DNA from: Betaproteobacteria bacterium HGW-Betaproteobacteria-9
GTDB taxonomy: Bacteria > Pseudomonadota > Gammaproteobacteria > Burkholderiales > Burkholderiaceae_C
Assembly: GCA_002842215.1 (NCBI GenBank)
Contig: PHCC01000012.1
Location: 1-64,000, forward strand
Length of the DNA: 64,000 nt
Reading direction: 5' to 3'
Position 1 is the first letter of the stretch, and every line of letters begins with the position of its first letter. The notes below the pieces were generated by a model, which saw only the letters and a program-made list of their open reading frames with translations, ran no database searches and had not been told where the DNA came from. Below, one piece after another: positions 1-64,000 of the stretch. The translations under genes were made by a program, and so were the position numbers.

Positions 1-1
1 G

Positions 2-97
2 GCTGAGGCAAACTACTACCGGCAATTAGCCAGTCAGACCTCCATGGTGGTGGCCTGACTTAAACCAACCGGCCTCCACGAAAGCCGGGGCGGTTCA
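2..97 (+). mobile_element. 3' end of an IS3-family transposase (orfB C-terminus AEANYYRQLASQTSMVVA*) plus terminal sequence, truncated by window start
   Basis: Translation of 2-58 matches the typical IS3-family orfB tail; followed by ACCGGCCTCCACGAAAGCCGGGGCGGTTCA terminal-repeat-like sequence. Confidence 0.7.
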
Positions 98-265
98 GTT
101 CGCGGTTGGAGCTCCTACCTCCGGGCTGTACTCAAGGTACTGGCGGTTCATCGGAATCTCTCCAACCCGGTTTGACCTTCGTCCCATCACTTCGCTTCTT
201 GCAGGTTCTCCTTCAAAACGGTTCTGGTCAGTCGCCTGTCGGCTTGATGCTCAACCGTTCGTCGA

Positions 266-1312
266 TCAGGGGCTAGCGTTCTCCAGTGGATGCCACTTGA
301 CCAGCTCAAAGGCCGCGCCTTTGGCCAGGACTGCCCACGCTGTGCGGGCTATTTTGTTGGCCAGTGCGACAACCGCTACGTTGTAGTGGCGCCTCTCCAG
401 CAGCCGTGTGATCCAGCTCGATCTCTCCGCTCTGGCAATCACGGCTCTGGCGCCCGCAATCAGTAGGGTACGCAAGTAGGTGTCGCCGCGCTTGGAGATG
501 CCCAGTTGCTGTGTCTTGCCACCGGTGCCCACCTGACGTGGTGTCAGGCCTACCCATGATGCAAATTGGCGCGCAGATTTGAACGTCGAGAAGTTGCCCA
601 CGGCGGCCACCAAAGCGGAGGCCGTTAAGTCTCCAATCCCCGGGATTTGCTGGATCGCCTGCATCTGCCGGTCCTCGCGAATCATGGCACGCAGCCGCTG
701 ACCGAGGTGGTCGATGTCCTCTTGCAAGGCGTCAATACGTTTGAGTTGCTCCTGCACGCTGACGACCAGATCCGCAGACAGCTGATCCTCTTGTTGAGCC
801 TTGGCCAACTCGCCATGGATCGTCTTGAGCAACTGGTTGTGCCCCACGGGCAATGCAATTCCAAACTCGCCAAGAATGCCGCGCAGCGCATTGGTTTGCA
901 TGATGCGGATCTTCATGAGCTGGCGCCGCATTCCGTGCAGGGACATGCAGGTCTGCTGGCGCTCAGTCTTGACGGGCACCTCATTGATGTGGGGTTGCTG
1001 GGCTGCTACCCAGATCGCTTGTGCGTCCATGGCGTCTGTCTTGTCGCGCAGCAAGAAGGCTTTGACGTGCTGGGCTGGCAGCAGCTTGGCCTGATGACCC
1101 AGGGAACGGATCGTTCGAGCCCAGTGATGGGCGCTCCCACATGCTTCCATCGCGACCAGACTCGGCGCGCACTTGGCGAAGAACTCGGTGAGCCTGGCGC
1201 GCTTGACCTGCCGACGTTGGATCTCGCCGGTCTCTACATCGACCATGTGAACTTGGAAGACGGTCTTGGCCAAATCCAGGCCAATGACGGGCAGATTTGC
1301 AGTAGATTGCAT
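266..1312 (-). CDS. IS110-family transposase
   Basis: 348-aa ORF; N-terminal GLDLAKTVFQVH and C-terminal IPGIGDLTASALVAAVGNFSTFKSARQFASWVGLTPRQ typical of IS110 DEDD transposases. Confidence 0.92.
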   Translation of the reverse strand: MQSTANLPVIGLDLAKTVFQVHMVDVETGEIQRRQVKRARLTEFFAKCAPSLVAMEACGSAHHWARTIRSLGHQAKLLPAQHVKAFLLRDKTDAMDAQAIWVAAQQPHINEVPVKTERQQTCMSLHGMRRQLMKIRIMQTNALRGILGEFGIALPVGHNQLLKTIHGELAKAQQEDQLSADLVVSVQEQLKRIDALQEDIDHLGQRLRAMIREDRQMQAIQQIPGIGDLTASALVAAVGNFSTFKSARQFASWVGLTPRQVGTGGKTQQLGISKRGDTYLRTLLIAGARAVIARAERSSWITRLLERRHYNVAVVALANKIARTAWAVLAKGAAFELVKWHPLENASP

Positions 1313-1435
1313 GGCGGGGCCTCCAAAAAGGTGGTTGCTCGAACCTCCACTTTGGCACTCTGATGCCGTTTCTGCGAGGCCCCACCCAACTCTGATTGCA
1401 GCCTCACTTCAGCAGCAGCGCTGTAGGTGGGCGGA

Positions 1436-1683
1436 CCATGCCATCTCCGGGAATCGTGGAGGCCGGTTGGTTTAAGTCAGGCCGCCACCATGGAGGGCTG
1501 ACTGGCGAGTTGCCGGTAGTAGTTTGCCTCAGCCTCTGCCGGCGGGATATATCCGATGGGTCCGAGCAGCCTGTGATGGTTGAACCAGGACACCCATTCC
1601 AGCGTGGCCAGTTCCACCGATTCACGAGTTGGCCAGGACCGGCGATGAATCACCTCGGCCTTGTACAGCCCGTTGATCGTGCA
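1436..1683 (-). mobile_element. IS3-family 3' remnant (orfB C-terminus TINGLYKAEVIHRRSWPTRESVELATLEWVSWFNHHRLLGPIGYIPPAEAEANYYRQLASQPSMVAA*)
   Basis: Minus-strand reading gives canonical IS3 orfB tail; inverted copy of 1-80 of the window. Confidence 0.75.
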
Positions 1684-2317
1684 CCAGCGCGTGCGCCTGC
1701 GTCACGTCGTTGACGTTGGCCGCTGTGCCCACCACCGTGTGCACCAGGCCCGAGTCGGCATCCACGCCGATGTGCGCCTTCATGCCGAAGTGCCACTGGT
1801 TGCCCTTCTTGGTCTGGTGCATCTCGGGGTCGCGTTCGCCGCTGCTGTTCTTGGTCGAACTGGGCGCTGCGATCAGCGTGGCATCGACCACGGTTCCGCT
1901 CTTGAGCAGCAGGCCCTTGGCCGCCAGCGTGGCGTTGACGGTGGCCAGGATCTGCAAGCTCAGGTCGTGGGCTTCAAGCAGGTGGCGGAACCGAAGAATC
2001 GTGCTCTCGTCGGGCAGGTTGTCCTCGCCAGCATCCAGACCCGCAAACTCGCGAAACATGGGTGTGTCGTACAGGGCTTCCTCCATCGCCGGGTCCGATA
2101 GGTTGAACCACTGCTGCAGGAAGTGAATGCGCAGCATGGTCTGGACGGCAAACGGTGGGCGTCCGCCCTTGGCACCCGGTGCTGGCGCATGCGGAGCGAT
2201 CAGCGAGACCAGCTCGGCCCAGGGCACCACGAGGTTCATCTCGTCGAGGAACTCGCGCTTGCGCGTCCTCTTGGTCTTGCGCTCGAATCCGCTCTCGCTC
2301 AGGCTCATTTGTTTCAT
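1684..2317 (-). pseudogene. IS5-family transposase, 3'-truncated and fused to IS3 remnant
   Basis: ORF 1622..2317: ESGFERKTKRTRKREFLDEMNLVVPWAELVSLI...GGRPPFAVQTMLRIHFLQQWFNLSDPAMEEALYD...GTVVDATLIAAPSSTKN...HFGMKAHIGVD; canonical sequence is lost after DVTQAHALVH. Confidence 0.85.
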
Positions 2318-2369
2318 GGCTTCAACGTTGCACTTCCCGTGCCAGTACGGAGGTTTTGCAGACCTTCCC

Positions 2370-3845
2370 TAGTCTTACTGTGTCACAAGAGTAGTCTTTT
2401 GCTTGCGTGGCCGCAGCAGGGACATTGGCCGAGGCGGGCGAGCAGTGCGTAGCTGAGTTGGTGCCGCAGAGTCGTGATCGAATGAATCACGTGTCGCTGG
2501 GCGCGCAGGGCTGCCCCTGGGGATGTAATCCTCGGGAAGGGCAGGCACTTGGCGTTCGGCGAAGTTTTTTTTGCCGCCGACAGGTTTGTCGGCAATGAGT
2601 CGCTCGGCCATCAAAAAAGCGTAGGCCGCGATGCTCAGGCTGGCATGGTGGTGGAATCCCCGCCAGCCGCGCCCCTCATAGTGCCCCAGTCCGAAGTCCT
2701 GCTTGAGGTCTTGGTAGTCACGCTCGATGCGCCAGCGCTGGTAAGCGGCGCTGACCAGGTCGTTGAGGGAAATGCTCGCTGGCAGGGTCGACAGGATGTA
2801 CTTGACCGGCTCGGCTTGGTCCGTTGGCCACTCGATGAGCAACCACTCCTGTGGGCGCAGACGCGCCTTGCCGGCGTTGCCGCCCGCATGGCGAACCCGT
2901 ACGGCCGCGAACCGGCCACTCAGTGGCTCGTTGGTGCCCTGACGCCAACTGATCGTCTGGAACGCCTGCGCCGGCAAGGACAGGGCCAGGGCCTTGACAC
3001 TCATTGGCTGCAACTCGGCGGTGCGGCGAGGAACCACCGGGGGACGCCCCATTCCCCCATAGGGCGCAGGGGGCAACGGTTCAACGCCAGGGGGCCAGAC
3101 CACGACCGCTGAGGTGACACCCACGGCGTACAACAAGCCCATGTCGCTGAGCGACTGCCGAAACCCGGTGTCCACGCCGTAGCCGGCATCGGCCAGTACA
3201 CAGTGGCGGGGTGCGCCCTCGCTCAGCAGGGTCTGCAACTGCTGCAGGGCGATCTGTGTCTTGGTGGCAAAGCGAAGCGACTCTGGCACACCAGCGCGCT
3301 TGCGTCGCGTTGGGTCCTGCGCCCAGTCCTCGGGTAAGTAGAGTTGCCACGCCACGGGAATGCTGCCCTGGTCACAAGCCAGCGAAACACTCACCGCCAC
3401 CTGGCAGTTGTCCTGCTTACCCAGCATGCCGCAGTATTGGCGGGCCACGCCTACCGAGTGCACGCCCTTCTTGGGAAAACCGGTGTCATCAATGATCCAC
3501 CACCCCCCGCGGCTGAAATCCATGTGTGGCACAACCCACTGACACACCCGGCGCAGCACTTCGGCATCCGACCATTCGGCCTTGGCGACGAAGTGATGCA
3601 GGGCCTGGTGTCTGGCGCTGGCATGCAGCGGGTCCACCCTCGCCGCCATCGGCTCAACGCTCTTGCGGGCCAGCGGCAGCATCAAACCCGTGCAGTAGCC
3701 CTTGAGCCCCGCATGCCGATCCGCATGTCCCAGCCCCTGCGCCAAATGCGCCATGTAACGATCAAACCGTTTGCTTGCCCCCATTGCCTCTCTCCAGAAA
3801 CTGAGAGGAAATCATGATGCCACATTTGTGACACAGTAAGACTAG
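2370..3845. mobile_element. Complete IS701-family insertion sequence with terminal inverted repeats
   Basis: CTAGTCTTACTGTGTCACAA at 2370-2389 is the exact reverse complement of TTGTGACACAGTAAGACTAG at 3826-3845; CTAG at both extremities. Confidence 0.88.
2375..3784 (-). CDS. IS701-family transposase
   Basis: 469-aa ORF with WWIIDDTGFPKKGVHSVGVARQYCGMLGKQDNCQVAVSVSLA and DAGYG motifs. Confidence 0.9.
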   Translation of the reverse strand: MGASKRFDRYMAHLAQGLGHADRHAGLKGYCTGLMLPLARKSVEPMAARVDPLHASARHQALHHFVAKAEWSDAEVLRRVCQWVVPHMDFSRGGWWIIDDTGFPKKGVHSVGVARQYCGMLGKQDNCQVAVSVSLACDQGSIPVAWQLYLPEDWAQDPTRRKRAGVPESLRFATKTQIALQQLQTLLSEGAPRHCVLADAGYGVDTGFRQSLSDMGLLYAVGVTSAVVVWPPGVEPLPPAPYGGMGRPPVVPRRTAELQPMSVKALALSLPAQAFQTISWRQGTNEPLSGRFAAVRVRHAGGNAGKARLRPQEWLLIEWPTDQAEPVKYILSTLPASISLNDLVSAAYQRWRIERDYQDLKQDFGLGHYEGRGWRGFHHHASLSIAAYAFLMAERLIADKPVGGKKNFAERQVPALPEDYIPRGSPARPATRDSFDHDSAAPTQLRTARPPRPMSLLRPRKQKTTLVTQ

Positions 3846-4663
3846 TAGTCACTGCAGCACAACAAGCAATTTCAATTAAATGCACGGTACTTAAGCGACG
3901 ATTTTTTAACCAACAGGCTGTGCGGACCTGATGGCCCCGGCGCCTCACGGCTACCAGTGGGTTCGGCGTGTTCATGCTCTCGCAATCCCACTATCCGTGA
4001 CCGTTGGAACTTTCGTGTCCCGCGCGTGCGCTTTCCCTCCCACAAGGGGCGGAATGGGGGAAGCGCAGACCCCCTGAATATTTGTAGACGGCGTTACCCG
4101 TCCGTACTGCAGCCACACCATGTTCACGGTGTTCTAGCAGATGGCCAACCTCATACACAACCCTGGACATTGACGTCCTCAGTTGGGTACCCGCGGGCTA
4201 GAGCGGCAGGCCTAAACATAGCTTTGATTAATTTTTAAGCAGATATCACCAATCCAGTCCGTCATACCTACCTTCCAACAGTAAGTAATTCACGCTCTGT
4301 AGGCTCTCCGCCACTTACTTTTTTTGATAAGTCATTGATTCAGAACCATTTTTAGATGTGTTTTTCACACTCTGTATGGCTCTGTTCTGGAATCCCGACA
4401 GCTTGAGGAAGGGCATTCCTGATGACCAGGCATCAAAAAAAGACCGCCCTTGGATGGGGTGGTCAAAACCTATCGAATCTACAGCCAATTTCTCGGCCTC
4501 CAGATCATCCCGCAACAGCGGATTTGGTGATCTTTACCCGCCCAGGTGGCGGGAGTGGTGATGACTCTACTACATCTTCGGTTCGACTGACAAGTCGAAA
4601 GCTCACCCTACTTGAGGGTGCTTTTGGGGCGTCTTCATCCCCATGCTGGGTCAGAATTTTCCA

Positions 4664-4770
4664 TGTTTTCGTGAAAACGATCTGAGATTTGACTTTTCCA
4701 CGAACGGTTGGATGCTTTTACGAAACGAGAGCCACTTTTTGCGAGACGAGGACTGTTTTGACGAACACCT
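4664..4770. repeat. Phased direct repeats TTTTnnCGAAnCGAG (parC/operator-like array)
   Basis: TTTT-n-CGA units at 4666, 4694, 4716, 4736 and 4756 (about 20-28 bp spacing); related units near 4828 and 4856. Confidence 0.55.
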
Positions 4771-4902
4771 CAGGTGAAACCCACATAACCGTGGAAATTC
4801 CATCGGATTCGCAAGAACACACGGGCTTTCGTGAAAACCAACGTTCAGGAGCCAATTTTTACGAAGCCAACGTCTCGTTTTGACCCAGTCGCCCCAATCA
4901 CC

Positions 4903-5427
4903 ATGAAAACAAAGCTCACTTTCAGCGCTCATGAACTCGGACTTGATGACGTTTTCACCCGACTTTGCAGCCTCCAAACAGAGGCCAGACGAGCCAATGC
5001 CCTGCGCTTCCTCATGTCCCAGCTCATGGAATCTCGCCACATCCCCCAATGGTTTCACGACATCACCCCCCAGACCCCACCCACAGTCGCTCAATTCACG
5101 ATCCGCTTGGAGCTGCGCGAGGACGATCCAGCCCTCGCCAGGGTCCTCCAATGGTTGCGGACCAACCAGGCAGACACCTACCCGCGCCAGATCAAGCACC
5201 TGATCTTGATGGCATCCACCCGCCCTGAGACCACGCAGGCCACCCATGCGTCGAGCACCCCGAGCCCTATTGCGCAGCAACCAGTCATTTCTCCCAAGCC
5301 TGCCCCGGTGGCGGTGACTAGCCCGGCGCCGACCAAAGATGCATCAGGCCTGACCTCAGACACCCGCTCCGTCTTTCTTAACGCTTCCTCATTCTTTCAA
5401 TCTACCTTCGAACCCACCCAACCATGA
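4903..5427 (+). CDS. Hypothetical protein upstream of ParM-like gene (possible adaptor)
   Basis: ORF in frame from MKTKLTFSAHELGLDD; Pro/Ala-rich C-terminus; position between repeats and actin-like gene. Confidence 0.6.
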   Translation: MKTKLTFSAHELGLDDVFTRLCSLQTEARRANALRFLMSQLMESRHIPQWFHDITPQTPPTVAQFTIRLELREDDPALARVLQWLRTNQADTYPRQIKHLILMASTRPETTQATHASSTPSPIAQQPVISPKPAPVAVTSPAPTKDASGLTSDTRSVFLNASSFFQSTFEPTQP

Positions 5428-6482
5428 AACCGCGCTCCATCATCTCCATCGACGTCGGCTACGGCAACACCAAGCTGGTCTACAGACACCTCATCGACGC
5501 ACAAGGCAACTCCCGCTGGTCGGAGTTCTGCTTCCCATCGGTGGCACCCAGGGCCATGGCCGAAGACATGATCTTGGGCGTCAACAACCCCAACCGCATC
5601 CTGATTGAGGTCGACGGCCAGAACTACTTCGCCGGCCTCAAGCCCACCAGCGCCAGCGTTCCCCGCACGCTCTCGCCCGACTACATCGGCTCCGTCACGC
5701 ACGAGGTTTTGTTGCGCACAGCGATCCACATCGCGATGCGCGAGGCCGGTCATTTCCAGTCCGAAATCGACCTGCTGGTCCTGGGCCTGCCCGTCTCCGG
5801 TTTTCAGAGCAACGCCAAACGGCTGCACGAGATCGCGATGCGCCCGCGCACGGTTCCCGTGCCGGTGGGCATGAACCATCAGTTCGGCGAGGCGCGCTCT
5901 ATTGAGGTCAAGGCCAAGGATTGCATGATCTTCCCGCAACCCTATGGTGGCTTTCGATTGGCCGCCGACACGCTCACCGAAGACGATCCCATTTTCAAGA
6001 ACGGCATGGTCTCCATGGTGATCGACCCCGGCTATCGAACATTCGACTGGTTCGTCAGTTCTGGCCTGCACCCCGAATTGAACATGAGCGGCAGCTTTGA
6101 TGGTGGCGTCAGCTCGATCCTTCGTGCCGTGAGTTCGAAGCTCGGCTTTGACACCGGCTTTGGAAGCCTCGAATTCGACATGGTGGAACACGGCCTGAAC
6201 ACCGGCACCATCAATCTGGGCCACACCGTCATCGATATGACGCCCTATCGCAAAGTGGCAAACGATGCGGCCGAAAAGGAAGTCTCCGCATTTGTCACCC
6301 GGCTTTCTGCCACCAACGCGAACATCAGCCGGATTTTCCTCACCGGTGGTGGCGCTCATTTCTACGAGGAAGCGCTGCGCAAGCGCTTGCCAGGGTACGA
6401 AATCATCTCGATGGCCAACAGCGTCATGTCCAACGCCCGCGGTTATTGGCTGGCCGGCGCCGACAAGTTCATGAACGCATGA
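5424..6482 (+). CDS. ParM/StbA-like actin-fold ATPase
   Basis: IISIDVGYGNTKLVYRH, MVIDPGYRTFDWFV, RIFLTGGGAHFYEEAL phosphate/adenosine motifs. Confidence 0.78.
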   Translation: MKPRSIISIDVGYGNTKLVYRHLIDAQGNSRWSEFCFPSVAPRAMAEDMILGVNNPNRILIEVDGQNYFAGLKPTSASVPRTLSPDYIGSVTHEVLLRTAIHIAMREAGHFQSEIDLLVLGLPVSGFQSNAKRLHEIAMRPRTVPVPVGMNHQFGEARSIEVKAKDCMIFPQPYGGFRLAADTLTEDDPIFKNGMVSMVIDPGYRTFDWFVSSGLHPELNMSGSFDGGVSSILRAVSSKLGFDTGFGSLEFDMVEHGLNTGTINLGHTVIDMTPYRKVANDAAEKEVSAFVTRLSATNANISRIFLTGGGAHFYEEALRKRLPGYEIISMANSVMSNARGYWLAGADKFMNA

Positions 6483-6594
6483 CGGTATCTCCGTAACTCA
6501 AATTTGACTCTGCCGTCCACTCCCTCAAACTGAAAGCGCGAGGAAAAAATGCAACCCGCACAACCCAACGAACCAATCTTTAAGGAGAACTCAC

Positions 6595-6921
6595 ATGATC
6601 AACAAAATCCTCTTCTGGAACCTCAAGCCGCTCGCTCCGGGCGAACTGACGCAGACCGAACGGCTCTTGGCCCAGCGCAAGGAACAGGGCCGGATGGAGC
6701 CCTACATGAGCCTTCGGGAAATGCTGCTGGCGGCCATCACCGTGATGGTGATCGGCACGATGTTGTTCAACCTGATCGAGACGAACTCGGCCTACGCATT
6801 GTTCATGTACCTTGGCCTGGTGCTTTCAATCATCGGCCTGCTCGGTTCGATCAAATACGCGCGAGAACTGGTGCAGGCGACGTGGCGAGACCAGCAATTG
6901 CACGAAGAGAAATTTGACTGA
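6595..6921 (+). CDS. Small membrane protein
   Basis: 108 aa, two predicted TM segments (MLLAAITVMVIGTMLFNLI; ALFMYLGLVLSIIGLLGSI). Confidence 0.6.
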   Translation: MINKILFWNLKPLAPGELTQTERLLAQRKEQGRMEPYMSLREMLLAAITVMVIGTMLFNLIETNSAYALFMYLGLVLSIIGLLGSIKYARELVQATWRDQQLHEEKFD

Positions 6922-7154
6922 TCCGCCTGCGCTCGCTGGAGATCCCCGCGCTGGTTTCCAGCGTTGAGCGAACGGGCGCTGGTGCGCACCGGGCGGCAGG
7001 TTAAACCCGTTCACAACGGACAAGAACTACCAGCGGGTTGGCAACTGATATCTGTCAATCAAAAAGCCGGCACGTTCGATGCCAGCAGCTTGACCAGTTC
7101 CATGAAATTCCCACTCGGCGCCGTACCCATGCGCACAAATTAGATATTCTTCAT

Positions 7155-9164
7155 ATGACCACGAATTTGAACCCGAATGAGAAATCGAACGTCAAGCAGG
7201 AAAACCTGTTCGTTGATTTGATCAAGTTTTCTCCTTATCTGATGATGATTGTCTTGCTCTACACAGTAGTTGCACACATCGATTCTATTTCCGGTCTGAA
7301 CGGGAAAATGCTCTCTTCGGCGAAGGCACAGGACTTCACGAGGTTTGTGTCCTCAGTCAACGGCCTCCTGCTCGTGCTACACTTGATTTCCAACCGGATT
7401 TTTCACTCGAGATGGGCCTACTACGCCTGCAAGATCAGCCTCTATCTCTCCAGTGCCGGCCTGCTGACGGTGATCTACTATCTGATCAAAAGCGGCTCGG
7501 TCACATTAAGCAATGGCTGGCCATATGGGCTATTGGCCATTGGGCTGGCCTTGATGGTGATTTTTTCATTCTCGACCTACTTTGAGACAAAACCACCGCG
7601 CCTCGCCGTGGCGGCAGATGGCTCCATGCCCTCGAACGCGGATCTGCACACAGACCTGTTCACCATGAGCAAGCCCAAAACCCGCTTCGCAGACATCCTG
7701 GGCATGGACGAACTCAAGGCTCGGCTGCTGGCGGCCGGCAACGAGGTGATGGCGAGCAAGGGAAAGAAAGGCGCGCGCAATGGCATCTTGCTGCACGGCG
7801 ACCCCGGCAACGGCAAGACCGCATTTGCGCAAGCACTGGCCGGCGAACTCAAGGTCAAATTTCTCAGCATCTCCTATTCGGACACCGCGACGATGTGGGT
7901 GGGCGAGCAGTCTCGCAAACTCAAGTCGGCGGTCGAGCAAGCGAAGCGCAACGCGCCATGCGTGTTCTTCATCGACGAGATCGACTCGTTCATCAGCCAG
8001 CGCTCCAGCGAGCAAAACAACCGGCCTGAATCGAAAGACATCGTGAACCTGATGCTCACCGAACTGGTGGAGTTGCGAAATCACAAGGTGCTGGTGATGG
8101 CGGCGACCAACTTGCTCGAATCCTTGGATACTGCGGCCATCCGTGAAGGGAGGTTCGACTTCAAGATCGAAGTCACGCCCCCAGACGCCAAGGCGCGTCT
8201 CGGGTTGCTGCGCCTTGGACTACAACGCAACCTGCCCAAGGCCACCGTGGATGGTCAGGTGGTCGAGCGCGTGGCGGATCGCTGGAACGGGTTTTCTGTG
8301 AAGCGCATCCTGGCCGTGACCGAGGAACTGCCCTCTTACCTTCAGCGCCACCAGCGCCCGCTCAGTGCGAACCTGGCCTTCGAGGACTTCATGGGCGCCC
8401 TGCGCTCGGTCCAAGGGCGCAAAGGCGTCGAGCTGGAGAAGGTTCGCCCATTGGGCGACCTCATCCTGGGTGAAGAACTGCGCGATGCGCTCGACGGGAT
8501 CGTTGCCCGCCTGCAGGACCCCGATGGCACTGAACGACGTGGCGGAACCTTGCCGACCGGACTGCTGTTCTACGGCCCCCCGGGCACAGGCAAGACCGCC
8601 GTGGCCAAGGCGATGTGCAAGGAAGTCGGCTGGGCATTTCTCACCACCACCGGCGCCGAGCTTTCGCGCGACCCGGAAGCCTTGGGAAAGCTCTACAAGA
8701 ACGCGATGGAGATCCGGCCGTGTCTCATCTTCATCGATGAGGCCGACGAACTGCTGCTCAGCCGCCAGCATTCGACCCACACCGCGTCGACCAACAAGCT
8801 CCTGTCCATCATGGACGGCGCCTCAGACCGCGTGCACGACGTCGTCTGGATTGCCGCGACGAACCATCCCGAGCAAATCGACTCGGCATTGTTGCGCGGT
8901 GGCCGATTCACCGAAAAGCTGGAATTCGAACTGCCTCAAGCCAGCGCCATCTCAGCGCACATCGAAAAATGGCTGAAAACGCGCTCCATTCGACTTGAAT
9001 ATTCTTTGGCACATGGCGATATTGCCCACAGCCTACGCGATCAGAGCATTGCCAACATTGAGGCGGTGCTGCAAGCGGCCGTCAACCGGGCCATTGGCCG
9101 CAAGGAACCGACCGTAACTTTGCAAGCAATAGACATTGAACGTGCTGCAAAGCAGGTAATATAG
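7155..9164 (+). CDS. Membrane-anchored tandem AAA+ ATPase
   Basis: N-terminal hydrophobic segments, then two AAA modules: GDPGNGKT/FFIDEID and GPPGTGKT/IFIDEAD with IAATN and RGGRF. Confidence 0.85.
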   Translation: MTTNLNPNEKSNVKQENLFVDLIKFSPYLMMIVLLYTVVAHIDSISGLNGKMLSSAKAQDFTRFVSSVNGLLLVLHLISNRIFHSRWAYYACKISLYLSSAGLLTVIYYLIKSGSVTLSNGWPYGLLAIGLALMVIFSFSTYFETKPPRLAVAADGSMPSNADLHTDLFTMSKPKTRFADILGMDELKARLLAAGNEVMASKGKKGARNGILLHGDPGNGKTAFAQALAGELKVKFLSISYSDTATMWVGEQSRKLKSAVEQAKRNAPCVFFIDEIDSFISQRSSEQNNRPESKDIVNLMLTELVELRNHKVLVMAATNLLESLDTAAIREGRFDFKIEVTPPDAKARLGLLRLGLQRNLPKATVDGQVVERVADRWNGFSVKRILAVTEELPSYLQRHQRPLSANLAFEDFMGALRSVQGRKGVELEKVRPLGDLILGEELRDALDGIVARLQDPDGTERRGGTLPTGLLFYGPPGTGKTAVAKAMCKEVGWAFLTTTGAELSRDPEALGKLYKNAMEIRPCLIFIDEADELLLSRQHSTHTASTNKLLSIMDGASDRVHDVVWIAATNHPEQIDSALLRGGRFTEKLEFELPQASAISAHIEKWLKTRSIRLEYSLAHGDIAHSLRDQSIANIEAVLQAAVNRAIGRKEPTVTLQAIDIERAAKQVI

Positions 9165-9196
9165 TCACCATCATTCACCCCCGAAAAGGATCAAAC

Positions 9197-9502
9197 ATGA
9201 CCGCTACCTATTCTGAACTGATGGCCCAAGCTCAAGCGCTGATGGCCCAAGCCGAAGCCGCCCGCAAGGCCGAATTATCCACCGTGATCGCCGACATCAA
9301 AGCCAAGATGCGCGAGATGGGCATCACGATTGATGATCTGGGTGAGGGCAAATCCAAATCTTCGGGCAAAGCAAAGCCGAAAGCCGAGCCGAAGTTCCGC
9401 GGCCCCAACGGCGAACTCTGGAGTGGTGGTCCTGGCCGCAAACCTCAGTGGGTAGTGGACGCTGTTGCCGCTGGCAAGAACATCGAAGAATTCCGGATCT
9501 GA
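9197..9502 (+). CDS. H-NS-family nucleoid-associated protein
   Basis: C-terminal FRGPNGELWSGGPGRKPQWVVDAVAAGKNIEEFRI resembles H-NS DNA-binding motif. Confidence 0.8.
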   Translation: MTATYSELMAQAQALMAQAEAARKAELSTVIADIKAKMREMGITIDDLGEGKSKSSGKAKPKAEPKFRGPNGELWSGGPGRKPQWVVDAVAAGKNIEEFRI

Positions 9503-9512
9503 GGACGGGTGG

Positions 9513-9707
9513 ATGCGACTGCTGATTGCGCTGCTGTTGCCCTGGCTGACGTTCTTCACGATCGGCCGTCCGTTTGCCGGCATCCTTTGCCTTCTGTTGC
9601 AGATCACGATCATCGGCTGGCTCCCAGCCACAATCTGGGCGGTCTACGCCCTGGGTCAGTACAAGACCGACAAAAAGATTGCAAAAGCCTTGTCCACCAA
9701 GGCCTAA
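9513..9707 (+). CDS. YqaE/Pmp3-family small membrane protein
   Basis: MRLLIALLLPWLTFFTIGRPFAGILCLLLQITIIGWLPATIWAVYAL. Confidence 0.7.
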   Translation: MRLLIALLLPWLTFFTIGRPFAGILCLLLQITIIGWLPATIWAVYALGQYKTDKKIAKALSTKA

Positions 9708-10115
9708 AACAATGCGCACCCACGGTGCACCGGATTCAGAGGAAGCAGCCAGTGGCTGCTTTTTTTGTTTCTAAGTGGGTTATTCGCCCTTGCCTTCGTC
9801 CTGGATGGCGAGCACGCCCCTGAGGTCCAGTCCAGTCGGGATGCGAGGCTTCCGATCATCGGATCGTAGGCCGGGCCAGCCGCGTGGCCATCAATTCTGC
9901 TCACCGCCATCCCTGTCCCCCGGACATAGGTCGGTGATTCACCTTCTGACTCGAACGTCCAGCGCAAGCGACCAACACCTGTCCGATGGACCCGGTGGAT
10001 CCTGTAAGCAAGGTAGAGAACGGCGGATTCTGAGAGTACTTTAGACCTCTTTTTTCGGTAGAAATCTTATATAACCAAAAGACATATACAGACATCCAGT
10101 AAGGCCAAAAAACGG

Positions 10116-10140
10116 AAATGGACCCAATGGGTCCATTTTT
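10116..10140. terminator. Probable intrinsic terminator
   Basis: AAATGGACCC-AAT-GGGTCCATTT 10-bp perfect stem followed by T run; A-run on other side. Confidence 0.6.
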
Positions 10141-10526
10141 AGTGCTGGAACCAGATTTGACAGCCGGTTTTTGTCTGAAAACATGGACTCAACAAGGAGT
10201 CCAACTCCATCATCAGTCTGTCCGAAAAAAAAATTCGTTCGCGTCTACCCATTCAAAACCACCAGACCGAAACAAAGCGCCTGAACGTGGATACCCATAT
10301 GCTCCCCTTTCAATGAGGTGTGGAGATGACAAGGTTCGAAAGCTCTCGGTAATTGGCCCCTTTCAGCCCACTGCTCTCATCATCACACATCAAAATGGAG
10401 CCATACAAAGACGAGGCATTTGTCGAACCACTGCACCAGTGAGTGACGGAAAAATCCGTTCTTTCTGTATCGGCCGACGAATGCATGGTCCTGTCCATTG
10501 GTGAAGGTTGATCAGGAAAGTGGAAT

Positions 10527-10763
10527 ATGAGCCTGGGTGTTTTGACAGAACAAGAACTCGTGGATCTTACGGGTTACAAAATTCCGAGCCGGCAGCTTGA
10601 AGCGCTTAAATCGCGAGGGTTCGCTCGGGCATATCGTGGACGAAATGGGCGCATCATTCTTGAGCGCCCCCACTATGACTCGGTATGCCGAGGTGAGTAC
10701 CAACCTTTTCAACAGACAGCTATTCGCCGATCGGCAAACGTCAGCATTTTCAAAAAGGAGTAG
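10527..10763 (+). CDS. DUF4224-like protein
   Basis: LTEQELVDLTGYKIPSRQLEALKSRGFARAYRGRNGRIILERPHYD; directly upstream of an integrase, as is usual for DUF4224. Confidence 0.7.
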   Translation: MSLGVLTEQELVDLTGYKIPSRQLEALKSRGFARAYRGRNGRIILERPHYDSVCRGEYQPFQQTAIRRSANVSIFKKE

Positions 10764-11864
10764 ATGATGTCCCGACATCGCGACACACCAGATGGCTTAC
10801 CCTATCGATTGTATGAACGCAAAGGCGTGAGGATATATAGCATTGCTTACAAGCAACCAAACAATCGCTGGGCCTTCCGCTACTCATGCAGTGCCGAGGA
10901 CCGAACAAGGATTGCAGAGCTTCGAGCCAAAGCCATTTCGGAGGCAGCCGGTTTCGGGTTGGGTTCAATCGCAGTTGGTTCGACCACTGAGCTAATTGAA
11001 GCGTGGTTTGATCACCAAATGCGACTGCCATCCAACGACGCCCACCGTCGCGCGGATTCCACCCTCGCAGAGAATCAGCGCGAAGCGCGGAACCTGAAGA
11101 AAGCTTTCGGTCACATGTGGCCTGAAGAGATCACCAAGACAGATGGCTATGCATATCTCGATGCCTGTGCCCAGGCCTCAAGGCCCGCAAAGGGAAACAA
11201 GGAAATCGCGCTGTTGCACCTGATCCTCGAGCATGGGGTTCGGATCGGACGATTGAACGCCAACCCGCTCCAGGGTCTGCGCAAGCTCAAGACCAAAAGT
11301 GAAAAACGCTACGTCACAGATGAAGAGCTGAACCTGGCGGTGGACGTTGGTCGCATCAAAGGCGGCACTCGTCACATCGTTGCCATGGCCCTAAAGACAG
11401 CCTACCTCTGCACAAGGAGGTCGGTCGAAGTACGCGCCATCATGCGCGACTCGATCACTGACGAAGGCGTGCTCTGGTATGACGGCAAGAACAAGGACAA
11501 GCCCCCGGTGCTGATCGAATGGACACCTGAGCTGCGAACCACGATTGCGGAAGTTCAACAGATCAAACGGCACCATGTCGCGGGAACACTCTACCTCTTC
11601 GGCAACATGAAAGGGCAAAGGTACACCAAAGGTGGATGGAAAGCCGTGCTGGATGACCTGATGGCCGACTGCCTGGTCGAGGCCAAAAATCGCAACATGC
11701 CATTCAGACGCTTCAGCTTGCAAGAATGTCGACCTAAAGGCGCATCGGACAAGATGTCAGCGGGACACACCGATGCGAAGGATGCTCTCGGCCACACCAC
11801 AGACCGGCTTCTCGGGCAGGTCTATGACCGTCGCCTCGTGAAGAAAGCAACGCCTGTACGATGA
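10764..11864 (+). CDS. Tyrosine-type site-specific integrase (element 1)
   Basis: 366-aa ORF with phage-integrase-like N-terminus and ALKTAYLCTRRSVEVRAI...ALGHTTDRLLGQVYDR C-terminus; adjacent to att repeat. Confidence 0.82.
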   Translation: MMSRHRDTPDGLPYRLYERKGVRIYSIAYKQPNNRWAFRYSCSAEDRTRIAELRAKAISEAAGFGLGSIAVGSTTELIEAWFDHQMRLPSNDAHRRADSTLAENQREARNLKKAFGHMWPEEITKTDGYAYLDACAQASRPAKGNKEIALLHLILEHGVRIGRLNANPLQGLRKLKTKSEKRYVTDEELNLAVDVGRIKGGTRHIVAMALKTAYLCTRRSVEVRAIMRDSITDEGVLWYDGKNKDKPPVLIEWTPELRTTIAEVQQIKRHHVAGTLYLFGNMKGQRYTKGGWKAVLDDLMADCLVEAKNRNMPFRRFSLQECRPKGASDKMSAGHTDAKDALGHTTDRLLGQVYDRRLVKKATPVR

Positions 11865-11935
11865 AGTCAATTCCAAAATTTGGAATATCAAAGCAAAAAC
11901 GGGCTACGACCGAAACCGTAACCCGTTGATTCTAT

Positions 11936-11983
11936 TGGCGGAGTGGACGGGGCTCGAACCCGCGACCCCCGGCGTGACAGGCC
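11936..11983 (-). repeat. attachment-site repeat: 48-bp copy of tRNA-Asp 3' part
   Basis: TGGCGGAGTGGACGGGGCTCGAACCCGCGACCCCCGGCGTGACAGGCC identical to 27317-27364; tRNA homology ends abruptly after it. Confidence 0.92.
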
Positions 11984-12084
11984 TTAAATACCCTGTTCTT
12001 CAAGTCTATGTAAACAGCGCGCTGTGCGAGTTTTTGACCTAGAATTGCCTCTTATGGGGACAATTTGGGGACAGCAGGACTTTC

Positions 12085-13242
12085 ATGGCAGTAATCACGC
12101 AGAGAGAGAATGGAAAGTGGCAGGCAAAGATTCGGCGCCAGGGCACCCCTGCGCAGAGCAAGACTTTCGTCACGAAGGCTGACGCAGAAAAATGGGCGCG
12201 CTCGGTCGAGCGCGACATTGATACAGGCGCATTCATCCCCACCGACGACGCTGCGCGACTCACGTTCGCTGCAGCAACCGAGAGGTATCGACGTGAGGTG
12301 CTTCCTAACCTTCGCGGCCGGATGCAGGTTGAAACCCGACTGACTCGACTTCTTGAGACGTTTGGAAAGTACTCGCTGTCATCCATAAGCGGCGCGATGG
12401 TCGCCAGCTACCGCGATGAGCGCCTGCGATCGGTCTCCCCCCAGACTGTCGTACATGAGCTTGGCCAGATCCAGCAGATATTCAAAAGGGCGACGCACGA
12501 ATGGGGCATCCAATTACCGAGAGGCCTGCCAACCCTGCTTGTAAGTAAGCCGAGACTCCCTCCCGGCAGGGATAGACGCTTAGAGACCGGCGAAGAGGCT
12601 CTCCTACTTGATCAAGCATCGCAGTTAGCGCAACCCTGGGTGAGGGCAATTATCATTTTGGCAACAGAGACAGCGGGTAGGCAAAGTGAGCTTCTTTCAC
12701 TGACATGGAGCCAGGTGGACCTTCAGCGCCGTGTCGCCCGGCTTTTTGGCAAGGACGGCGCCATCACCAAGAATGGAGCACCTTTTCGAGATGTTCCGCT
12801 ATCCTCCCGGGCAATTGCCACATTGGAAGCACTTCCGCGCAACCTCAAGGGACCCGTCTTCCCTATTTCCCAGAATGCGCTTCAACTAAGCTGGGAACGC
12901 CTATGCAAATCCGCAAGAAAAAAACACCTGCTCACCCGGTTGAAATCAATGCTCGAAGGAGACGGAATGTCGGCAGAGGAGGCGGAAAGAGAGGTCAAGG
13001 CACTGGTATTTAAAAAGCGAGTACCGACCTCACTTACAACATCCCACTGGGCTGAATTGAAACTTCACGACAAGATGCTGACAGATCTTCATTTTCACGA
13101 CCTCCGACACGAGGCAACAAGTCGACTGGCGGATCGACTTCAATTGCACGAGCTGATGAAAGTCACAGGTCATAAAACTTCCGCGATGGTTTCAAGGTAC
13201 TACCACCCTAGGGCGGAAGATCTTGCTGCAAAACTAGCATAG
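12085..13242 (+). CDS. Tyrosine recombinase/integrase (element 2)
   Basis: GRQSELLSLTWSQVDL, HFHDLRHEATSRL, VTGHKTSAMVSRYYHP: R-HxxR-H-Y catalytic set. Confidence 0.92.
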   Translation: MAVITQRENGKWQAKIRRQGTPAQSKTFVTKADAEKWARSVERDIDTGAFIPTDDAARLTFAAATERYRREVLPNLRGRMQVETRLTRLLETFGKYSLSSISGAMVASYRDERLRSVSPQTVVHELGQIQQIFKRATHEWGIQLPRGLPTLLVSKPRLPPGRDRRLETGEEALLLDQASQLAQPWVRAIIILATETAGRQSELLSLTWSQVDLQRRVARLFGKDGAITKNGAPFRDVPLSSRAIATLEALPRNLKGPVFPISQNALQLSWERLCKSARKKHLLTRLKSMLEGDGMSAEEAEREVKALVFKKRVPTSLTTSHWAELKLHDKMLTDLHFHDLRHEATSRLADRLQLHELMKVTGHKTSAMVSRYYHPRAEDLAAKLA

Positions 13243-13462
13243 TGATCTCGCTTGATGCAGATTGGGTCGGAACCTGTAGTTCCTTCTCCTGAGTTGTGCT
13301 GTCACCACAGTGGCCCAAGGAGACCTAAAAATCGAACATTCCTATTGCTTTTTCCGTCACTAAGGGGAGAATACAGCGGTCCGCATTTATTTGCTGTCCG
13401 AGCTGACGTTTCAGTCATTGGTTTTTCTGTGCCGAGGTACAGATGCCCAAAACACATTGGGC

Positions 13463-13832
13463 TGCGGTTCCCAGACCGCAACTGGAGTCAGCTCTCGCTG
13501 AACCAGATGAAGCACACAAGACCTTGTGATGCCCTTCATAAAAGTAGTCACACACTGTGACTTCTTGCAAGCGCAATAGCTTGCATAGCTCCATACCAAG
13601 ACAACCGAAGAAAAAGCTGAACTCAGCACGTGCGTCACTGCGCACGACCGCAAGGTCGTCGCAGTGACGCACCGCTAAAAAGCAACTTTTTCGGCGTGCG
13701 TCAACGCATCTGGAGCCAGCTGTCGCAGTGACAGCGAAAAGTTTGGTCGTTCGATTGAACGCAAGTCGCGGGCTAGCCGGCCCGCCAGGTGACCTCTCGC
13801 AACAGCGAGCAGCCTCCCCAAGGGGAAAGCTG
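13463..13832 (+). other. Hairpin-dense non-coding tract, candidate structured ncRNA or ssDNA-active site
   Basis: At least ten short perfect stem-loops in about 370 bp, including 13630-13672 with a GCAA loop. Confidence 0.5.
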
Positions 13833-13862
13833 TGAGTCCCATGAACCTCAACCTTTTGGGTG

Positions 13863-13918
13863 CCGGGGTGACTTGCGTTTTACCTCCCTCTTGCGGGGGA
13901 GGGATTGCAGCACCCCGG
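13863..13918. other. Nested inverted repeat upstream of second recombinase
   Basis: CCGGGGTG (13863-13870) / CACCCCGG (13911-13918) enclosing CCTCCC...GGGAGG. Confidence 0.6.
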
Positions 13919-13942
13919 AATATTTTTAGGCTGACCAAAAAT

Positions 13943-14821
13943 ATGAACAGAAACGAAATCAATAGAATTAACCAGCATACTGGTGGCTCAACCCTAACCA
14001 AAAAAGGTCGAGAATCAACGCTATTGGCCTTCGCTCAAACACTTAGAGCGACTCTCAATATTCAAGTTCGAAGCTTTGGAGATCTCAAAATTGAACATAT
14101 TCGACGCTATGTCGAATATACACGTGCGCAAGGAGTTTCCAATCGCACACTGCAAAACCAGATGTCCCGCCTGCGCACTGCCCTTCGGGTATGCGGGCGG
14201 GACAAATTCGCAAACGACAAGAAAATTTCCAACAAATCAATTGGAATTGGGCGCGCATCGCGGAACGGAACTCACGTGCCATTCAATTCGATAGAAGAGA
14301 ATAAACGAATCGGTAGCATTTCCGATCCAGGTGTTCAGGCGGCAGCCAGACTACAAAGAGAAATGGGCCTTCGAATGCAAGAAGCAATTCGGTCCATCGA
14401 CAGTCTTTCAACTTGGATGAAAGAACTTCAAAGTCATGGACTTGTGACTATAATTCACGGCACCAAAGGGGGTCGACGTCGAATCGTTGATTTCAATGTT
14501 GGAAATGCCAAATGTACTGCCATCAATGCCGTCCAAAATGCAATTGAAGTTTTACAAAAACAGAGCGAACTGGTGGCGAGCAAGAGTCTGCAAGGAGCAT
14601 GCCGAAAGTACCAACGTGAGCTTGCAGCAGTTGGGTTCAGCGGAGCACAAGCCTCTCACTCACTGAGATGCAGCTGGGCACAAGATCAGTATTTTCGACA
14701 CCTGACCGCTACCCAAGACAATAGAATGGAGTCATTGTCTCGGCTTTCACTCGATTTGGGGCATGGTGACGGTCGTGGCAGATACTGTCGTCAGGTTTAT
14801 CTGAAAAACTCCGCAAAATGA
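13943..14821 (+). CDS. Second tyrosine recombinase (integrase-domain protein)
   Basis: QREMGLRMQEAIR, ASHSLRCSWAQ, LGHGDGRGRYCRQVYL match Arg / HxxR / LGH...Tyr pattern. Confidence 0.78.
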   Translation: MNRNEINRINQHTGGSTLTKKGRESTLLAFAQTLRATLNIQVRSFGDLKIEHIRRYVEYTRAQGVSNRTLQNQMSRLRTALRVCGRDKFANDKKISNKSIGIGRASRNGTHVPFNSIEENKRIGSISDPGVQAAARLQREMGLRMQEAIRSIDSLSTWMKELQSHGLVTIIHGTKGGRRRIVDFNVGNAKCTAINAVQNAIEVLQKQSELVASKSLQGACRKYQRELAAVGFSGAQASHSLRCSWAQDQYFRHLTATQDNRMESLSRLSLDLGHGDGRGRYCRQVYLKNSAK

Positions 14822-15066
14822 TGCACACCACCCCTGGCGCGGCAAGTACATTATTCAATTCAAATATCTCCCACTTTCCTCCTCAACCTATTTATCTCTT
14901 GGCGCGTTCTTCTATTTTCCGAGCTTATCATTCGAACAAATGCAAGACAAAATGGGAAGCAGGAAATCATGACAACATCAATTATAAAAGTCAGCTGAGA
15001 CATGTACATGACTAAAGTCATTCAAATGTAAATAATCTACAATCTTATTTCTAGAAGGTACTCAAT

Positions 15067-15354
15067 ATGGACAAAATGAAAATCTGGACAGGATGGATCG
15101 ACTATTCTGCAACAGGCGAGGGTCGAACAATCAAGGGGATTATTGCTCAGGCAACCGACGAGGAAGCTTTCAAACAAAAGATCATCGAAAATTTCGGAGA
15201 TTATTTCGCAATCGATAGCAACGTTGAGCAAGGCATCGTGCGAAATGAACTGACTGAATTCTTGTGGTCAAAGCAGACTCTCGATTTTGTCGCCGCAAAC
15301 AAAGAGGCCGGAACGGTATCGATCACATCCTCAGTGCACTTCAATTTTGCATGA
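15067..15354 (+). CDS. Hypothetical protein
   Basis: 95-aa ORF preceded by purine-rich AGAAGG sequence. Confidence 0.5.
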   Translation: MDKMKIWTGWIDYSATGEGRTIKGIIAQATDEEAFKQKIIENFGDYFAIDSNVEQGIVRNELTEFLWSKQTLDFVAANKEAGTVSITSSVHFNFA

Positions 15355-15558
15355 CTAGGGACTGAAGCTACCTGCTCTGGGACGAGCACGCGTAAGGTGT
15401 CGTCATGTTGCCACTGATGGGTCGCTATCGCCATTGAGATGAAGAACGAACACTAACGGAGTGCAAGCAGAGAAGGCGTGGCTTTTCCAGACGCGCCCGG
15501 GCTTCAAACTTGGGCCGTCAGCATTCCTGCGAGCAATATTCTCTTTTTCTCATTCACT

Positions 15559-16305
15559 TTAACAGAAAACGCGACGTACCCAGATTTTCTCAATTCGATG
15601 GGTGACGATATCCAGAACTTCCCGGACTCGACGAAGTGACGCTTTGGCATCAATATCCTCGGGACCTCGTAAAGGATCGACGATACCTGTCACAAACTCG
15701 CCCAGGGTAGTGTTACGCGAACGCAGTTTCCTCAAGGCATCCTCCAGCAGCAGGTAGTTCATGGCCCGCGCTTCTGCCGGACAAATTTCGACGATCTTGC
15801 GCTCGTAGCGCACAAAAGGGTGTGACAGGTAAAAGGTTCCCGTGCCGAAAACAAGAGCGGCAGCCGCAGCCATACGCTTTTCGTATCGGCTTAGCGTGAC
15901 TGCAGAGCCTGCAAGCTTGGAGGCGAGCAGCGCTTCCTGCAACGGTTTGAACTTGACGAGCCTCTCAGTGCTTTTAAGCGGTACGTCCATACGCTCCACC
16001 TCCAGGTCATTGAAGTAGGCCTCAACGATCAGTTCATCTTCAAAGCAATCCAATAGAAATTGCTCAAGATCAGGGTCGGAGCTCCGTTTCCGGCTGGAAT
16101 GCAAGTTGCCACGGAACGACCCTATGAACGACTTGTCAAGGCGGTACAAATTGTTTGCACAACTGCAACCTGTCTCTTGCATCACGAACTCCGTAGTGAT
16201 CTCATGCGCGAACTGCTTGGCGCGAGAAAAATCAATTTCTACGCATGTACGGCCATTCCCGGCGTCAAAGCGGATTCGGCGCCTACTAAAACTATCTGAC
16301 TTCAT
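15559..16305 (-). CDS. Hypothetical protein
   Basis: Long ORF without a competing frame; no family recognised. Confidence 0.5.
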   Translation of the reverse strand: MKSDSFSRRRIRFDAGNGRTCVEIDFSRAKQFAHEITTEFVMQETGCSCANNLYRLDKSFIGSFRGNLHSSRKRSSDPDLEQFLLDCFEDELIVEAYFNDLEVERMDVPLKSTERLVKFKPLQEALLASKLAGSAVTLSRYEKRMAAAAALVFGTGTFYLSHPFVRYERKIVEICPAEARAMNYLLLEDALRKLRSRNTTLGEFVTGIVDPLRGPEDIDAKASLRRVREVLDIVTHRIEKIWVRRVFC

Positions 16306-16629
16306 TTTCTTGTCCCTTTCCTGCATCAATGATTGACTCAAAACATAACAACTAACATATCAAAGTGAATGCTGCGTTTGAGCAGGTCATCAACAGATAG
16401 TATGGGTAAATCAATCACACTCCATATTTCCGAACTGCTCAAAACCACGATCTCATACTTCTCGATTTTCGCAAGGGCCTGTACGCAACTTTTTGAGCCA
16501 AATTCCTAGCTGCGCAGCTCAGGTACTTTCATGGCCGGCAACTGATACGAGGCCGCCTTCGAAGCCACTGCTAGACTTCAACGCAGCCGAAAAAAGCAAG
16601 CCAATCGACTATCCCCTGCAGCCAACCGC

Positions 16630-18348
16630 ATGAACCTCACCGAACAACAGTTCTTCGACGACCTCGAAAAGAAACTCTGGACCGCCGCCAACAAGCTGCT
16701 GCCCAGCCTGGACGCCGCCGTTTACAAGCACATCGTGCTCGGCCTGCTGTTCATCAAGTACGTGTCCGACGCGTTTGAAGAGCGCCAGAACGAACTCAAG
16801 GCCCAGTTCACCGACCCGGCGCACGACTACTACATGAACCCGGCCGAGTACCCCGGCACCTTTGAGGCCGACCTGGCCGCCGAGCTGGAGGTGCGCGACT
16901 ACTACACCGAGAAGAACGTCTTCTGGGTGCCCAGCGAAGCGCGCTGGCCCATGCTGGTGGCGTGCGCCCAGCTGCTGCCCGGCACCGCCCTGCCCTGGAA
17001 CCAGGCGGGCAAGAACGAGCCCGAAAAGATGCGCACCGTTGGCTGGCTCATCGACAACGCCATGGAAGCCATCGAGCGCGAGAACGAGAAGAAGCTCAAG
17101 AACGTGCTCAACAAGAATTTCGCCAACACTCAAATCGAGTCGTACAAGCTGGCCGAACTCATGGCCCTGTTCTCCGACACCAACTTCCACGCCACAGAAT
17201 ACAAGGGCCAGCCGCTCAGCCTCAAGGCCAAGGACATCCTGGGCCACATCTACGAGTACTTCCTTGGCCAGTTCGCGCTGGCCGAAGGCAAGAAGGGCGG
17301 CCAGTACTACACGCCCAAAGCCATCGTCAGCCTCATCGTCAACATGCTCCAGCCCTTCAAGGGCCGCGTGTACGACCCGGCCATGGGCTCCGGCGGCTTC
17401 TTCGTGCAGAGCGAAGAGTTCATCGAACAGCACAGCGGCAAAGTGGCCCAAGGCTCGGGCAACAAAGCCAGCGGCCAGATCAGCGTCTACGGGCAGGAGA
17501 GCAACCCCACCACCTGGAAGCTAGCGGCCATGAACATGGCCATCCGCGGCATCGACTTCAACTTTGGCGGCGGCCACGCCGACACCCTGCTCAACGATCT
17601 GCATCCAGACCTGCGGGCCGACTACGTCATGGCCAACCCCCCCTTCAACATGAAGGAATGGTGGAACGCCAAGTTGGAAAAAGACCCACGCTGGATCGCC
17701 GGCACGCCGCCCGCGGGCAATGCCAACTTCGCCTGGCTGCAGCACATGCTCTACCACCTGGCACCCACCGGCAGCATGGCCCTGCTGCTGGCCAACGGCT
17801 CCATGAGCAGCAACACCAACAACGAAGGCGACATCCGCAAGAAGCTGGTGGAAGACGACTACTTCGAATGCATGGTCGCCCTGCCCGGCCAGCTCTTCAC
17901 CAACACGCAGATCCCGGCCTGTATCTGGTTCCTGACCCGCGACAAGGCCAACGGCTTCAATCTCAACAAGAAAAAGCGCGACCGGCGCAAGCAGTTCCTC
18001 TTCATCGACGCGCGCCAGATGGGCTACATGAAAGACCGCGTGCTGCGCGACTTCACCCAGGCCGACATCGACAAGATCGCCGACACCTTCCATGCCTGGC
18101 AGCAAGGCGACGAGTATGGGGACGTCAAAGGCTTCTGCTACTCAGCCAGCCTGGAGGACATCCGCAAACACGAACACGTGTTGACACCGGGGCGCTATGT
18201 GGGCGCCGAAGACCAGGAAGAAGACGCCGAAGCCTTCGCAGACAAGATGGCGCGACTGGCGGCGCAGCTGGCGGAGCAGTTCGCTGAAAGCGCGAAACTG
18301 GAGGAGCAGATCAAAACGAATCTGGCGAGGTTGGGATATGACCTCTGA
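16630..18348 (+). CDS. hsdM: Type I restriction-modification system methyltransferase subunit HsdM
   Basis: N-terminal LTEQQFFDDLEKKLWTAANKLLPSLDAAVYKHIVLGLLFIKYVSDAFEERQ; DPAMGSGGFF; NPPFNMKEWW. Confidence 0.96.
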   Translation: MNLTEQQFFDDLEKKLWTAANKLLPSLDAAVYKHIVLGLLFIKYVSDAFEERQNELKAQFTDPAHDYYMNPAEYPGTFEADLAAELEVRDYYTEKNVFWVPSEARWPMLVACAQLLPGTALPWNQAGKNEPEKMRTVGWLIDNAMEAIERENEKKLKNVLNKNFANTQIESYKLAELMALFSDTNFHATEYKGQPLSLKAKDILGHIYEYFLGQFALAEGKKGGQYYTPKAIVSLIVNMLQPFKGRVYDPAMGSGGFFVQSEEFIEQHSGKVAQGSGNKASGQISVYGQESNPTTWKLAAMNMAIRGIDFNFGGGHADTLLNDLHPDLRADYVMANPPFNMKEWWNAKLEKDPRWIAGTPPAGNANFAWLQHMLYHLAPTGSMALLLANGSMSSNTNNEGDIRKKLVEDDYFECMVALPGQLFTNTQIPACIWFLTRDKANGFNLNKKKRDRRKQFLFIDARQMGYMKDRVLRDFTQADIDKIADTFHAWQQGDEYGDVKGFCYSASLEDIRKHEHVLTPGRYVGAEDQEEDAEAFADKMARLAAQLAEQFAESAKLEEQIKTNLARLGYDL

Positions 18349-19660
18349 CGTTCAATACAGACCGCTAAACGAGGTGGCTCAGCTTTCGAGCGGCAAGCGC
18401 CCTATATCAGTTATCAAGGAGAGGACAGCGTCACACGGAGTGCCCGTTATTGGGGGCGGCGGTACGTCGGGATTCACTGAGCACCACCTCTTCACTGAAG
18501 ACATCCTGATAACTGGCCGTGTTGGCACCCTAGGAAAACTGTTCGCACCGAAAGGTCCGTGCTGGCCTTCTGACAACGCCTTGGTTATCCGACCAAGGGA
18601 CGGTCTCGTGCATTTTCAGTACTTGAAATATGCATTGGGAAGCGTGATCCAAGCAGCCGTCGGATTGAACCGCGGCGCGGCCAACCCGCTTGTCACCCAA
18701 ACTGACCTGGGTCGACTCGAAATTCCCGTTCCAGACAAGACCGTTCAAAAACAGATCGCGATGGTGTTAGCAAGGCTTGACGACAGAATCGAAGTTAACC
18801 ACCGCATCAACGAAACCCTTGAAGCCATGGCGCAAGCCATCTTCAAATCGTGGTTTGTCGATTTCGACTCCGTCAAAGCCAAGATCGCCGCCAATGTCGA
18901 AGGCGGCGACCCGCTGCGCGCTGCGATGACCGCCATCAGCGGCAAGCCCGACGCCCAACTCGATACCCTGCCCCCCGACCAGTTCGCCACCCTCGCCACC
19001 ACCGCCGCGCTATTTCCGGATGAGATGGAGGACTCGGCGTTTGGGGTGATTCCGAAAGGGTGGAATGTCGGAACTTTCAAAGACTGTTGCCTGCGCGTAG
19101 AAAGTGGCGGCACGCCAAGCAGGAAGGAGCCCGCATTTTGGGGAGGCTCGATACCGTGGCTGACTTCCGGGGAAGTCAGAGATGTCGTGGTGCTGGATAC
19201 AAAGGAAAAAATCTCGCGCGCGGGTCTTGATGCGAGCAACGCCAAGTTGTGGCCGGCGATGTCTACCGTAGTAGCCATGTACGGGGCAACAGCTGGGCAA
19301 GTCTGTCTGATAGCCAATGAAATGACGGCGAATCAAGCCTGCTGCGCCTTGATTCCCAAGGCGGCATTCAAGTCTTTTATCTTCATCGCAGCACGCCAGG
19401 CAGTTCAACAGCTCGCAGAGAAAGCATCCGGTTCGGCGCAACAAAACTTGAACAAGTCACTGGTTGAAAACCACGTTCATGTGATCCCAGATGACGGTGT
19501 CGCTGAAAGATTTGAACTGGCGACAACTTCGCTGCTGCAAAAGTGGGTTCTGAATCAAAGGGAGGCAGCTACGTTGGCTCAACTCCGCGACAACCTTCTG
19601 CCCAAACTCCTGTCTGGCGAACTGCAAGTCCAAAGCAGTGAGATGGAGGCCGCAGCGTGA
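18338..19660 (+). CDS. hsdS: Type I restriction-modification specificity subunit HsdS
   Basis: Two target-recognition halves (VPVIGGGGTSGFTEHHL..., SGGTPSRKEPAFWGGSIPWLTSGEV...); ATG overlaps hsdM stop. Confidence 0.93.
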   Translation: MTSDVQYRPLNEVAQLSSGKRPISVIKERTASHGVPVIGGGGTSGFTEHHLFTEDILITGRVGTLGKLFAPKGPCWPSDNALVIRPRDGLVHFQYLKYALGSVIQAAVGLNRGAANPLVTQTDLGRLEIPVPDKTVQKQIAMVLARLDDRIEVNHRINETLEAMAQAIFKSWFVDFDSVKAKIAANVEGGDPLRAAMTAISGKPDAQLDTLPPDQFATLATTAALFPDEMEDSAFGVIPKGWNVGTFKDCCLRVESGGTPSRKEPAFWGGSIPWLTSGEVRDVVVLDTKEKISRAGLDASNAKLWPAMSTVVAMYGATAGQVCLIANEMTANQACCALIPKAAFKSFIFIAARQAVQQLAEKASGSAQQNLNKSLVENHVHVIPDDGVAERFELATTSLLQKWVLNQREAATLAQLRDNLLPKLLSGELQVQSSEMEAAA

Positions 19661-20940
19661 GCGAGACCCTCCAACCACCAACAACCGCGCAAGAGTCACC
19701 AGCCTCCAGCGACTACTTCTCGCCGATCCCGCTCTGGAACGCTGAAGGGCAGACCAAGCGCTTCGAGGTGATGGCCGACCGGCTGGGGGACCGCATCCCG
19801 GTAACGCGCCTGGAGAGCTGGCGCCAGTTCTCCGAGTTGCTGGAGAGTGACTTTTTCCGCCGGCAAGATTTGGTGTTTCGCGGCCATCGCCGTCACGACT
19901 GGGGACTGATGCCCACGCTGGGCAGGGTGACGACGGACGGCATCGTCACCAAGCCACTGGCTGATGCGCAACTCGAACGGTTCAAGCGGGCTGTGCGGGG
20001 CCGGTTGCACGACACCGCCTTGCTGGAAGACGACGACGAGATGTGGTCTGTAGGGCAGCACCATGGTTTGATGACGCCGCTGCTCGACTGGACCTATTCG
20101 CCATACGTGGCCCTGTTCTTCGCCTTTCAGAAAGAGGACCCGAAGAAAGAACAGGACAACCCATACCGCGCCGTGTACGTGCTCGACAAGCGCTTCCTGG
20201 CCAACCCGGCCATCGTGGCTGAAACAGGCATTCGAGTGGTCGAGCCAAGGCTGGACCACTATGGCAGGCTGGTGAACCAGGCCGGCTTGTTCACCTACTC
20301 GCCTCCTGACGCGACGATCGAGAACAAGCTGACCAATGTGCTGGCTGACGACGAAGGCTTCACCGATGAAGACCTTCGCAACGCTTCGGAGGATGAACAG
20401 CCCGGGCTGCTGGCGCGCTACATCTGCAAGATCTACATCCGCAACGACGACAGGGACAACTGCGTGCAGCACTTGCGGCGAATGAACGTGCACCACGCCA
20501 GCTTGTTCCCAGACCTGATTGGTGCCTCGGACTACTGCAACATCCTGGCCAGTGAAGTGGAGCAGGCGGCCGAGATCGAGCGGCAGGCCAGGCGGATCGC
20601 TGCTGCTGGATCGACGTCAATTGAGGCCCCCGTAGAAGCCCCGGTCGAGGCCCCAGCGATTGGACTGGCCAACACCGACAGCATCGAATTCTTGCTGCGG
20701 GCACCGCCCGCAGCCCAGCAGGTGGAGCCTGGTCGCGTTGGCTTGATCGCGCTGGAGCTGGCCAAGGCCTTGGTTGAAAACCAAGTGGTGGATTGGGACA
20801 AGCGTGACGCGGTGCAGGCGCGGCTGCGCAATGCAATTCGGGTGGTGCTGCGCCGTTATGGTTATCCGTCGGTGGCTCGCGATGCGGTGGCCGAGCAGGT
20901 GTTGGCTTTGGCCAAACAGACGCCTGCCGAGCCAGCGTAG
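19657..20940 (+). CDS. FRG-domain protein with HsdR-like C-terminal module
   Basis: QDLVFRGHRRHDWGLMPTLGR FRG motif; GTGA overlap with hsdS stop; C-terminal 360-427 aligns to the HsdR C-terminus. Confidence 0.85.
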   Translation: MSETLQPPTTAQESPASSDYFSPIPLWNAEGQTKRFEVMADRLGDRIPVTRLESWRQFSELLESDFFRRQDLVFRGHRRHDWGLMPTLGRVTTDGIVTKPLADAQLERFKRAVRGRLHDTALLEDDDEMWSVGQHHGLMTPLLDWTYSPYVALFFAFQKEDPKKEQDNPYRAVYVLDKRFLANPAIVAETGIRVVEPRLDHYGRLVNQAGLFTYSPPDATIENKLTNVLADDEGFTDEDLRNASEDEQPGLLARYICKIYIRNDDRDNCVQHLRRMNVHHASLFPDLIGASDYCNILASEVEQAAEIERQARRIAAAGSTSIEAPVEAPVEAPAIGLANTDSIEFLLRAPPAAQQVEPGRVGLIALELAKALVENQVVDWDKRDAVQARLRNAIRVVLRRYGYPSVARDAVAEQVLALAKQTPAEPA

Positions 20941-20975
20941 CTACCTGCCATGCACAAGCGGGGGAGAACAAGATC

Positions 20976-21974
20976 ATGAACGCGACCCGGCATACACCGG
21001 CTTTCAAACCTCTCAAACCCTGGATCTCTTTTGCCGACCAGCTTGCCCAACTGGAGCAGCGCGGCATGGAGGTGGAGAACAAGGTTGCGGCTCTGGACTA
21101 CCTGGAACGCATCGGTTACTACCGGCTCAGCGGCTACTGGTATCCGATGCGGGCCATTGACATAGCTGCCTCGCTCGCACAGGGGCAGGCTGTGCGTTCC
21201 AACGCATTCGTTGGCGGCACGCGGTTTGAAGATGTTGTGCACCTGTATGTGTTCGACAAAAAGCTGCGCCTGCTGGCGCTGGATGCACTGGAGCGCATCG
21301 AATTGGCGGTGCGGGTGGATGTGGCGCATTTGCTGGGGCAGCGCGACCCGAAGGCGCATGAGAACCCTGCTTGTCTGCACGGCAACTTTGCCAAGAAGGT
21401 GATCACCAAAGGGCCGGATACAGGGAAGACGGAGCACCAGGTGTGGCTGTCCAAATTCCAGGCGCTGCTGCAGCGGGCTCGCAAGGAGCCTTTTGTGCAA
21501 CACCACAAGCAGCAGTACGGCGCGTTGCCGATCTGGGCCGCCATCGAGGTGTGGGACTTTGGCCTGCTTTCCAAACTGTTCGCAGGCATGAAGCACGCCG
21601 ACCAGCAGGCGGTTGCCGCCATTTATGGCGCCCCTGATGGTCAGACCTTTGCTCAGTGGTTGCGGAGCTTGAACTTCATCCGCAATGTGTCGGCCCACCA
21701 CAGCCGTTTGTGGAATCTGAACGTGGTGGAGCGGGCTTCATTACCTGCGGACTGGCCTGCCGCGCTGGATAACTCCCGCCCGTTCTTCTATTTCTGCCTG
21801 ATGCAGCAATTGCTCAACGTGATCTGCCCCAATTCAGCCTGGGGGCAACGTGTGACGGAGCTGTTGGAGGGAGGTTTCCCGAACACGCAGAACGGGGTGT
21901 TGTCGCTGGACGACTTGGGGGCCGTGGTGGGCTGGGCAGAAACCATGCCGTGGAAAAAGCAGGCCCCCAAATGA
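20976..21974 (+). CDS. Abi_2-family (AbiD/AbiF-like) abortive infection protein with HEPN-type motif
   Basis: FKPLKPWISFADQLAQLEQRGMEV...YLERIGYYRLSGYWYPMR and LNFIRNVSAHHSRLWN (Rx4-6H). Confidence 0.88.
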   Translation: MNATRHTPAFKPLKPWISFADQLAQLEQRGMEVENKVAALDYLERIGYYRLSGYWYPMRAIDIAASLAQGQAVRSNAFVGGTRFEDVVHLYVFDKKLRLLALDALERIELAVRVDVAHLLGQRDPKAHENPACLHGNFAKKVITKGPDTGKTEHQVWLSKFQALLQRARKEPFVQHHKQQYGALPIWAAIEVWDFGLLSKLFAGMKHADQQAVAAIYGAPDGQTFAQWLRSLNFIRNVSAHHSRLWNLNVVERASLPADWPAALDNSRPFFYFCLMQQLLNVICPNSAWGQRVTELLEGGFPNTQNGVLSLDDLGAVVGWAETMPWKKQAPK

Positions 21975-22100
21975 AAACCGACGCGTACACAGAGTGCAGA
22001 GGCGTCGGGCGTATTGCATCTAATTCTAACGATATCGGGTACCCAGGTCAAACACTGTTAGACCGAAGGCCGGCAGGACCCATGCCGTGAAAGAGCACAC

Positions 22101-25100
22101 ATGCTGAACGAACAACAACTCGAAGACCTGTGCATCGGCTGGTTCCAGCAGACGGGCTGGCAGTTCGTCCACGGGCCGGACATTGCGCCAGAAGGCGACC
22201 GGCCGGAACGGGCGGACTTTCGGCAGGTGATCCTGCACGATCGGTTGCTGGCGGCACTGGCACGCATCAACCCGCAGATTCCTGCCGCTGCGCTGGAGCA
22301 GGCGGTGCACACCTTGCACACCGTCAGCGAGCCGCTGCAGGTGGTGCGCAACCGGGCGGTGCATCGGTTGCTGCTGGGCGGGGTGGACGTGAGCTTTGCC
22401 AACCCTGACGGCGAAGGCAAGAAGAGTGACTTGGTCAGCCTGATCGACTTTGCGAACCCGACCAACAATCAGTTCCTGGTGGTCAACCAGTTCACCGTGG
22501 CGGGTACCAAGCAGCCGCGCCGGCCGGACTTGGTGCTGTTCGTCAACGGCCTGCCGCTGGCGGTGATCGAGCTCAAGAACCCGGCCAACGAGCAAACCGA
22601 CATCTGGGACGCGTTCAACCAGTTGCAAACCTACAAGGACGAAACGGCCGATTTGTTCAATTGCAACACGGCGCTGGTGGTCAGCGACGGGTTCACCGCC
22701 CGGGTGGGCGCGCTCACGGCCGATGCCGAACGCATGCTGCCCTGGCGCACGATTGCCAACGAAGACGACCGCCCCCGTTTGCAGATGGAGTTGGAGACGC
22801 TGGTGCGCGGCTTCTTCAAGCCCGAGCTGTTTCTGGACTATGTGCGGCACTTTGTGCTGTTCGAGCAGGACGGCGACACCATTGTCAAGAAGATCGCGGG
22901 CTATCACCAGTTCCACGCGGTGCGCGAAGCGGTGCGCGCCACGGTGATCGCGGCGCAGGACGCGGACAAGGGCTTGCTGGAGGTGCACGAAGAACGCGCC
23001 ACCTACGGCAAGGAGGTGAAGCCTGGTTCGCGCAAGGCGGGTGTGGTGTGGCACACGCAGGGTTCGGGCAAGAGCATCACCATGGCCTGCTACGCAGGCA
23101 AGCTGCTTCAACATCCCGAAATGAAGAACCCAACCCTGGTGGTGGTGACCGACCGCAACGACCTTGACGGCCAGCTCTTCGGCACCTTCAGTGCGGCCAG
23201 CGACTTGCTGCGGACCACACCTATGCAGGCCAAAGACCGCGACGAACTGCGCGAGATGCTGGCCTCGCGCCAAGCGGGCGGCATCATCTTCACCACGGTG
23301 CAGAAGTTCGCGCTGCTCGACGGAGAAGAGGCGCACCCGCTGCTGTCGGGTCGTTCGAACATTGTGGTGATGTCGGACGAGGCGCACCGCAGTCAGTACG
23401 GCATGAAGGGCCGACTGGACACCACGACAGGTAAGTACGTTTATGGCTACGCCAAGCACCTGCGCGACGCACTGAAGAACGCCACCTTCATTGGCTTCAC
23501 CGGTACGCCCATCGCATTGGAAGACAAGGACACCCGCGCGGTGTTTGGGGACTACGTCAGCATCTACGACATCCAGGACGCGGTGGACGACGGCGCGACG
23601 GTGCCCATTTTTTACGAGAGCCGGCTGGCCAAGCTTGACGTGAAGCAGGCCGAGATTGACGCGCTCAATGTCTTGGTGGATGAAGTGGTCGAAGACGAAG
23701 AAGACTTCGCCAGCCGCGAGAAGACCAAGAGCGAATGGGCCGCGCTTGAAAAGCTGGTGGGCGCCGAGCCGCGTCTGCAGCAGGTGGCCAAAGACCTGGT
23801 GCAGCACTTTGACGTGCGCATCAGCACCATCGACGGCAAGGCCATGATCGTGTGCATGAGCCGCGACATCTGCGCTCAGCTTTACAGCGCCATCGTGGCG
23901 TTGCGCCCGGACTGGCACAACGCCGACCCGGAGCAGGGCGCCATCAAGATCGTGATGACCGGCTCAGCAGCCGACAAGCCGTTGTTGCAGCCGCACCTGT
24001 ACACGCACAAGGTGAAGAAGCGGCTGGAAAAGCGCTTCAAGGACCCGAAGGATGGGCTGAAGCTGGTGATCGTGCGCGACATGTGGCTGACCGGATTTGA
24101 CGCGCCGTCGTGCCACACCATGTATGTGGACAAGCCCATGAAGGGCCACAACCTGATGCAGGCGATTGCACGGGTGAACCGGGTGTTCAAGAACAAGCCC
24201 GGTGGCCTGGTGGTGGACTACATCGGCATTGCCAGCGAGCTGAAGGCCGCGCTGAAAACCTACACCGAGTCCAAAGGCAAGGGCGACCCCACACACAACG
24301 CTGCCGAGGCGCTGGCCGTGCTGCTGGAGAAGATGGACATCGTGCGCGGGTTGATGCACGGCTTTGACTACAGCGCCTTCGAGACCGACGCGGTGCCGCT
24401 GCTGGTGCCTGCAGCGAACCACCTGCTGGGCCTGAAAGACGGGAAGACCCGTTTTCTGGATGTGATGACGGCCGTGAGCAAGGCGTTTTCGCTCTGCGGC
24501 ACGCTGGACGACGCCGCCGCGATGCGCAGAGAGATCGCCTTCTTTGCCGCCATCAAGGCAGCTATCACCAAGTTCACCACGGTGGACAAGAAGCGCACCA
24601 CCGAAGACAAGAACAGCGCGCTCAAGCAGATCCTGGACAACGCCATCGTGGCCGATGGCGTGGCAGACATCTTTGCGCTGGCCGGGCTGGACAAGCCCAA
24701 CATCGGTTTGCTGTCGGACGAGTTCCTGGAAGACGTACGGCAGATGAAGACGAAGAATCTGGCCGTTGAGCTGTTGGAGAAACTGCTGCGCGACGAGATC
24801 AGGGCGCGCGCGCGCAACAACGTGGTGCAGGAAAAGAAATACGGCGACCGCCTGCTGGAGACCTTGCGCAAGTACCACAACCGCGCCATCGAAACCGCAC
24901 AGGTGATCGAAGAGTTGATTCAGATGGCCAAGGAGTTCCAGGCGGTGCTGGAACGCGAGTCCGCGCTGGGCCTGAGTCCGGACGAGATCGCTTTCTACGA
25001 CGCCTTGGCCAACAACGAAAGCGCGGTGCGCGATCTCGGCGACGACATCCTGAAAAAGATCGCCGTTGAAATCACCGAAAAACTGAAAGCCAGCACCACG

Positions 25101-25265
25101 GTGGACTGGCAGGTGCGCGAGAGCGTGAGGGCTCGCCTACGCATACTGGTGCGCCGCACTTTGCAGAAGTGGAAGTACCCTCCTGACCAGCAACCGGGGG
25201 CCGTGGAGCTGGTATTGAAACAGGCTGAGTCGCTTTCGAACGATTGGTCTAGCAACTTGCATTGA
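22101..25265 (+). CDS. hsdR: Type I restriction enzyme subunit HsdR
   Basis: RRPDLVLFVNGLPLAVIELKNP nuclease motif; HTQGSGKSITM; SDEAHRSQYG; GFTGTPI. Confidence 0.96.
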   Translation: MLNEQQLEDLCIGWFQQTGWQFVHGPDIAPEGDRPERADFRQVILHDRLLAALARINPQIPAAALEQAVHTLHTVSEPLQVVRNRAVHRLLLGGVDVSFANPDGEGKKSDLVSLIDFANPTNNQFLVVNQFTVAGTKQPRRPDLVLFVNGLPLAVIELKNPANEQTDIWDAFNQLQTYKDETADLFNCNTALVVSDGFTARVGALTADAERMLPWRTIANEDDRPRLQMELETLVRGFFKPELFLDYVRHFVLFEQDGDTIVKKIAGYHQFHAVREAVRATVIAAQDADKGLLEVHEERATYGKEVKPGSRKAGVVWHTQGSGKSITMACYAGKLLQHPEMKNPTLVVVTDRNDLDGQLFGTFSAASDLLRTTPMQAKDRDELREMLASRQAGGIIFTTVQKFALLDGEEAHPLLSGRSNIVVMSDEAHRSQYGMKGRLDTTTGKYVYGYAKHLRDALKNATFIGFTGTPIALEDKDTRAVFGDYVSIYDIQDAVDDGATVPIFYESRLAKLDVKQAEIDALNVLVDEVVEDEEDFASREKTKSEWAALEKLVGAEPRLQQVAKDLVQHFDVRISTIDGKAMIVCMSRDICAQLYSAIVALRPDWHNADPEQGAIKIVMTGSAADKPLLQPHLYTHKVKKRLEKRFKDPKDGLKLVIVRDMWLTGFDAPSCHTMYVDKPMKGHNLMQAIARVNRVFKNKPGGLVVDYIGIASELKAALKTYTESKGKGDPTHNAAEALAVLLEKMDIVRGLMHGFDYSAFETDAVPLLVPAANHLLGLKDGKTRFLDVMTAVSKAFSLCGTLDDAAAMRREIAFFAAIKAAITKFTTVDKKRTTEDKNSALKQILDNAIVADGVADIFALAGLDKPNIGLLSDEFLEDVRQMKTKNLAVELLEKLLRDEIRARARNNVVQEKKYGDRLLETLRKYHNRAIETAQVIEELIQMAKEFQAVLERESALGLSPDEIAFYDALANNESAVRDLGDDILKKIAVEITEKLKASTTVDWQVRESVRARLRILVRRTLQKWKYPPDQQPGAVELVLKQAESLSNDWSSNLH

Positions 25266-25269
25266 CCAG

Positions 25270-25278
25270 TTGTCCACA
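25270..25278 (+). promoter_or_regulatory. DnaA-box-like sequence TTGTCCACA
   Basis: One mismatch to TTATCCACA, next to iteron-like array. Confidence 0.35.
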
Positions 25279-25336
25279 CCCCTGCTCGAATTCACTGTTT
25301 CTAAAAAAATACTCAAGATCCGGACTCATATATGGT

Positions 25337-25441
25337 GCATGCGGTCGCACGACACGGGCGCATGTGGTTGCACGAACTACTGCATGCGGTCGCACGGGTC
25401 GCGCTGCATGCAGTCTCACGACTCACGCATGCGCTCGGTCA
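25337..25441 (+). repeat. Iteron-like direct repeats (GCATGCGGTCGCACG), candidate replication origin
   Basis: Units at 25337, 25360, 25382, 25406 and partial at 25427; spacing 23, 22, 24, 21 bp. Confidence 0.75.
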
Positions 25442-25620
25442 TCCCATCTTTGAAGGGCGAGGTCGAAGCGGCAACACTCGTGTCATCAAAATCCACCACT
25501 AAGATCGCTTCTTTCAAAGCTACTGAAATCTACCGGGATCTATCAATATATAAGGCTGTATAACAACCTTCAGTACTGGCGACGCCAGCAGCCGGTCTCG
25601 CCGCGCTGCAAAGTGTTCAG

Positions 25621-26475
25621 TCATTGCCTCACTTTGAGCAACCCGGCCGCATCGATTTCCCAGAAAAAATCCTGGCCATGGTCCCGCCTGGCCTTGGTCA
25701 CAGATCGCAGGGACCTGACCAACGTCTGCTTAAAACTGCGAAGGTCCTTAGTCTGGCTGCCCGAGAGCCATTTCACAGTTTCAATTCGAAGAGCGTGCGC
25801 CTCTGGCTGGCTGCTGTAGTACCCATGCAGCCACTTTGCCAGTGGCTTTCCATGCAGGTCTGCACGGACCTCCGAATGTAAAGAGGCAAAGCCACCAGGC
25901 GCGAAGAGCTTCACAAGATCAGGATCGATGCGCAAGCTCCATGCATCACCTGCGCACGGCCGTTTTGCACTGGACAACAGCGAACCGATGAACCTGGCCC
26001 CCCCTTGATCAATATCTAGGACTGCGCCAGCCAGTCTTTTCAAGCTTGCCTCGAGCTCAGCATAGCTCCTCCCGTCATCACCTTTCCTTTGGGCAAGCAG
26101 CAGTCGCCGAGCAGGCGCAACTACGACGCCGCCAAGCGGTTGGCCGCGCGCTGTGTCCAGGACAGCCAAAAGCACGTCAAGGTCCTGTTGGTCTAAAAGC
26201 TGGCCAGTGAAGCGCACTCGCATGTTTGAAAGGCCTGCAATCTGCTGGTCCCTCACAAACTCGCGCGCACCACCTTTTTTTCTTCGGTCTGCCATCGCTG
26301 CAAACAGGGCTGTGCGTAAGGCAACGTGTGGTGCAAGTTTTCGTCCCTGGTTTACCCCAGGCAAACTGACCTGACTAACCTGCCCCTCTGCGATCTGGAC
26401 TTCCTGCCTGATTTGAGTCAGCTCAACTTGCACCCTGATGCGTGCGAGGGCTTCATCTATGGATCGACTTGTCAT
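25621..26475 (-). CDS. TrfA-like plasmid replication initiator
   Basis: QLLDQQDLDVLLAVLDTARGQPL...GRSYAELEASLKRLAGAVLDI...WSLRIDPDLVKLFAPGG...KPLAKWLHGYYSSQPEAHALRIETVKWLSGS...KQTLVRSLRSV resembles TrfA family. Confidence 0.72.
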   Translation of the reverse strand: MTSRSIDEALARIRVQVELTQIRQEVQIAEGQVSQVSLPGVNQGRKLAPHVALRTALFAAMADRRKKGGAREFVRDQQIAGLSNMRVRFTGQLLDQQDLDVLLAVLDTARGQPLGGVVVAPARRLLLAQRKGDDGRSYAELEASLKRLAGAVLDIDQGGARFIGSLLSSAKRPCAGDAWSLRIDPDLVKLFAPGGFASLHSEVRADLHGKPLAKWLHGYYSSQPEAHALRIETVKWLSGSQTKDLRSFKQTLVRSLRSVTKARRDHGQDFFWEIDAAGLLKVRQ

Positions 26476-26477
26476 TG

Positions 26478-26822
26478 TCAGACTACCTGACCATGCTCTG
26501 TCTCCATTGGCTGCTTTCGTGGACGCCCTCGTCCGCGTTTGATAGGTAATTGCAGGACCGGAACTGACTGTGTTTGTGTCACCACTTTGTCCGTGGCACT
26601 CCCAAACGCCCACAGCCTGACCTCCGCGGCACGGAAGGTAATTTTTCGACCAAGCAAAACTGGCTGTGGAAATCCAGGTGGTGGCCTATGGATCCACCTT
26701 CTGACCGAGTTGAGCGGCTGGCCCAGGAATTCGGCAAGATGACCCAAATCCCAAAGTGCTGGGCCGGTTGATTCAGTTGAAGGGCGACTAGGGGGAGAAA
26801 GATTTTTTGAAAGAGAAGACAC
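26478..26822 (-). CDS. AlpA/MerR-type helix-turn-helix protein (putative excisionase/regulator)
   Basis: LWDLGHLAEFLGQPLNSVRRWIHRPPPGFPQPVLLGRKITFRAAEVRLW; stop 2 nt before the TrfA-like start. Confidence 0.6.
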   Translation of the reverse strand: MSSLSKNLSPPSRPSTESTGPALWDLGHLAEFLGQPLNSVRRWIHRPPPGFPQPVLLGRKITFRAAEVRLWAFGSATDKVVTQTQSVPVLQLPIKRGRGRPRKQPMETEHGQVV

Positions 26823-26850
26823 GAAGCACCACTGACGACAAGTCTTAAAG

Positions 26851-27077
26851 TCCGGGCCTTAGACCCGGAAAGTCGGCTTTATCGATGCCCCCGTACGGGC
26901 AGCAGAACGGAGGCGCGGCTGCGCGTCGTCCTAAGTGAACCAAGGCACACAACCTTGGCGACCACCTGGTGGCGAGGTGGCCGATGCTTCGATGCAGGGT
27001 CTTTCACCCTGCGGTCACACACTAACGTCGACCTTTCCAATGACGGGCAGAAACCCGAGATCCCTGACTTGCAGGGA
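26851..27077. other. Second hairpin-dense non-coding tract near right end of element 2
   Basis: Eight consecutive inverted repeats, e.g. GCAGGGT-CTTTC-ACCCTGC, CCAAGG-n7-CCTTGG, TCCGGG-n7-CCCGGA. Confidence 0.5.
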
Positions 27078-27258
27078 CCGCCACTCTAGATTGAGAGGCA
27101 GGCGAATTCTATGAGAATCCTCGAAAAACACAAGCCAGCGCATCTGATGCTCCGTGACATGCCAGGGACAGATCTGCGCAACAGTAAAAATCAAAGCAGA
27201 TCAAAGCAAGTCACACTGAGACAATGCGGGGACAGTGAAATTGATTGAAACAACAAAA

Positions 27259-27283
27259 AAGCCCAGTTTTTTGGACTGGGCTT
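27259..27283 (-). terminator. Intrinsic terminator downstream of tRNA-Asp
   Basis: AAGCCCAG...CTGGGCTT with T-run on minus strand. Confidence 0.7.
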
Positions 27284-27316
27284 ATCGTGTAACCTGTTGA
27301 TTTAACAGACATTTTC

Positions 27317-27393
27317 TGGCGGAGTGGACGGGGCTCGAACCCGCGACCCCCGGCGTGACAGGCCGGTATTCTAACCAACTGAACTACCACTCC
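27317..27393 (-). tRNA. tRNA-Asp (GTC)
   Basis: GGAGTGGTAGTTCAGTTGGTTAGAATACCGGCCTGTCACGCCGGGGGTCGCGGGTTCGAGCCCCGTCCACTCCGCCA. Confidence 0.97.
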
Positions 27394-27449
27394 GCAGTGG
27401 TGCAGCTTTTGCCTGATGCTTTTCAGCTTCAAGCCAAGTGCCACAAACT

Positions 27450-27525
27450 TGGCGACCCTACGGGGATTCGAACCCCGGTACTCACCGTGAAAGGGTGATG
27501 TCCTAGGCCTCTAGACGATAGGGTC
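27450..27525 (-). tRNA. tRNA-Glu (TTC)
   Basis: GACCCTATCGTCTAGAGGCCTAGGACATCACCCTTTCACGGTGAGTACCGGGGTTCGAATCCCCGTAGGGTCGCCA. Confidence 0.97.
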
Positions 27526-27600
27526 AAAACCTTGGAACTTCCAGAACCTCGCATTGTATCAGCGGCGCAATCGCTTTCCCGACACAAGCTTCACAAATTT

Positions 27601-27676
<76 letters not shown>

Positions 27677-27751
27677 ACAGGGTTTGTTGATTCACTCTTC
27701 GCATGTCACCGCTTGGTGTGAATCAGCAAGCCTCAAATTATAGGACATTTT

Positions 27752-29134
27752 TCAACGCTTTTGAAGCCGCGCCAAAACTGTTTGTTGATTTTGCAGTTCA
27801 AGCACCGCGTCGAGCGACGGCGTCTGCGCCGTGCCCATCACCAGCACGCGCACCGGCATCGCCAGTTGCGGCATCTTGATGCCGTGGGCGGTGATGGTTT
27901 CCTTGATGGCCGCCGAGATGCTGGCCTTGTCCCAGGCGCTGGCCGCCAGCTTCTCAGCCAGCGTGGCCAGCGCGGGCTCAACGGCGGGCGTGACGTGCTG
28001 CGCGCGCTCTTCGGCGCTGGGCGTCACGTCGGCGTAAAACGCGGCGGCCCAGCTCGCCAGCGCCACCGTGGTGTCGCAGCGGTCCTTGAACAAACCGCAG
28101 ATGCGGGGCAGGCGCTCGTCGGCGGCGATGCCGCGCTTGATCAGTTGCTCAGCCACCAGTGGCGCCAACGCGGCATCGTCCATGGCCTTCATGTGCTGGG
28201 CGTTGACCCAGCGCAGCTTGGCTTCGTCGAACTGCGCGGCACTGCGACCGAGGTGGTCCAGATTGAACCATTCGAGGAACTGCGCACGGCTGAAAATTTC
28301 GTCGTCACCGTGGCTCCAGCCCAGGCGAGCGAGGTAGTTCACCATGGCGTCGGGCAGGTAGCCTTCGTCGCGGTACTGCGTCACGGGCTTGGCGCCGTTG
28401 CGCTTGCTCATCTTCTCGCCCTGCTCGTTGAGCACGGTGGGCAGGTGGGCGTACACCGGCGGCTCTTTACCGAGCGCTTTGAAGATGTTGATCTGGCGCG
28501 GCGTGTTGTTCACATGGTCGTCGCCGCGAATCACGTGGGTGATCGCCATGTCGATGTCGTCCACCACGACGCAGAAGTTGTAGGTGGGCGTACCGTCGGG
28601 GCGCGCGATCACCAGATCGTCGAGTTCGTCGTTGCGGATCTCGATCAGGCCCTTGACCTTGTCGTCCCAGGCCACCACACCCCCTTGCGGGTTCTTGAAG
28701 CGCAGCACCGGCTTCACGCCCTCGGGGATGGCAGGCAGCACCTTGCCCGGCTCGGGGCGCCAGGTGCCGTCGTAGCGCGGCTTCTCCTTGTTGGCCATCT
28801 GGCGCTCGCGCAAGGCGTCCAGTTCGGCCATGCTCATGTAGCAGGGGTAGACATGGCCCGCGGCCACCATCTCGGCCAGCACCGCCTTGTAGCGGTCCAT
28901 GCGCTGCATCTGGTAGAACGGCCCTTCGTCGTGGTCCAGGCCGAGCCATTTCATGCCTTCGATGATCACGTCCACCGCGGCCTGAGACGAACGCTCCAGA
29001 TCGGTGTCTTCGATGCGCAGGATGAAGGTGCCGCCGGTGGCGCGTGCGAATGCCCACGGATACAGCGCGGAGCGGATGTTGCCCAGGTGAATGAAGCCGG
29101 TGGGCGATGGGGCGAAGCGGGTGCGAACGGTCAT
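27752..29134 (-). CDS. gltX: Glutamyl-tRNA synthetase
   Basis: [39 protein letters not shown] motif. Confidence 0.96.
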
Positions 29135-29151
29135 GGAATGGTTCAGAAAAA

Positions 29152-30369
29152 TCAGAGGCTGGACAGACCGCGATCGAGGTCGTTGCAGATGTCGTCCAGA
29201 TGTTCGAGCCCCACCGCCACGCGGATCAGGCCCTGGCCAATGCCGGCGGCCTGGCGCTGCGCTTCAGAGAGCTTGCCGTGCGACGTGCTCGCCGAATGGG
29301 TGCACAGGGTTTTGGTGTCGCCCAGGTTCGTGCACAAGGACAGCACCTGAAGCTGGTCGAGCACATGAAAGGCGCGCTGGCGCGCCTGTTCAGCGCCGTC
29401 GGCCCGCACGTCGAAGGACACCACCGCACCACCGATGCCGCCCATCTGGCGCATGGCGAGTTCGTGCTGGGGATGGCTGGACAGACCGGGGTAATACACG
29501 CGGCCCACGGCGCGGTGCGATTCCAGCCACTGCGCCAGCTTCAGCGTCTGCGCGCTTTGCGCCTTCATGCGCAGGTCCAGCGTTTCCAGACCCTTGAGCA
29601 CCACCCAGGCGTTGAAGGGGGAGAGCACCATGCCCGAGTTCTTCTGCACCGGCAGAAACTTCTCGCGCACCATGGCTTCGGTGGCGCACAGGGCGCCGGC
29701 CATCACGCGGCCCTGCCCGTCGAGGTACTTGGTACCGGAGTGCATGACGATGTCAGCCCCCAGCTCGATGGGGCGCTGCAGCGCGGGCGTGGCAAAACAG
29801 TTGTCCACCGCCAGCAGCGCACCGGCTTGGTGGGCGAGCTCGGCCAGGGCCCGGATGTCGCACACCTCGCCCAGCGGGTTGGTCGGGGTTTCGGCGAACA
29901 GCAGTCGGGTTGAGGGGCGCATGGCCACTCGCCACGCCGTCAGGTCGGTTTGCGGCACCACCGAGGTCTCCACGCCGAAGCGCCCGAACTCGGACCCGAT
30001 CAGTTTCAGGGTCGAGCCGAACATGGACTGCGAAATGATGACGTGATCGCCCGCCTTCAGCAGGCTGAAGCACATCAGCATGACCGCCGCCATGCCCGAA
30101 GCGGTGGCCATGCAGGCCTCAGCGCCTTCCATGGCCGCCAGGCGCTGTTCAAAGCTGGTGACCGTGGGGTTGCCGGAACGTCCATAGGTGTAGCCGTCTT
30201 CGTCGCCGCCAAAGCGGCGCGCGGAGGCCTCGGCCGAGGGCTGCACGAAACCCGTGGTCAGGTACAAGGCCTCCGAGTTCTCACCGTACTGGCTGCGATC
30301 AACGGCCTGGCGCACGGCCAGCGTTTCGCGGTGCAGGTTGACCCCGGGGGCAGAAATGCCGTTGCTCAT
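29152..30369 (-). CDS. metZ: O-succinylhomoserine sulfhydrylase (PLP-dependent)
   Basis: [51 protein letters not shown]. Confidence 0.9.
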
Positions 30370-30383
30370 CGCGCGCTCCTCGT

Positions 30384-31886
30384 TCAGGCGGTCTGGGCGT
30401 TGGGCAAGGCCAGACGCGAGTTGTCTTCCTGGCCTTCTTCGCTCTGGTCGCGACCCTGGTTCATGCGTTCGATGGTCTCGAGCGTGATGTCGCCGGTGAC
30501 GTAGACGCCGTCGAAACACGAGGCGTCAAAACCGGCCAGGTTCGGATTGAGCGAGCCGATGGCCTGCTTCATCGCGTCCACGTCCTGGTAGATCAGCGCG
30601 TCACAGCCAATGCTCTCGCGCACCTGCTCCACCGTGCGGTCGTGCGCCACGAGCTCGCTGGAGGTGGGCATGTCGATGCCGTAGACGTTGGGGTAACGCA
30701 CCGGCGGCGCGGCGCTGGCCAGGTAGACCTTGCGCGCGCCGGCATCACGCGCCATCTGCACGATCTCGCGGCTGGTGGTGCCACGCACGATGGAGTCGTC
30801 GACCAGCAGCACGTTGCGGCCCTTGAACTCGCTCGCGATCACGTTGAGCTTCTGGCGCACCGACTTCTTGCGCACGCCCTGCCCCGGCATGATGAAGGTG
30901 CGGCCCACATAACGGTTCTTCACGAAACCTTCGCGGTACGGCAGGCCCAGCAGCTGCGCCAGCTCCATGGCACTGGGACGCGAAGATTCGGGGATCGGGA
31001 TCACGACGTCGATCTCGTTCGGCGGCACCGTCGACACCAGACGCTTGGCCAGGGTCTTGCCCAGGTTCAGGCGCGCCTGGTAGACCGAGATGCCGTCGAG
31101 CACCGAGTCCGGCCGTGCGAGGTAGACGTACTCAAAAATACAGGGGTTGTGGCTGGTCTTCTCGGCGCACTGCTCGAACTGGGTGCTGCCATCGTGTGCC
31201 ACGAACAGCGCTTCGCCCGGCTGGATGTCGCGATCCAGTTCAAACCCGTTGCCTTCCAGCGTGACCGATTCGCTCGCCACCATCACGCTGTCGCCCTGCC
31301 GACCCACACACAGCGGCCGGATGCCGTAGGGATCGCGGAAGGCCAGCAGGCCGTGGCCGGCGATCAGGGCGACCACGGCGTAAGAGCCACGCACGCGCTG
31401 GTGCACACCGCGCACGGCCGCAAACACGTCGGCGGGCTTCAGCGTGATGCCTCGGCTGACTTTTTCCAGCTCGTGGGCCAGCACGTTCAGCAACACCTCG
31501 GAGTCGCTGTCGGTGTTGATATGGCGGTGATCGGCCTGAAACAGCTCCTGCTTCAACGCCTGCGCATTGGTCAGGTTGCCGTTGTGCACCAGCACCAGAC
31601 CAAACGGCGCGTTCACATAAAACGGTTGCGCCTCTTCTTCGCTGTAGGCATTGCCCGCGGTCGGGTAACGCACCTGGCCCAGGCCGCAGTGGCCAGGCAG
31701 GCTGCGCATGTTGCGCGTGCGGAACACGTCCCGCACCATGCCCTTGGCCTTGTGCATGAAGAACTTGCGACCTTGTTCGGTCACGATGCCGGCCGCATCC
31801 TGGCCCCGGTGTTGCAGCAGCAGGAGTGCGTCGTAGATGAGCTGGTTGACCGGCGCCTGGCTCACAACGCCAACGATTCCACACAT
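30384..31886 (-). CDS. purF: Amidophosphoribosyltransferase
   Basis: MCGIVGVVSQAPVNQLIYDALLLLQHRGQDAAGI; VLLVDDSIVRGTTSREIV. Confidence 0.96.
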   Translation of the reverse strand: MCGIVGVVSQAPVNQLIYDALLLLQHRGQDAAGIVTEQGRKFFMHKAKGMVRDVFRTRNMRSLPGHCGLGQVRYPTAGNAYSEEEAQPFYVNAPFGLVLVHNGNLTNAQALKQELFQADHRHINTDSDSEVLLNVLAHELEKVSRGITLKPADVFAAVRGVHQRVRGSYAVVALIAGHGLLAFRDPYGIRPLCVGRQGDSVMVASESVTLEGNGFELDRDIQPGEALFVAHDGSTQFEQCAEKTSHNPCIFEYVYLARPDSVLDGISVYQARLNLGKTLAKRLVSTVPPNEIDVVIPIPESSRPSAMELAQLLGLPYREGFVKNRYVGRTFIMPGQGVRKKSVRQKLNVIASEFKGRNVLLVDDSIVRGTTSREIVQMARDAGARKVYLASAAPPVRYPNVYGIDMPTSSELVAHDRTVEQVRESIGCDALIYQDVDAMKQAIGSLNPNLAGFDASCFDGVYVTGDITLETIERMNQGRDQSEEGQEDNSRLALPNAQTA

Positions 31887-31919
31887 GATCGGATCCTTAC
31901 GGAAATAGTGACAAAAACT

Positions 31920-32405
31920 TCAAGGCAGGTAGCTCGCCAGAGCCGCCGGCAACAGGGGGCGCAGTGCGTGAACACTGTCCGCCATGGCATCGGCCACCAC
32001 CGACGCCCGCCAGTCGGTTTCGGCACGCAATGGGGTCATGCTGATCACCACCGTCAAGGCCAGCAGGATCAACACCCCGCGAGCCAGACCAAAGGCAGCA
32101 CCCAACACCCGGTCGATGGGCCTGAGCCCCACCGAAGCCACCAGCTGTTTCACCAGCCAGGCCAGCAAACCACCCGCAAACGCGGTGGCAATGAACACCA
32201 GTGCAAACCCCGCCGCCAGCTTCAAGGCCGGCAACGCGTCGCCCATGGGCAACACCGCAGCCACCTCGTCGGCGTAGGCCTGGGCCAGCAAAAAAGCCGC
32301 CACCCAGCCCGCCACGGAAATCACCTCGTACACCAGGCCACGCCACAGGCCCAGCACCGCCGACAGCACCAACACCGCCAGCAAAACACCATCGACCCAG
32401 TTCAT
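31920..32405 (-). CDS. cvpA: CvpA family membrane protein
   Basis: MNWVDGVLLAVLVLSAVLGLWRGLVYEVISVAGWVAAFLLA; next to purF. Confidence 0.9.
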   Translation of the reverse strand: MNWVDGVLLAVLVLSAVLGLWRGLVYEVISVAGWVAAFLLAQAYADEVAAVLPMGDALPALKLAAGFALVFIATAFAGGLLAWLVKQLVASVGLRPIDRVLGAAFGLARGVLILLALTVVISMTPLRAETDWRASVVADAMADSVHALRPLLPAALASYLP

Positions 32406-32436
32406 GCGCCGGGGCCCGCGATAAAAAACAGCCCCA

Positions 32437-33195
32437 TCACAAGGTCAGGATGGCGGCGGGCAGTCCGAGCGCTTTCACGCGCGCTGCCGCCTTGTCGGCT
32501 TCAGCCCGGCTCGTGAACGGTCCCAGGCGCACGCGAATCCGCTTGCCTTGCGGCGTTTCGGCCACATGGGTGTAAGTCGTGAGGCCTGCGCGCTCCAGTT
32601 TCAAACGGGTTTCGCGCGCCCGGTCTGCCTCGGCAAAGGCCCCCACCTGCACCACGATGCGCACACTTCCAGCCGCGGGCTTGTCTTCCAGCAGGGCTTT
32701 GGCCCGTGCGGTCTCGGTGGCCGCGGCGCTTTCCTTGGCGGGCACTTCGACCTTGGCCACCGGCTTCGGTGCGGTCTGGGCGACGGCGACCGGCGCGTCC
32801 TTCGCTTTGGACTTGTCGGATTCGGGCGTTGCCGCCACCACTTCTTCGCGCGCATCAAGCCCGTCGCCTGCCGGCAGGCTGCCCTCCGGGTTCTTGCTTT
32901 TTTCTGCCTCTGTGGAGACCGTTGCGGGTGTCTGAACCGGCGTTTTGGCCTGTGGGCTGGTCGCTTTGGCGCCAGGCAAGGGCTGCGCGGGATGGCGGGC
33001 CGGAATCTCGATCGGAATGTCCACCGCGACGGGCCGCGGCTGCGTGTCAAAAAGCATCGGGAAGCCCAGCACGCCGAGCAACACCAGCACGGCGGCACCG
33101 ATCAGCCGGTGGCGGGCGCGGCGGCGAATGGCCTCGATGCTCTGAGGCGGAGGCGTCGTGGGGCTGCTCTGGGAACCTGAACGGGGTGTGAGCAT
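32437..33195 (-). CDS. SPOR-domain protein
   Basis: C-terminal VVQVGAFAEADRARETRLKLERAGL...RVRLGPFTSRAEADKAAARVKALG. Confidence 0.88.
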   Translation of the reverse strand: MLTPRSGSQSSPTTPPPQSIEAIRRRARHRLIGAAVLVLLGVLGFPMLFDTQPRPVAVDIPIEIPARHPAQPLPGAKATSPQAKTPVQTPATVSTEAEKSKNPEGSLPAGDGLDAREEVVAATPESDKSKAKDAPVAVAQTAPKPVAKVEVPAKESAAATETARAKALLEDKPAAGSVRIVVQVGAFAEADRARETRLKLERAGLTTYTHVAETPQGKRIRVRLGPFTSRAEADKAAARVKALGLPAAILTL

Positions 33196-33271
33196 TCGGG
33201 GTTGGACCAATACGCTTTCAAAGCCGGCGGTGAGGCGCAAAAACGCACAAAGGCGTGATCGGCGGAGAGGG

Positions 33272-34621
33272 TCAGGCGGTCAGGTGTTTCGCCGACAGCC
33301 GGGGTATCCCATCCTGCAAAACCCCACCCACGGTGAAGAAGGAACCAAAGACCACGATTCTATCAGCGGGGTCTGCTGCAGACACCGCTGCCTGCAAAGC
33401 CCCCAGGGGGGTGGCGTGGCGTCCGGCCACCCGGCTCTTGCCCCCTGGCGCGGTGGCCGGATGGGCGTCCAGCAGCTGCGCCAGTGCTGCGGCACTGCTG
33501 GCACGCGGCAGAGGCAGATCGGTCACATGCCAGTGATCGATCAGCGGCGCAATACGCTCGAGCATGGCGCCCAGATCCTTGTCGGCCATGGCGCCAAACA
33601 CGGCATGGGTGGTCGGGTAATAACCCATGGCATCCAGGTTTTCGGCCAGCGCCGCCACCGAATGCGGGTTGTGCGCCACGTCCAGCACCAGCGTCGGGGT
33701 ACCGGGCACGATCTGGAAACGCCCAGGCAGCTCCACCATGGCCAGCCCGTTGCGCACCGCCTGGGCCGTGACCGGCAGGCGCGGGCGCAGGGCCTCGATG
33801 GCCGCCAGCACGCCGGAGGCATTGACCAGCTGGTTGGCGCCGCGCAGCGCCGGGTAGGCCAGGCCGGCATAACGCCGCCCGCCGTGCGAGGGGTGCATGG
33901 CCCAGCCCCACTGCTGCTGGTCGCCGGCAAAATGAAAGTCCTTGCCCAGGCGCCACAGCTCGGCGCCCACTTCCAGCGCGCGGTCCAGCACGCTTTGCGG
34001 CGGCACCGGGTCGCTCACCACCACCGGCCGGCCGGTGCGCATGATGCCGGCCTTTTCGTAGCCGATGGCTTCGCGGTCCGGGCCCAGGATGGCCATGTGG
34101 TCCAGCGCGATGCAGGTGATGACGGCGCAGTCGGCATCCAGGATGTTCACCGCGTCCAGCCGCCCGCCCAGACCCACTTCCAGAATCGCCACATCCAGCC
34201 CGCTGCGCGACAGGGTGCGCAGGATCGCCAGCGTGGTGAATTCGAAATAGCTCAGGCTGATGCTGTCTTCACCGCCCTGCCCCAGCCGGGCCGCCTCCAC
34301 CTCGGCGAACGCGGGCAGCAGCGCATCGGCGGCGACCGCTTCTCCCTGGACGCGGCAGCGCTCTTCAAAATGCACCAGGTGCGGCGAGGTGTAGACGCCA
34401 GTGCGGTAGCCCGCTTCGCCGTAGATGGCTTCGAGCATGGCGCAGGTGGAACCTTTGCCGTTGGTACCCGCCACGGTGATCACCGGGCAGCCCATCGCCA
34501 GCCCCATGCGCTGCGCCACGCGCTGCACGCGGTCCAGGCCCATGTCGATGGTGACGGGGTGCAGGCGCTCGCAGTGCGCGAGCCAGTCTTCAAGCGTATT
34601 CAGGGCCGGGAACGTGTTCAT
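33272..34621 (-). CDS. folC: Bifunctional folylpolyglutamate/dihydrofolate synthase
   Basis: ITVAGTNGKGSTCAMLEAIYGEAGYRTGVYTSPHL. Confidence 0.95.
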   Translation of the reverse strand: MNTFPALNTLEDWLAHCERLHPVTIDMGLDRVQRVAQRMGLAMGCPVITVAGTNGKGSTCAMLEAIYGEAGYRTGVYTSPHLVHFEERCRVQGEAVAADALLPAFAEVEAARLGQGGEDSISLSYFEFTTLAILRTLSRSGLDVAILEVGLGGRLDAVNILDADCAVITCIALDHMAILGPDREAIGYEKAGIMRTGRPVVVSDPVPPQSVLDRALEVGAELWRLGKDFHFAGDQQQWGWAMHPSHGGRRYAGLAYPALRGANQLVNASGVLAAIEALRPRLPVTAQAVRNGLAMVELPGRFQIVPGTPTLVLDVAHNPHSVAALAENLDAMGYYPTTHAVFGAMADKDLGAMLERIAPLIDHWHVTDLPLPRASSAAALAQLLDAHPATAPGGKSRVAGRHATPLGALQAAVSAADPADRIVVFGSFFTVGGVLQDGIPRLSAKHLTA

Positions 34622-34651
34622 GGCCCTGATTATCCCGGGCCGACCAAAACC

Positions 34652-36003
<1,352 letters not shown>

Positions 36004-36060
36004 CGGGCCTCGCCCGCCTAAAATCGTGGTTTCGCCTCCACTTTCCACACCCTTCTCCCC

Positions 36061-36378
36061 ATGAGCACCACCCAGATCAGCGGCGTCACCGTCACCACCC
36101 AGGCCAGCGTGTATTTCGATGGCAAATGCGTCAGCCACGGCATCACCTTCCCGGACGGCACCAAGAAGTCGGTCGGCGTGGTGCTGCCCGCCACGCTCAC
36201 CTTCAACACCGGCGCGCCCGAGATCATGGAATGCGTGGCCGGCGGCTGCGAATACAAGCTGGCCGGCACCGACGCCTGGCTCAAGTCCGGCCCGGGCGAC
36301 AAGTTCAGCATTCCCGGCAACAGCAGCTTCGACATCCGCGTGACCGAGCCCTACCACTACATCTGCCACTTCGGCTGA
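36061..36378 (+). CDS. ppnP: Pyrimidine/purine nucleoside phosphorylase (DUF1255)
   Basis: VYFDGKCVSHGITFPDGTKKSVGVVLPATLTFNTGAPEIMECVAGGCEYKL. Confidence 0.88.
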   Translation: MSTTQISGVTVTTQASVYFDGKCVSHGITFPDGTKKSVGVVLPATLTFNTGAPEIMECVAGGCEYKLAGTDAWLKSGPGDKFSIPGNSSFDIRVTEPYHYICHFG

Positions 36379-37749
<1,371 letters not shown>

Positions 37750-37780
37750 GTCCAGTCGTTTGCACCCTTGCGCCCCCGAG

Positions 37781-37804
37781 AAAGCCGCTCCCCCGAGCGG
37801 CTTT
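37781..37804 (+). terminator. Intrinsic terminator after argG
   Basis: AAAGCCGCTC-CCCC-GAGCGGCTTT. Confidence 0.7.
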
Positions 37805-37832
37805 CCTGCTTCTGGGCGCGACTCGCCGGGGA

Positions 37833-39413
37833 TCAGTGGCTTTGGGCGCCAACGCCAGCCGGTTCGACCCGCTCGAAACGCCGATCGATCAGATCCGGAT
37901 CGTCAAAATGACGCCGCCCGACAAAGGCCGTGGCGTGGTGACCCCACTGCCGCTGCGCACCGGCGTCCCGCACGCCCATGGGCCAGAACAGGTAGCGCTC
38001 GCCCCGCTGTGTGCCGGCAATGAGACCGTCGGGGCCATACAGGCTGCGGCGCGTGCCGGACTCGCCGCCGGGCCAGGGCAGCGAACGCAACACGGATTCC
38101 AACCGGTGTTCATAAGGTTCGCCGACCAGGTCGCGCGCCGTGCTCAGAGCCGTGAGGTAATGCGACCCTGAAACCAGCCGCAGGACCATGCGTTCCCCGG
38201 CAACCGGCTCCGGCGCCTCGCCCGGGATGAACACCCATTCAATGCTCGGTTCGGGAGCGGGTCTGGCGCGCAGCGCGCGGGTGGGGAAAAAGAGGTGGTA
38301 ACAACCGCAGGCGTGGATCGTGTCGTACAGCAAAGGCTTGCCCTGGATGTCCAGCGTCACGCGCCAGACCAGACCATCCAGCTGGCCCGCCAGCAGATCA
38401 AAAGATCCAGCCCGTGGCCGCTCAGGAAACCAGGCCAGGTAAACCAGTTGCACCAGCGTGTGCCCTTCATGCCGAACAAACGCGATGCGCCGGTACACCG
38501 TCGGCTGCGACGTGTCCACACGCGGCGAGCCATCGGGCGCCAGGGTCATGGCGCCGATGCGGTCGAAGCCGGCCCCCGCGGGCAGTTCAAACACCGGGGC
38601 ATGGCGGTCCAGCAGTTGCTGCTGGAGGCGTTCACCCAGTTGGGGAATGCCCAGCGCGTTGCGCGGTGCACGCGCGAACGCATCACCAAGGTCCCCGACC
38701 TCCGATGTCCAAGGCACGAAGCGCGTGGTGGATGGCCCGCCGGGCGCCACCTGCGCCTCACGGGCAAAGGCGTCCAGCGTGTCTTGTTGCCAGCGTCGCA
38801 CGCCCGCGCTGAACGGCAGGCGCGTGATGGCGTAGACACCCAGCGCACGGGCCAGTGTGGAATAGGCGTCAGGGACCTGCGCCCGTTCAAGCAACCGCGT
38901 GCGGCGCACGGCCGCGCTTCGGTCAAAGTCCGTCAACACCTGCGCGCAGTGCCGGGTCTGCTCGGCAACGGCGGCCCTTGGATCCTTCGGCGGGCTGTTG
39001 ATCCAGCCCTCGGCAACCGCAGCCAAGGCATCAATGCCCACGTCGGGCAGGTTGGCGATTTCAATCCCGTGTCCTTCGGTTCCCCGCGCCTGCAACAAAC
39101 CGAGCCAGTCGTCGAAAGCCGCACCGCCCTGCGCAGCCCGCTCACGAAACGAGGCCAGAAAGCGGGTGCTCCGCAACTGCGGGAACCCCACCACGCGGTG
39201 ATCCTCAGCGTCGTTCACCCGGTGCTGGGTCACGACAAGGTCCAGCCGGGTGAACCAGGCCCGGCAACTGGCTGCCGGATCATCCGGCTGGCTCGTCGCG
39301 GGTTCTGACGGTGCGGGCCACGAAGCACAGGCCGACAAGGCCGCCAGCAGCAACGTTGCCCACAGCCACCGCAGGACCTGCAGCGGCGGGGCATCAGCGC
39401 GCGCGAACCCCAT
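37833..39413 (-). CDS. Large uncharacterised lipoprotein
   Basis: Lipobox-like LLLAALSAC; conserved-looking IHACGCYHLFF. Confidence 0.6.
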   Translation of the reverse strand: MGFARADAPPLQVLRWLWATLLLAALSACASWPAPSEPATSQPDDPAASCRAWFTRLDLVVTQHRVNDAEDHRVVGFPQLRSTRFLASFRERAAQGGAAFDDWLGLLQARGTEGHGIEIANLPDVGIDALAAVAEGWINSPPKDPRAAVAEQTRHCAQVLTDFDRSAAVRRTRLLERAQVPDAYSTLARALGVYAITRLPFSAGVRRWQQDTLDAFAREAQVAPGGPSTTRFVPWTSEVGDLGDAFARAPRNALGIPQLGERLQQQLLDRHAPVFELPAGAGFDRIGAMTLAPDGSPRVDTSQPTVYRRIAFVRHEGHTLVQLVYLAWFPERPRAGSFDLLAGQLDGLVWRVTLDIQGKPLLYDTIHACGCYHLFFPTRALRARPAPEPSIEWVFIPGEAPEPVAGERMVLRLVSGSHYLTALSTARDLVGEPYEHRLESVLRSLPWPGGESGTRRSLYGPDGLIAGTQRGERYLFWPMGVRDAGAQRQWGHHATAFVGRRHFDDPDLIDRRFERVEPAGVGAQSH

Positions 39414-39419
39414 GGCTGG

Positions 39420-40040
39420 CTACTTCGGTACCGCTCGCGTGCGGCGTTGGATCTCGGCCACGAGGCTTTCAAACCGCTGGCGGATGTTCGCCCGCAGGAT
39501 CGGCTGGGCCAGGAATCCCGGCACCGGGGAAGCCAGTTCCAGTTCCCCTCGCCAGGTGAGGTCGTACAGATCGGTGGCGCCCGTCACGGGTATCAACCGG
39601 TATTCCCCTTCCAGGTGACTGAAATCGCCTCGCACCGCCTTCACGCCAATGCGCTCTGGCGGATATTCGTCCACCTCCAGCACCACATTGACCGTCATGC
39701 CGAAAAACAGGATGTCGGCCCTTCCACTCTGCTCGACCAGTGCACCGCCCGGCTTGCGCTGAAGAACCACGCTGCGGTCCATGCCGGTGATCCATTGGGC
39801 GGTGTTGTCGTAGTCGGTCAGGGTGGCCCAGATCACGCTGTAGGGTGCAGCCACTGTGGTGCGCATGCCGATGGCGACCCGGCGGCCCTGGTGGGTGGCC
39901 GTGATGTCGACACCCGTGGTCTCGGCCATCGCCAGGCGTGCCGGAACAGCGTAAGCCACACAGCTGGTCACCAGCAGCAGCCGCACCATCCGCGAGAGGT
40001 ATCGACGGTTCATGGACCGCATGCTACAGCGGCAGAACAA
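39420..40040 (-). CDS. SRPBCC/polyketide cyclase-like secreted protein
   Basis: TVAAPYSVIWATLTDYDNTAQWITGM...YRLIPVTGATDLYDLTWRGELE. Confidence 0.72.
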   Translation of the reverse strand: MFCRCSMRSMNRRYLSRMVRLLLVTSCVAYAVPARLAMAETTGVDITATHQGRRVAIGMRTTVAAPYSVIWATLTDYDNTAQWITGMDRSVVLQRKPGGALVEQSGRADILFFGMTVNVVLEVDEYPPERIGVKAVRGDFSHLEGEYRLIPVTGATDLYDLTWRGELELASPVPGFLAQPILRANIRQRFESLVAEIQRRTRAVPK

Positions 40041-40064
40041 TTGGCGCTGGCGCCGGAAAATCCC

Positions 40065-41114
40065 TCAGACCACCACAGGTTCGGGCTCCAGCCGGATACC
40101 GAAACGCTCGTAGACACTGGTCTGGATCGCCTTGGCCAGGGTCATGACCTCGCCTCCGGTGCAGGGGTGGCTGGGGCCACCGCGGTTGACCAAGACCAGG
40201 GCCTGCTTTTCGTACACGCCGGCGTTGCCCACGCTCTTGCCCTTCCAGCCGCAGGCGTCGATCAGCCAGCCCGCAGCCAGCTTGATGCTGCCATCGGGCA
40301 TGGGGTAGTGCACCACCTTCGGGTCGCGCGCGATGATGTCGGCGCACTGCTCGGGCGTCACGGTGGGGTTCTTGAAAAAACTGCCGGCGTTGCCAATCAC
40401 CGCCGGGTCGGGCAGTTTGGCGCGCCGGATCGCCACCACCCAGTCGAAGATCTGCTGCGCATCGGGCGTGTGGATGCCGGTCTCGGCCATCTTGCGCTCC
40501 AGGTCCAGGTAGCCCAGCACCGGCTTCCAGGGTTTGGGCAGCAGAAAACGCACGCGGGTGATCAGCGTCCGACCCGCCAGACCGAAACTGCGCGCGTCCG
40601 ATGGCGTGTGTTTGAACACCGAATCGCGGTAACCGAACCCGCATTGCGCGGCGTCCAGCACGAAGGCGCGACCCGTCTGCAGGTCGATGGCGTCGAGCGA
40701 GTGAAATCGGTCCTGCAGTTCCACGCCGTAGGCGCCGATGTTCTGCACCGGCGACGCGCCCACCGAGCCGGGTATCAGCGCCAGGTTCTCCAGACCGGGC
40801 CAGCCCTGCTCCAGCGTCCAGGCCACGAACTGGTGCCAGTTCTCGCCCGCACCGGCCTCCACCACCCAGCCCTTGGCGGTTTCTTCCACCAGGCGCCGAC
40901 CCGGGATGTCGACCTTGAGCACCAGCGCCTTGATGTCGCCCGTGATCACGAGGTTGCTGCCCCCGCCGAGCACAAACACCGGTGCGGCCCAGTCGGGTCC
41001 GGTCATCAGACCGGTGAGGTCCGCCTCGGAGCGCACGCGCGCGAACCGCTGGGCCCGCGCCGCGATGCCAAAACTGTTGAGAGGCTGGAGCGCCACATTG
41101 TTCTCGACTAACAT
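40065..41114 (-). CDS. murB: UDP-N-acetylmuramate dehydrogenase
   Basis: [16 protein letters not shown]...[10 protein letters not shown]...[10 protein letters not shown]. Confidence 0.94.
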
Positions 41115-41154
41115 CTGAAGATTGTCTCACCCACGCATTCTGGAACCACGCACC

Positions 41155-41646
41155 ATGCCTTCTTTTGACACCGTTCTCGAAGCCGATCTTGTGGAAGTGA
41201 AAAACGCGGTCGAACAGGTCGCGCGCGAAATCGGCACCCGCTTTGACTTCAAGGGCACCAGCGCCGGCATCGAGCTCAAAGACAAGGAAAAGGAAATCAC
41301 CCTGTTCGGAGATGCCGACTTCCAGCTCACCCAGGTCAACGACGTGCTAGTGGCCAAACTGGCCAAGCGCGGCGTGGACGTGCGCTTCCTCGACGCCGGC
41401 AAGGTCGAAAAGATCGGCGGCGACAAGGTCAAGCAGGTGGTGAAAGTCAAAAACGGCATCAGCACCGAAGACGGCAAAAAAATCCAGCAAACCCTCAAGG
41501 GCAGCAAGATCAAGGTGCAGGGCGCCATCCAGGGCGACGCGGTGCGCGTGACCGGCGCCAAGCGCGACGACCTGCAGGCCGCCATGGCGCTGATCAAAAG
41601 CGAGCTGAAGGACCTGCCTTTGTCGTTCAACAATTTTCGGGACTGA
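41155..41646 (+). CDS. yajQ: YajQ family nucleotide-binding protein
   Basis: [37 protein letters not shown]. Confidence 0.95.
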
Positions 41647-41733
41647 GCCCACCCCCGCGCCGCGCCCAGTGGCGCGTCACCCCCTCAAGGGGGCGGCGCC
41701 TTTAGGTCGGCAAAGCCGGACCCTCGGCGCCCT
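41647..41733 (-). repeat. Dispersed hairpin repeat copy A (abuts yajQ stop)
   Basis: Reverse-oriented: CCCCCTCAAGGGGG and TCGGCAAAGCCGG modules. Confidence 0.6.
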
Positions 41734-41748
41734 CGGTCAAGGCACTTC

Positions 41749-42399
41749 ATGCGTACATCGTTTCTTTGCCCCGCACTGCTTCTGGCCCTCGTTGCCAACG
41801 CCTCGTTGGCGCAGTCGGTTGCGTTGTCGGGCATGAGCGGCAGCAAGGCGCTGGTCGTGATCGATGGGGGTGCACCGCGGTTCATGAGCGCGGGACAGAC
41901 GCACCAGGGCGTGCGCCTCGTCAGCGCCCAGGACGACACCGCAGTGATCGAGATCGATGGCAAGCGCCAGACGCTGCGCGTGGGCGAGGCACCGGTGAGC
42001 GTAGGCCGCATGGCGGCAAGCGGCGGCGGTGGTCAGCGCATCGTGCTGACAGCCGACTCGCGGGGTCACTTCATGCCGCAGGGCCAGATCAATGGCAAGA
42101 CAGTGCAGTTCATGGTGGACACCGGGGCCACCGGCATCGGGATCGGCGAAGCCGAAGCCCGGCGCATCAACCTGAAGTTCGAACAAGGGCAGAAGGTCCG
42201 GCTGAACACCGCCAACGGCTCGGCCAACGGCTACCTCATCAAGCTGGATTCGGTGCGCCTGGGTGATGTCGTGGTGTACGACGTGGCAGCCATCGTGACG
42301 CCGCAGCCGATGCCTTATGTGCTGCTCGGCAACACCTTCCTCACCCGCTTCCAGATGCAGCGCACGAACGACCAGCTCACACTGGAAAAGCGCTTCTGA
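41749..42399 (+). CDS. Retropepsin-like aspartic protease family protein
   Basis: VQFMVDTGATGIGIGEAEA; LLGNTFLTRFQM. Confidence 0.85.
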   Translation: MRTSFLCPALLLALVANASLAQSVALSGMSGSKALVVIDGGAPRFMSAGQTHQGVRLVSAQDDTAVIEIDGKRQTLRVGEAPVSVGRMAASGGGGQRIVLTADSRGHFMPQGQINGKTVQFMVDTGATGIGIGEAEARRINLKFEQGQKVRLNTANGSANGYLIKLDSVRLGDVVVYDVAAIVTPQPMPYVLLGNTFLTRFQMQRTNDQLTLEKRF

Positions 42400-42403
42400 C
42401 CGT

Positions 42404-42760
42404 TCAGGCCTGAGCGGCGGTCACCACGATCTCGATCTTCCAGTCCGGGTTGGCCAGCGCGGCCTGCACCGTGGCACGCGGCGGCGCGGTGCCCGGCACC
42501 ACCCAGGCGTCCCACACCTCGTTCATGGCGCCGATCTCGCGGATGTCGGTCAGGAAAATCTGCGCGCGCAGGATGCGCGACTTGTCGCTGCCAGCTTCCA
42601 GCAGGCGCTCCTGCACCTGATCCAGTACGTCCTGCGTCTGGCCCCGGATGTGTGTATCGCCCCGTTCGGGCACCATGCCGGCGAGGTAGACCACACCGTT
42701 GAAAACCGCCGCTTCGCTGTAGCGGGCCGCCACGCCGTGGCGCTCAATATCGTTGCTCAT
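42404..42760 (-). CDS. RidA family protein
   Basis: VVYLAGMVPERGDTHIRGQTQDVLDQVQERL. Confidence 0.88.
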   Translation of the reverse strand: MSNDIERHGVAARYSEAAVFNGVVYLAGMVPERGDTHIRGQTQDVLDQVQERLLEAGSDKSRILRAQIFLTDIREIGAMNEVWDAWVVPGTAPPRATVQAALANPDWKIEIVVTAAQA

Positions 42761-43386
42761 TTGCTTTTGGACCCCAGTTTGCTTTCTTTGCCAGCGAAGA
42801 GCCGGTTGATGTTTTCCGCGTGGCGCCACACCAGCAGGATGCCCATGACCGCCAGACTCAAGACCATCACGTTCGGGGCGTCCCAGGCCACCTGGCGGCC
42901 AAACAGGTAGTACGCCGGTGCGAACACCGCCGTGACGATGGAGGCCAGTGACGAGTAGCGAAAGAAGAAGGCCACGATCACCCAGGTGGCCAGCGTGGCG
43001 AGACCGAGCCAGGGGTTGAAACCGAGTATCACGCCGGCCGCCGTGGCCACGCCCTTGCCACCCTGAAAGCGGAAGAACACCGGATACAGGTGCCCGAGAA
43101 AAGCCGCCAGGCCCACAAGCGCCACCGTGCCGTCGCCCAGCCCCCAGGACTCACCCCACCACTTCACGGCCACCACCGGCAGCCAGCCCTTGAAGGCATC
43201 CAGCAGCAGCGTGACGATGGCCGCGGCCTTGCTGCCCGAGCGCAGCACGTTGGTGGCGCCGGGGTTCTTGCTGCCGAAGGTGCGCGGGTCGTTCAGGCCC
43301 ATCGCGCGACTGACCAGCACGGCAAAAGACAGCGAACCGCTCAGGTAGGCGGCGACGGTGGCGATGAGCGGATAGAAGGATTCCAA
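42757..43386 (-). CDS. plsY: Glycerol-3-phosphate acyltransferase PlsY (TTG start)
   Basis: YLSGSLSFAVLVSRAMGLNDPRTFGSKNPGATNVLRSGSKAAAIVTLLLDAFKGWL. Confidence 0.94.
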   Translation of the reverse strand: MESFYPLIATVAAYLSGSLSFAVLVSRAMGLNDPRTFGSKNPGATNVLRSGSKAAAIVTLLLDAFKGWLPVVAVKWWGESWGLGDGTVALVGLAAFLGHLYPVFFRFQGGKGVATAAGVILGFNPWLGLATLATWVIVAFFFRYSSLASIVTAVFAPAYYLFGRQVAWDAPNVMVLSLAVMGILLVWRHAENINRLFAGKESKLGSKSK

Positions 43387-43450
43387 GGCGACGTCCTCGT
43401 TGTTGTTCTGGGGGTTCGCGCGTCCAGCGCGCGCGGGTTGTTCCGGTCGC

Positions 43451-43945
43451 CTATTCTGCCAGCGCGCACTGCACGGCCTTGGCCCCCAGCGGACCACTGA
43501 GCACGGCCGGATCGATCCCGACCAGGAAACCGCGCCGCCCGCCATTGATCCAGATCTTCGGCAGTGCCAACACCGTGGACTCCACCCAGACCGGCATGTC
43601 GCGTTTGAGGCCAAAGGGCGAGGTGCCGCCCACGAAATAGCCACTGTGCCGGTTCGCCACTTCGGGTTTGCAGGGTTCGACCGACTTGGCGCCGATCTGG
43701 CGCGCCAGGTTCTTGGTGGACACCGTGCGGTTGCCGTGCATCAGCACCGCCAGCGGCTTCGCCGCCTCGTCTTGCATGATCAGCGTCTTCACCACGGCGA
43801 ACGGATCAAAACCCAGCACCGCCGCGCTGTGCTGCGCACCGCCGTGCTCCAGGTACTCGTAGGGGTGCTCGGTGAAGACCACACCGTGGGCCTTGAGCCA
43901 GGCGGTGGCGGGCGTTTCTGAGACGTGGGACTTGTTCTTGGCCAT
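43451..43945 (-). CDS. ybaK: YbaK/EbsC-type aminoacyl-tRNA deacylase
   Basis: TPATAWLKAHGVVFTEHPYEYLEHGGAQHSAAVLG...GGTSPFGLKRDMPVWVE. Confidence 0.88.
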   Translation of the reverse strand: MAKNKSHVSETPATAWLKAHGVVFTEHPYEYLEHGGAQHSAAVLGFDPFAVVKTLIMQDEAAKPLAVLMHGNRTVSTKNLARQIGAKSVEPCKPEVANRHSGYFVGGTSPFGLKRDMPVWVESTVLALPKIWINGGRRGFLVGIDPAVLSGPLGAKAVQCALAE

Positions 43946-43986
43946 GAGGGAATGCAGGCGAGGAACGTGCCTTGCCCAGGATGCGG

Positions 43987-44060
43987 TGGAACCGGCTCCG
44001 CCGGGCCACTCGCATCGCCCCCTGAAGGGGGTCGCGCGCAGCGCGGCGGGGGTGGGCTGA
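43987..44060 (+). repeat. Dispersed hairpin repeat copy B (abuts aldo/keto reductase stop)
   Basis: GGAACCGGCTCCGCCGGGCC...CCCCCTGAAGGGGG...GGGGGTGGG. Confidence 0.65.
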
Positions 44061-45104
44061 TCACTGTGCAGGGTCGCGCGTCTCCCAACGGATCTTGTCG
44101 ATCTCTTTGAGCAGTTCGGGCGACAACGTTGTGCCCCAGGCATCCAGACATTCGTCCAGCTGCGCCAGCGAGGTCACACCGATGATGGTGCTGGCCACAC
44201 GCCAGTTGGTGTAGCAGAAGGCCAGCGCCAGCTGCGCCGGCGTCATGCCGTGCTCGCGGGCCAGCGCGTTGTATCGGCGCGCGGCATCCAGCGCTTCCGG
44301 CCGGCCCCAGCGCTGTTTGCGCATCGAGTCGTACAGCGCCATGCGGCCCGCATCGCCGACCAGCCCGGTGGCATCGTACTTGCCGGTCAGCAGGCCAAAG
44401 CCCAGCGGTGAATACGCCAGCAGCGACACGCCCAGGCGGTGGCAGGTTTCGTCGAGCCCGTTCTCATAGCTGCGGTTGATCAGGCAATACGGGTTCTGCA
44501 CCGTGGCCACGCGCGGCAGGCCGTGCTGCTCGGCCAGGCGCACGAACTCGTGCACGCCGTAAGGTGTTTCGTTCGACAGGCCCACCGCCCGCACCTTGCC
44601 CGCTTGGACCAGCTCGGCCAGGGCCTCCAGCTGCTCGTGCACGGATACACCGGGCTTGTCTTTGGCCGGATCGAAATACAGCGCGCCAAAGGCCGGCACG
44701 TTGCGCGCCGGCCAGTGGATCTGATACAGGTCGATCACGTCGGTCTGCAAGCGGCGCAGGCTGGCCTCGCAGGCCTCGATGATGCCGGCCTTGTTCACCT
44801 CGGGGCGCAGCCAGGGCATGCCGCGGGCAGGGCCCGCCACCTTGGTGGCCAGCACGAGTTTTTCGCGCGCGCCCGGCGTTTTGGCGAACCAGTTGCCGAG
44901 AATGGTTTCGGTGGCGCCGCAGGTTTCGGCCCGGGCGGGCACCGAATACATCTCGGCCGCGTCGAGGAAGTTGACGCCGCGCTCCAGCGAGCGGTCCAGG
45001 ATCTGGTGGGCATCGGCTTCGTTGACCTGTTCACCAAAGGTCATGGTGCCGAGGCAGATGGGGGAGACTTGCAGGGCGCTGGCGCCCAGTGAAACAGTGT
45101 TCAT
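44061..45104 (-). CDS. Aldo/keto reductase (Tas-like)
   Basis: VSPICLGTMTFGEQVNEADAHQILDRSLERGVNFLDAAEMYSVP. Confidence 0.92.
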   Translation of the reverse strand: MNTVSLGASALQVSPICLGTMTFGEQVNEADAHQILDRSLERGVNFLDAAEMYSVPARAETCGATETILGNWFAKTPGAREKLVLATKVAGPARGMPWLRPEVNKAGIIEACEASLRRLQTDVIDLYQIHWPARNVPAFGALYFDPAKDKPGVSVHEQLEALAELVQAGKVRAVGLSNETPYGVHEFVRLAEQHGLPRVATVQNPYCLINRSYENGLDETCHRLGVSLLAYSPLGFGLLTGKYDATGLVGDAGRMALYDSMRKQRWGRPEALDAARRYNALAREHGMTPAQLALAFCYTNWRVASTIIGVTSLAQLDECLDAWGTTLSPELLKEIDKIRWETRDPAQ

Positions 45105-45220
45105 GAAGAAGTGTGCAAATGCGTATGGCGTGAAACCGGAAGACCGAAACGGTCTATAAGTTTAGGGCCGCGGGAAAGCCCCGTGTGTCACCCGTGAACC
45201 CGCCCGCCCTGGAGTTGCCC

Positions 45221-45661
45221 ATGTACCGATTCAAGCCCCTGCACCTGCTCACCGCCTTCGCCTTGTGCATCACCCTGGCGGGTTGTGGCACGCCGGGTCG
45301 GAGCGGCGGCCCGGGGCCCGACCGGGTTGGCGAAGGCGCCGGAGTGGCGCTCGATATGCCCGTCACGGAAGCCTTTTCCCCCGGGCGATCGGCCGTCAAA
45401 CCCGCGCTCGCCCGCCGGCTCAATGGCCTGGCGCAGCGGCTGCAGGGACAGGGCTACTCGCGCCTGCGCATCGTGGGGCCCGGCGACGAAACGGACCGCG
45501 CATCGTCCAACCGGATGCTGGCGCTGGACCGCGCGCACAGCGTGCGCGACTACCTGATCGCGCGCGGCCTGTCGGTGACGCGGCTGCAGGCCGAAGGCGA
45601 GGCGTCGAGCCGCAGCTTGGCCATTCATGTCACCGCACCGCCCGGCCGCGGCTCCCGTTGA
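45221..45661 (+). CDS. OmpA-like lipoprotein
   Basis: Lipobox ITLAGCG; SNRMLALDRAHSVRDYLIARGLSVTRLQAEGEASS. Confidence 0.72.
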   Translation: MYRFKPLHLLTAFALCITLAGCGTPGRSGGPGPDRVGEGAGVALDMPVTEAFSPGRSAVKPALARRLNGLAQRLQGQGYSRLRIVGPGDETDRASSNRMLALDRAHSVRDYLIARGLSVTRLQAEGEASSRSLAIHVTAPPGRGSR

Positions 45662-45667
45662 GGGTAT

Positions 45668-47419
45668 TCACGCCAGCGCTCGGGCCCGCGCTTCCTCCCG
45701 CAAGCGCAACACGCGGCGCTGCACCTTGCCGGTGGTGGTCATGGGCAGGGACTCGATGAACTCGATCTCCTTCGGGTACTCGTACGGTGCGAGCTTGCCC
45801 TTCACATGGGCCTGCAGCTCGGCCACCAGCCGCTGCTCGAACGCCGCGTCGCCCGCCGAGCGCCCGGGCTGTGCGGCAAGGTATTCCTGCGCCAGCACCA
45901 CATAGGCCTTGACCACCGCGCCGCGCTCGGCGTCGGGCTTGGGCACCACCGCGGCGTTGGCCACCGCCGGATGCTTGACCAGGCAGTTCTCAATCTCGCC
46001 CGGCCCGATGCGATAACCCGCGGCCTTGAACACGTCGTCGGCCCGGCCCTGGTACCAGAGGTAGCCCTCGGCATCGCGCACCGCCATGTCGCCGGTGCGG
46101 CACCAGCTGCTGGCCATGTCGCCGGTGAACTTGGCGCGCGTGGCGGACTCGTTCTTCCAGTAGCCGAGGAAAAAGATCGGGTCGGGATCGCCATGCACAT
46201 CCAGCCGGTGCACCGCCACGTCGCCCGGCGCACCGACCGGACACTCGTGGCCTTCGTCGTCGATCACCGCCACGCGGTGGCCGGGGTAGCCTTTGCCCAT
46301 CGACCCCGGCCTGGCTGGATACAAACGGGCGCAGTTGCCCACGATGTAGTTGATCTCGGTCTGACCGAACATCTCGTTGACCGTCACGCCCAGTTGTTTG
46401 CGGCAGTAGGCGAACACCGCGTCGCCCACGGCTTCACCCGCGCTCATGATGGCCTGCAACTGCACCCGGAACTGCTTTCGCGGCTGGGGAAAGGCTTTCA
46501 TCATGGCCTTGAGCGCGGTTGGAAACAGGAAGGTGTGCGTGACGCCGTGGCGCTCCATCAGCTCGAACGCGGCCTGCGGACTGAAGCGGCCGTTGAAGGC
46601 CACGATGGGGCGGCCGAAATACAGCGAGGGCAGCAGCGCGTCCATCAGGCCACCGGTCCAGGCCCAGTCGGCCGGCGACCAGAACACCGCCTGCGAAGGC
46701 TTGGCCGCATCGAAGGGATCAAAGCCGAACCAGTTCTGACTGCAGACAAAGCCCGTGAGGTTGCCGATGAGCGCGCGGTGTGGAATCAGCGCGCCCTTGG
46801 GGTTGCCGGTGGTGCCGCTGGTGTAGATCAGCACCGCGGCCTCGTCCGCCAAGGTGTCCACCGCCTTGAACCGCGATGGGGCCGAGGCCAGCAGGTCGGC
46901 CCACGCCAGCGCACCCGGCGCCGGTGCATCGACCGCGATCAGGGCGCGCAGCTGCGGGCACTGCCCGGCCACGGATTGCACCGCAGTCAGCGTGCTGGCA
47001 TCGCAGATCGCTGCCACGGCTTCGCTGTCCTGCAAGCGGAATTCCAGCGCTTCGGGGCCGAACAGTTGCGACAGCGGCATGCCCACCGCGCCCATCTGCA
47101 GCACGGCCATGTAGGCCACAGCGGTCTCGAAGCGCTGCGGCATCACGATGGCCACGCGGTCGCCGCGCTGCACGCCAAGCGCCGTCAGTGCGCTGGACAG
47201 GCGGTTCGCCTGCTGCTGCAGTTCGGCGTAGCTGTGTCGGCGGTCGGGCTGCCCGGGCGCGGTGGCGATCACCGCGGTCTGCTGCGCCGTGGCCGGATCG
47301 GCGGCCCAACGGCGCGAGCAGACGGCCGCCATGTTGAAGCGGCGGGGCACCTGCCAGCCAAAGCGGCTGTGCAGATCGGCGTAGTGGTCGGGGGTGTCGC
47401 TGGCTTGACGCTGGCGCAT
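45668..47419 (-). CDS. Acyl-CoA synthetase / AMP-binding enzyme
   Basis: LIYTSGTTGNPKGALIPHRALIGNLTG; WYQGRADDVFKAAGYRIGPGEIE. Confidence 0.92.
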   Translation of the reverse strand: MRQRQASDTPDHYADLHSRFGWQVPRRFNMAAVCSRRWAADPATAQQTAVIATAPGQPDRRHSYAELQQQANRLSSALTALGVQRGDRVAIVMPQRFETAVAYMAVLQMGAVGMPLSQLFGPEALEFRLQDSEAVAAICDASTLTAVQSVAGQCPQLRALIAVDAPAPGALAWADLLASAPSRFKAVDTLADEAAVLIYTSGTTGNPKGALIPHRALIGNLTGFVCSQNWFGFDPFDAAKPSQAVFWSPADWAWTGGLMDALLPSLYFGRPIVAFNGRFSPQAAFELMERHGVTHTFLFPTALKAMMKAFPQPRKQFRVQLQAIMSAGEAVGDAVFAYCRKQLGVTVNEMFGQTEINYIVGNCARLYPARPGSMGKGYPGHRVAVIDDEGHECPVGAPGDVAVHRLDVHGDPDPIFFLGYWKNESATRAKFTGDMASSWCRTGDMAVRDAEGYLWYQGRADDVFKAAGYRIGPGEIENCLVKHPAVANAAVVPKPDAERGAVVKAYVVLAQEYLAAQPGRSAGDAAFEQRLVAELQAHVKGKLAPYEYPKEIEFIESLPMTTTGKVQRRVLRLREEARARALA

Positions 47420-47441
47420 GAAGGGTCTCCGTCTCGTCTTT

Positions 47442-48362
47442 ATGATGAATCGAATGTACCAAGCCCTGAAAGCCTCGCGCAGCACGTTTGTGCCGATCCG
47501 CCACCTGTCCTACCACGTGCGTCAGTGGGGTGAACCGGTGCCCGGACAGGCGCCGCTGGTGCTGGTGCACGGCTGGATGGACGTGGCCGCGTCATGGCAG
47601 TTCATGGTGGACGCGCTGAAGGCCGATCGCTGGATCATCGCGCCCGACTGGCGGGGCTTCGGACTGACACGCAGTGGTGATCCGAAGCCCGACAGCTACT
47701 GGTTCCCCGACTACCTGGCCGACCTCGATGCCCTGCTCGACCACTTCGCGGGCGAACAGCCGGTCGATCTGGTCGGCCACAGCATGGGCGGCAACGTGGT
47801 CATGATGTATGGCGGCGTGCGGCCGCAGCGCATCCGCCGGCTGGTCAACCTTGAAGGCTTTGGCCTGCCTGCCACGCGCCCGGCCCAGGCGCCCGAGCGC
47901 TACGCCAAGTGGATGGACGAGATCAAGGCCCTGCACCGCAGCGAGATGGACCTCAAGGGCTACGACTCGGCGGACGGCGTGGCCCGGCGCCTGATGAAAA
48001 CCAACCCGCGGCTGCCGCAAGGCAAGGCCGACTGGCTGGCGCAGCACTGGGCCGCCCCCGATGCCCAGGGTCGCTGGCAGATCCTCGGGGATGTGGCCCA
48101 CAAGGTGATCAGCGCCCACCTCTACCAGGTGGAAGAAGCGCTGGCGATCTACCGCCGCATCAGCGCGCCGGTGCTCAGCGTGACCGCGAGCGACGACAGC
48201 CTGGGCCAGTGGTGGAAGGGCCAGTTCACGCTGGCGCAATACCTGGAGCGCCTGCAGGCGGTGCCCCACCTGCAGAGCGCCGTGGTTCAGGACGCGGCCC
48301 ACATGCTGCACCACGACCAGCCGGAAGAACTCGCCCGGCTGATCGAGAATTTCCTGATCTGA
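47442..48362 (+). CDS. Alpha/beta hydrolase
   Basis: LVLVHGWMDVAASWQF; VDLVGHSMGGNVVMMYGG. Confidence 0.9.
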   Translation: MMNRMYQALKASRSTFVPIRHLSYHVRQWGEPVPGQAPLVLVHGWMDVAASWQFMVDALKADRWIIAPDWRGFGLTRSGDPKPDSYWFPDYLADLDALLDHFAGEQPVDLVGHSMGGNVVMMYGGVRPQRIRRLVNLEGFGLPATRPAQAPERYAKWMDEIKALHRSEMDLKGYDSADGVARRLMKTNPRLPQGKADWLAQHWAAPDAQGRWQILGDVAHKVISAHLYQVEEALAIYRRISAPVLSVTASDDSLGQWWKGQFTLAQYLERLQAVPHLQSAVVQDAAHMLHHDQPEELARLIENFLI

Positions 48363-48484
48363 GGCGATGACGGGACCGTCCGTACCAGAGGGCGGCGGAC
48401 ATGAGAAAATCGGAGATTGTGTCAACGGCGGCTTTCTGCCTGTCCGGCTGATTCCCATCCCCGAATTCCGATTGAGGCCCCATC

Positions 48485-49589
48485 ATGGAAGCAGAACGCG
48501 TCAACACCATCCGTAGCCAGCTCGAAGACCTGACCACCCGCGTGGTCGAGTTACGGAGGTATCTTTGACTACGATGCCAAAGCATCCAAACTGAAAGAAG
48601 TCGAATCCGCGCTGGAAGACCCGACGGTCTGGAACGACCCCAAGCGCGCCCAGGACCTGGGGCGTGAGAAGAAATCGCTCGAAGACGTGGTACACGTGCT
48701 GGACCGCCTCACCGGTGAGCTGTCCGACAACACCGAGCTGTTCGAGATGTCGAGCGAAGACGGCGACGACGCTGGGCTGATCACCATCGAAGACGAGGCC
48801 GCCAAGGTCGCGGTCGAGGTGGAAAAGCTCGAATTCCGCCGCATGTTCAACAACCCGGCCGATCCGCTGAACTGCTTCCTGGACATCCAGGCCGGCGCTG
48901 GCGGCACCGAGGCCTGTGACTGGGCCAGCATGCTGCTGCGCCAGTACCTGAAGTACTGCGAGCGCAAGGGCTTCACGACCACCATCGAAGACGAGACCGC
49001 GGGCGACACCGCCGGCATCAAGGGCGCCACGATCAAGATCGAGGGCGACTACGCCTTCGGCCTGCTGCGCACCGAAACCGGTGTGCACCGCCTGGTGCGC
49101 AAGAGCCCGTTCGACAGCTCGGGCGGTCGCCACACCTCGTTCGCTTCGGTGTTCGTGTACCCCGAGATCGACGACTCGATCGAGATCAACATCAACCCGG
49201 CCGACGTGCGTACCGACACCTTCCGCGCCTCCGGCGCGGGCGGCCAGCACATCAACAAGACCGATTCGGCCGTGCGCCTGACGCACATCCCCACCGGCAT
49301 CGTGGTGCAGTGCCAGGACGGCCGCAGCCAGCACAGCAACCGCGACGTGGCGTGGAAACGCCTGCGCTCGCGCCTGTACGACTTCGAGTTGCGCAAGCAG
49401 CAGGAAGAGCAGCAGAAGCTGGAAGACACCAAGACCGACGTGGGCTGGGGCCACCAGATCCGCAGCTACGTGCTGGACAACAGCCGCATCAAGGACCTGC
49501 GCACCAACGTCGAAATTTCGGCCACGCAGAAAGTGCTGGACGGCGACCTCGACGCCTTCATCGAAGCGTCTCTCAAACAAGGAGTCTGA
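48485..49589 (+). CDS. prfB: Peptide chain release factor 2, with programmed +1 frameshift at 48563-48569
   Basis: [27 protein letters not shown]-(CTT TGA C)[19 protein letters not shown]...[21 protein letters not shown]. Confidence 0.95.
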
Positions 49590-49591
49590 GC

Positions 49592-52288
49592 ATGAGTTCA
49601 CTGCGTGAAGGCCCCACCACCGTCGTCCGCCGGGAAGACTACACCGCCCCCGCCTACTGGATCGACACCGTCGATCTGAGCTTCGACCTCGACCCGGCCA
49701 AGACCCGGGTGCTCAACAAGATGCGCCTGCGCCGCAACCCGGACGTGGCCGCGCAGGCGCTGCGGCTCGATGGCGAAGACCTGAACCTGGCGCGCGTGCT
49801 GGTCAACGGCGCGGGCTGCTCCTTCAAGATGGACGGCAACCAGCTGGTGTTGGAAAACCTGCCCGACGGCGACGCGCCGATCGAGCTCGAAATTTTCACC
49901 ACCTGCGCGCCCGAGAAGAACACCCAGCTCATGGGCCTCTACGTGAGCCAGGGCACGTTCTTCACGCAGTGCGAGGCCGAAGGCTTCCGCCGCATCACGT
50001 ATTTCCTCGACCGTCCGGACGTGATGGCCAGCTACACCGTCACGCTGCGCGCCGACAAGAAGCGCTACCCGGTGCTGCTGTCCAACGGCAACCTGGTCGA
50101 AGAAGGCGCGCTGCCCGACGGTCGCCATTTCGCCAAATGGGTCGACCCGCACAAGAAGCCCTGCTACCTGTTTGCACTCGTGGCCGGCCAGCTGGTGGCG
50201 CGCGAGCAGCGCATCACCGCGCGCAGCGGCAGCAACCACCTGCTGCAGGTCTTCGTGCGCCCCGGCGACATGGACAAGACCGAACACGCGATGAACTCGC
50301 TGATCGCCAGCGTGATCTGGGACGAAGCCCGCTTCGGCCTGCCGCTCGATCTGGAGCGCTTCATGATCGTCGCCACCAGCGACTTCAACATGGGTGCGAT
50401 GGAGAACAAGGGCCTCAACATCTTCAACACCAAGTACGTGCTGGCCAACAGCGCCACCGCGACCGACACCGACTTCGCCAACATCGAGTCGGTCGTGGGC
50501 CACGAATACTTCCACAACTGGACCGGCAACCGCGTCACCTGCCGCGACTGGTTCCAGCTCTCGCTGAAAGAAGGCCTGACGGTCTTCCGCGACCAGGAAT
50601 TCAGCATGGACCTGTGCGCCGAAGCGTCGGCGCGCGCGGTCAAGCGCATTGAAGACGTGCGCGTGCTGCGCACCGCGCAGTTCCCTGAAGACGCCGGCCC
50701 GATGGCGCACCCCGTGCGGCCCGACAGCTACGTCGAGATCAACAACTTCTACACCGTCACGGTCTACGAAAAAGGCGCCGAGGTCGTGCGCATGATGCAG
50801 ACCCTGGTGGGGCGAGCTGGTTTCGCCGCGGGCATGAAGCTGTACTTCGAACGCCACGACGGCAGCGCCGTCACCTGCGACGACTTTGCGCAGTCCATGG
50901 CCGACGCCAACCCGGACAGCGACCTGGCCCGCCTGCTGCCGCAGTTCAAGCGCTGGTACAGCCAGGCCGGCACGCCGCTGGTGCAGGCCCGCGGGGTGTA
51001 CGACGCGGCCGCGCGCAGCTACACGCTCACGCTCACGCAAAGCTGCGCTCCCACGCCCGGCCAGGCAGCGAAAGAGCCGTTCGTGATCCCGGTCGCCATC
51101 GGCCTGCTCGACGCCCAGGGCAACCAACTGCCGCTGCAGCTCGCCCACTGGACCCAGCCCGAAACCGGCACGCGCACGTTTGTGCTGACGCAGGACAGCG
51201 AGAGCTTCACCTTCGTCAACGTGGACGCCGAACCCGTGCCCTCAATCCTGCGCGGCTTCTCGGCGCCGGTGGTGCTGGACGCCGAATACAGCGACGCGCA
51301 GCTGCTGAGCCTGCTGGCCCACGACACCGACGCCTTCAACCGCTGGGAAGCCGGCCAGCGACTGGCGCTGCGCCGCGCACTCGCTGCCATCCGCGCCGAA
51401 GGCCCGGTGCCGCACGAGCCGCTGGACAGCGCTTACCTCGGCGCCATGCGCGACGTGCTGCGCCACCCCTCGCTGGACGCCGCGTTCAAGGAACTCGTGC
51501 TCACGCTGCCGGGCGAAACCTACATCGCCGAGCAGCTCGACGTGGTGGACCCGCAGCGCATCCACGCGGTGCGCGAGACCATGCGCGAGCAGCTCGCCGA
51601 AGCCCTGCTCGACGACTGGGCCTGGGCCTATGAGACCCACAAGGACAACGGCGCCTACCGCCCCGACCCGCTGAGCACCGGGCGCCGCGCCCTGGCCGGC
51701 ATGGCCCTGACCATGCTCTGTCTGGCCGCGAGAGAAACCGGCGATGCGGTCTGGCCCGGCAAGGCCTATCAGCGCTTCAAGGACGCCGGCAACATGACCG
51801 ACCGCTTCAACGCGCTCTCGGCCCTGGTGGTCAGCGGCCAGCCGCTGGCGCAGGACGCACTCGCCCGCTTCCACGCCATCTTCAGCAACGAAGCCCTGGT
51901 GATCGACAAGTGGTTTGCCCTGCAGGCCGGCGCGCCCGACCGCGGTGGCAATGTATTGCCCGCCGTGCGCCAGCTGCTGAACCACCCGGACTTCAACCTC
52001 AAGAACCCCAACCGCGCACGCAGCGTGATCTTCAGCTACTGCAACGCCAACCCGGGTGCCTTCCACCGCAACGATGCATCGGGCTATGTGTTCTGGCGCG
52101 AGCGCGTGATCGAACTCGACGCCTTCAACCCGCAGGTCGCTGCCCGCCTCGCGCGCGCGCTGGACCGCTGGAAGAAGCTCGCCGAACCCTACCGCAGCGC
52201 CGCGCGCGAAGCCATCGCCCGCGTGGCGGCCAAGCCCGATCTGAGCAACGACGTGCGCGAGGTCGTCACCCGCGCCCTCGCTGAATGA
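49592..52288 (+). CDS. pepN: Aminopeptidase N
   Basis: [34 protein letters not shown]. Confidence 0.95.
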
Positions 52289-52317
52289 ACCTGACAAAAC
52301 CAGCAACGGAGGAAACC

Positions 52318-53337
52318 TTGACCAAACGCATTTCCCTGACCCGCTACCTCGTCGAACAACAGCGTGTCGACGGCCACATTCCCGGTGACCTGCGCCTGCT
52401 GCTGGAGGTGGTGGCCCGCTCGTGCAAGAGCATCAGCCAGGCCGTCAACAAGGGCGATCTGGGCGGCATCCTTGGCGCTGCCGAGACCGAAAACGTGCAG
52501 GGCGAGGTGCAGAAGCAGCTCGACATCATCGCCAACGAGGTGCTGATCGAAGCCAACGAATGGGGCGGCCATCTCGCCGCCATGGCCAGCGAAGAGATGG
52601 ACAGCATCTATGTGGTGCCCAACCGCTTCCCGCAGGGCGAATACCTGCTGATGTTCGACCCGCTCGATGGATCGTCCAACATCGACGTCAACGTGTCCAT
52701 CGGCACCATCTTTTCGGTGCTCAAGAAGGGCAACGACGACCCCAACACCATCGAACCCGTCAGCGAGCAGGATTTCCTGCAACCGGGCACCCAGCAGGTG
52801 GCCGCTGGCTACTGCGTCTACGGCCCGCAGACCACCCTGGTGCTCACCGTGGGCGACGGCGTGGCCATGTTCACCCTCGACCGCGAACAGGGCTCGTTCG
52901 TGCTCACCCGGGAGAACGTTCAGATCCCGGTCGACACCAAGGAGTTTGCCGTCAACATGAGCAACATGCGCCACTGGGCCGAACCCGTGAAGCGCTATGT
53001 GGACGAATGCCTGGCCGGCAAGGAAGGGCCCCGCGGCAAGGACTTCAACATGCGCTGGGTCGCCTCCATGGTCGCCGACGTGCACCGCATCCTCACGCGC
53101 GGCGGCGTCTTCCTGTACCCCTGGGACAAGCGCGAACCCGAGAAGCCAGGCAAGCTGCGCCTGATGTACGAAGCCAATCCCATGAGCTGGCTGATCGAAC
53201 AGGCGGGCGGCGCCGCCACCAACGGCCACCAGCGCATCCTCGACATCCAGCCGACCAAGCTGCACGAACGCGTCAGCGTGATGCTGGGCTCAAAGAACGA
53301 AGTCGACCGCCTGACCAGCTACCACAGCACGCTATAA
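52318..53337 (+). CDS. fbp: Class I fructose-1,6-bisphosphatase
   Basis: [61 protein letters not shown]. Confidence 0.96.
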
Positions 53338-53350
53338 TCTTGGGCTACAA

Positions 53351-53426
53351 GCCGGTGTAGCTCAGTCGGTAGAGCAGCTCATTCGTAATGAGAAGGTCGG
53401 GTGTTCGATTCATCTCTCCGGCACCA
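53351..53426 (+). tRNA. tRNA-Thr (CGT)
   Basis: GCCGGTGTAGCTCAGTCGGTAGAGCAGCTCATTCGTAATGAGAAGGTCGGGTGTTCGATTCATCTCTCCGGCACCA. Confidence 0.95.
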
Positions 53427-53438
53427 AGTAAACAAAGG

Positions 53439-53472
53439 AAAGCCCGCTATCTGAACGATAGCGGGCTTTTTC
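53439..53472. terminator. Bidirectional intrinsic terminator between tRNA-Thr and nifQ
   Basis: AAAGCCCGCTAT-n7-ATAGCGGGCTTTTT. Confidence 0.8.
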
Positions 53473-53511
53473 TTTGGATGCTGCATGTAGGCCATTTGTA
53501 AGCCAGTTGCC

Positions 53512-53955
53512 TCAAACCCTTTGTGCATCTCCGGGTTTGGCGAGCACCACCATCGGCGTATTTTCAGGCCCAAAACACGCGCTGTATTCGGAGCAGGCCT
53601 CGCAGGTGGGTGAGCGGCAGATCGACAGCTCTTCGCGCAGGCAGAGCTGTTTGTAGAGAAACTTCTTCCACCGCATGTGTTGCGTGTTGCGAGCCGCAAG
53701 GGCCGGAAACCAGTGGGCGATCAGCTGCGACAGGGCCTCGCGCGAGGGCAGGCCCATGTCTTGCCACAGGTGCCCATCGCCCAGCGTGGCGCAGGCCATG
53801 GCCCACGACACCTGGCGCAGCTCGTCGGCCGGGCCGACCGCCATGTCGGCGTGCTCCAGCAGCAGGCTCAAGACGTCGTCGACCTCATCGCGCCGGCGTT
53901 GCATGCGTTCTGCCAGTGCGCGCCAGTCGGGTCGGGGGGTGGCCAGCTCGGGCAT
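53512..53955 (-). CDS. nifQ: Nitrogen fixation protein NifQ
   Basis: C-x4-C-x2-C-x5-C motif (CRSPTCEACSEYSAC) near C-terminus; end of nif cluster. Confidence 0.88.
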   Translation of the reverse strand: MPELATPRPDWRALAERMQRRRDEVDDVLSLLLEHADMAVGPADELRQVSWAMACATLGDGHLWQDMGLPSREALSQLIAHWFPALAARNTQHMRWKKFLYKQLCLREELSICRSPTCEACSEYSACFGPENTPMVVLAKPGDAQRV

Positions 53956-53961
53956 GGGAGT

Positions 53962-54273
53962 TCAGGCCGGTGCGGCGGCGTGCGTGTAGCACTTCTTCGG
54001 GCAGATCTTCGAGCAGGCGGTGCAACCGATGCACAGCGCCTGGTGCGCGATGGTCATGACCTTCTTCTCGTATTCCTCGTCGTCGTCATCGTCGTCGAGG
54101 TTGACCGAGATGCGCTCGCCTTCGTCGGTCAGGCCCACGAGTTCGAGCACGCCGCGCGGGCAGACCTTGAAGCAGCGGCCGCAGCCGATGCATTTGTCTT
54201 CGTCCAGTGCGGCGACAAAGGACGGCGTCCAGGTGGCGCCGCTGGGCAGGGTGACGCTGAAATGTTCGCTCAT
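53962..54273 (-). CDS. fdxB: nif-specific ferredoxin III (2[4Fe-4S])
   Basis: CIGCGRCFKVCP ... CIGCTACSKICP. Confidence 0.88.
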   Translation of the reverse strand: MSEHFSVTLPSGATWTPSFVAALDEDKCIGCGRCFKVCPRGVLELVGLTDEGERISVNLDDDDDDEEYEKKVMTIAHQALCIGCTACSKICPKKCYTHAAAPA

Positions 54274-54284
54274 GCCGTTCTCCT

Positions 54285-54488
54285 TCAGCTCTCGGCCGCC
54301 GCGGCGACGGCCTTGCGCAAGTCCATCAGCGTGGCGTGGGTGTCGTGGCAACGCTGGGCCACCGAGAGGATGTTCTCCCAATTGGTGGGCAGGTCCTCGG
54401 ACAGGTCGTGCAGGTCCATCTTGGCCTGCGTGGCCTGGGCATTCGCCTTCTTCAGGCGCGCCTTGAGTTCGTCGGCTTCGGTGCTCAT
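54285..54488 (-). CDS. CCE_0567-family small protein
   Basis: MSTEADELKARLKKANAQATQAKMDLHDLSEDLPTNWENI; between nifX-associated gene and fdxB. Confidence 0.8.
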   Translation of the reverse strand: MSTEADELKARLKKANAQATQAKMDLHDLSEDLPTNWENILSVAQRCHDTHATLMDLRKAVAAAAES

Positions 54489-54490
54489 GG

Positions 54491-54979
54491 TCAGGCTCCG
54501 TATTGCGCCACGGCAGGAAACTCGCGAATCATCGCGACCGCTTCGGTCAGGAACTTGCTGCCGGCGTCGGACAGTTTGGCCAGCGAGGGGAAGCCGAAAC
54601 GGTGCACGTCGCGCAGCTGCTTGTTGACCACCACCAGGCGGCCGGCGATCAGCACCATGCGGCCAAAACCTTCGTGGCTCATCTTCATCATGGGCGAGAC
54701 CATCTGGCCGGTCTCGCGCTCGATCGCGACCGCGATGGCGTTGTAGAAGATCTCCAGGTGCCACAGGGTCTCAGGGTCCGGGTCGCCCAGGATGGGCAGG
54801 GCGCGGCGCTCTTCGGCGGTGTGGATGAAGGGCTTGAGCAGTTGCAGGTCGGTCTTGCCTTCCCAGCTGCCGTGCGTGTCCTGCGCGCGCATCTGTTTGA
54901 TCAGCTGCTGCACAAAGGGCGTGGTGAGAAAGGTCTCGTCGCTCTCGAGTGCGAGTTCGGGGGTGGCGGTGTTGTTCAT
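54491..54979 (-). CDS. NifX-associated nitrogen fixation protein (DUF269)
   Basis: [34 protein letters not shown]; synteny with nifX. Confidence 0.88.
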
Positions 54980-55041
54980 TGGATTTCCTTCGCCCTACGG
55001 GCTGCGGTGCGAGCTTGCTTGGGAACGGCCCGGCGCGGCGC

Positions 55042-55452
55042 TCATGGGGTGACCTCGTCGTCTTCAAAATCGAATGCGGGCTCGTTGTCCTTGGCCAGGG
55101 CCTTGCGCAGCCAGGGCGGCGGCGTGCCTTGCAGCACGGTCTGCAGCTTGTCCAGGATCTCGGTGATGTTCTCGGGCTGTGGCACCTTGATCGGGTGGAT
55201 CTTCATGGCCACGACGCGCGCCGCGCCCGAGCCGCCGATGGCGGCCACGTACACGATGGCGCAGTCCTTGATGGCTTCGAGCTTGGGCGCGAGCTTGTCC
55301 TCGTCGCCGTCTTCTTCGAGCTTGTCGCCGAATTCGAAGCTCTCGACAAAGTGGTGGCCGGCGGCCGAAATCTCGTAGACATCAATGCTCTTGGCCCAGC
55401 CGAAGTGCGCGTCGACGCGCTCCTTGTCCTGGGTGGCGAAGGCGATCTTCAT
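55042..55452 (-). CDS. nifX: Nitrogen fixation protein NifX
   Basis: MKIAFATQDKERVDAHFGWAKSIDVYEISAAGHHFVE. Confidence 0.92.
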   Translation of the reverse strand: MKIAFATQDKERVDAHFGWAKSIDVYEISAAGHHFVESFEFGDKLEEDGDEDKLAPKLEAIKDCAIVYVAAIGGSGAARVVAMKIHPIKVPQPENITEILDKLQTVLQGTPPPWLRKALAKDNEPAFDFEDDEVTP

Positions 55453-55471
55453 GAGAGTTCTCCTTGGTGGG

Positions 55472-56872
55472 TCAAGCGCTGGCTGCCGCCAGCTCGGTGG
55501 ATGGGGGAAGCGGTTGGTTGCCGTCCAGGCGGCGCGTGGTCAGTTGGGCTTCGGGCGTGAGCGGCCAGTCACCCGCATGGTGGTGGGCGATGCGCTCGAT
55601 CATCAGGTTGGCGACTTCAAAGATCAGGTTCATGGTGCCACGGTAGCCCACCGACACCTTGTGCGCGTTGCCAACGCGATCGAACACCGGGAAGCCCACG
55701 CGCAGCAACGGTTTGTTGAGTCGCTCGGCGGCCTGGCGGCCGTGCGAATGCGTGACCAGCAGGTCGCAATCCTTGCCAGCGATTTCCAGGTCTTCCAGGT
55801 CGCCGAGCAGCACCTGCTCGGCCGGCAGCAACTCATGGGCTCTGGACTGCGTGGTGCTGATGCAGCAGCTCAGCTCGGCGCCCATCTCGTGCAGCAGGCC
55901 GCCCAGGGCCAGCAGCAGGTCGGGCTCAGCGGCGATGGCGACCTTCATGCCACCGGTGTAGAAATGACCGTCGAGCATGGCGTCGAGCAACTGGCTGCGC
56001 TGGCGCCGGTACTTGGCCGGCACCGGCTTGCCCGAAAGCTGAGAAAGTCGCTGCAGGAAGCGGTCGTTGCAGGCCAGACCGGTCAGGCGCTCGAAGATCT
56101 CCAGCGGCGTGCTGGCGATGGTTTCCAGCGCCTCCGCACCTTCGCGCGTCTGCTCGCCGATGCCCAGCGTGAAGGCCGAGGCGCCCGCGGCGCGGATCTG
56201 TTCCAGCGTGGTGCCGCCCAGCGTGGTGCCGCGCCAGTCGGGCGCGATGTGGCCGTCGAGCGAGCCCGAGATGTCGGGCAGCACGATGGGGTTCAGGCCA
56301 AAGGCCTGGATCATCTCGCGCAGCTCGTCGATGTCGCTGGGCGTGAGGTGGCTGCCGGGCAGCAGCGTGACCTGATCGGGCACCACCGGCAGTGGCTTCA
56401 CCTGCAATTTCACGATGGCGGTGATGGCGTGCTTGAAGCCGTCTTCGAACGCGCCCACGTAGTCGGGCGTGGACACGTAAATGATCTCGGTGTCGGCCAG
56501 CTCGGGGTGGCGCTTGCGCGCGGTGACCAGGTAACCGTCGACGTCGTCGCCCTTGGTTTCGGTGAGGCCGGTGGAGCAGATCGCGATCACCTTGGGTGCG
56601 GCGCGCTTGCGGATGTTGAGCAGCGCCGCCTCGATGTTCTCGTAGCCGCCGAGGATGGTGGTCACCTCGTTCATGGCCGTGGTCTGCAGCGGGATCGCTT
56701 CCTTGAAGTGGCGCACCAGCAGCACCAGACCGAAGGAGGTGCAGCCCTGCGAGCCGTGCATCACCGGCATGCAGGCGTCCAGGCCCAGGAACGCAAAGCT
56801 CGCGCCCAGCGGTTGGCTCATCTTGAGCGGGTTGACGGTGCAGGCTTTTTTGGATTCGACGACGCGTGCCAT
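55472..56872 (-). CDS. nifN: Nitrogenase iron-molybdenum cofactor biosynthesis protein NifN
   Basis: CTVNPLKMSQPLGASFAFLGLDACMPVMHGSQGCTSFGLVLLVRHFKEAIPLQTTAMNE. Confidence 0.95.
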   Translation of the reverse strand: MARVVESKKACTVNPLKMSQPLGASFAFLGLDACMPVMHGSQGCTSFGLVLLVRHFKEAIPLQTTAMNEVTTILGGYENIEAALLNIRKRAAPKVIAICSTGLTETKGDDVDGYLVTARKRHPELADTEIIYVSTPDYVGAFEDGFKHAITAIVKLQVKPLPVVPDQVTLLPGSHLTPSDIDELREMIQAFGLNPIVLPDISGSLDGHIAPDWRGTTLGGTTLEQIRAAGASAFTLGIGEQTREGAEALETIASTPLEIFERLTGLACNDRFLQRLSQLSGKPVPAKYRRQRSQLLDAMLDGHFYTGGMKVAIAAEPDLLLALGGLLHEMGAELSCCISTTQSRAHELLPAEQVLLGDLEDLEIAGKDCDLLVTHSHGRQAAERLNKPLLRVGFPVFDRVGNAHKVSVGYRGTMNLIFEVANLMIERIAHHHAGDWPLTPEAQLTTRRLDGNQPLPPSTELAAASA

Positions 56873-56924
56873 GACTAGCTCCGCAAGGCTGTGGTGAAAG
56901 AAGGGGCACTTCCCAGCACACGCC

Positions 56925-57002
56925 GTGAAACCGGCTTTGCCGGGCCACGGGCGTGGTCCCCCTTCCAGGGGGAAGACGCGAAGCGGCGCAGGAGGTGGCT
57001 TT
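56925..57002 (+). repeat. Dispersed hairpin repeat copy C (nifE-nifN gap)
   Basis: GAAACCGGCTTTGCCGGGCC...CCCTTCCAGGGGG. Confidence 0.65.
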
Positions 57003-58505
57003 TCATACGGGAATCTCTTCGGGCTCCAGGCCCATGGCCTTGGCCGCAACCTGGCTCAGGTGGTCGGTGGATGTCGCACTCACGGTGGGCGTGACCGCAC
57101 CCAGGGTTTCGCCGTCGTCGCTCCAGGGCGCGGGGATGCGCACCTGCTGCCACACCGGGTTGAAGATGGCGCGATCGATTTCGTGAACCAGTTCGACCAT
57201 GCCCTCGTAGCCGCCGTAGGGGTGGTGGCGTTCCTGGTTGATGTCGAGCCAGGGCATGCGCGCCTTGAGCGCTACGAACTGCGAGCGGCCGCCGCTGAGC
57301 ATGATGTCGGCGCGCGCTTCTTTCAGCATCGCGTACATCTCGCGCGGCGTCATGTCGTCGATCATGTGGGCGTCGGCGCCCTCGCCCATGATCTCCTTGA
57401 TCTTTTCCTTGTCTTCCTTGGTGCTCTTCTTGACGCTGGTGCCGACGATTTCCATACCGCCTTCCTGCAGCGCCGCCACCACCGACCAGGACTTCACGCC
57501 ACCCGTGATCAGCAGCACGCGTTTGCCCTGCAGGCGCTTCTTGTATTCGGCGATGCGCTTGTAGGCGCGCGCTTCTTCGACCTCGATCAGGCGCTCGGTG
57601 CGTTCGATGAGTTCGGCGTCGGCGCCCTGCTTCACCAGCAGGCTGGCGATCTGGCGCAGGGTCTCGCTCATGTCGCTGATGCCGTAGAACGAACCTTCGA
57701 AATACGGGATGCCGTAGCGCTGCTCCATCTTGGTCGCGATGTTGATCATCGACTTGGAGCACACCATCATGTTGACCTTGGCGCGGTGGGCGCTGGCGAT
57801 CTCGTTGTAGCGGCCGTCGCCCGAGATGCACGAGAGGATGCGGATGCCCAGGGCGTCGAGCAGCGGCTTGACCTGCCAGAGCTCACCGACGAGGTTGTAT
57901 TCCCCAATGATGTTGATGTCGTAAGGCGTGGTGAACTCGGGCTCGACGGTGCCGATCACGTAGTCCAGCAAGGCTTCGGCGCCGAGCTTGTTGCCCAGGT
58001 TCTTGGGGCCGGCGAAGCCGGGCGCGTTGACCGGAATCACCGGCTTGCCAAACTTCTCGGCGGCGCGTTTGCACACGGCTTCGATGTCGTCGCCGGTCAG
58101 CGCGGTGACGCAGGTCTGGTAGACGAAGACCGCGGGCGGATCGTACTTTTCGATGATCTCTCGGATGGATTTGAACAGGCGCTTTTCACCGCCGTAGATC
58201 ACATCGAGCTCGTTGATGTCGGTGGTGAAGCCGCTGCGGTAGATGGTGGAACCCGACGAGGCGCTGTGTCGGTTGTCCCAGGAGTTGCCTTCGCAGGCGA
58301 TGGGGCCGTGCACCAGGTGGGCCACGTCGACCACGGGCTGCAGCGCGATCTTGGCACCGTCGAAAGCGCAGCCGCCCGCTGCCGCGCCGGGCGAGAGCTG
58401 CTTGGTGCAACCCTTCTTGCGCTCTTTCTCGCTTTTGCCCTGGTTGATGTCGCAGCCGGGCTCTTCGAACACTTCAGCGATCTTGGCCTTGAGCGATACA
58501 GACAT
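57003..58505 (-). CDS. nifE: Nitrogenase iron-molybdenum cofactor biosynthesis protein NifE
   Basis: GPIACEGNSWDNRHSASSGSTIYRSGFTTDINELDVIYGGEKRLFKSI. Confidence 0.95.
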   Translation of the reverse strand: MSVSLKAKIAEVFEEPGCDINQGKSEKERKKGCTKQLSPGAAAGGCAFDGAKIALQPVVDVAHLVHGPIACEGNSWDNRHSASSGSTIYRSGFTTDINELDVIYGGEKRLFKSIREIIEKYDPPAVFVYQTCVTALTGDDIEAVCKRAAEKFGKPVIPVNAPGFAGPKNLGNKLGAEALLDYVIGTVEPEFTTPYDINIIGEYNLVGELWQVKPLLDALGIRILSCISGDGRYNEIASAHRAKVNMMVCSKSMINIATKMEQRYGIPYFEGSFYGISDMSETLRQIASLLVKQGADAELIERTERLIEVEEARAYKRIAEYKKRLQGKRVLLITGGVKSWSVVAALQEGGMEIVGTSVKKSTKEDKEKIKEIMGEGADAHMIDDMTPREMYAMLKEARADIMLSGGRSQFVALKARMPWLDINQERHHPYGGYEGMVELVHEIDRAIFNPVWQQVRIPAPWSDDGETLGAVTPTVSATSTDHLSQVAAKAMGLEPEEIPV

Positions 58506-58538
58506 GGCGGACTCCAGACGGTGGGTTGAGAGTCCCTT

Positions 58539-58554
58539 TGCAAGTTGGGTGCCA
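58539..58554 (-). promoter_or_regulatory. Sigma-54 (-24/-12) promoter upstream of nifE
   Basis: Minus strand TGGCACCCAACTTGCA matches TGGCAC-N5-TTGC, about 35 nt upstream of nifE start. Confidence 0.8.
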
Positions 58555-58664
58555 GCTCAAAACCGCTGCTTTTCAACCCGTTTTCGCTTGTCGCTCGCGC
58601 TTCAGTGGCGGTTTTGGAGGGAATGTCACGGTGGCTTTGCGACAGGCCCCACCACCACCGCGGT

Positions 58665-59144
58665 TCACTTCTGCATGGGCAGCTTCTCGCCGCTGCGGTG
58701 CAACGTAATCCAGCGCTCCAGCTCGGCCACGTGTTGCGCCTCTTCTTCAACAAATTCTTTGGCCAGCACCTTGATCTCGGGGTCGCTCGTGGTCCGCAGC
58801 ACGTTGTCATAGAAGGCCAGACCGGCGCTCTCGGCGTCGAGCGCCACCTGCAGCGCCTGCTCGATGCCGATGAAGGGGTCGGCGGCCCAGATGGCCGCGG
58901 CCTCGGGGCTCTCGATGTCGGGCCACTGGTAGTCGGCCTCAGTCAGCGTGGGCAGATTGCGGTAGCCGGCGCGTTCGCGCGCGTCTCCCAGGTGCAGCAG
59001 CGAGTAGTCGGCCAACTGGCGAAACAGCTGGGCCACCTCGATGTTGCCGGCCGTGCGCATGGCGTCGGCGAGCTGGCCGAAGCGCAGCGCGGCTTCGTTT
59101 TCCAGCTGGATGGTGTGGGCCAGAAATTCTTCTACGGAGTCCAT
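58665..59144 (-). CDS. Ferritin-like/rubrerythrin-type diiron-fold protein
   Basis: ENEAALRFGQLADAM...EFVEEEAQHVAELERWI helical Glu/His pattern. Confidence 0.75.
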   Translation of the reverse strand: MDSVEEFLAHTIQLENEAALRFGQLADAMRTAGNIEVAQLFRQLADYSLLHLGDARERAGYRNLPTLTEADYQWPDIESPEAAAIWAADPFIGIEQALQVALDAESAGLAFYDNVLRTTSDPEIKVLAKEFVEEEAQHVAELERWITLHRSGEKLPMQK

Positions 59145-59160
59145 GTGTTTCTTCCTTGGG

Positions 59161-59517
59161 TCAAAAATCCAGTTCGAACCAGACCGGCTCTTTGTGGCGC
59201 AGCTGGGCGATCAGTTCCAGCGTGGCCGGCACCAGGGCGTGGATGCCGTACCAGACGGCTTCACGCCGCGGCGGGCCGTCGCTCTCCAGCAGGCCCTGCA
59301 GGCGGCCCCAGCCGTGCCAGTCGAGCTGGACCAGGCGCAGGCGCAGCGGCTCGGGCCAGTGCGCCAGGGTCTGCGCCATGCGCAGCAAATGCATCTCCAC
59401 GCAGGCCAGGGTGTTGGCACTGGCAAACAGCTCGTCTTCGCCCTGCAACTCGGCGAGCAGGCTCGTCATGAGCTCGCCGCTGTTCTGCAGGATCAGGTAT
59501 TGCATGCGGGCGATCAT
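59161..59517 (-). CDS. nif-cluster hypothetical protein
   Basis: MIARMQYLILQNSGELMTSLLAELQGEDELFASANTLACVEMHLL. Confidence 0.65.
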   Translation of the reverse strand: MIARMQYLILQNSGELMTSLLAELQGEDELFASANTLACVEMHLLRMAQTLAHWPEPLRLRLVQLDWHGWGRLQGLLESDGPPRREAVWYGIHALVPATLELIAQLRHKEPVWFELDF

Positions 59518-59608
59518 GGCGTGCTCCTGTACCCGTCGGGCCGACCGGCCAGGGCCCGGGCAAGGGTGCGTTCGATGTGCCGCTTCATGGCCGTGGATCG
59601 CTGGGGCG

Positions 59609-60094
59609 TCAGTTGTCGTCGGCCAGCACTTCCAGCGCCACCAGTTGTTCGTAGAGCGCACGCCGCGCGTGCCAGTTGTCTTTGCCGGCGATGCGCGGGT
59701 CGGCACCTTCAAACGCGCCGATGGCGTCGCGGTCGCCGCGGTAGACGCAGGTGAGCCCGCCGCGTGCGGCCAGCGCCGCTTCTAACGCCGCGGCCTCGCT
59801 CACCGGCTCGGCGCTCAGCACGCCGCTGCCGAGCAGGTGATCGGCGCGGTACAGGGGCGTGTCCCAGCCGTGGCTGTCGCCGAGCGCGCAGATGGCCGGG
59901 TAGCGCTCGCGCGCCAGCGCATCCACCTCGGCGTGGCCGATGTCTTCGAGCAACTCGCGTGGGCTCAGGCTGTCGAAGATCTCCCAGGGCTGCAGCGCAT
60001 CGCCGGCCTCTACCTTGCGCGCGAAGTCGGCCTCGTCGTAGGCGAACCAGGCGCGAGGGGCGGCTTGTTCGGGCACTTCCACCACATAGATCAT
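59609..60094 (-). CDS. nif-cluster hypothetical protein
   Basis: MIYVVEVPEQAAPRAWFAYDEADFARKVEAGDALQPWEIF; collinear with nif genes. Confidence 0.65.
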   Translation of the reverse strand: MIYVVEVPEQAAPRAWFAYDEADFARKVEAGDALQPWEIFDSLSPRELLEDIGHAEVDALARERYPAICALGDSHGWDTPLYRADHLLGSGVLSAEPVSEAAALEAALAARGGLTCVYRGDRDAIGAFEGADPRIAGKDNWHARRALYEQLVALEVLADDN

Positions 60095-60174
60095 GGTTTT
60101 CTCCTGAGCCTGAAGGGAAGTAACCCAATGCACCGGAGCGAGGCCCCTGCGCCTGAGGGGAAGCCCCTCAGGGC

Positions 60175-60245
60175 ACCGCCGGGCCGGCTTTGCCGGACGG
60201 CCAGTGCCGCCCCCCGGGGGGTCGCGCGCAGCGCGGCGGGGGGAG
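60175..60245 (+). repeat. Dispersed hairpin repeat copy D
   Basis: GGGCCGGCTTTGCCGGACGGCC...CCCCCCGGGGGG. Confidence 0.65.
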
Positions 60246-60626
60246 TCATTCCACGCCTTCGGCAGCGGTCTTGGCCCAGACCGCCTTTCTGATGCGTTGC
60301 GTGATACCGGCCGGGCTGGCGTCAAATTGCCGCTGCGCAACCGACAGGGCGCCCTGGGCCACCGCGGCCTCGGGCAGGGTCAGGGGCAGGCGACCTGCCA
60401 CATGGGTGGCGCCGGGCACCGCTTTGGCGATCGCCTGGCGGTTCGGGTGCTCGTCCATGGCGATCAGGTTGTCGGCCTCGCGCACCCCACCCAGACAGAC
60501 CCAGCCGTCGATCACTTCAACCTGGCGGCCGTCCTGCGTGGTCTTGATGTAGACCGCTTCAAGCGGGTTGTTCCCCGAGCCTTCGTGGGGCACGTCGGAA
60601 ACCATGGCGGTGGCGGGCGTGTTCAT
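60246..60626 (-). CDS. nif-cluster hypothetical protein
   Basis: NPLEAVYIKTTQDGRQVEVIDGWVCLGGVREADNLIAMDEHPNRQAIA. Confidence 0.65.
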   Translation of the reverse strand: MNTPATAMVSDVPHEGSGNNPLEAVYIKTTQDGRQVEVIDGWVCLGGVREADNLIAMDEHPNRQAIAKAVPGATHVAGRLPLTLPEAAVAQGALSVAQRQFDASPAGITQRIRKAVWAKTAAEGVE

Positions 60627-60628
60627 GC

Positions 60629-60976
60629 TCAGAACTTCACGACGATGTCTTCGTTGCGCACGATGAACTGGCAGGCCAGGCGCCACGGTGGCGGCAGGTC
60701 CTTGGTCTCGGCGTCGGCGATCTGCTGCGCCGTGATCTTGCCGGCCAGCTTCAACACCGTCTTCTCTTTCTCGGTCAGCGCCACGCCGTGCGGCGTGTTG
60801 CCCGAGAGCACGGTCACCTGCAGCTGGCAGGAGCCGCACTCGCCGTTCTCGCACTCGAAATTCAGCGGAATGTTGTTCGCCTTCGCCACCGCCAGCAAGG
60901 TCTTTGTGTCACCCGCGATGGCATAGACCGTGAGGTCCTTCTTCATGCGCGGAGAACTGAATGTCACATTGGCCAT
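60629..60976 (-). CDS. 2Fe-2S ferredoxin resembling FeSII (Shethna protein)
   Basis: FECENGECGSCQLQV...WRLACQFIVRNEDIVVKF; start TFSSPRMKKDLTVYAIAGDTKTLLAVA. Confidence 0.82.
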   Translation of the reverse strand: MANVTFSSPRMKKDLTVYAIAGDTKTLLAVAKANNIPLNFECENGECGSCQLQVTVLSGNTPHGVALTEKEKTVLKLAGKITAQQIADAETKDLPPPWRLACQFIVRNEDIVVKF

Positions 60977-61054
60977 AGGGCACCTCGTCTAAAAGAAATG
61001 AACCCACGCTACCAAGTCAGCCTCCGGCGAGCAGTGAAGCCCACCCCAGGCCGC

Positions 61055-61128
61055 CGCGGAACCGGCTTTGCCGGGCCGCCAGCGGCGCCCCCTGAGGGGG
61101 AGCGCCGCCAGGCGCGCAGGGGGGAGCC
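61055..61128 (+). repeat. Dispersed hairpin repeat copy E (nifK-ferredoxin gap)
   Basis: GGAACCGGCTTTGCCGGGCCGCC...CCCCCTGAGGGGG. Confidence 0.7.
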
Positions 61129-62688
61129 TTACCTGATGATGTCGTAGCTGTAGTCCGTCTTGCCCGGAACAATCGTGTTCGCATCCAGCGTCTCGAAAAA
61201 CTCGTCAAGCAACGTGACCAGCACGCGCATGCCGCCTTCGTAGCCCCAGGTGGGGAAACGGTGGTAGTGGTGGCGATCGAAGATCGGGAACACCATGCGC
61301 ACCAGCGGCGTCTTGGTGTCGCGCTCCAGGTACTTGCCGTAGGTGTTGCCGATCAGGAAGTCCACCGGCTCGGTGAACAGCAGCGAACGCAGGTGCCACA
61401 GGTCGCGCTTGGGGTAGACCTTGCAACCGGCGCCGTAGGGCGACGAGTCGAACAGGTCCTGCACCTTCTTGGCCCAGGTCTCGGTGCCGTTGGTGGCCAG
61501 CACGTGCGAGGGTTCGGCGCCGAGTTCCAGCAGGAACTGGGCGTAGCCGAGCATCTGGTCCGGGTCGCCATACAGGGCGTAGCGCTTGCCGTGCAGATGG
61601 GCCTGGCTGTCGGCCATGGCGTCCACCAGTTCGCCGCGTTCCTTTTCCAGCTCGGCCGGGATCGGCTTGCCGGTCAGGCGCGAGATTTCCATCAGGAACT
61701 GGTCGGTGCCGGCGACGCCGATCGGGGCGTTCAGCGTGACGACTTCCTGGCCGTGTTCGGCGATGAACTTGCTGGTTTTCTCGCAGCAGAATTCCTGGAA
61801 CACGATGGTGGCCTTGGCGTGCAGCGCGGCCACGACTTCCTCTTTCGAGGTGCCGCCGGCGTACATGCGGAACTCGCCGTCGGTGGGCGTGTTCCAGTTG
61901 CCCGACGGGTCACAGATGATGTTCACCTGCACACCGAACAGATCGAAGATGCGGCGGATTTCCTTCATGTTGCCGACGACGAAACCGTCGAAGCCACCGA
62001 TGAAGTTGATGCTCTCGTTGGGCACGCGCACCAGGGGTTCGGTGGTCTTGGCCTTGCCGTCCCAGAAGTGGCGCAGGATGCCCAGCAGCGCGTTGTCGTA
62101 GCCGGTGATGTGGCTGCCGACGAAGGCGGGCGTGTGAGCGAACGGCACGTCGAACTCGTCGGGCACGCTGCCTTTTTGCTTGCTGGTCTTGATGAAGGCG
62201 TCGACGTCGTCACCGATCACTTCGGCCATGCAGGTGGTCGAGACGGCGATCATGTCGGGCTTGTACAGGCTGTAGGCGTTGGCCAGGCCGTCGACCATGT
62301 TGTTCAGGCCACCGAACACGGCGGCGTCTTCCGTCATCGATGAGCTCACGCAGGAGGTGGGTTCCTTGAAGTGGCGGCTGAAGTGCGAGCGGTAGTAGGC
62401 CACGCAGCCCTGGCTGCCGTGCACGAAGCTCAGCGTCTTCTGGAAACCGTTGGCGACGTAGACGGCGCCCAGCGGCTGGCAGGCCTTGGCAGGGTTCACC
62501 GACAGGGAGTCGCGGGCAAAGTTCTTCTGCTTGTAGTCTTCAGTCTTGGTCCACTCGACGATCTGCTTGACGGTGTCGTCGCTGTGATTGAACTCGAATT
62601 CCGCTTTCTTGTTGCGGAAGACTTCCTGGTACTCGGGCTCACGGAACAGCAGTTCGTGGTCGAGGATCTTGTCGGCTGATTGGGGCAT
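61129..62688 (-). CDS. nifK: Nitrogenase molybdenum-iron protein beta chain
   Basis: [65 protein letters not shown]. Confidence 0.97.
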
Positions 62689-62754
62689 GGTGCTCTCCAG
62701 AGGATGTTGAGAAGGGTTCGATCCGATCCGCACGCCCGCGTTGGCCAGGGCACC

Positions 62755-62837
62755 CGCGGAACCGGCTTTGCCGGGCCGCCAGGTGCGCCCCCTTGAGGGG
62801 GGATTCGGCTACGCGAAGCGAGCAAGAAAGGGGGTGG
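62755..62837 (+). repeat. Dispersed hairpin repeat copy F (nifD-nifK gap)
   Basis: GGAACCGGCTTTGCCGGGCCGCC...CCCCCTTGAGGGGGG. Confidence 0.7.
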
Positions 62838-64000
62838 TCAGTTCTTCCAGGGGGCTTTTGTGAGGCCCCAGATCGGACTGGAGATCGCCATGTCCATGTC
62901 ACGGGCGAAGATGGCGAAGCCGTCGTAGCCGTGGTAGGGGCCGCTGTAGTCCCAGCTGTGCATCTGGCGGAAGGGCACGCCCATCTTCTGGAACACGTAC
63001 TTTTCCTTGATGCCCGAGCCGACCAGGTCGGGTTGCACCTGTTCGACAAACTTCTCGAACTCGTAGCCGGTCACGTCGTCATAGATCAGCGTGCCGTCTT
63101 TCACGTAGTGCGTGGTGCGCTGGTAGTCGTCGCCGTGGCCGAATTCGTAGCCGGTGCCGACCACGTCCATGCCCAGGTCTTCGTAGGCGCCGATCACGTG
63201 GCGCGGACGCAGACCGCCCACGAACAGCATGACCTTCTTGCCCTGCAGGCGCGGCTTGTACTTGTCAATCACGGCCTGCATCAGCGGCTTGTACTTGGCA
63301 ATCACCTCTTCGGCCTTGGCCTTGATGCTGTCGTCGAAGTGGCTGGCGATTTCGCGCAGGCTCTTCTCGATCATGGTCGGGCCGAAGAAGTTGTATTCCA
63401 CCCATGGAATGCCGTACTTCTCTTCCATATGGCGGCTGATGTAGTTCATCGAGCGGTAGCAGTGCAGCACGTTGAGCTTGGCCTTGGGCGTGTTCTCGAT
63501 CTCGGCGATGGTGCCGTCGCCGGACCACTGGGAGATCACGCGCAGACCCATTTCTTCGAGCAGGATGCGGCTGGACCAGGCGTCGCCACCGATGTTGTAG
63601 TCGCCGATGATGGCCACGTCGTACGGGGTGGAGACGAACTCGGGGCGCTTGTTGGGGTCGGTGCGGTCGAACACCCAGTCGCGGATCGCGTCGTTGGCCA
63701 GGTGGTGGCCGAGCGACTGGCTCACGCCACGGAAACCTTCGCAGCGCACGGGCACGATGGTCTTGCCTTCGTATTCCTTGCTCTTCTTCTTCGACACGGC
63801 TTCGATGTCGTCACCGATCAGGCCGATCGGGCACTCGGACTGGATCGAGATGCCCTTGTTCAGCGGGAACAGTTCCTGGATCTCATCGATGATCTTGTCG
63901 AGTTTCTTGTCACCACCGAACACGATGTCCTTTTCCTGGAAATCGCTGGTGAACTGCATCGTGACAAAGGTGTCGATGCCGGTGGTGCCGATGTAGTAGT
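62838..64000 (-). CDS. nifD: Nitrogenase molybdenum-iron protein alpha chain (5' part beyond window)
   Basis: [54 protein letters not shown]; frame open to window end. Confidence 0.97.

Follow-up and report, generated by a model that had tools for sequence, protein, structure and literature searches.

A hairpin-rich tract upstream of a PF12835 recombinase gene in a betaproteobacterial island: a candidate origin of transfer with a diverged EFASI RNA

The window analysed here, 64,000 nucleotides of contig PHCC01000012.1 from Betaproteobacteria bacterium HGW-Betaproteobacteria-9, contains a 15.4-kb island whose bounds are given by a perfect direct repeat of 48 bp from the 3′ end of tRNA-Asp, the two copies (11936-11983 and 27317-27364) being 100% identical. 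An integrase gene is followed by a tract packed with hairpins, a recombinase gene encoding PF12834 and PF12835 domains, two unassigned ORFs, a type I restriction-modification (R-M) cargo and a TrfA-like replication gene. The features are as follows.

11936-11983, minus strand: attL, the 48-bp copy of the tRNA-Asp 3′ end at the left border of the island (100% repeat of 27317-27364)
12085-13242, plus strand: island integrase, a tyrosine recombinase (Pfam PF00589), adjoining attL
13463-13585, plus strand: five perfect hairpins, about where Enterobacterales loci have STAXI
13630-13672, plus strand: conserved 43-nt hairpin GTGCGTCACTGCG...CGCAGTGACGCAC, candidate oriT core or recombinase recognition site
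13677-13761, plus strand: three short hairpins (hairpin scan) joining the conserved hairpin to the EFASI-like RNA
13754-13881, plus strand: probable diverged EFASI RNA (RF02957) with the conserved single strand ACCTCAAC (covariance model, structure, spacing)
13943-14821, plus strand: Integrase_1-type tyrosine recombinase of 292 aa, candidate atypical relaxase (PF12834 and PF12835)
16630-25265, plus strand: cargo of type I R-M genes (hsdM, hsdS, hsdR) with FRG-domain and Abi_2 genes
25621-26613, minus strand: TrfA-like replication initiator (PF07042, E 5e-7)
27317-27364, minus strand: attR inside an intact tRNA-Asp gene (27317-27393; tRNA call and repeat), the right border of the island

The main ORFs between the att repeats yielded neither a T4SS gene nor a known relaxase gene. 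With tRNA att repeats, an integrase of its own and no T4SS gene among the main ORFs scanned, the island has the make-up of an integrative mobilisable element, and the presence of conjugative coupling protein (T4CP) and TraI_2 relaxase genes on other contigs of the host genome makes helper elements plausible. Within the cargo, the FRG-domain and Abi_2 genes sit between hsdS and hsdR, and the C-terminus of the FRG protein has a match to PF11867, the C-terminal domain of HsdR, and looks like a derivative of it. The TrfA-like gene may allow the island to replicate once excised, like SGI1.

The tract had been described in a first-pass annotation as a chain of perfect hairpins, and this description is borne out by the sequence. 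Stems are present at 13463 (TGCGGT-n6-ACCGCA), 13488 (TCAGC-TCTC-GCTGA), 13546 (AGTCACA-CAC-TGTGACT), 13566 (TGCAAGC-n6-GCTTGCA), 13677 (AAAAAG-CAA-CTTTTT), 13719 (GCTGTC-n5-GACAGC), 13748 (CGTTC-GATT-GAACG), 13768 (GCGGGC-n6-GCCCGC), 13796 (CTCGC-AACA-GCGAG) and 13810 (CAGC..CCCC-AA-GGGG..GCTG), together with the 43-nt hairpin at 13630-13672 and its inner ACGACC-GCAA-GGTCGT. The stem at 13515 is also in place, but its proposed form, CACAAG-AC-CTTGTG, would leave a 2-nt loop, and the realistic form is CACAA-GACC-TTGTG. Between 13460 and 13835 there are 12 perfect hairpins with a stem of at least 5 and a loop of 3-8, whereas 200 dinucleotide shuffles averaged 2.1 and reached 7 at most; for stems of at least 6 the count is eight, where the shuffles averaged 0.6 and reached no more than 3, and hairpin density across the whole 64-kb window peaks in the tract. 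The segment 13460-13920 folds well beyond shuffled controls as RNA of either strand (z = -8.7 for plus, -8.9 for minus) and as single-stranded DNA (z = -10.6), its observed folding energy being reached by none of the shuffles. The absence of an encoded protein, also proposed earlier, is upheld: homologues of the downstream gene align only from ATG 13943, so that the mechanical ORF from 13832 is overlong at its 5′ end, the tract stops before the gene, and a protein-coding reading of the tract is ruled out.

At Rfam gathering thresholds the tract gave zero matches. A scan covering the sigma-70 type only found no sigma-70-like promoter in it, and no terminator-like site was found on its plus strand. 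The host genome yielded no second full copy, the sole match being that of the palindromic 43-nt hairpin with itself. No nucleotide relatives were found in plasmids and E. coli, and homology was therefore traced through the protein.

The recombinase encoded at 13943-14821 matches PF12835 (E 1e-26; 94.1 bits against a cut-off of 23) and, towards its N-terminus, PF12834 (1.9e-19). The catalytic residues R, K, H, R, H and Y are invariant across 14 homologues, and the protein thus carries the R-K-H-R-H pentad and nucleophile tyrosine by which tyrosine-recombinase-like relaxases are recognised. Proteins of PF12835 (Integrase_1) are annotated as “integrase domain-containing protein”, and no function assigned to the family was found in the literature consulted. 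A profile of the protein against PDB sequences gave no match at E 0.001, and a search for related loci with the window recombinase protein alone found none. Relatives with 35-37% identity are encoded on enterobacterial plasmids, where they are preceded by long, mostly non-coding regions containing Rfam STAXI and/or EFASI. In three Legionella/Legionellaceae loci (L102, L111, L135) the beginning of the PF12835 gene is overlapped by a separate ORF of ~270 aa, which in L111 matches PF12834, and the hairpin lies ~1.3-1.9 kb upstream; this split arrangement recalls the MpsA/MpsB pair of SGI1. Three other PF12835 loci (L181, L182, L190) adjoin DUF927 or primase-helicase (AAA_25/Toprim) genes, neighbours that suggest a replicating-island or satellite lineage with the same module.

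When 13 PF12835 loci were compared side by side, the motif GCGTCACT-n-AGTGACGC, or in L019 a one-base variant, lay upstream of the gene in all 13. The window copy has its core at 13632-13670, where shuffles predict 0 occurrences. The hairpin is placed 5′ of PF12835 genes and co-oriented with them in Enterobacterales, Burkholderiales, Legionella, Vibrio and Thiothrix, at distances from 128 to ~1,860 nt. This association is found from both directions. When the hairpin pattern served as anchor, a PF12835-like gene was present at 28 among the 120 genome-contig matches listed, with 27 of the 28 downstream, co-oriented and within 2 kb, and at 11 of 119 viral-contig loci, all 11 placed in the same way; in total, 38 of 39 gene-linked hairpins among the matches listed are upstream and co-oriented, and scrambled arms gave a PF12835-like gene at 0 of 120 loci. 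Pattern matches without the gene are expected to be mostly chance occurrences. When the gene served as anchor, with no prior on the hairpin, CGTCAC-n-GTGACG was present in 15 of 29 class-level homologue loci, always upstream and nowhere else; the upstream sequence is incomplete in three of the 14 hairpin-negative loci. Scrambled 7-mer arms gave 0 in this test, one scrambled 6-mer gave 3/29 and three other 6-mers gave 0.

Pairing extends beyond the part of the hairpin that was searched for. Across 51 loci, the positions adjoining the searched core are paired in 80-96% of cases and use several kinds of base pair, whereas 200 chance matches show ~50%. Next inwards come positions that pair below chance, after which pairing rises again, so that a 12-bp stem leads into an internal loop and, in many cases, a further stem. 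Symmetric covariation alone could come from a hairpin or from a duplex-DNA site bound by a dimer. The conserved hairpin between STAXI and EFASI is described here, and it is conserved far more widely than EFASI itself.

The 3′ third of the tract matches EFASI at 13754-13881 with 35.1 bits, short of the gathering score of 51.2; the E-value is 4e-5 when 751 b are searched with all families and 0.0015 when 29 kb are searched with 4227 families. Among the 36 consensus pairs 31 are kept, and 15 of these are changed on both sides relative to the consensus, so that the consensus structure is retained and shows compensatory changes. The EFASI-like RNA ends 61 nt before the PF12835 gene, and ACCTCAAC lies ~173 nt from the upstream hairpin, compared with 181-195 nt in gene-linked loci of Xenorhabdus, Photorhabdus and Erwinia. 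Structure and synteny thus argue that the segment is homologous to EFASI despite its sub-threshold score.

EFASI, named for “Enterobacteriaceae, Frequently Around STAXI and Integrases”, is classed as an sRNA by Rfam. STAXI lies several hundred bp upstream of EFASI frequently, if not universally. One report (PMC12370729) gives EFASI no known function and describes RT-PCR work in which EFASI and STAXI RNAs were detected in the vesicles of a single E. coli strain; the authors of STAXI considered a function as single-stranded DNA possible (PMC2864571). In these families (RF02957/RF01728) EFASI sits 3′ of STAXI and 5′ of an integrase gene, and the window locus has its EFASI-like RNA in the corresponding place. 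The locus differs in that EFASI has been described only from Enterobacteriaceae, to which the window genome does not belong, and in that its EFASI is below the cut-off and accompanied by no detectable STAXI (no match in 13250-14000 up to E 2). The hairpins at 13463-13585 matched no Rfam family; judged by position, they could replace STAXI. A search for EFASI in 400 order-level genomes under strict filters gave no match, and its controls gave none either. Burkholderiales plasmids had no EFASI or STAXI match up to E 5; the interval from hairpin to gene holds a conserved structured block of their own, in which 6 sequences give only 5 compensated pairs and the covariation term does not turn out favourable.

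Of the two alternatives offered by the first-pass annotation, a structured RNA and DNA active as a single strand, each thus finds specific support, the former in the 15 compensated pairs of the EFASI-like segment and the latter in the 43-nt hairpin, a cis element that is conserved together with a tyrosine-recombinase gene and has oriT-like features. A single large RNA does not hold: the tract consists of at least two conserved modules and a 5′ hairpin cluster (13463-13585).

The same elements recur apart from the gene. Seven small plasmids of 3-6 kb from Pantoea, Cronobacter, Rahnella and E. coli hold STAXI, hairpin and EFASI in that order, and they have neither a PF12835 recombinase gene nor an annotated relaxase. 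Three of the strains with such orphan units also hold a PF12835 gene on a T4SS-bearing element in the same cell, namely an ICE with a T4SS in E. coli TUM9803 and MPF_G plasmids in P. agglomerans FC61912-B and Pantoea BRR-3P. Downstream of the PF12835 gene on Vibrio pSIO1 (4.9 kb) and on Psychrobacter pA36P2 come a small ORF and a VirD4/TraG coupling-protein gene (PF02534 at 1e-45 and 1e-31, respectively), the PF12835 homologues concerned being just 23-25% identical to the window protein. Antirestriction genes are typical of the leading region beside an oriT, and the locus stands at the head of a block containing genes of this type (ArdA, ArdC-like) in ICEs as well as in MPF_G plasmids. Where the locus occurs in ICEs and plasmids of SPI-7 type, these elements encode in addition a MOB_H-type TraI-domain protein, a UvrD helicase and TraD. 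Small plasmids of Burkholderia, Caballeronia and Vibrio have the hairpin and the PF12835 gene with no annotated TraI, as do B. ubonensis and Thiothrix in the parts of their sequences that were covered.

Two mobilisation systems of the tyrosine-recombinase type offer a model for this layout. In SGI1, where oriT, MpsA, MpsB and sgm-sRNA are each essential for transfer, oriT is followed by the sgm-sRNA core and then by mpsA (PMC6414798, PMC9299015), and three stem-loops of oriT are conserved among its relatives (PMC8409611). The window island likewise is small and integrative, has a replication gene of its own, shows an inverted-repeat-rich region, a structured RNA region and a tyrosine-recombinase-type gene in the same order, and would depend, like SGI1, on a helper T4SS (PMC6414798, PMC9299015, PMC8409611). 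Unlike MpsA, whose core-binding partner MpsB is a separate protein, the window protein combines both domains in one PF12834/PF12835 chain. In pIGRK, oriT lies within the 456 bp before mobK, and MobK, a tyrosine-recombinase-like relaxase, nicks through its tyrosine (PMC8152469); the window locus too has its region rich in inverted repeats just 5′ of the gene, as is common to MobK, MpsA and TcpM. These three proteins are reported to be without a core-binding domain (PMC8152469), whereas the window protein has one, in its N-terminal PF12834, and no EFASI-type RNA was found described for the pIGRK and pCW3 (TcpM) modules. Because of this domain we keep the window module outside the MobK/MpsA/TcpM group; the likeness drawn here is one of layout and of published descriptions.

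We consider it somewhat more probable than an even chance that a small integrative mobilisable island has its mobilisation locus in the tract, which would supply the oriT and the sRNA of a module of the tyrosine-recombinase type. The hairpin GCGTCACT-n-AGTGACGC would be the core of the origin of transfer; by analogy with SGI1 and pIGRK, the PF12834/PF12835 protein would recognise it as a folded (extruded) single strand or as an inverted repeat and nick it via its catalytic tyrosine, acting as an atypical relaxase, and the EFASI RNA may serve as a structured sRNA that helps to assemble the complex, or to dock it, on the coupling protein and T4SS of a helper. This reading draws on the hairpin-gene association found in both anchoring directions, on the pairing beyond the searched core and the variable spacer, on the orphan STAXI-hairpin-EFASI units and the three strains that also hold a PF12835-plus-T4SS element, on the coupling-protein neighbours (pSIO1, pA36P2) and antirestriction-type genes by the locus, on the same layout proven experimentally in SGI1 (PMC6414798, PMC9299015) and pIGRK (PMC8152469), and on the replication gene shared with SGI1 together with the T4CP and TraI_2 genes on other host contigs. 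Counterpoints are the core-binding domain, the low identity of the T4CP-linked homologues, the sub-threshold EFASI score, the TraI-domain protein of SPI-7-type elements, which the hairpin could serve there, and the symmetric covariation, to which a dimer site in duplex DNA could also give rise.

That core-binding domain, together with a full tyrosine-recombinase active site, would also suit a Xer-like or integron-like recombinase acting on the hairpin as a recombination site, in dimer resolution or on an attC-like folded single strand, and the arms of ~12 bp do look like recombinase half-sites, with 6-8 bp left between them at the shortest spacers. We regard this as unlikely, since spacers among the homologues span 10-28 nt, too wide a range for a rigid duplex site; the island borders are other att sites with another integrase, the hairpin lying intact inside; the orphan plasmid units contain STAXI and EFASI besides the arms; and adjoining coupling-protein genes indicate transfer. 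The intact hairpin within an island that has separate att sites also disfavours its reading as an attP or attC-cassette site.

Transfer may also proceed through another enzyme, the locus being an oriT or leading-region entry signal for a helper MOB_H TraI, or an Frpo-kind single-stranded DNA promoter, with the PF12835 protein and EFASI as accessories. SPI-7-type elements with the locus do encode a TraI-domain protein, UvrD helicase and TraD, so that TraI could be the user of the hairpin there; antirestriction-type genes come after the locus, a single-stranded DNA function was raised for STAXI (PMC2864571), and the host genome has TraI_2 genes. However, it is the PF12835 gene that is the constant partner of the hairpin, including on the small Burkholderia, Caballeronia and Vibrio plasmids with no annotated TraI, and the promoter form finds no sigma-70-like match in the window tract; we hold this account to be quite improbable. 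A role as RNA only, either as a trans-acting regulatory sRNA (EFASI) or as the leader of the recombinase gene with the hairpin as part of the RNA, would accord with the Rfam sRNA class, the RT-PCR detection of EFASI and STAXI in one E. coli strain (PMC12370729) and the strong RNA fold. It is very unlikely, given that the hairpin is conserved far beyond EFASI at distances of 128 to ~1,860 nt from the gene and that orphan units are kept on plasmids without a PF12835 gene.

The PF12835 family is linked here to mobility modules and to a hairpin in cis. Failure to recognise a relaxase leaves many islands and plasmids typed as “non-mobilizable”, and 46 of 60 plasmids carrying a PF12835 gene are typed in this way. 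If the gene and hairpin form a mobilisation module, such elements are mobile, and the module could explain the movement of many islands and plasmids in which a transfer enzyme has not been recognised. The orphan hairpin copies would then predict hitch-hiking small plasmids, the Rfam motifs STAXI (2010) and EFASI, so far without known function, would gain a testable role, and the sgm-sRNA of SGI1, essential for mobilisation of that island, would have relatives in kind. We raise more tentatively, as a possibility with less than an even chance, that an RNA-assisted complex for the initiation of conjugation may be widespread. PF12835 recombinases would then make up a major relaxase family, so far overlooked, throughout Gammaproteobacteria (Burkholderiales included), every member having a GCGTCACT-type hairpin for its oriT and, in many lineages, a dedicated structured RNA (EFASI or an equivalent) as a component. 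Small plasmids would parasitise the complex by carrying the STAXI-hairpin-EFASI cis unit only.

Some further observations concern the surroundings of the island. The TraI_2 gene on host contig C22 (23163-23863) is seemingly split into several reading-frame pieces, and the copy on C19 is open. To the left of the island, an integrase-like ORF (10764-11864), identified by reading the sequence and with no Pfam match, stops just before the att copy at 11936 and is preceded by ParM-like (5424-6482), AAA ATPase (7038-9164) and H-NS-like (9197-9502) genes, with which it may make up another element, in tandem at this tRNA-Asp site. At the edge of the window an 88-nt inverted repeat of 92%, with arms at 1-88 and 1447-1534, resembles a transposon-sized unit.

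Follow-up and report, generated by a model that had tools for sequence, protein, structure and literature searches.

How does an excised genomic island that carries no conjugation genes escape loss? This question is poorly studied, and a 2017 review heads the topic of excised-island maintenance "an unexplored world" (PMC5704250). The 64-kb stretch of DNA analyzed here, referred to as the window, raises the question directly, where an earlier note had read an initiator-like gene beside a repeat array as an integrated replicon. Judging from sequence, we consider it probable that the window contains an integrative island (11936-27364) inserted at the 3' end of a tRNA-Asp gene and equipped with an iteron plasmid replicon, with which it would replicate as an excised circle.

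The island spans 15.4 kb and is integrated in tRNA-Asp, where an exact 48-bp repeat marks both ends. The left copy (attL, 11936-11983, + strand) matches the tRNA-Asp 3' end exactly and is identical to attR (27317-27364, + strand), which makes up the 3'-terminal 48 nt of the intact tRNA-Asp (gtc) gene found by ARAGORN at 27317-27393 on the - strand; within the window, the repeat occurs in these two copies only. A tyrosine integrase gene (12085-13242, + strand; Pfam Phage_integrase, 65 bits) adjoins attL, starting ~100 bp inside that border and thus at the far end of the island from trfA. The integrase is intact, its R, HxxR, GH and Y motifs are discernible, and it is 60-61% identical to the integrases of two tRNA-Arg islands discussed below (C13 and G006). 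Inspection of two relatives (G001, G017) reveals the empty site, where tRNA-Asp is contiguous with the chromosome and the flanks are joined. Together, the att repeats, the integrase and the empty sites in relatives identify the element as a bona fide site-specific island, with its own integrase and att sites as in an IME.

Arm-type-like sites were observed near both borders. A GGGACA pair, 11 bp apart, lies at the integrase end (12057-12073, + strand) and recurs at near-equal distance in two sister islands, while GGGACA/GAGACA/GGGACA sites at 27165, 27218 and 27229 (27165-27234, + strand) mark the tRNA end with a spacing pattern common to the same two sister islands. The near-equal distance of such pairs from both ends, in the window and in two sister islands, is what would be expected of arm-type integrase sites, and we infer this role for them.

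The insertion site itself is crowded. In the island's own genome, the right flank matching the empty site is the window from 27316, and the left flank is found on another contig (C15) from 48664, beginning with a 51-bp tRNA-Asp fragment. Because this left flank lies away from 11936, at least one further insert must lie between, and the tRNA-Asp site therefore holds tandem inserts. Window positions 1-11935 and C15 before 48664 belong to such further insert(s) at the same tRNA-Asp, the C15 fragment being an old left border, and the contigs end inside this material, close to transposase genes. Within the left neighbor, a two-gene unit at 4831-6482 encodes a ParM-like actin homologue (ALP_N, MreB-like_C) and is probably its plasmid partition system. 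An integrase-looking ORF with zero Pfam matches (10764-11864) stops 72 bp before attL. A second recombinase (13832-14821; Integrase_1 / Phage_int_SAM_2) lies within the island, away from the att sites.

The gene at 25621-26475 (- strand) encodes a 284-aa TrfA-like replication initiator. Its product passes the curated Pfam TrfA cut-off (PF07042; 30 versus 22 bits, E-values from locus scans being local) and reaches 29.2 bits in a whole-genome search; NCBIfam gave no TrfA model match for the protein. Searching with tblastn recovered relatives in 199 plasmid records, mostly annotated as TrfA (best 38.5% identity, E 2e-30), and a protein search of genome contigs returned one distant match. Given the lack of any relevant match in sequence-only PDB searches, whether with the single protein or a profile, a fold search was needed. 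The AlphaFold model, generated from a 13-sequence alignment (pLDDT 83, pTM 0.80), has significant PDB matches to RctB, RepE and a Rep-ssDNA complex, then to Pi and pPS10 RepA, with a Foldseek probability of ~1.0 for RctB, RepE, Pi and pPS10 RepA. All significant matches are winged-helix iteron-binding initiators, in keeping with an initiator fold of two winged-helix domains. The TrfA-like assignment made in the earlier note, which had named a TrfA/RepA-type fold match as its check, is therefore upheld by Pfam, by plasmid relatives and by fold.

The trfA gene lies on the - strand and runs in the direction of the repeats, which places the iteron array downstream of it, with the nearest iteron ~180 bp from the trfA stop. 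The adjacency of gene and array that had been claimed stands, and its orientation is now clarified. The array (25336-25441, + strand) comprises four 16-bp repeats, together covering 25336-25420, and a degenerate fifth; the spacing is 21-24 bp, as previously described. The repeat TGCATGCGGTCGCACG begins at 25336, copies follow at 25359 (81%), 25381 (100%) and 25405 (88%), and the degenerate fifth, GCATGCGCTCGGTCA, begins at 25427, giving GCATG-to-GCATG intervals of 23, 22, 24 and 21 bp. The score of this array was reached in none of 500 dinucleotide-preserving shuffles of 25201-25620, no second array of that score exists within the 64-kb window, and no further close array of the repeat was found in the island's own genome.

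Two further features proposed for the origin are present. A DnaA-box-like site, TTGTCCACA (25270-25278, + strand), agrees with the DnaA box TTATCCACA at all but one position; ~0.17 such sites are expected by chance per 800 nt, so that a single one is weak alone, but of 11 regions examined downstream of trfA genes, 7 contain a box with at most one mismatch. A candidate DNA unwinding element, the A+T-rich stretch at 25490-25565, has 63% A+T versus an element mean of 43.5% and falls in the top 1.8% of element windows; a second such stretch (60%) occupies 25261-25320. That is to say, the locus presents the layout of an iteron-type theta origin, with phased direct repeats, a one-mismatch DnaA box and an A+T-rich region beside an initiator gene.

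The same arrangement is found on free circular plasmids. In pAcX50a, pBR1.1, pNWAT02, A. chroococcum unnamed4 and pA12BJ1, 4-8 iterons directly follow trfA at a spacing of 22 bp, with one interval of 23, and none of 40 shuffles for each plasmid matched its array. Since these five plasmids share the trfA-then-iteron order, the window shows the layout of a functioning type of replicon. The small plasmids pBR1.1 (Delftia), pAcX50a (Azotobacter) and pNWAT02 (Nitrosococcus) encode TrfA proteins 33-39% identical to that of the window; in contrast to the island, they are free circles without its integrase or AlpA-AT-hook gene. The integrated-replicon reading thus draws support from TrfA family and fold, att repeats, integrase, empty sites and the layout shared with free plasmids.

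Between the tRNA and trfA lies a gene (26478-26822, - strand) whose AlpA/HTH_17-like product ends in an AT-hook (RGRP) and is a candidate excision factor, recognized by a sub-threshold HTH_17 match (E 0.022) and by homologues in sister islands, being 42-43% identical to the same-place proteins of two of them. Across islands, the protein ranges from 103 to 179 aa and includes a helix-turn-helix segment (HTH_17 / AlpA, sub-threshold), and the C-terminal AT-hook, [R/K]GRP, is present in 9 of 9 island copies compared, including two TrfA-less islands of G024. The free plasmids compared carry other genes, not AlpA-like, upstream of trfA. The AT-hook/AlpA gene, present in all islands compared and absent from that position on plasmids, is therefore part of the integration chassis; on the same grounds, we rejected the idea that it controls copy number on the plasmids and take it for an island gene. 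AlpA-like proteins are known to regulate excision. The gap between the alpA stop and the trfA start is 2 bp in the window and 14 bp in both C13 and G006. The two genes likely form one operon, an arrangement by which excision and replication would be linked. The region ahead of alpA shows no sigma-70-like promoter, and no regulator was identified. In a tRNA-Arg island end on contig 47 of G024 (L136, 6132-7686), the gene that comes after the AlpA-AT-hook gene encodes a different protein of 291 aa that may serve in replication; the chassis perhaps carries a second type of replicon here.

Comparison of sister islands indicates that the replicon is an exchangeable unit. Two complete islands in tRNA-Arg, each with a 40-bp att, share the AlpA-trfA-iteron end at the tRNA: one of 25.4 kb on contig C13 of the same genome and one of 17.4 kb in G006. 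Their integrases are 96% and their AlpA proteins 92% identical, and in DNA they agree at 89% across the 912 bp that end with alpA, on one flank of the replicon, and at 82% in the 505-bp neighborhood of a KfrA-like gene, on the other. Between these flanks, the TrfA proteins are 30% identical and the iterons unlike (CGTGACGGATGACC versus CCGTTCCAGC). Initiator and iterons therefore travel as one cassette, and such joint movement is expected of a cognate pair. With the TrfA of the free plasmid pBR1.1, the G006 protein shares 76% identity, and the iteron cores of the two agree; across a tree of 22 TrfAs, iteron cores group by TrfA clade and not by island chassis. The exchange of the replicon as a block between related islands suggests that these islands multiply as plasmids once out of the chromosome. 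The window and C13 TrfA proteins, both from one genome, are 26% identical with unlike iterons, and the two islands would therefore be expected to be compatible. Further trfA genes lie beside tRNA-Arg, tRNA-Ala or tRNA-Pro in G302, G131, G321, G200 and G356. We regard as evenly balanced the broader proposition of a tRNA-targeting island family, in a bacterial family that probably belongs to Burkholderiales, in which integrase, arm sites and AlpA-AT-hook gene make up a constant chassis and TrfA-iteron cassettes are interchangeable, possibly as an escape from incompatibility that lets two coexist per genome with different replicons; one alpA-trfA operon would switch on both excision and replication. 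Such a family would offer a compact, testable answer to how excised islands avoid loss, and the natural cassette swaps make incompatibility between islands testable.

These features suggest a sequence of events. With the alpA-trfA operon active, the integrase would be turned toward excision by the AlpA-like/AT-hook protein, producing a circle, and TrfA from the same transcript would bind the 22-24-bp-phased iterons. DnaA would assist TrfA, the A+T-rich stretch would open, and theta replication would keep the circle from loss until re-integration or helper-mediated transfer. Within this scheme, the parts that we infer are control at the promoter, the excision role of AlpA, the DnaA box, the unwinding element and the continued function of the present copy.

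The last of these parts bears on the best-surviving alternative, that the replicon worked in an ancestor and has since decayed in its initiator or iterons, leaving the island to be inherited only with the chromosome. In the tree, a long branch (1.81) leads to the window TrfA, whose best identity within that alignment is 36%, and the window iterons, four plus one at 21-24 bp, are less regular than the mostly exact 22-bp arrays of the free plasmids; decay is therefore possible, and the present copy may be weak. Loss does occur, as in the sister-type island of G356 (L074, 14177-15840), where the layout is the same and trfA is cut by an IS3-like insertion, with only its C-terminal half left beside an IS3-type transposase. 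Against decay in the window, alpA and trfA are full open frames, the key TrfA motifs LDQxDLD, WLHGYYSS and GS are all intact, the TrfA model folds well, the att repeats are exact, and the array stood out from all 500 shuffles. On balance, we consider a relic unlikely, although it is the alternative that we take most seriously.

Much less probable is that the TrfA-like protein and the repeats are a repressor and its operators, with no replication start. Iteron initiators often repress their own operon too, and alpA and trfA adjoin. However, the array lies downstream of trfA, not on the promoter side, where no close copy of the repeat is found, and the same arrangement is the sole visible replicon on small plasmids, which favors an origin.

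A replicating island, the reading that we prefer, would also multiply its cargo, such that defense genes are carried on elements that may increase in number inside the cell. The cargo (16630-25265, + strand; Pfam, PADLOC) consists of type I restriction-modification genes hsdM, hsdS and hsdR with inserted FRG-domain and AbiD-like genes. The FRG-domain protein inside the hsd operon (19657-20940; PADLOC PDC-S15) has a C-terminal tail similar to the C-terminal domain of the HsdR of that operon. By eye, the cargo of the G006 island (L046/L047, 7.2-24.6 kb) also resembles defense genes, with a methyltransferase, a McrB-like GTPase, a Vsr-like nuclease and an OLD-like plus UvrD-like pair. Pfam detects no relaxase domain in the large ORFs of the window island, no mobilization domain appears in its scanned ORFs, and the large ORFs at 12-27 kb include no conjugation apparatus genes such as define an ICE; transfer of the island, if any, would therefore require help. 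That the island is a phage satellite using this replicon and packaged by a helper phage is the least probable reading, for although an AlpA-like regulator, a tRNA integrase, defense cargo and a 15-kb size are all known from satellites and 13 TrfA relatives occur in IMG/VR contigs, such contigs can be mis-called plasmids, no TrfA homologue was found in 50,697 phage genomes, and capsid, packaging and other phage structural domains are absent from the scanned ORFs.

Among known systems, the RK2 (IncP) oriV is alike in its TrfA family, in the order of DnaA box, iterons and A+T-rich region, and in its spacing of about two helical turns per repeat; it differs in iteron sequence, in having four DnaA boxes versus one in the window, and in that the window trfA lies beside the origin (PMC4980987). 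An IncP plasmid remnant was rejected for absence of DNA-level similarity, the replicon having no blastn match among 72,556 plasmids. pSAM2 and the actinobacterial AICEs likewise combine replication with excision in a single operon (repSA-xis-int) but use a rolling-circle initiator, Gram-positive hosts and FtsK-type transfer (PMC3218068). The closest demonstrated case is SGI1, which has been shown to replicate and in which oriV, located downstream of rep, combines four G+C-rich iterons with a single DnaA box and flanking A+T-rich DNA (PMC7433901). Like the window island, SGI1 is an integrated island with oriV directly downstream of its initiator gene, and its replicon works after excision (PMC7433901, PMC7826253). 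In contrast, SGI1 inserts at trmE, has genes for mobilization and is activated by an IncC helper, whereas the window island occupies tRNA-Asp; the latter does not share the family hallmarks of trmE, SGI1-type rep and mps mobilization genes. The initiators differ as well, SGI1 rep being assigned to Pfam PF04796 (PMC9035990) versus PF07042 for the window TrfA. TrfA homologues are on record for yicC-specific integrative elements (PMC8409611), and some SGI1-related elements of V. cholerae have a trfA-like rep (PMC9035990). These elements have another integration site and an SGI1-like backbone; the passages on them describe no iterons, and they report no adjacent alpA-AT-hook gene (PMC8409611, PMC9035990). 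No description of a tRNA-targeting alpA-trfA island family was found in the literature outside subscription papers. Precedents are thus known, in the SGI1 oriV and in trfA on yicC-specific islands; what is new is the chassis, the alpA-trfA coupling and the natural swapping of initiator-iteron cassettes.
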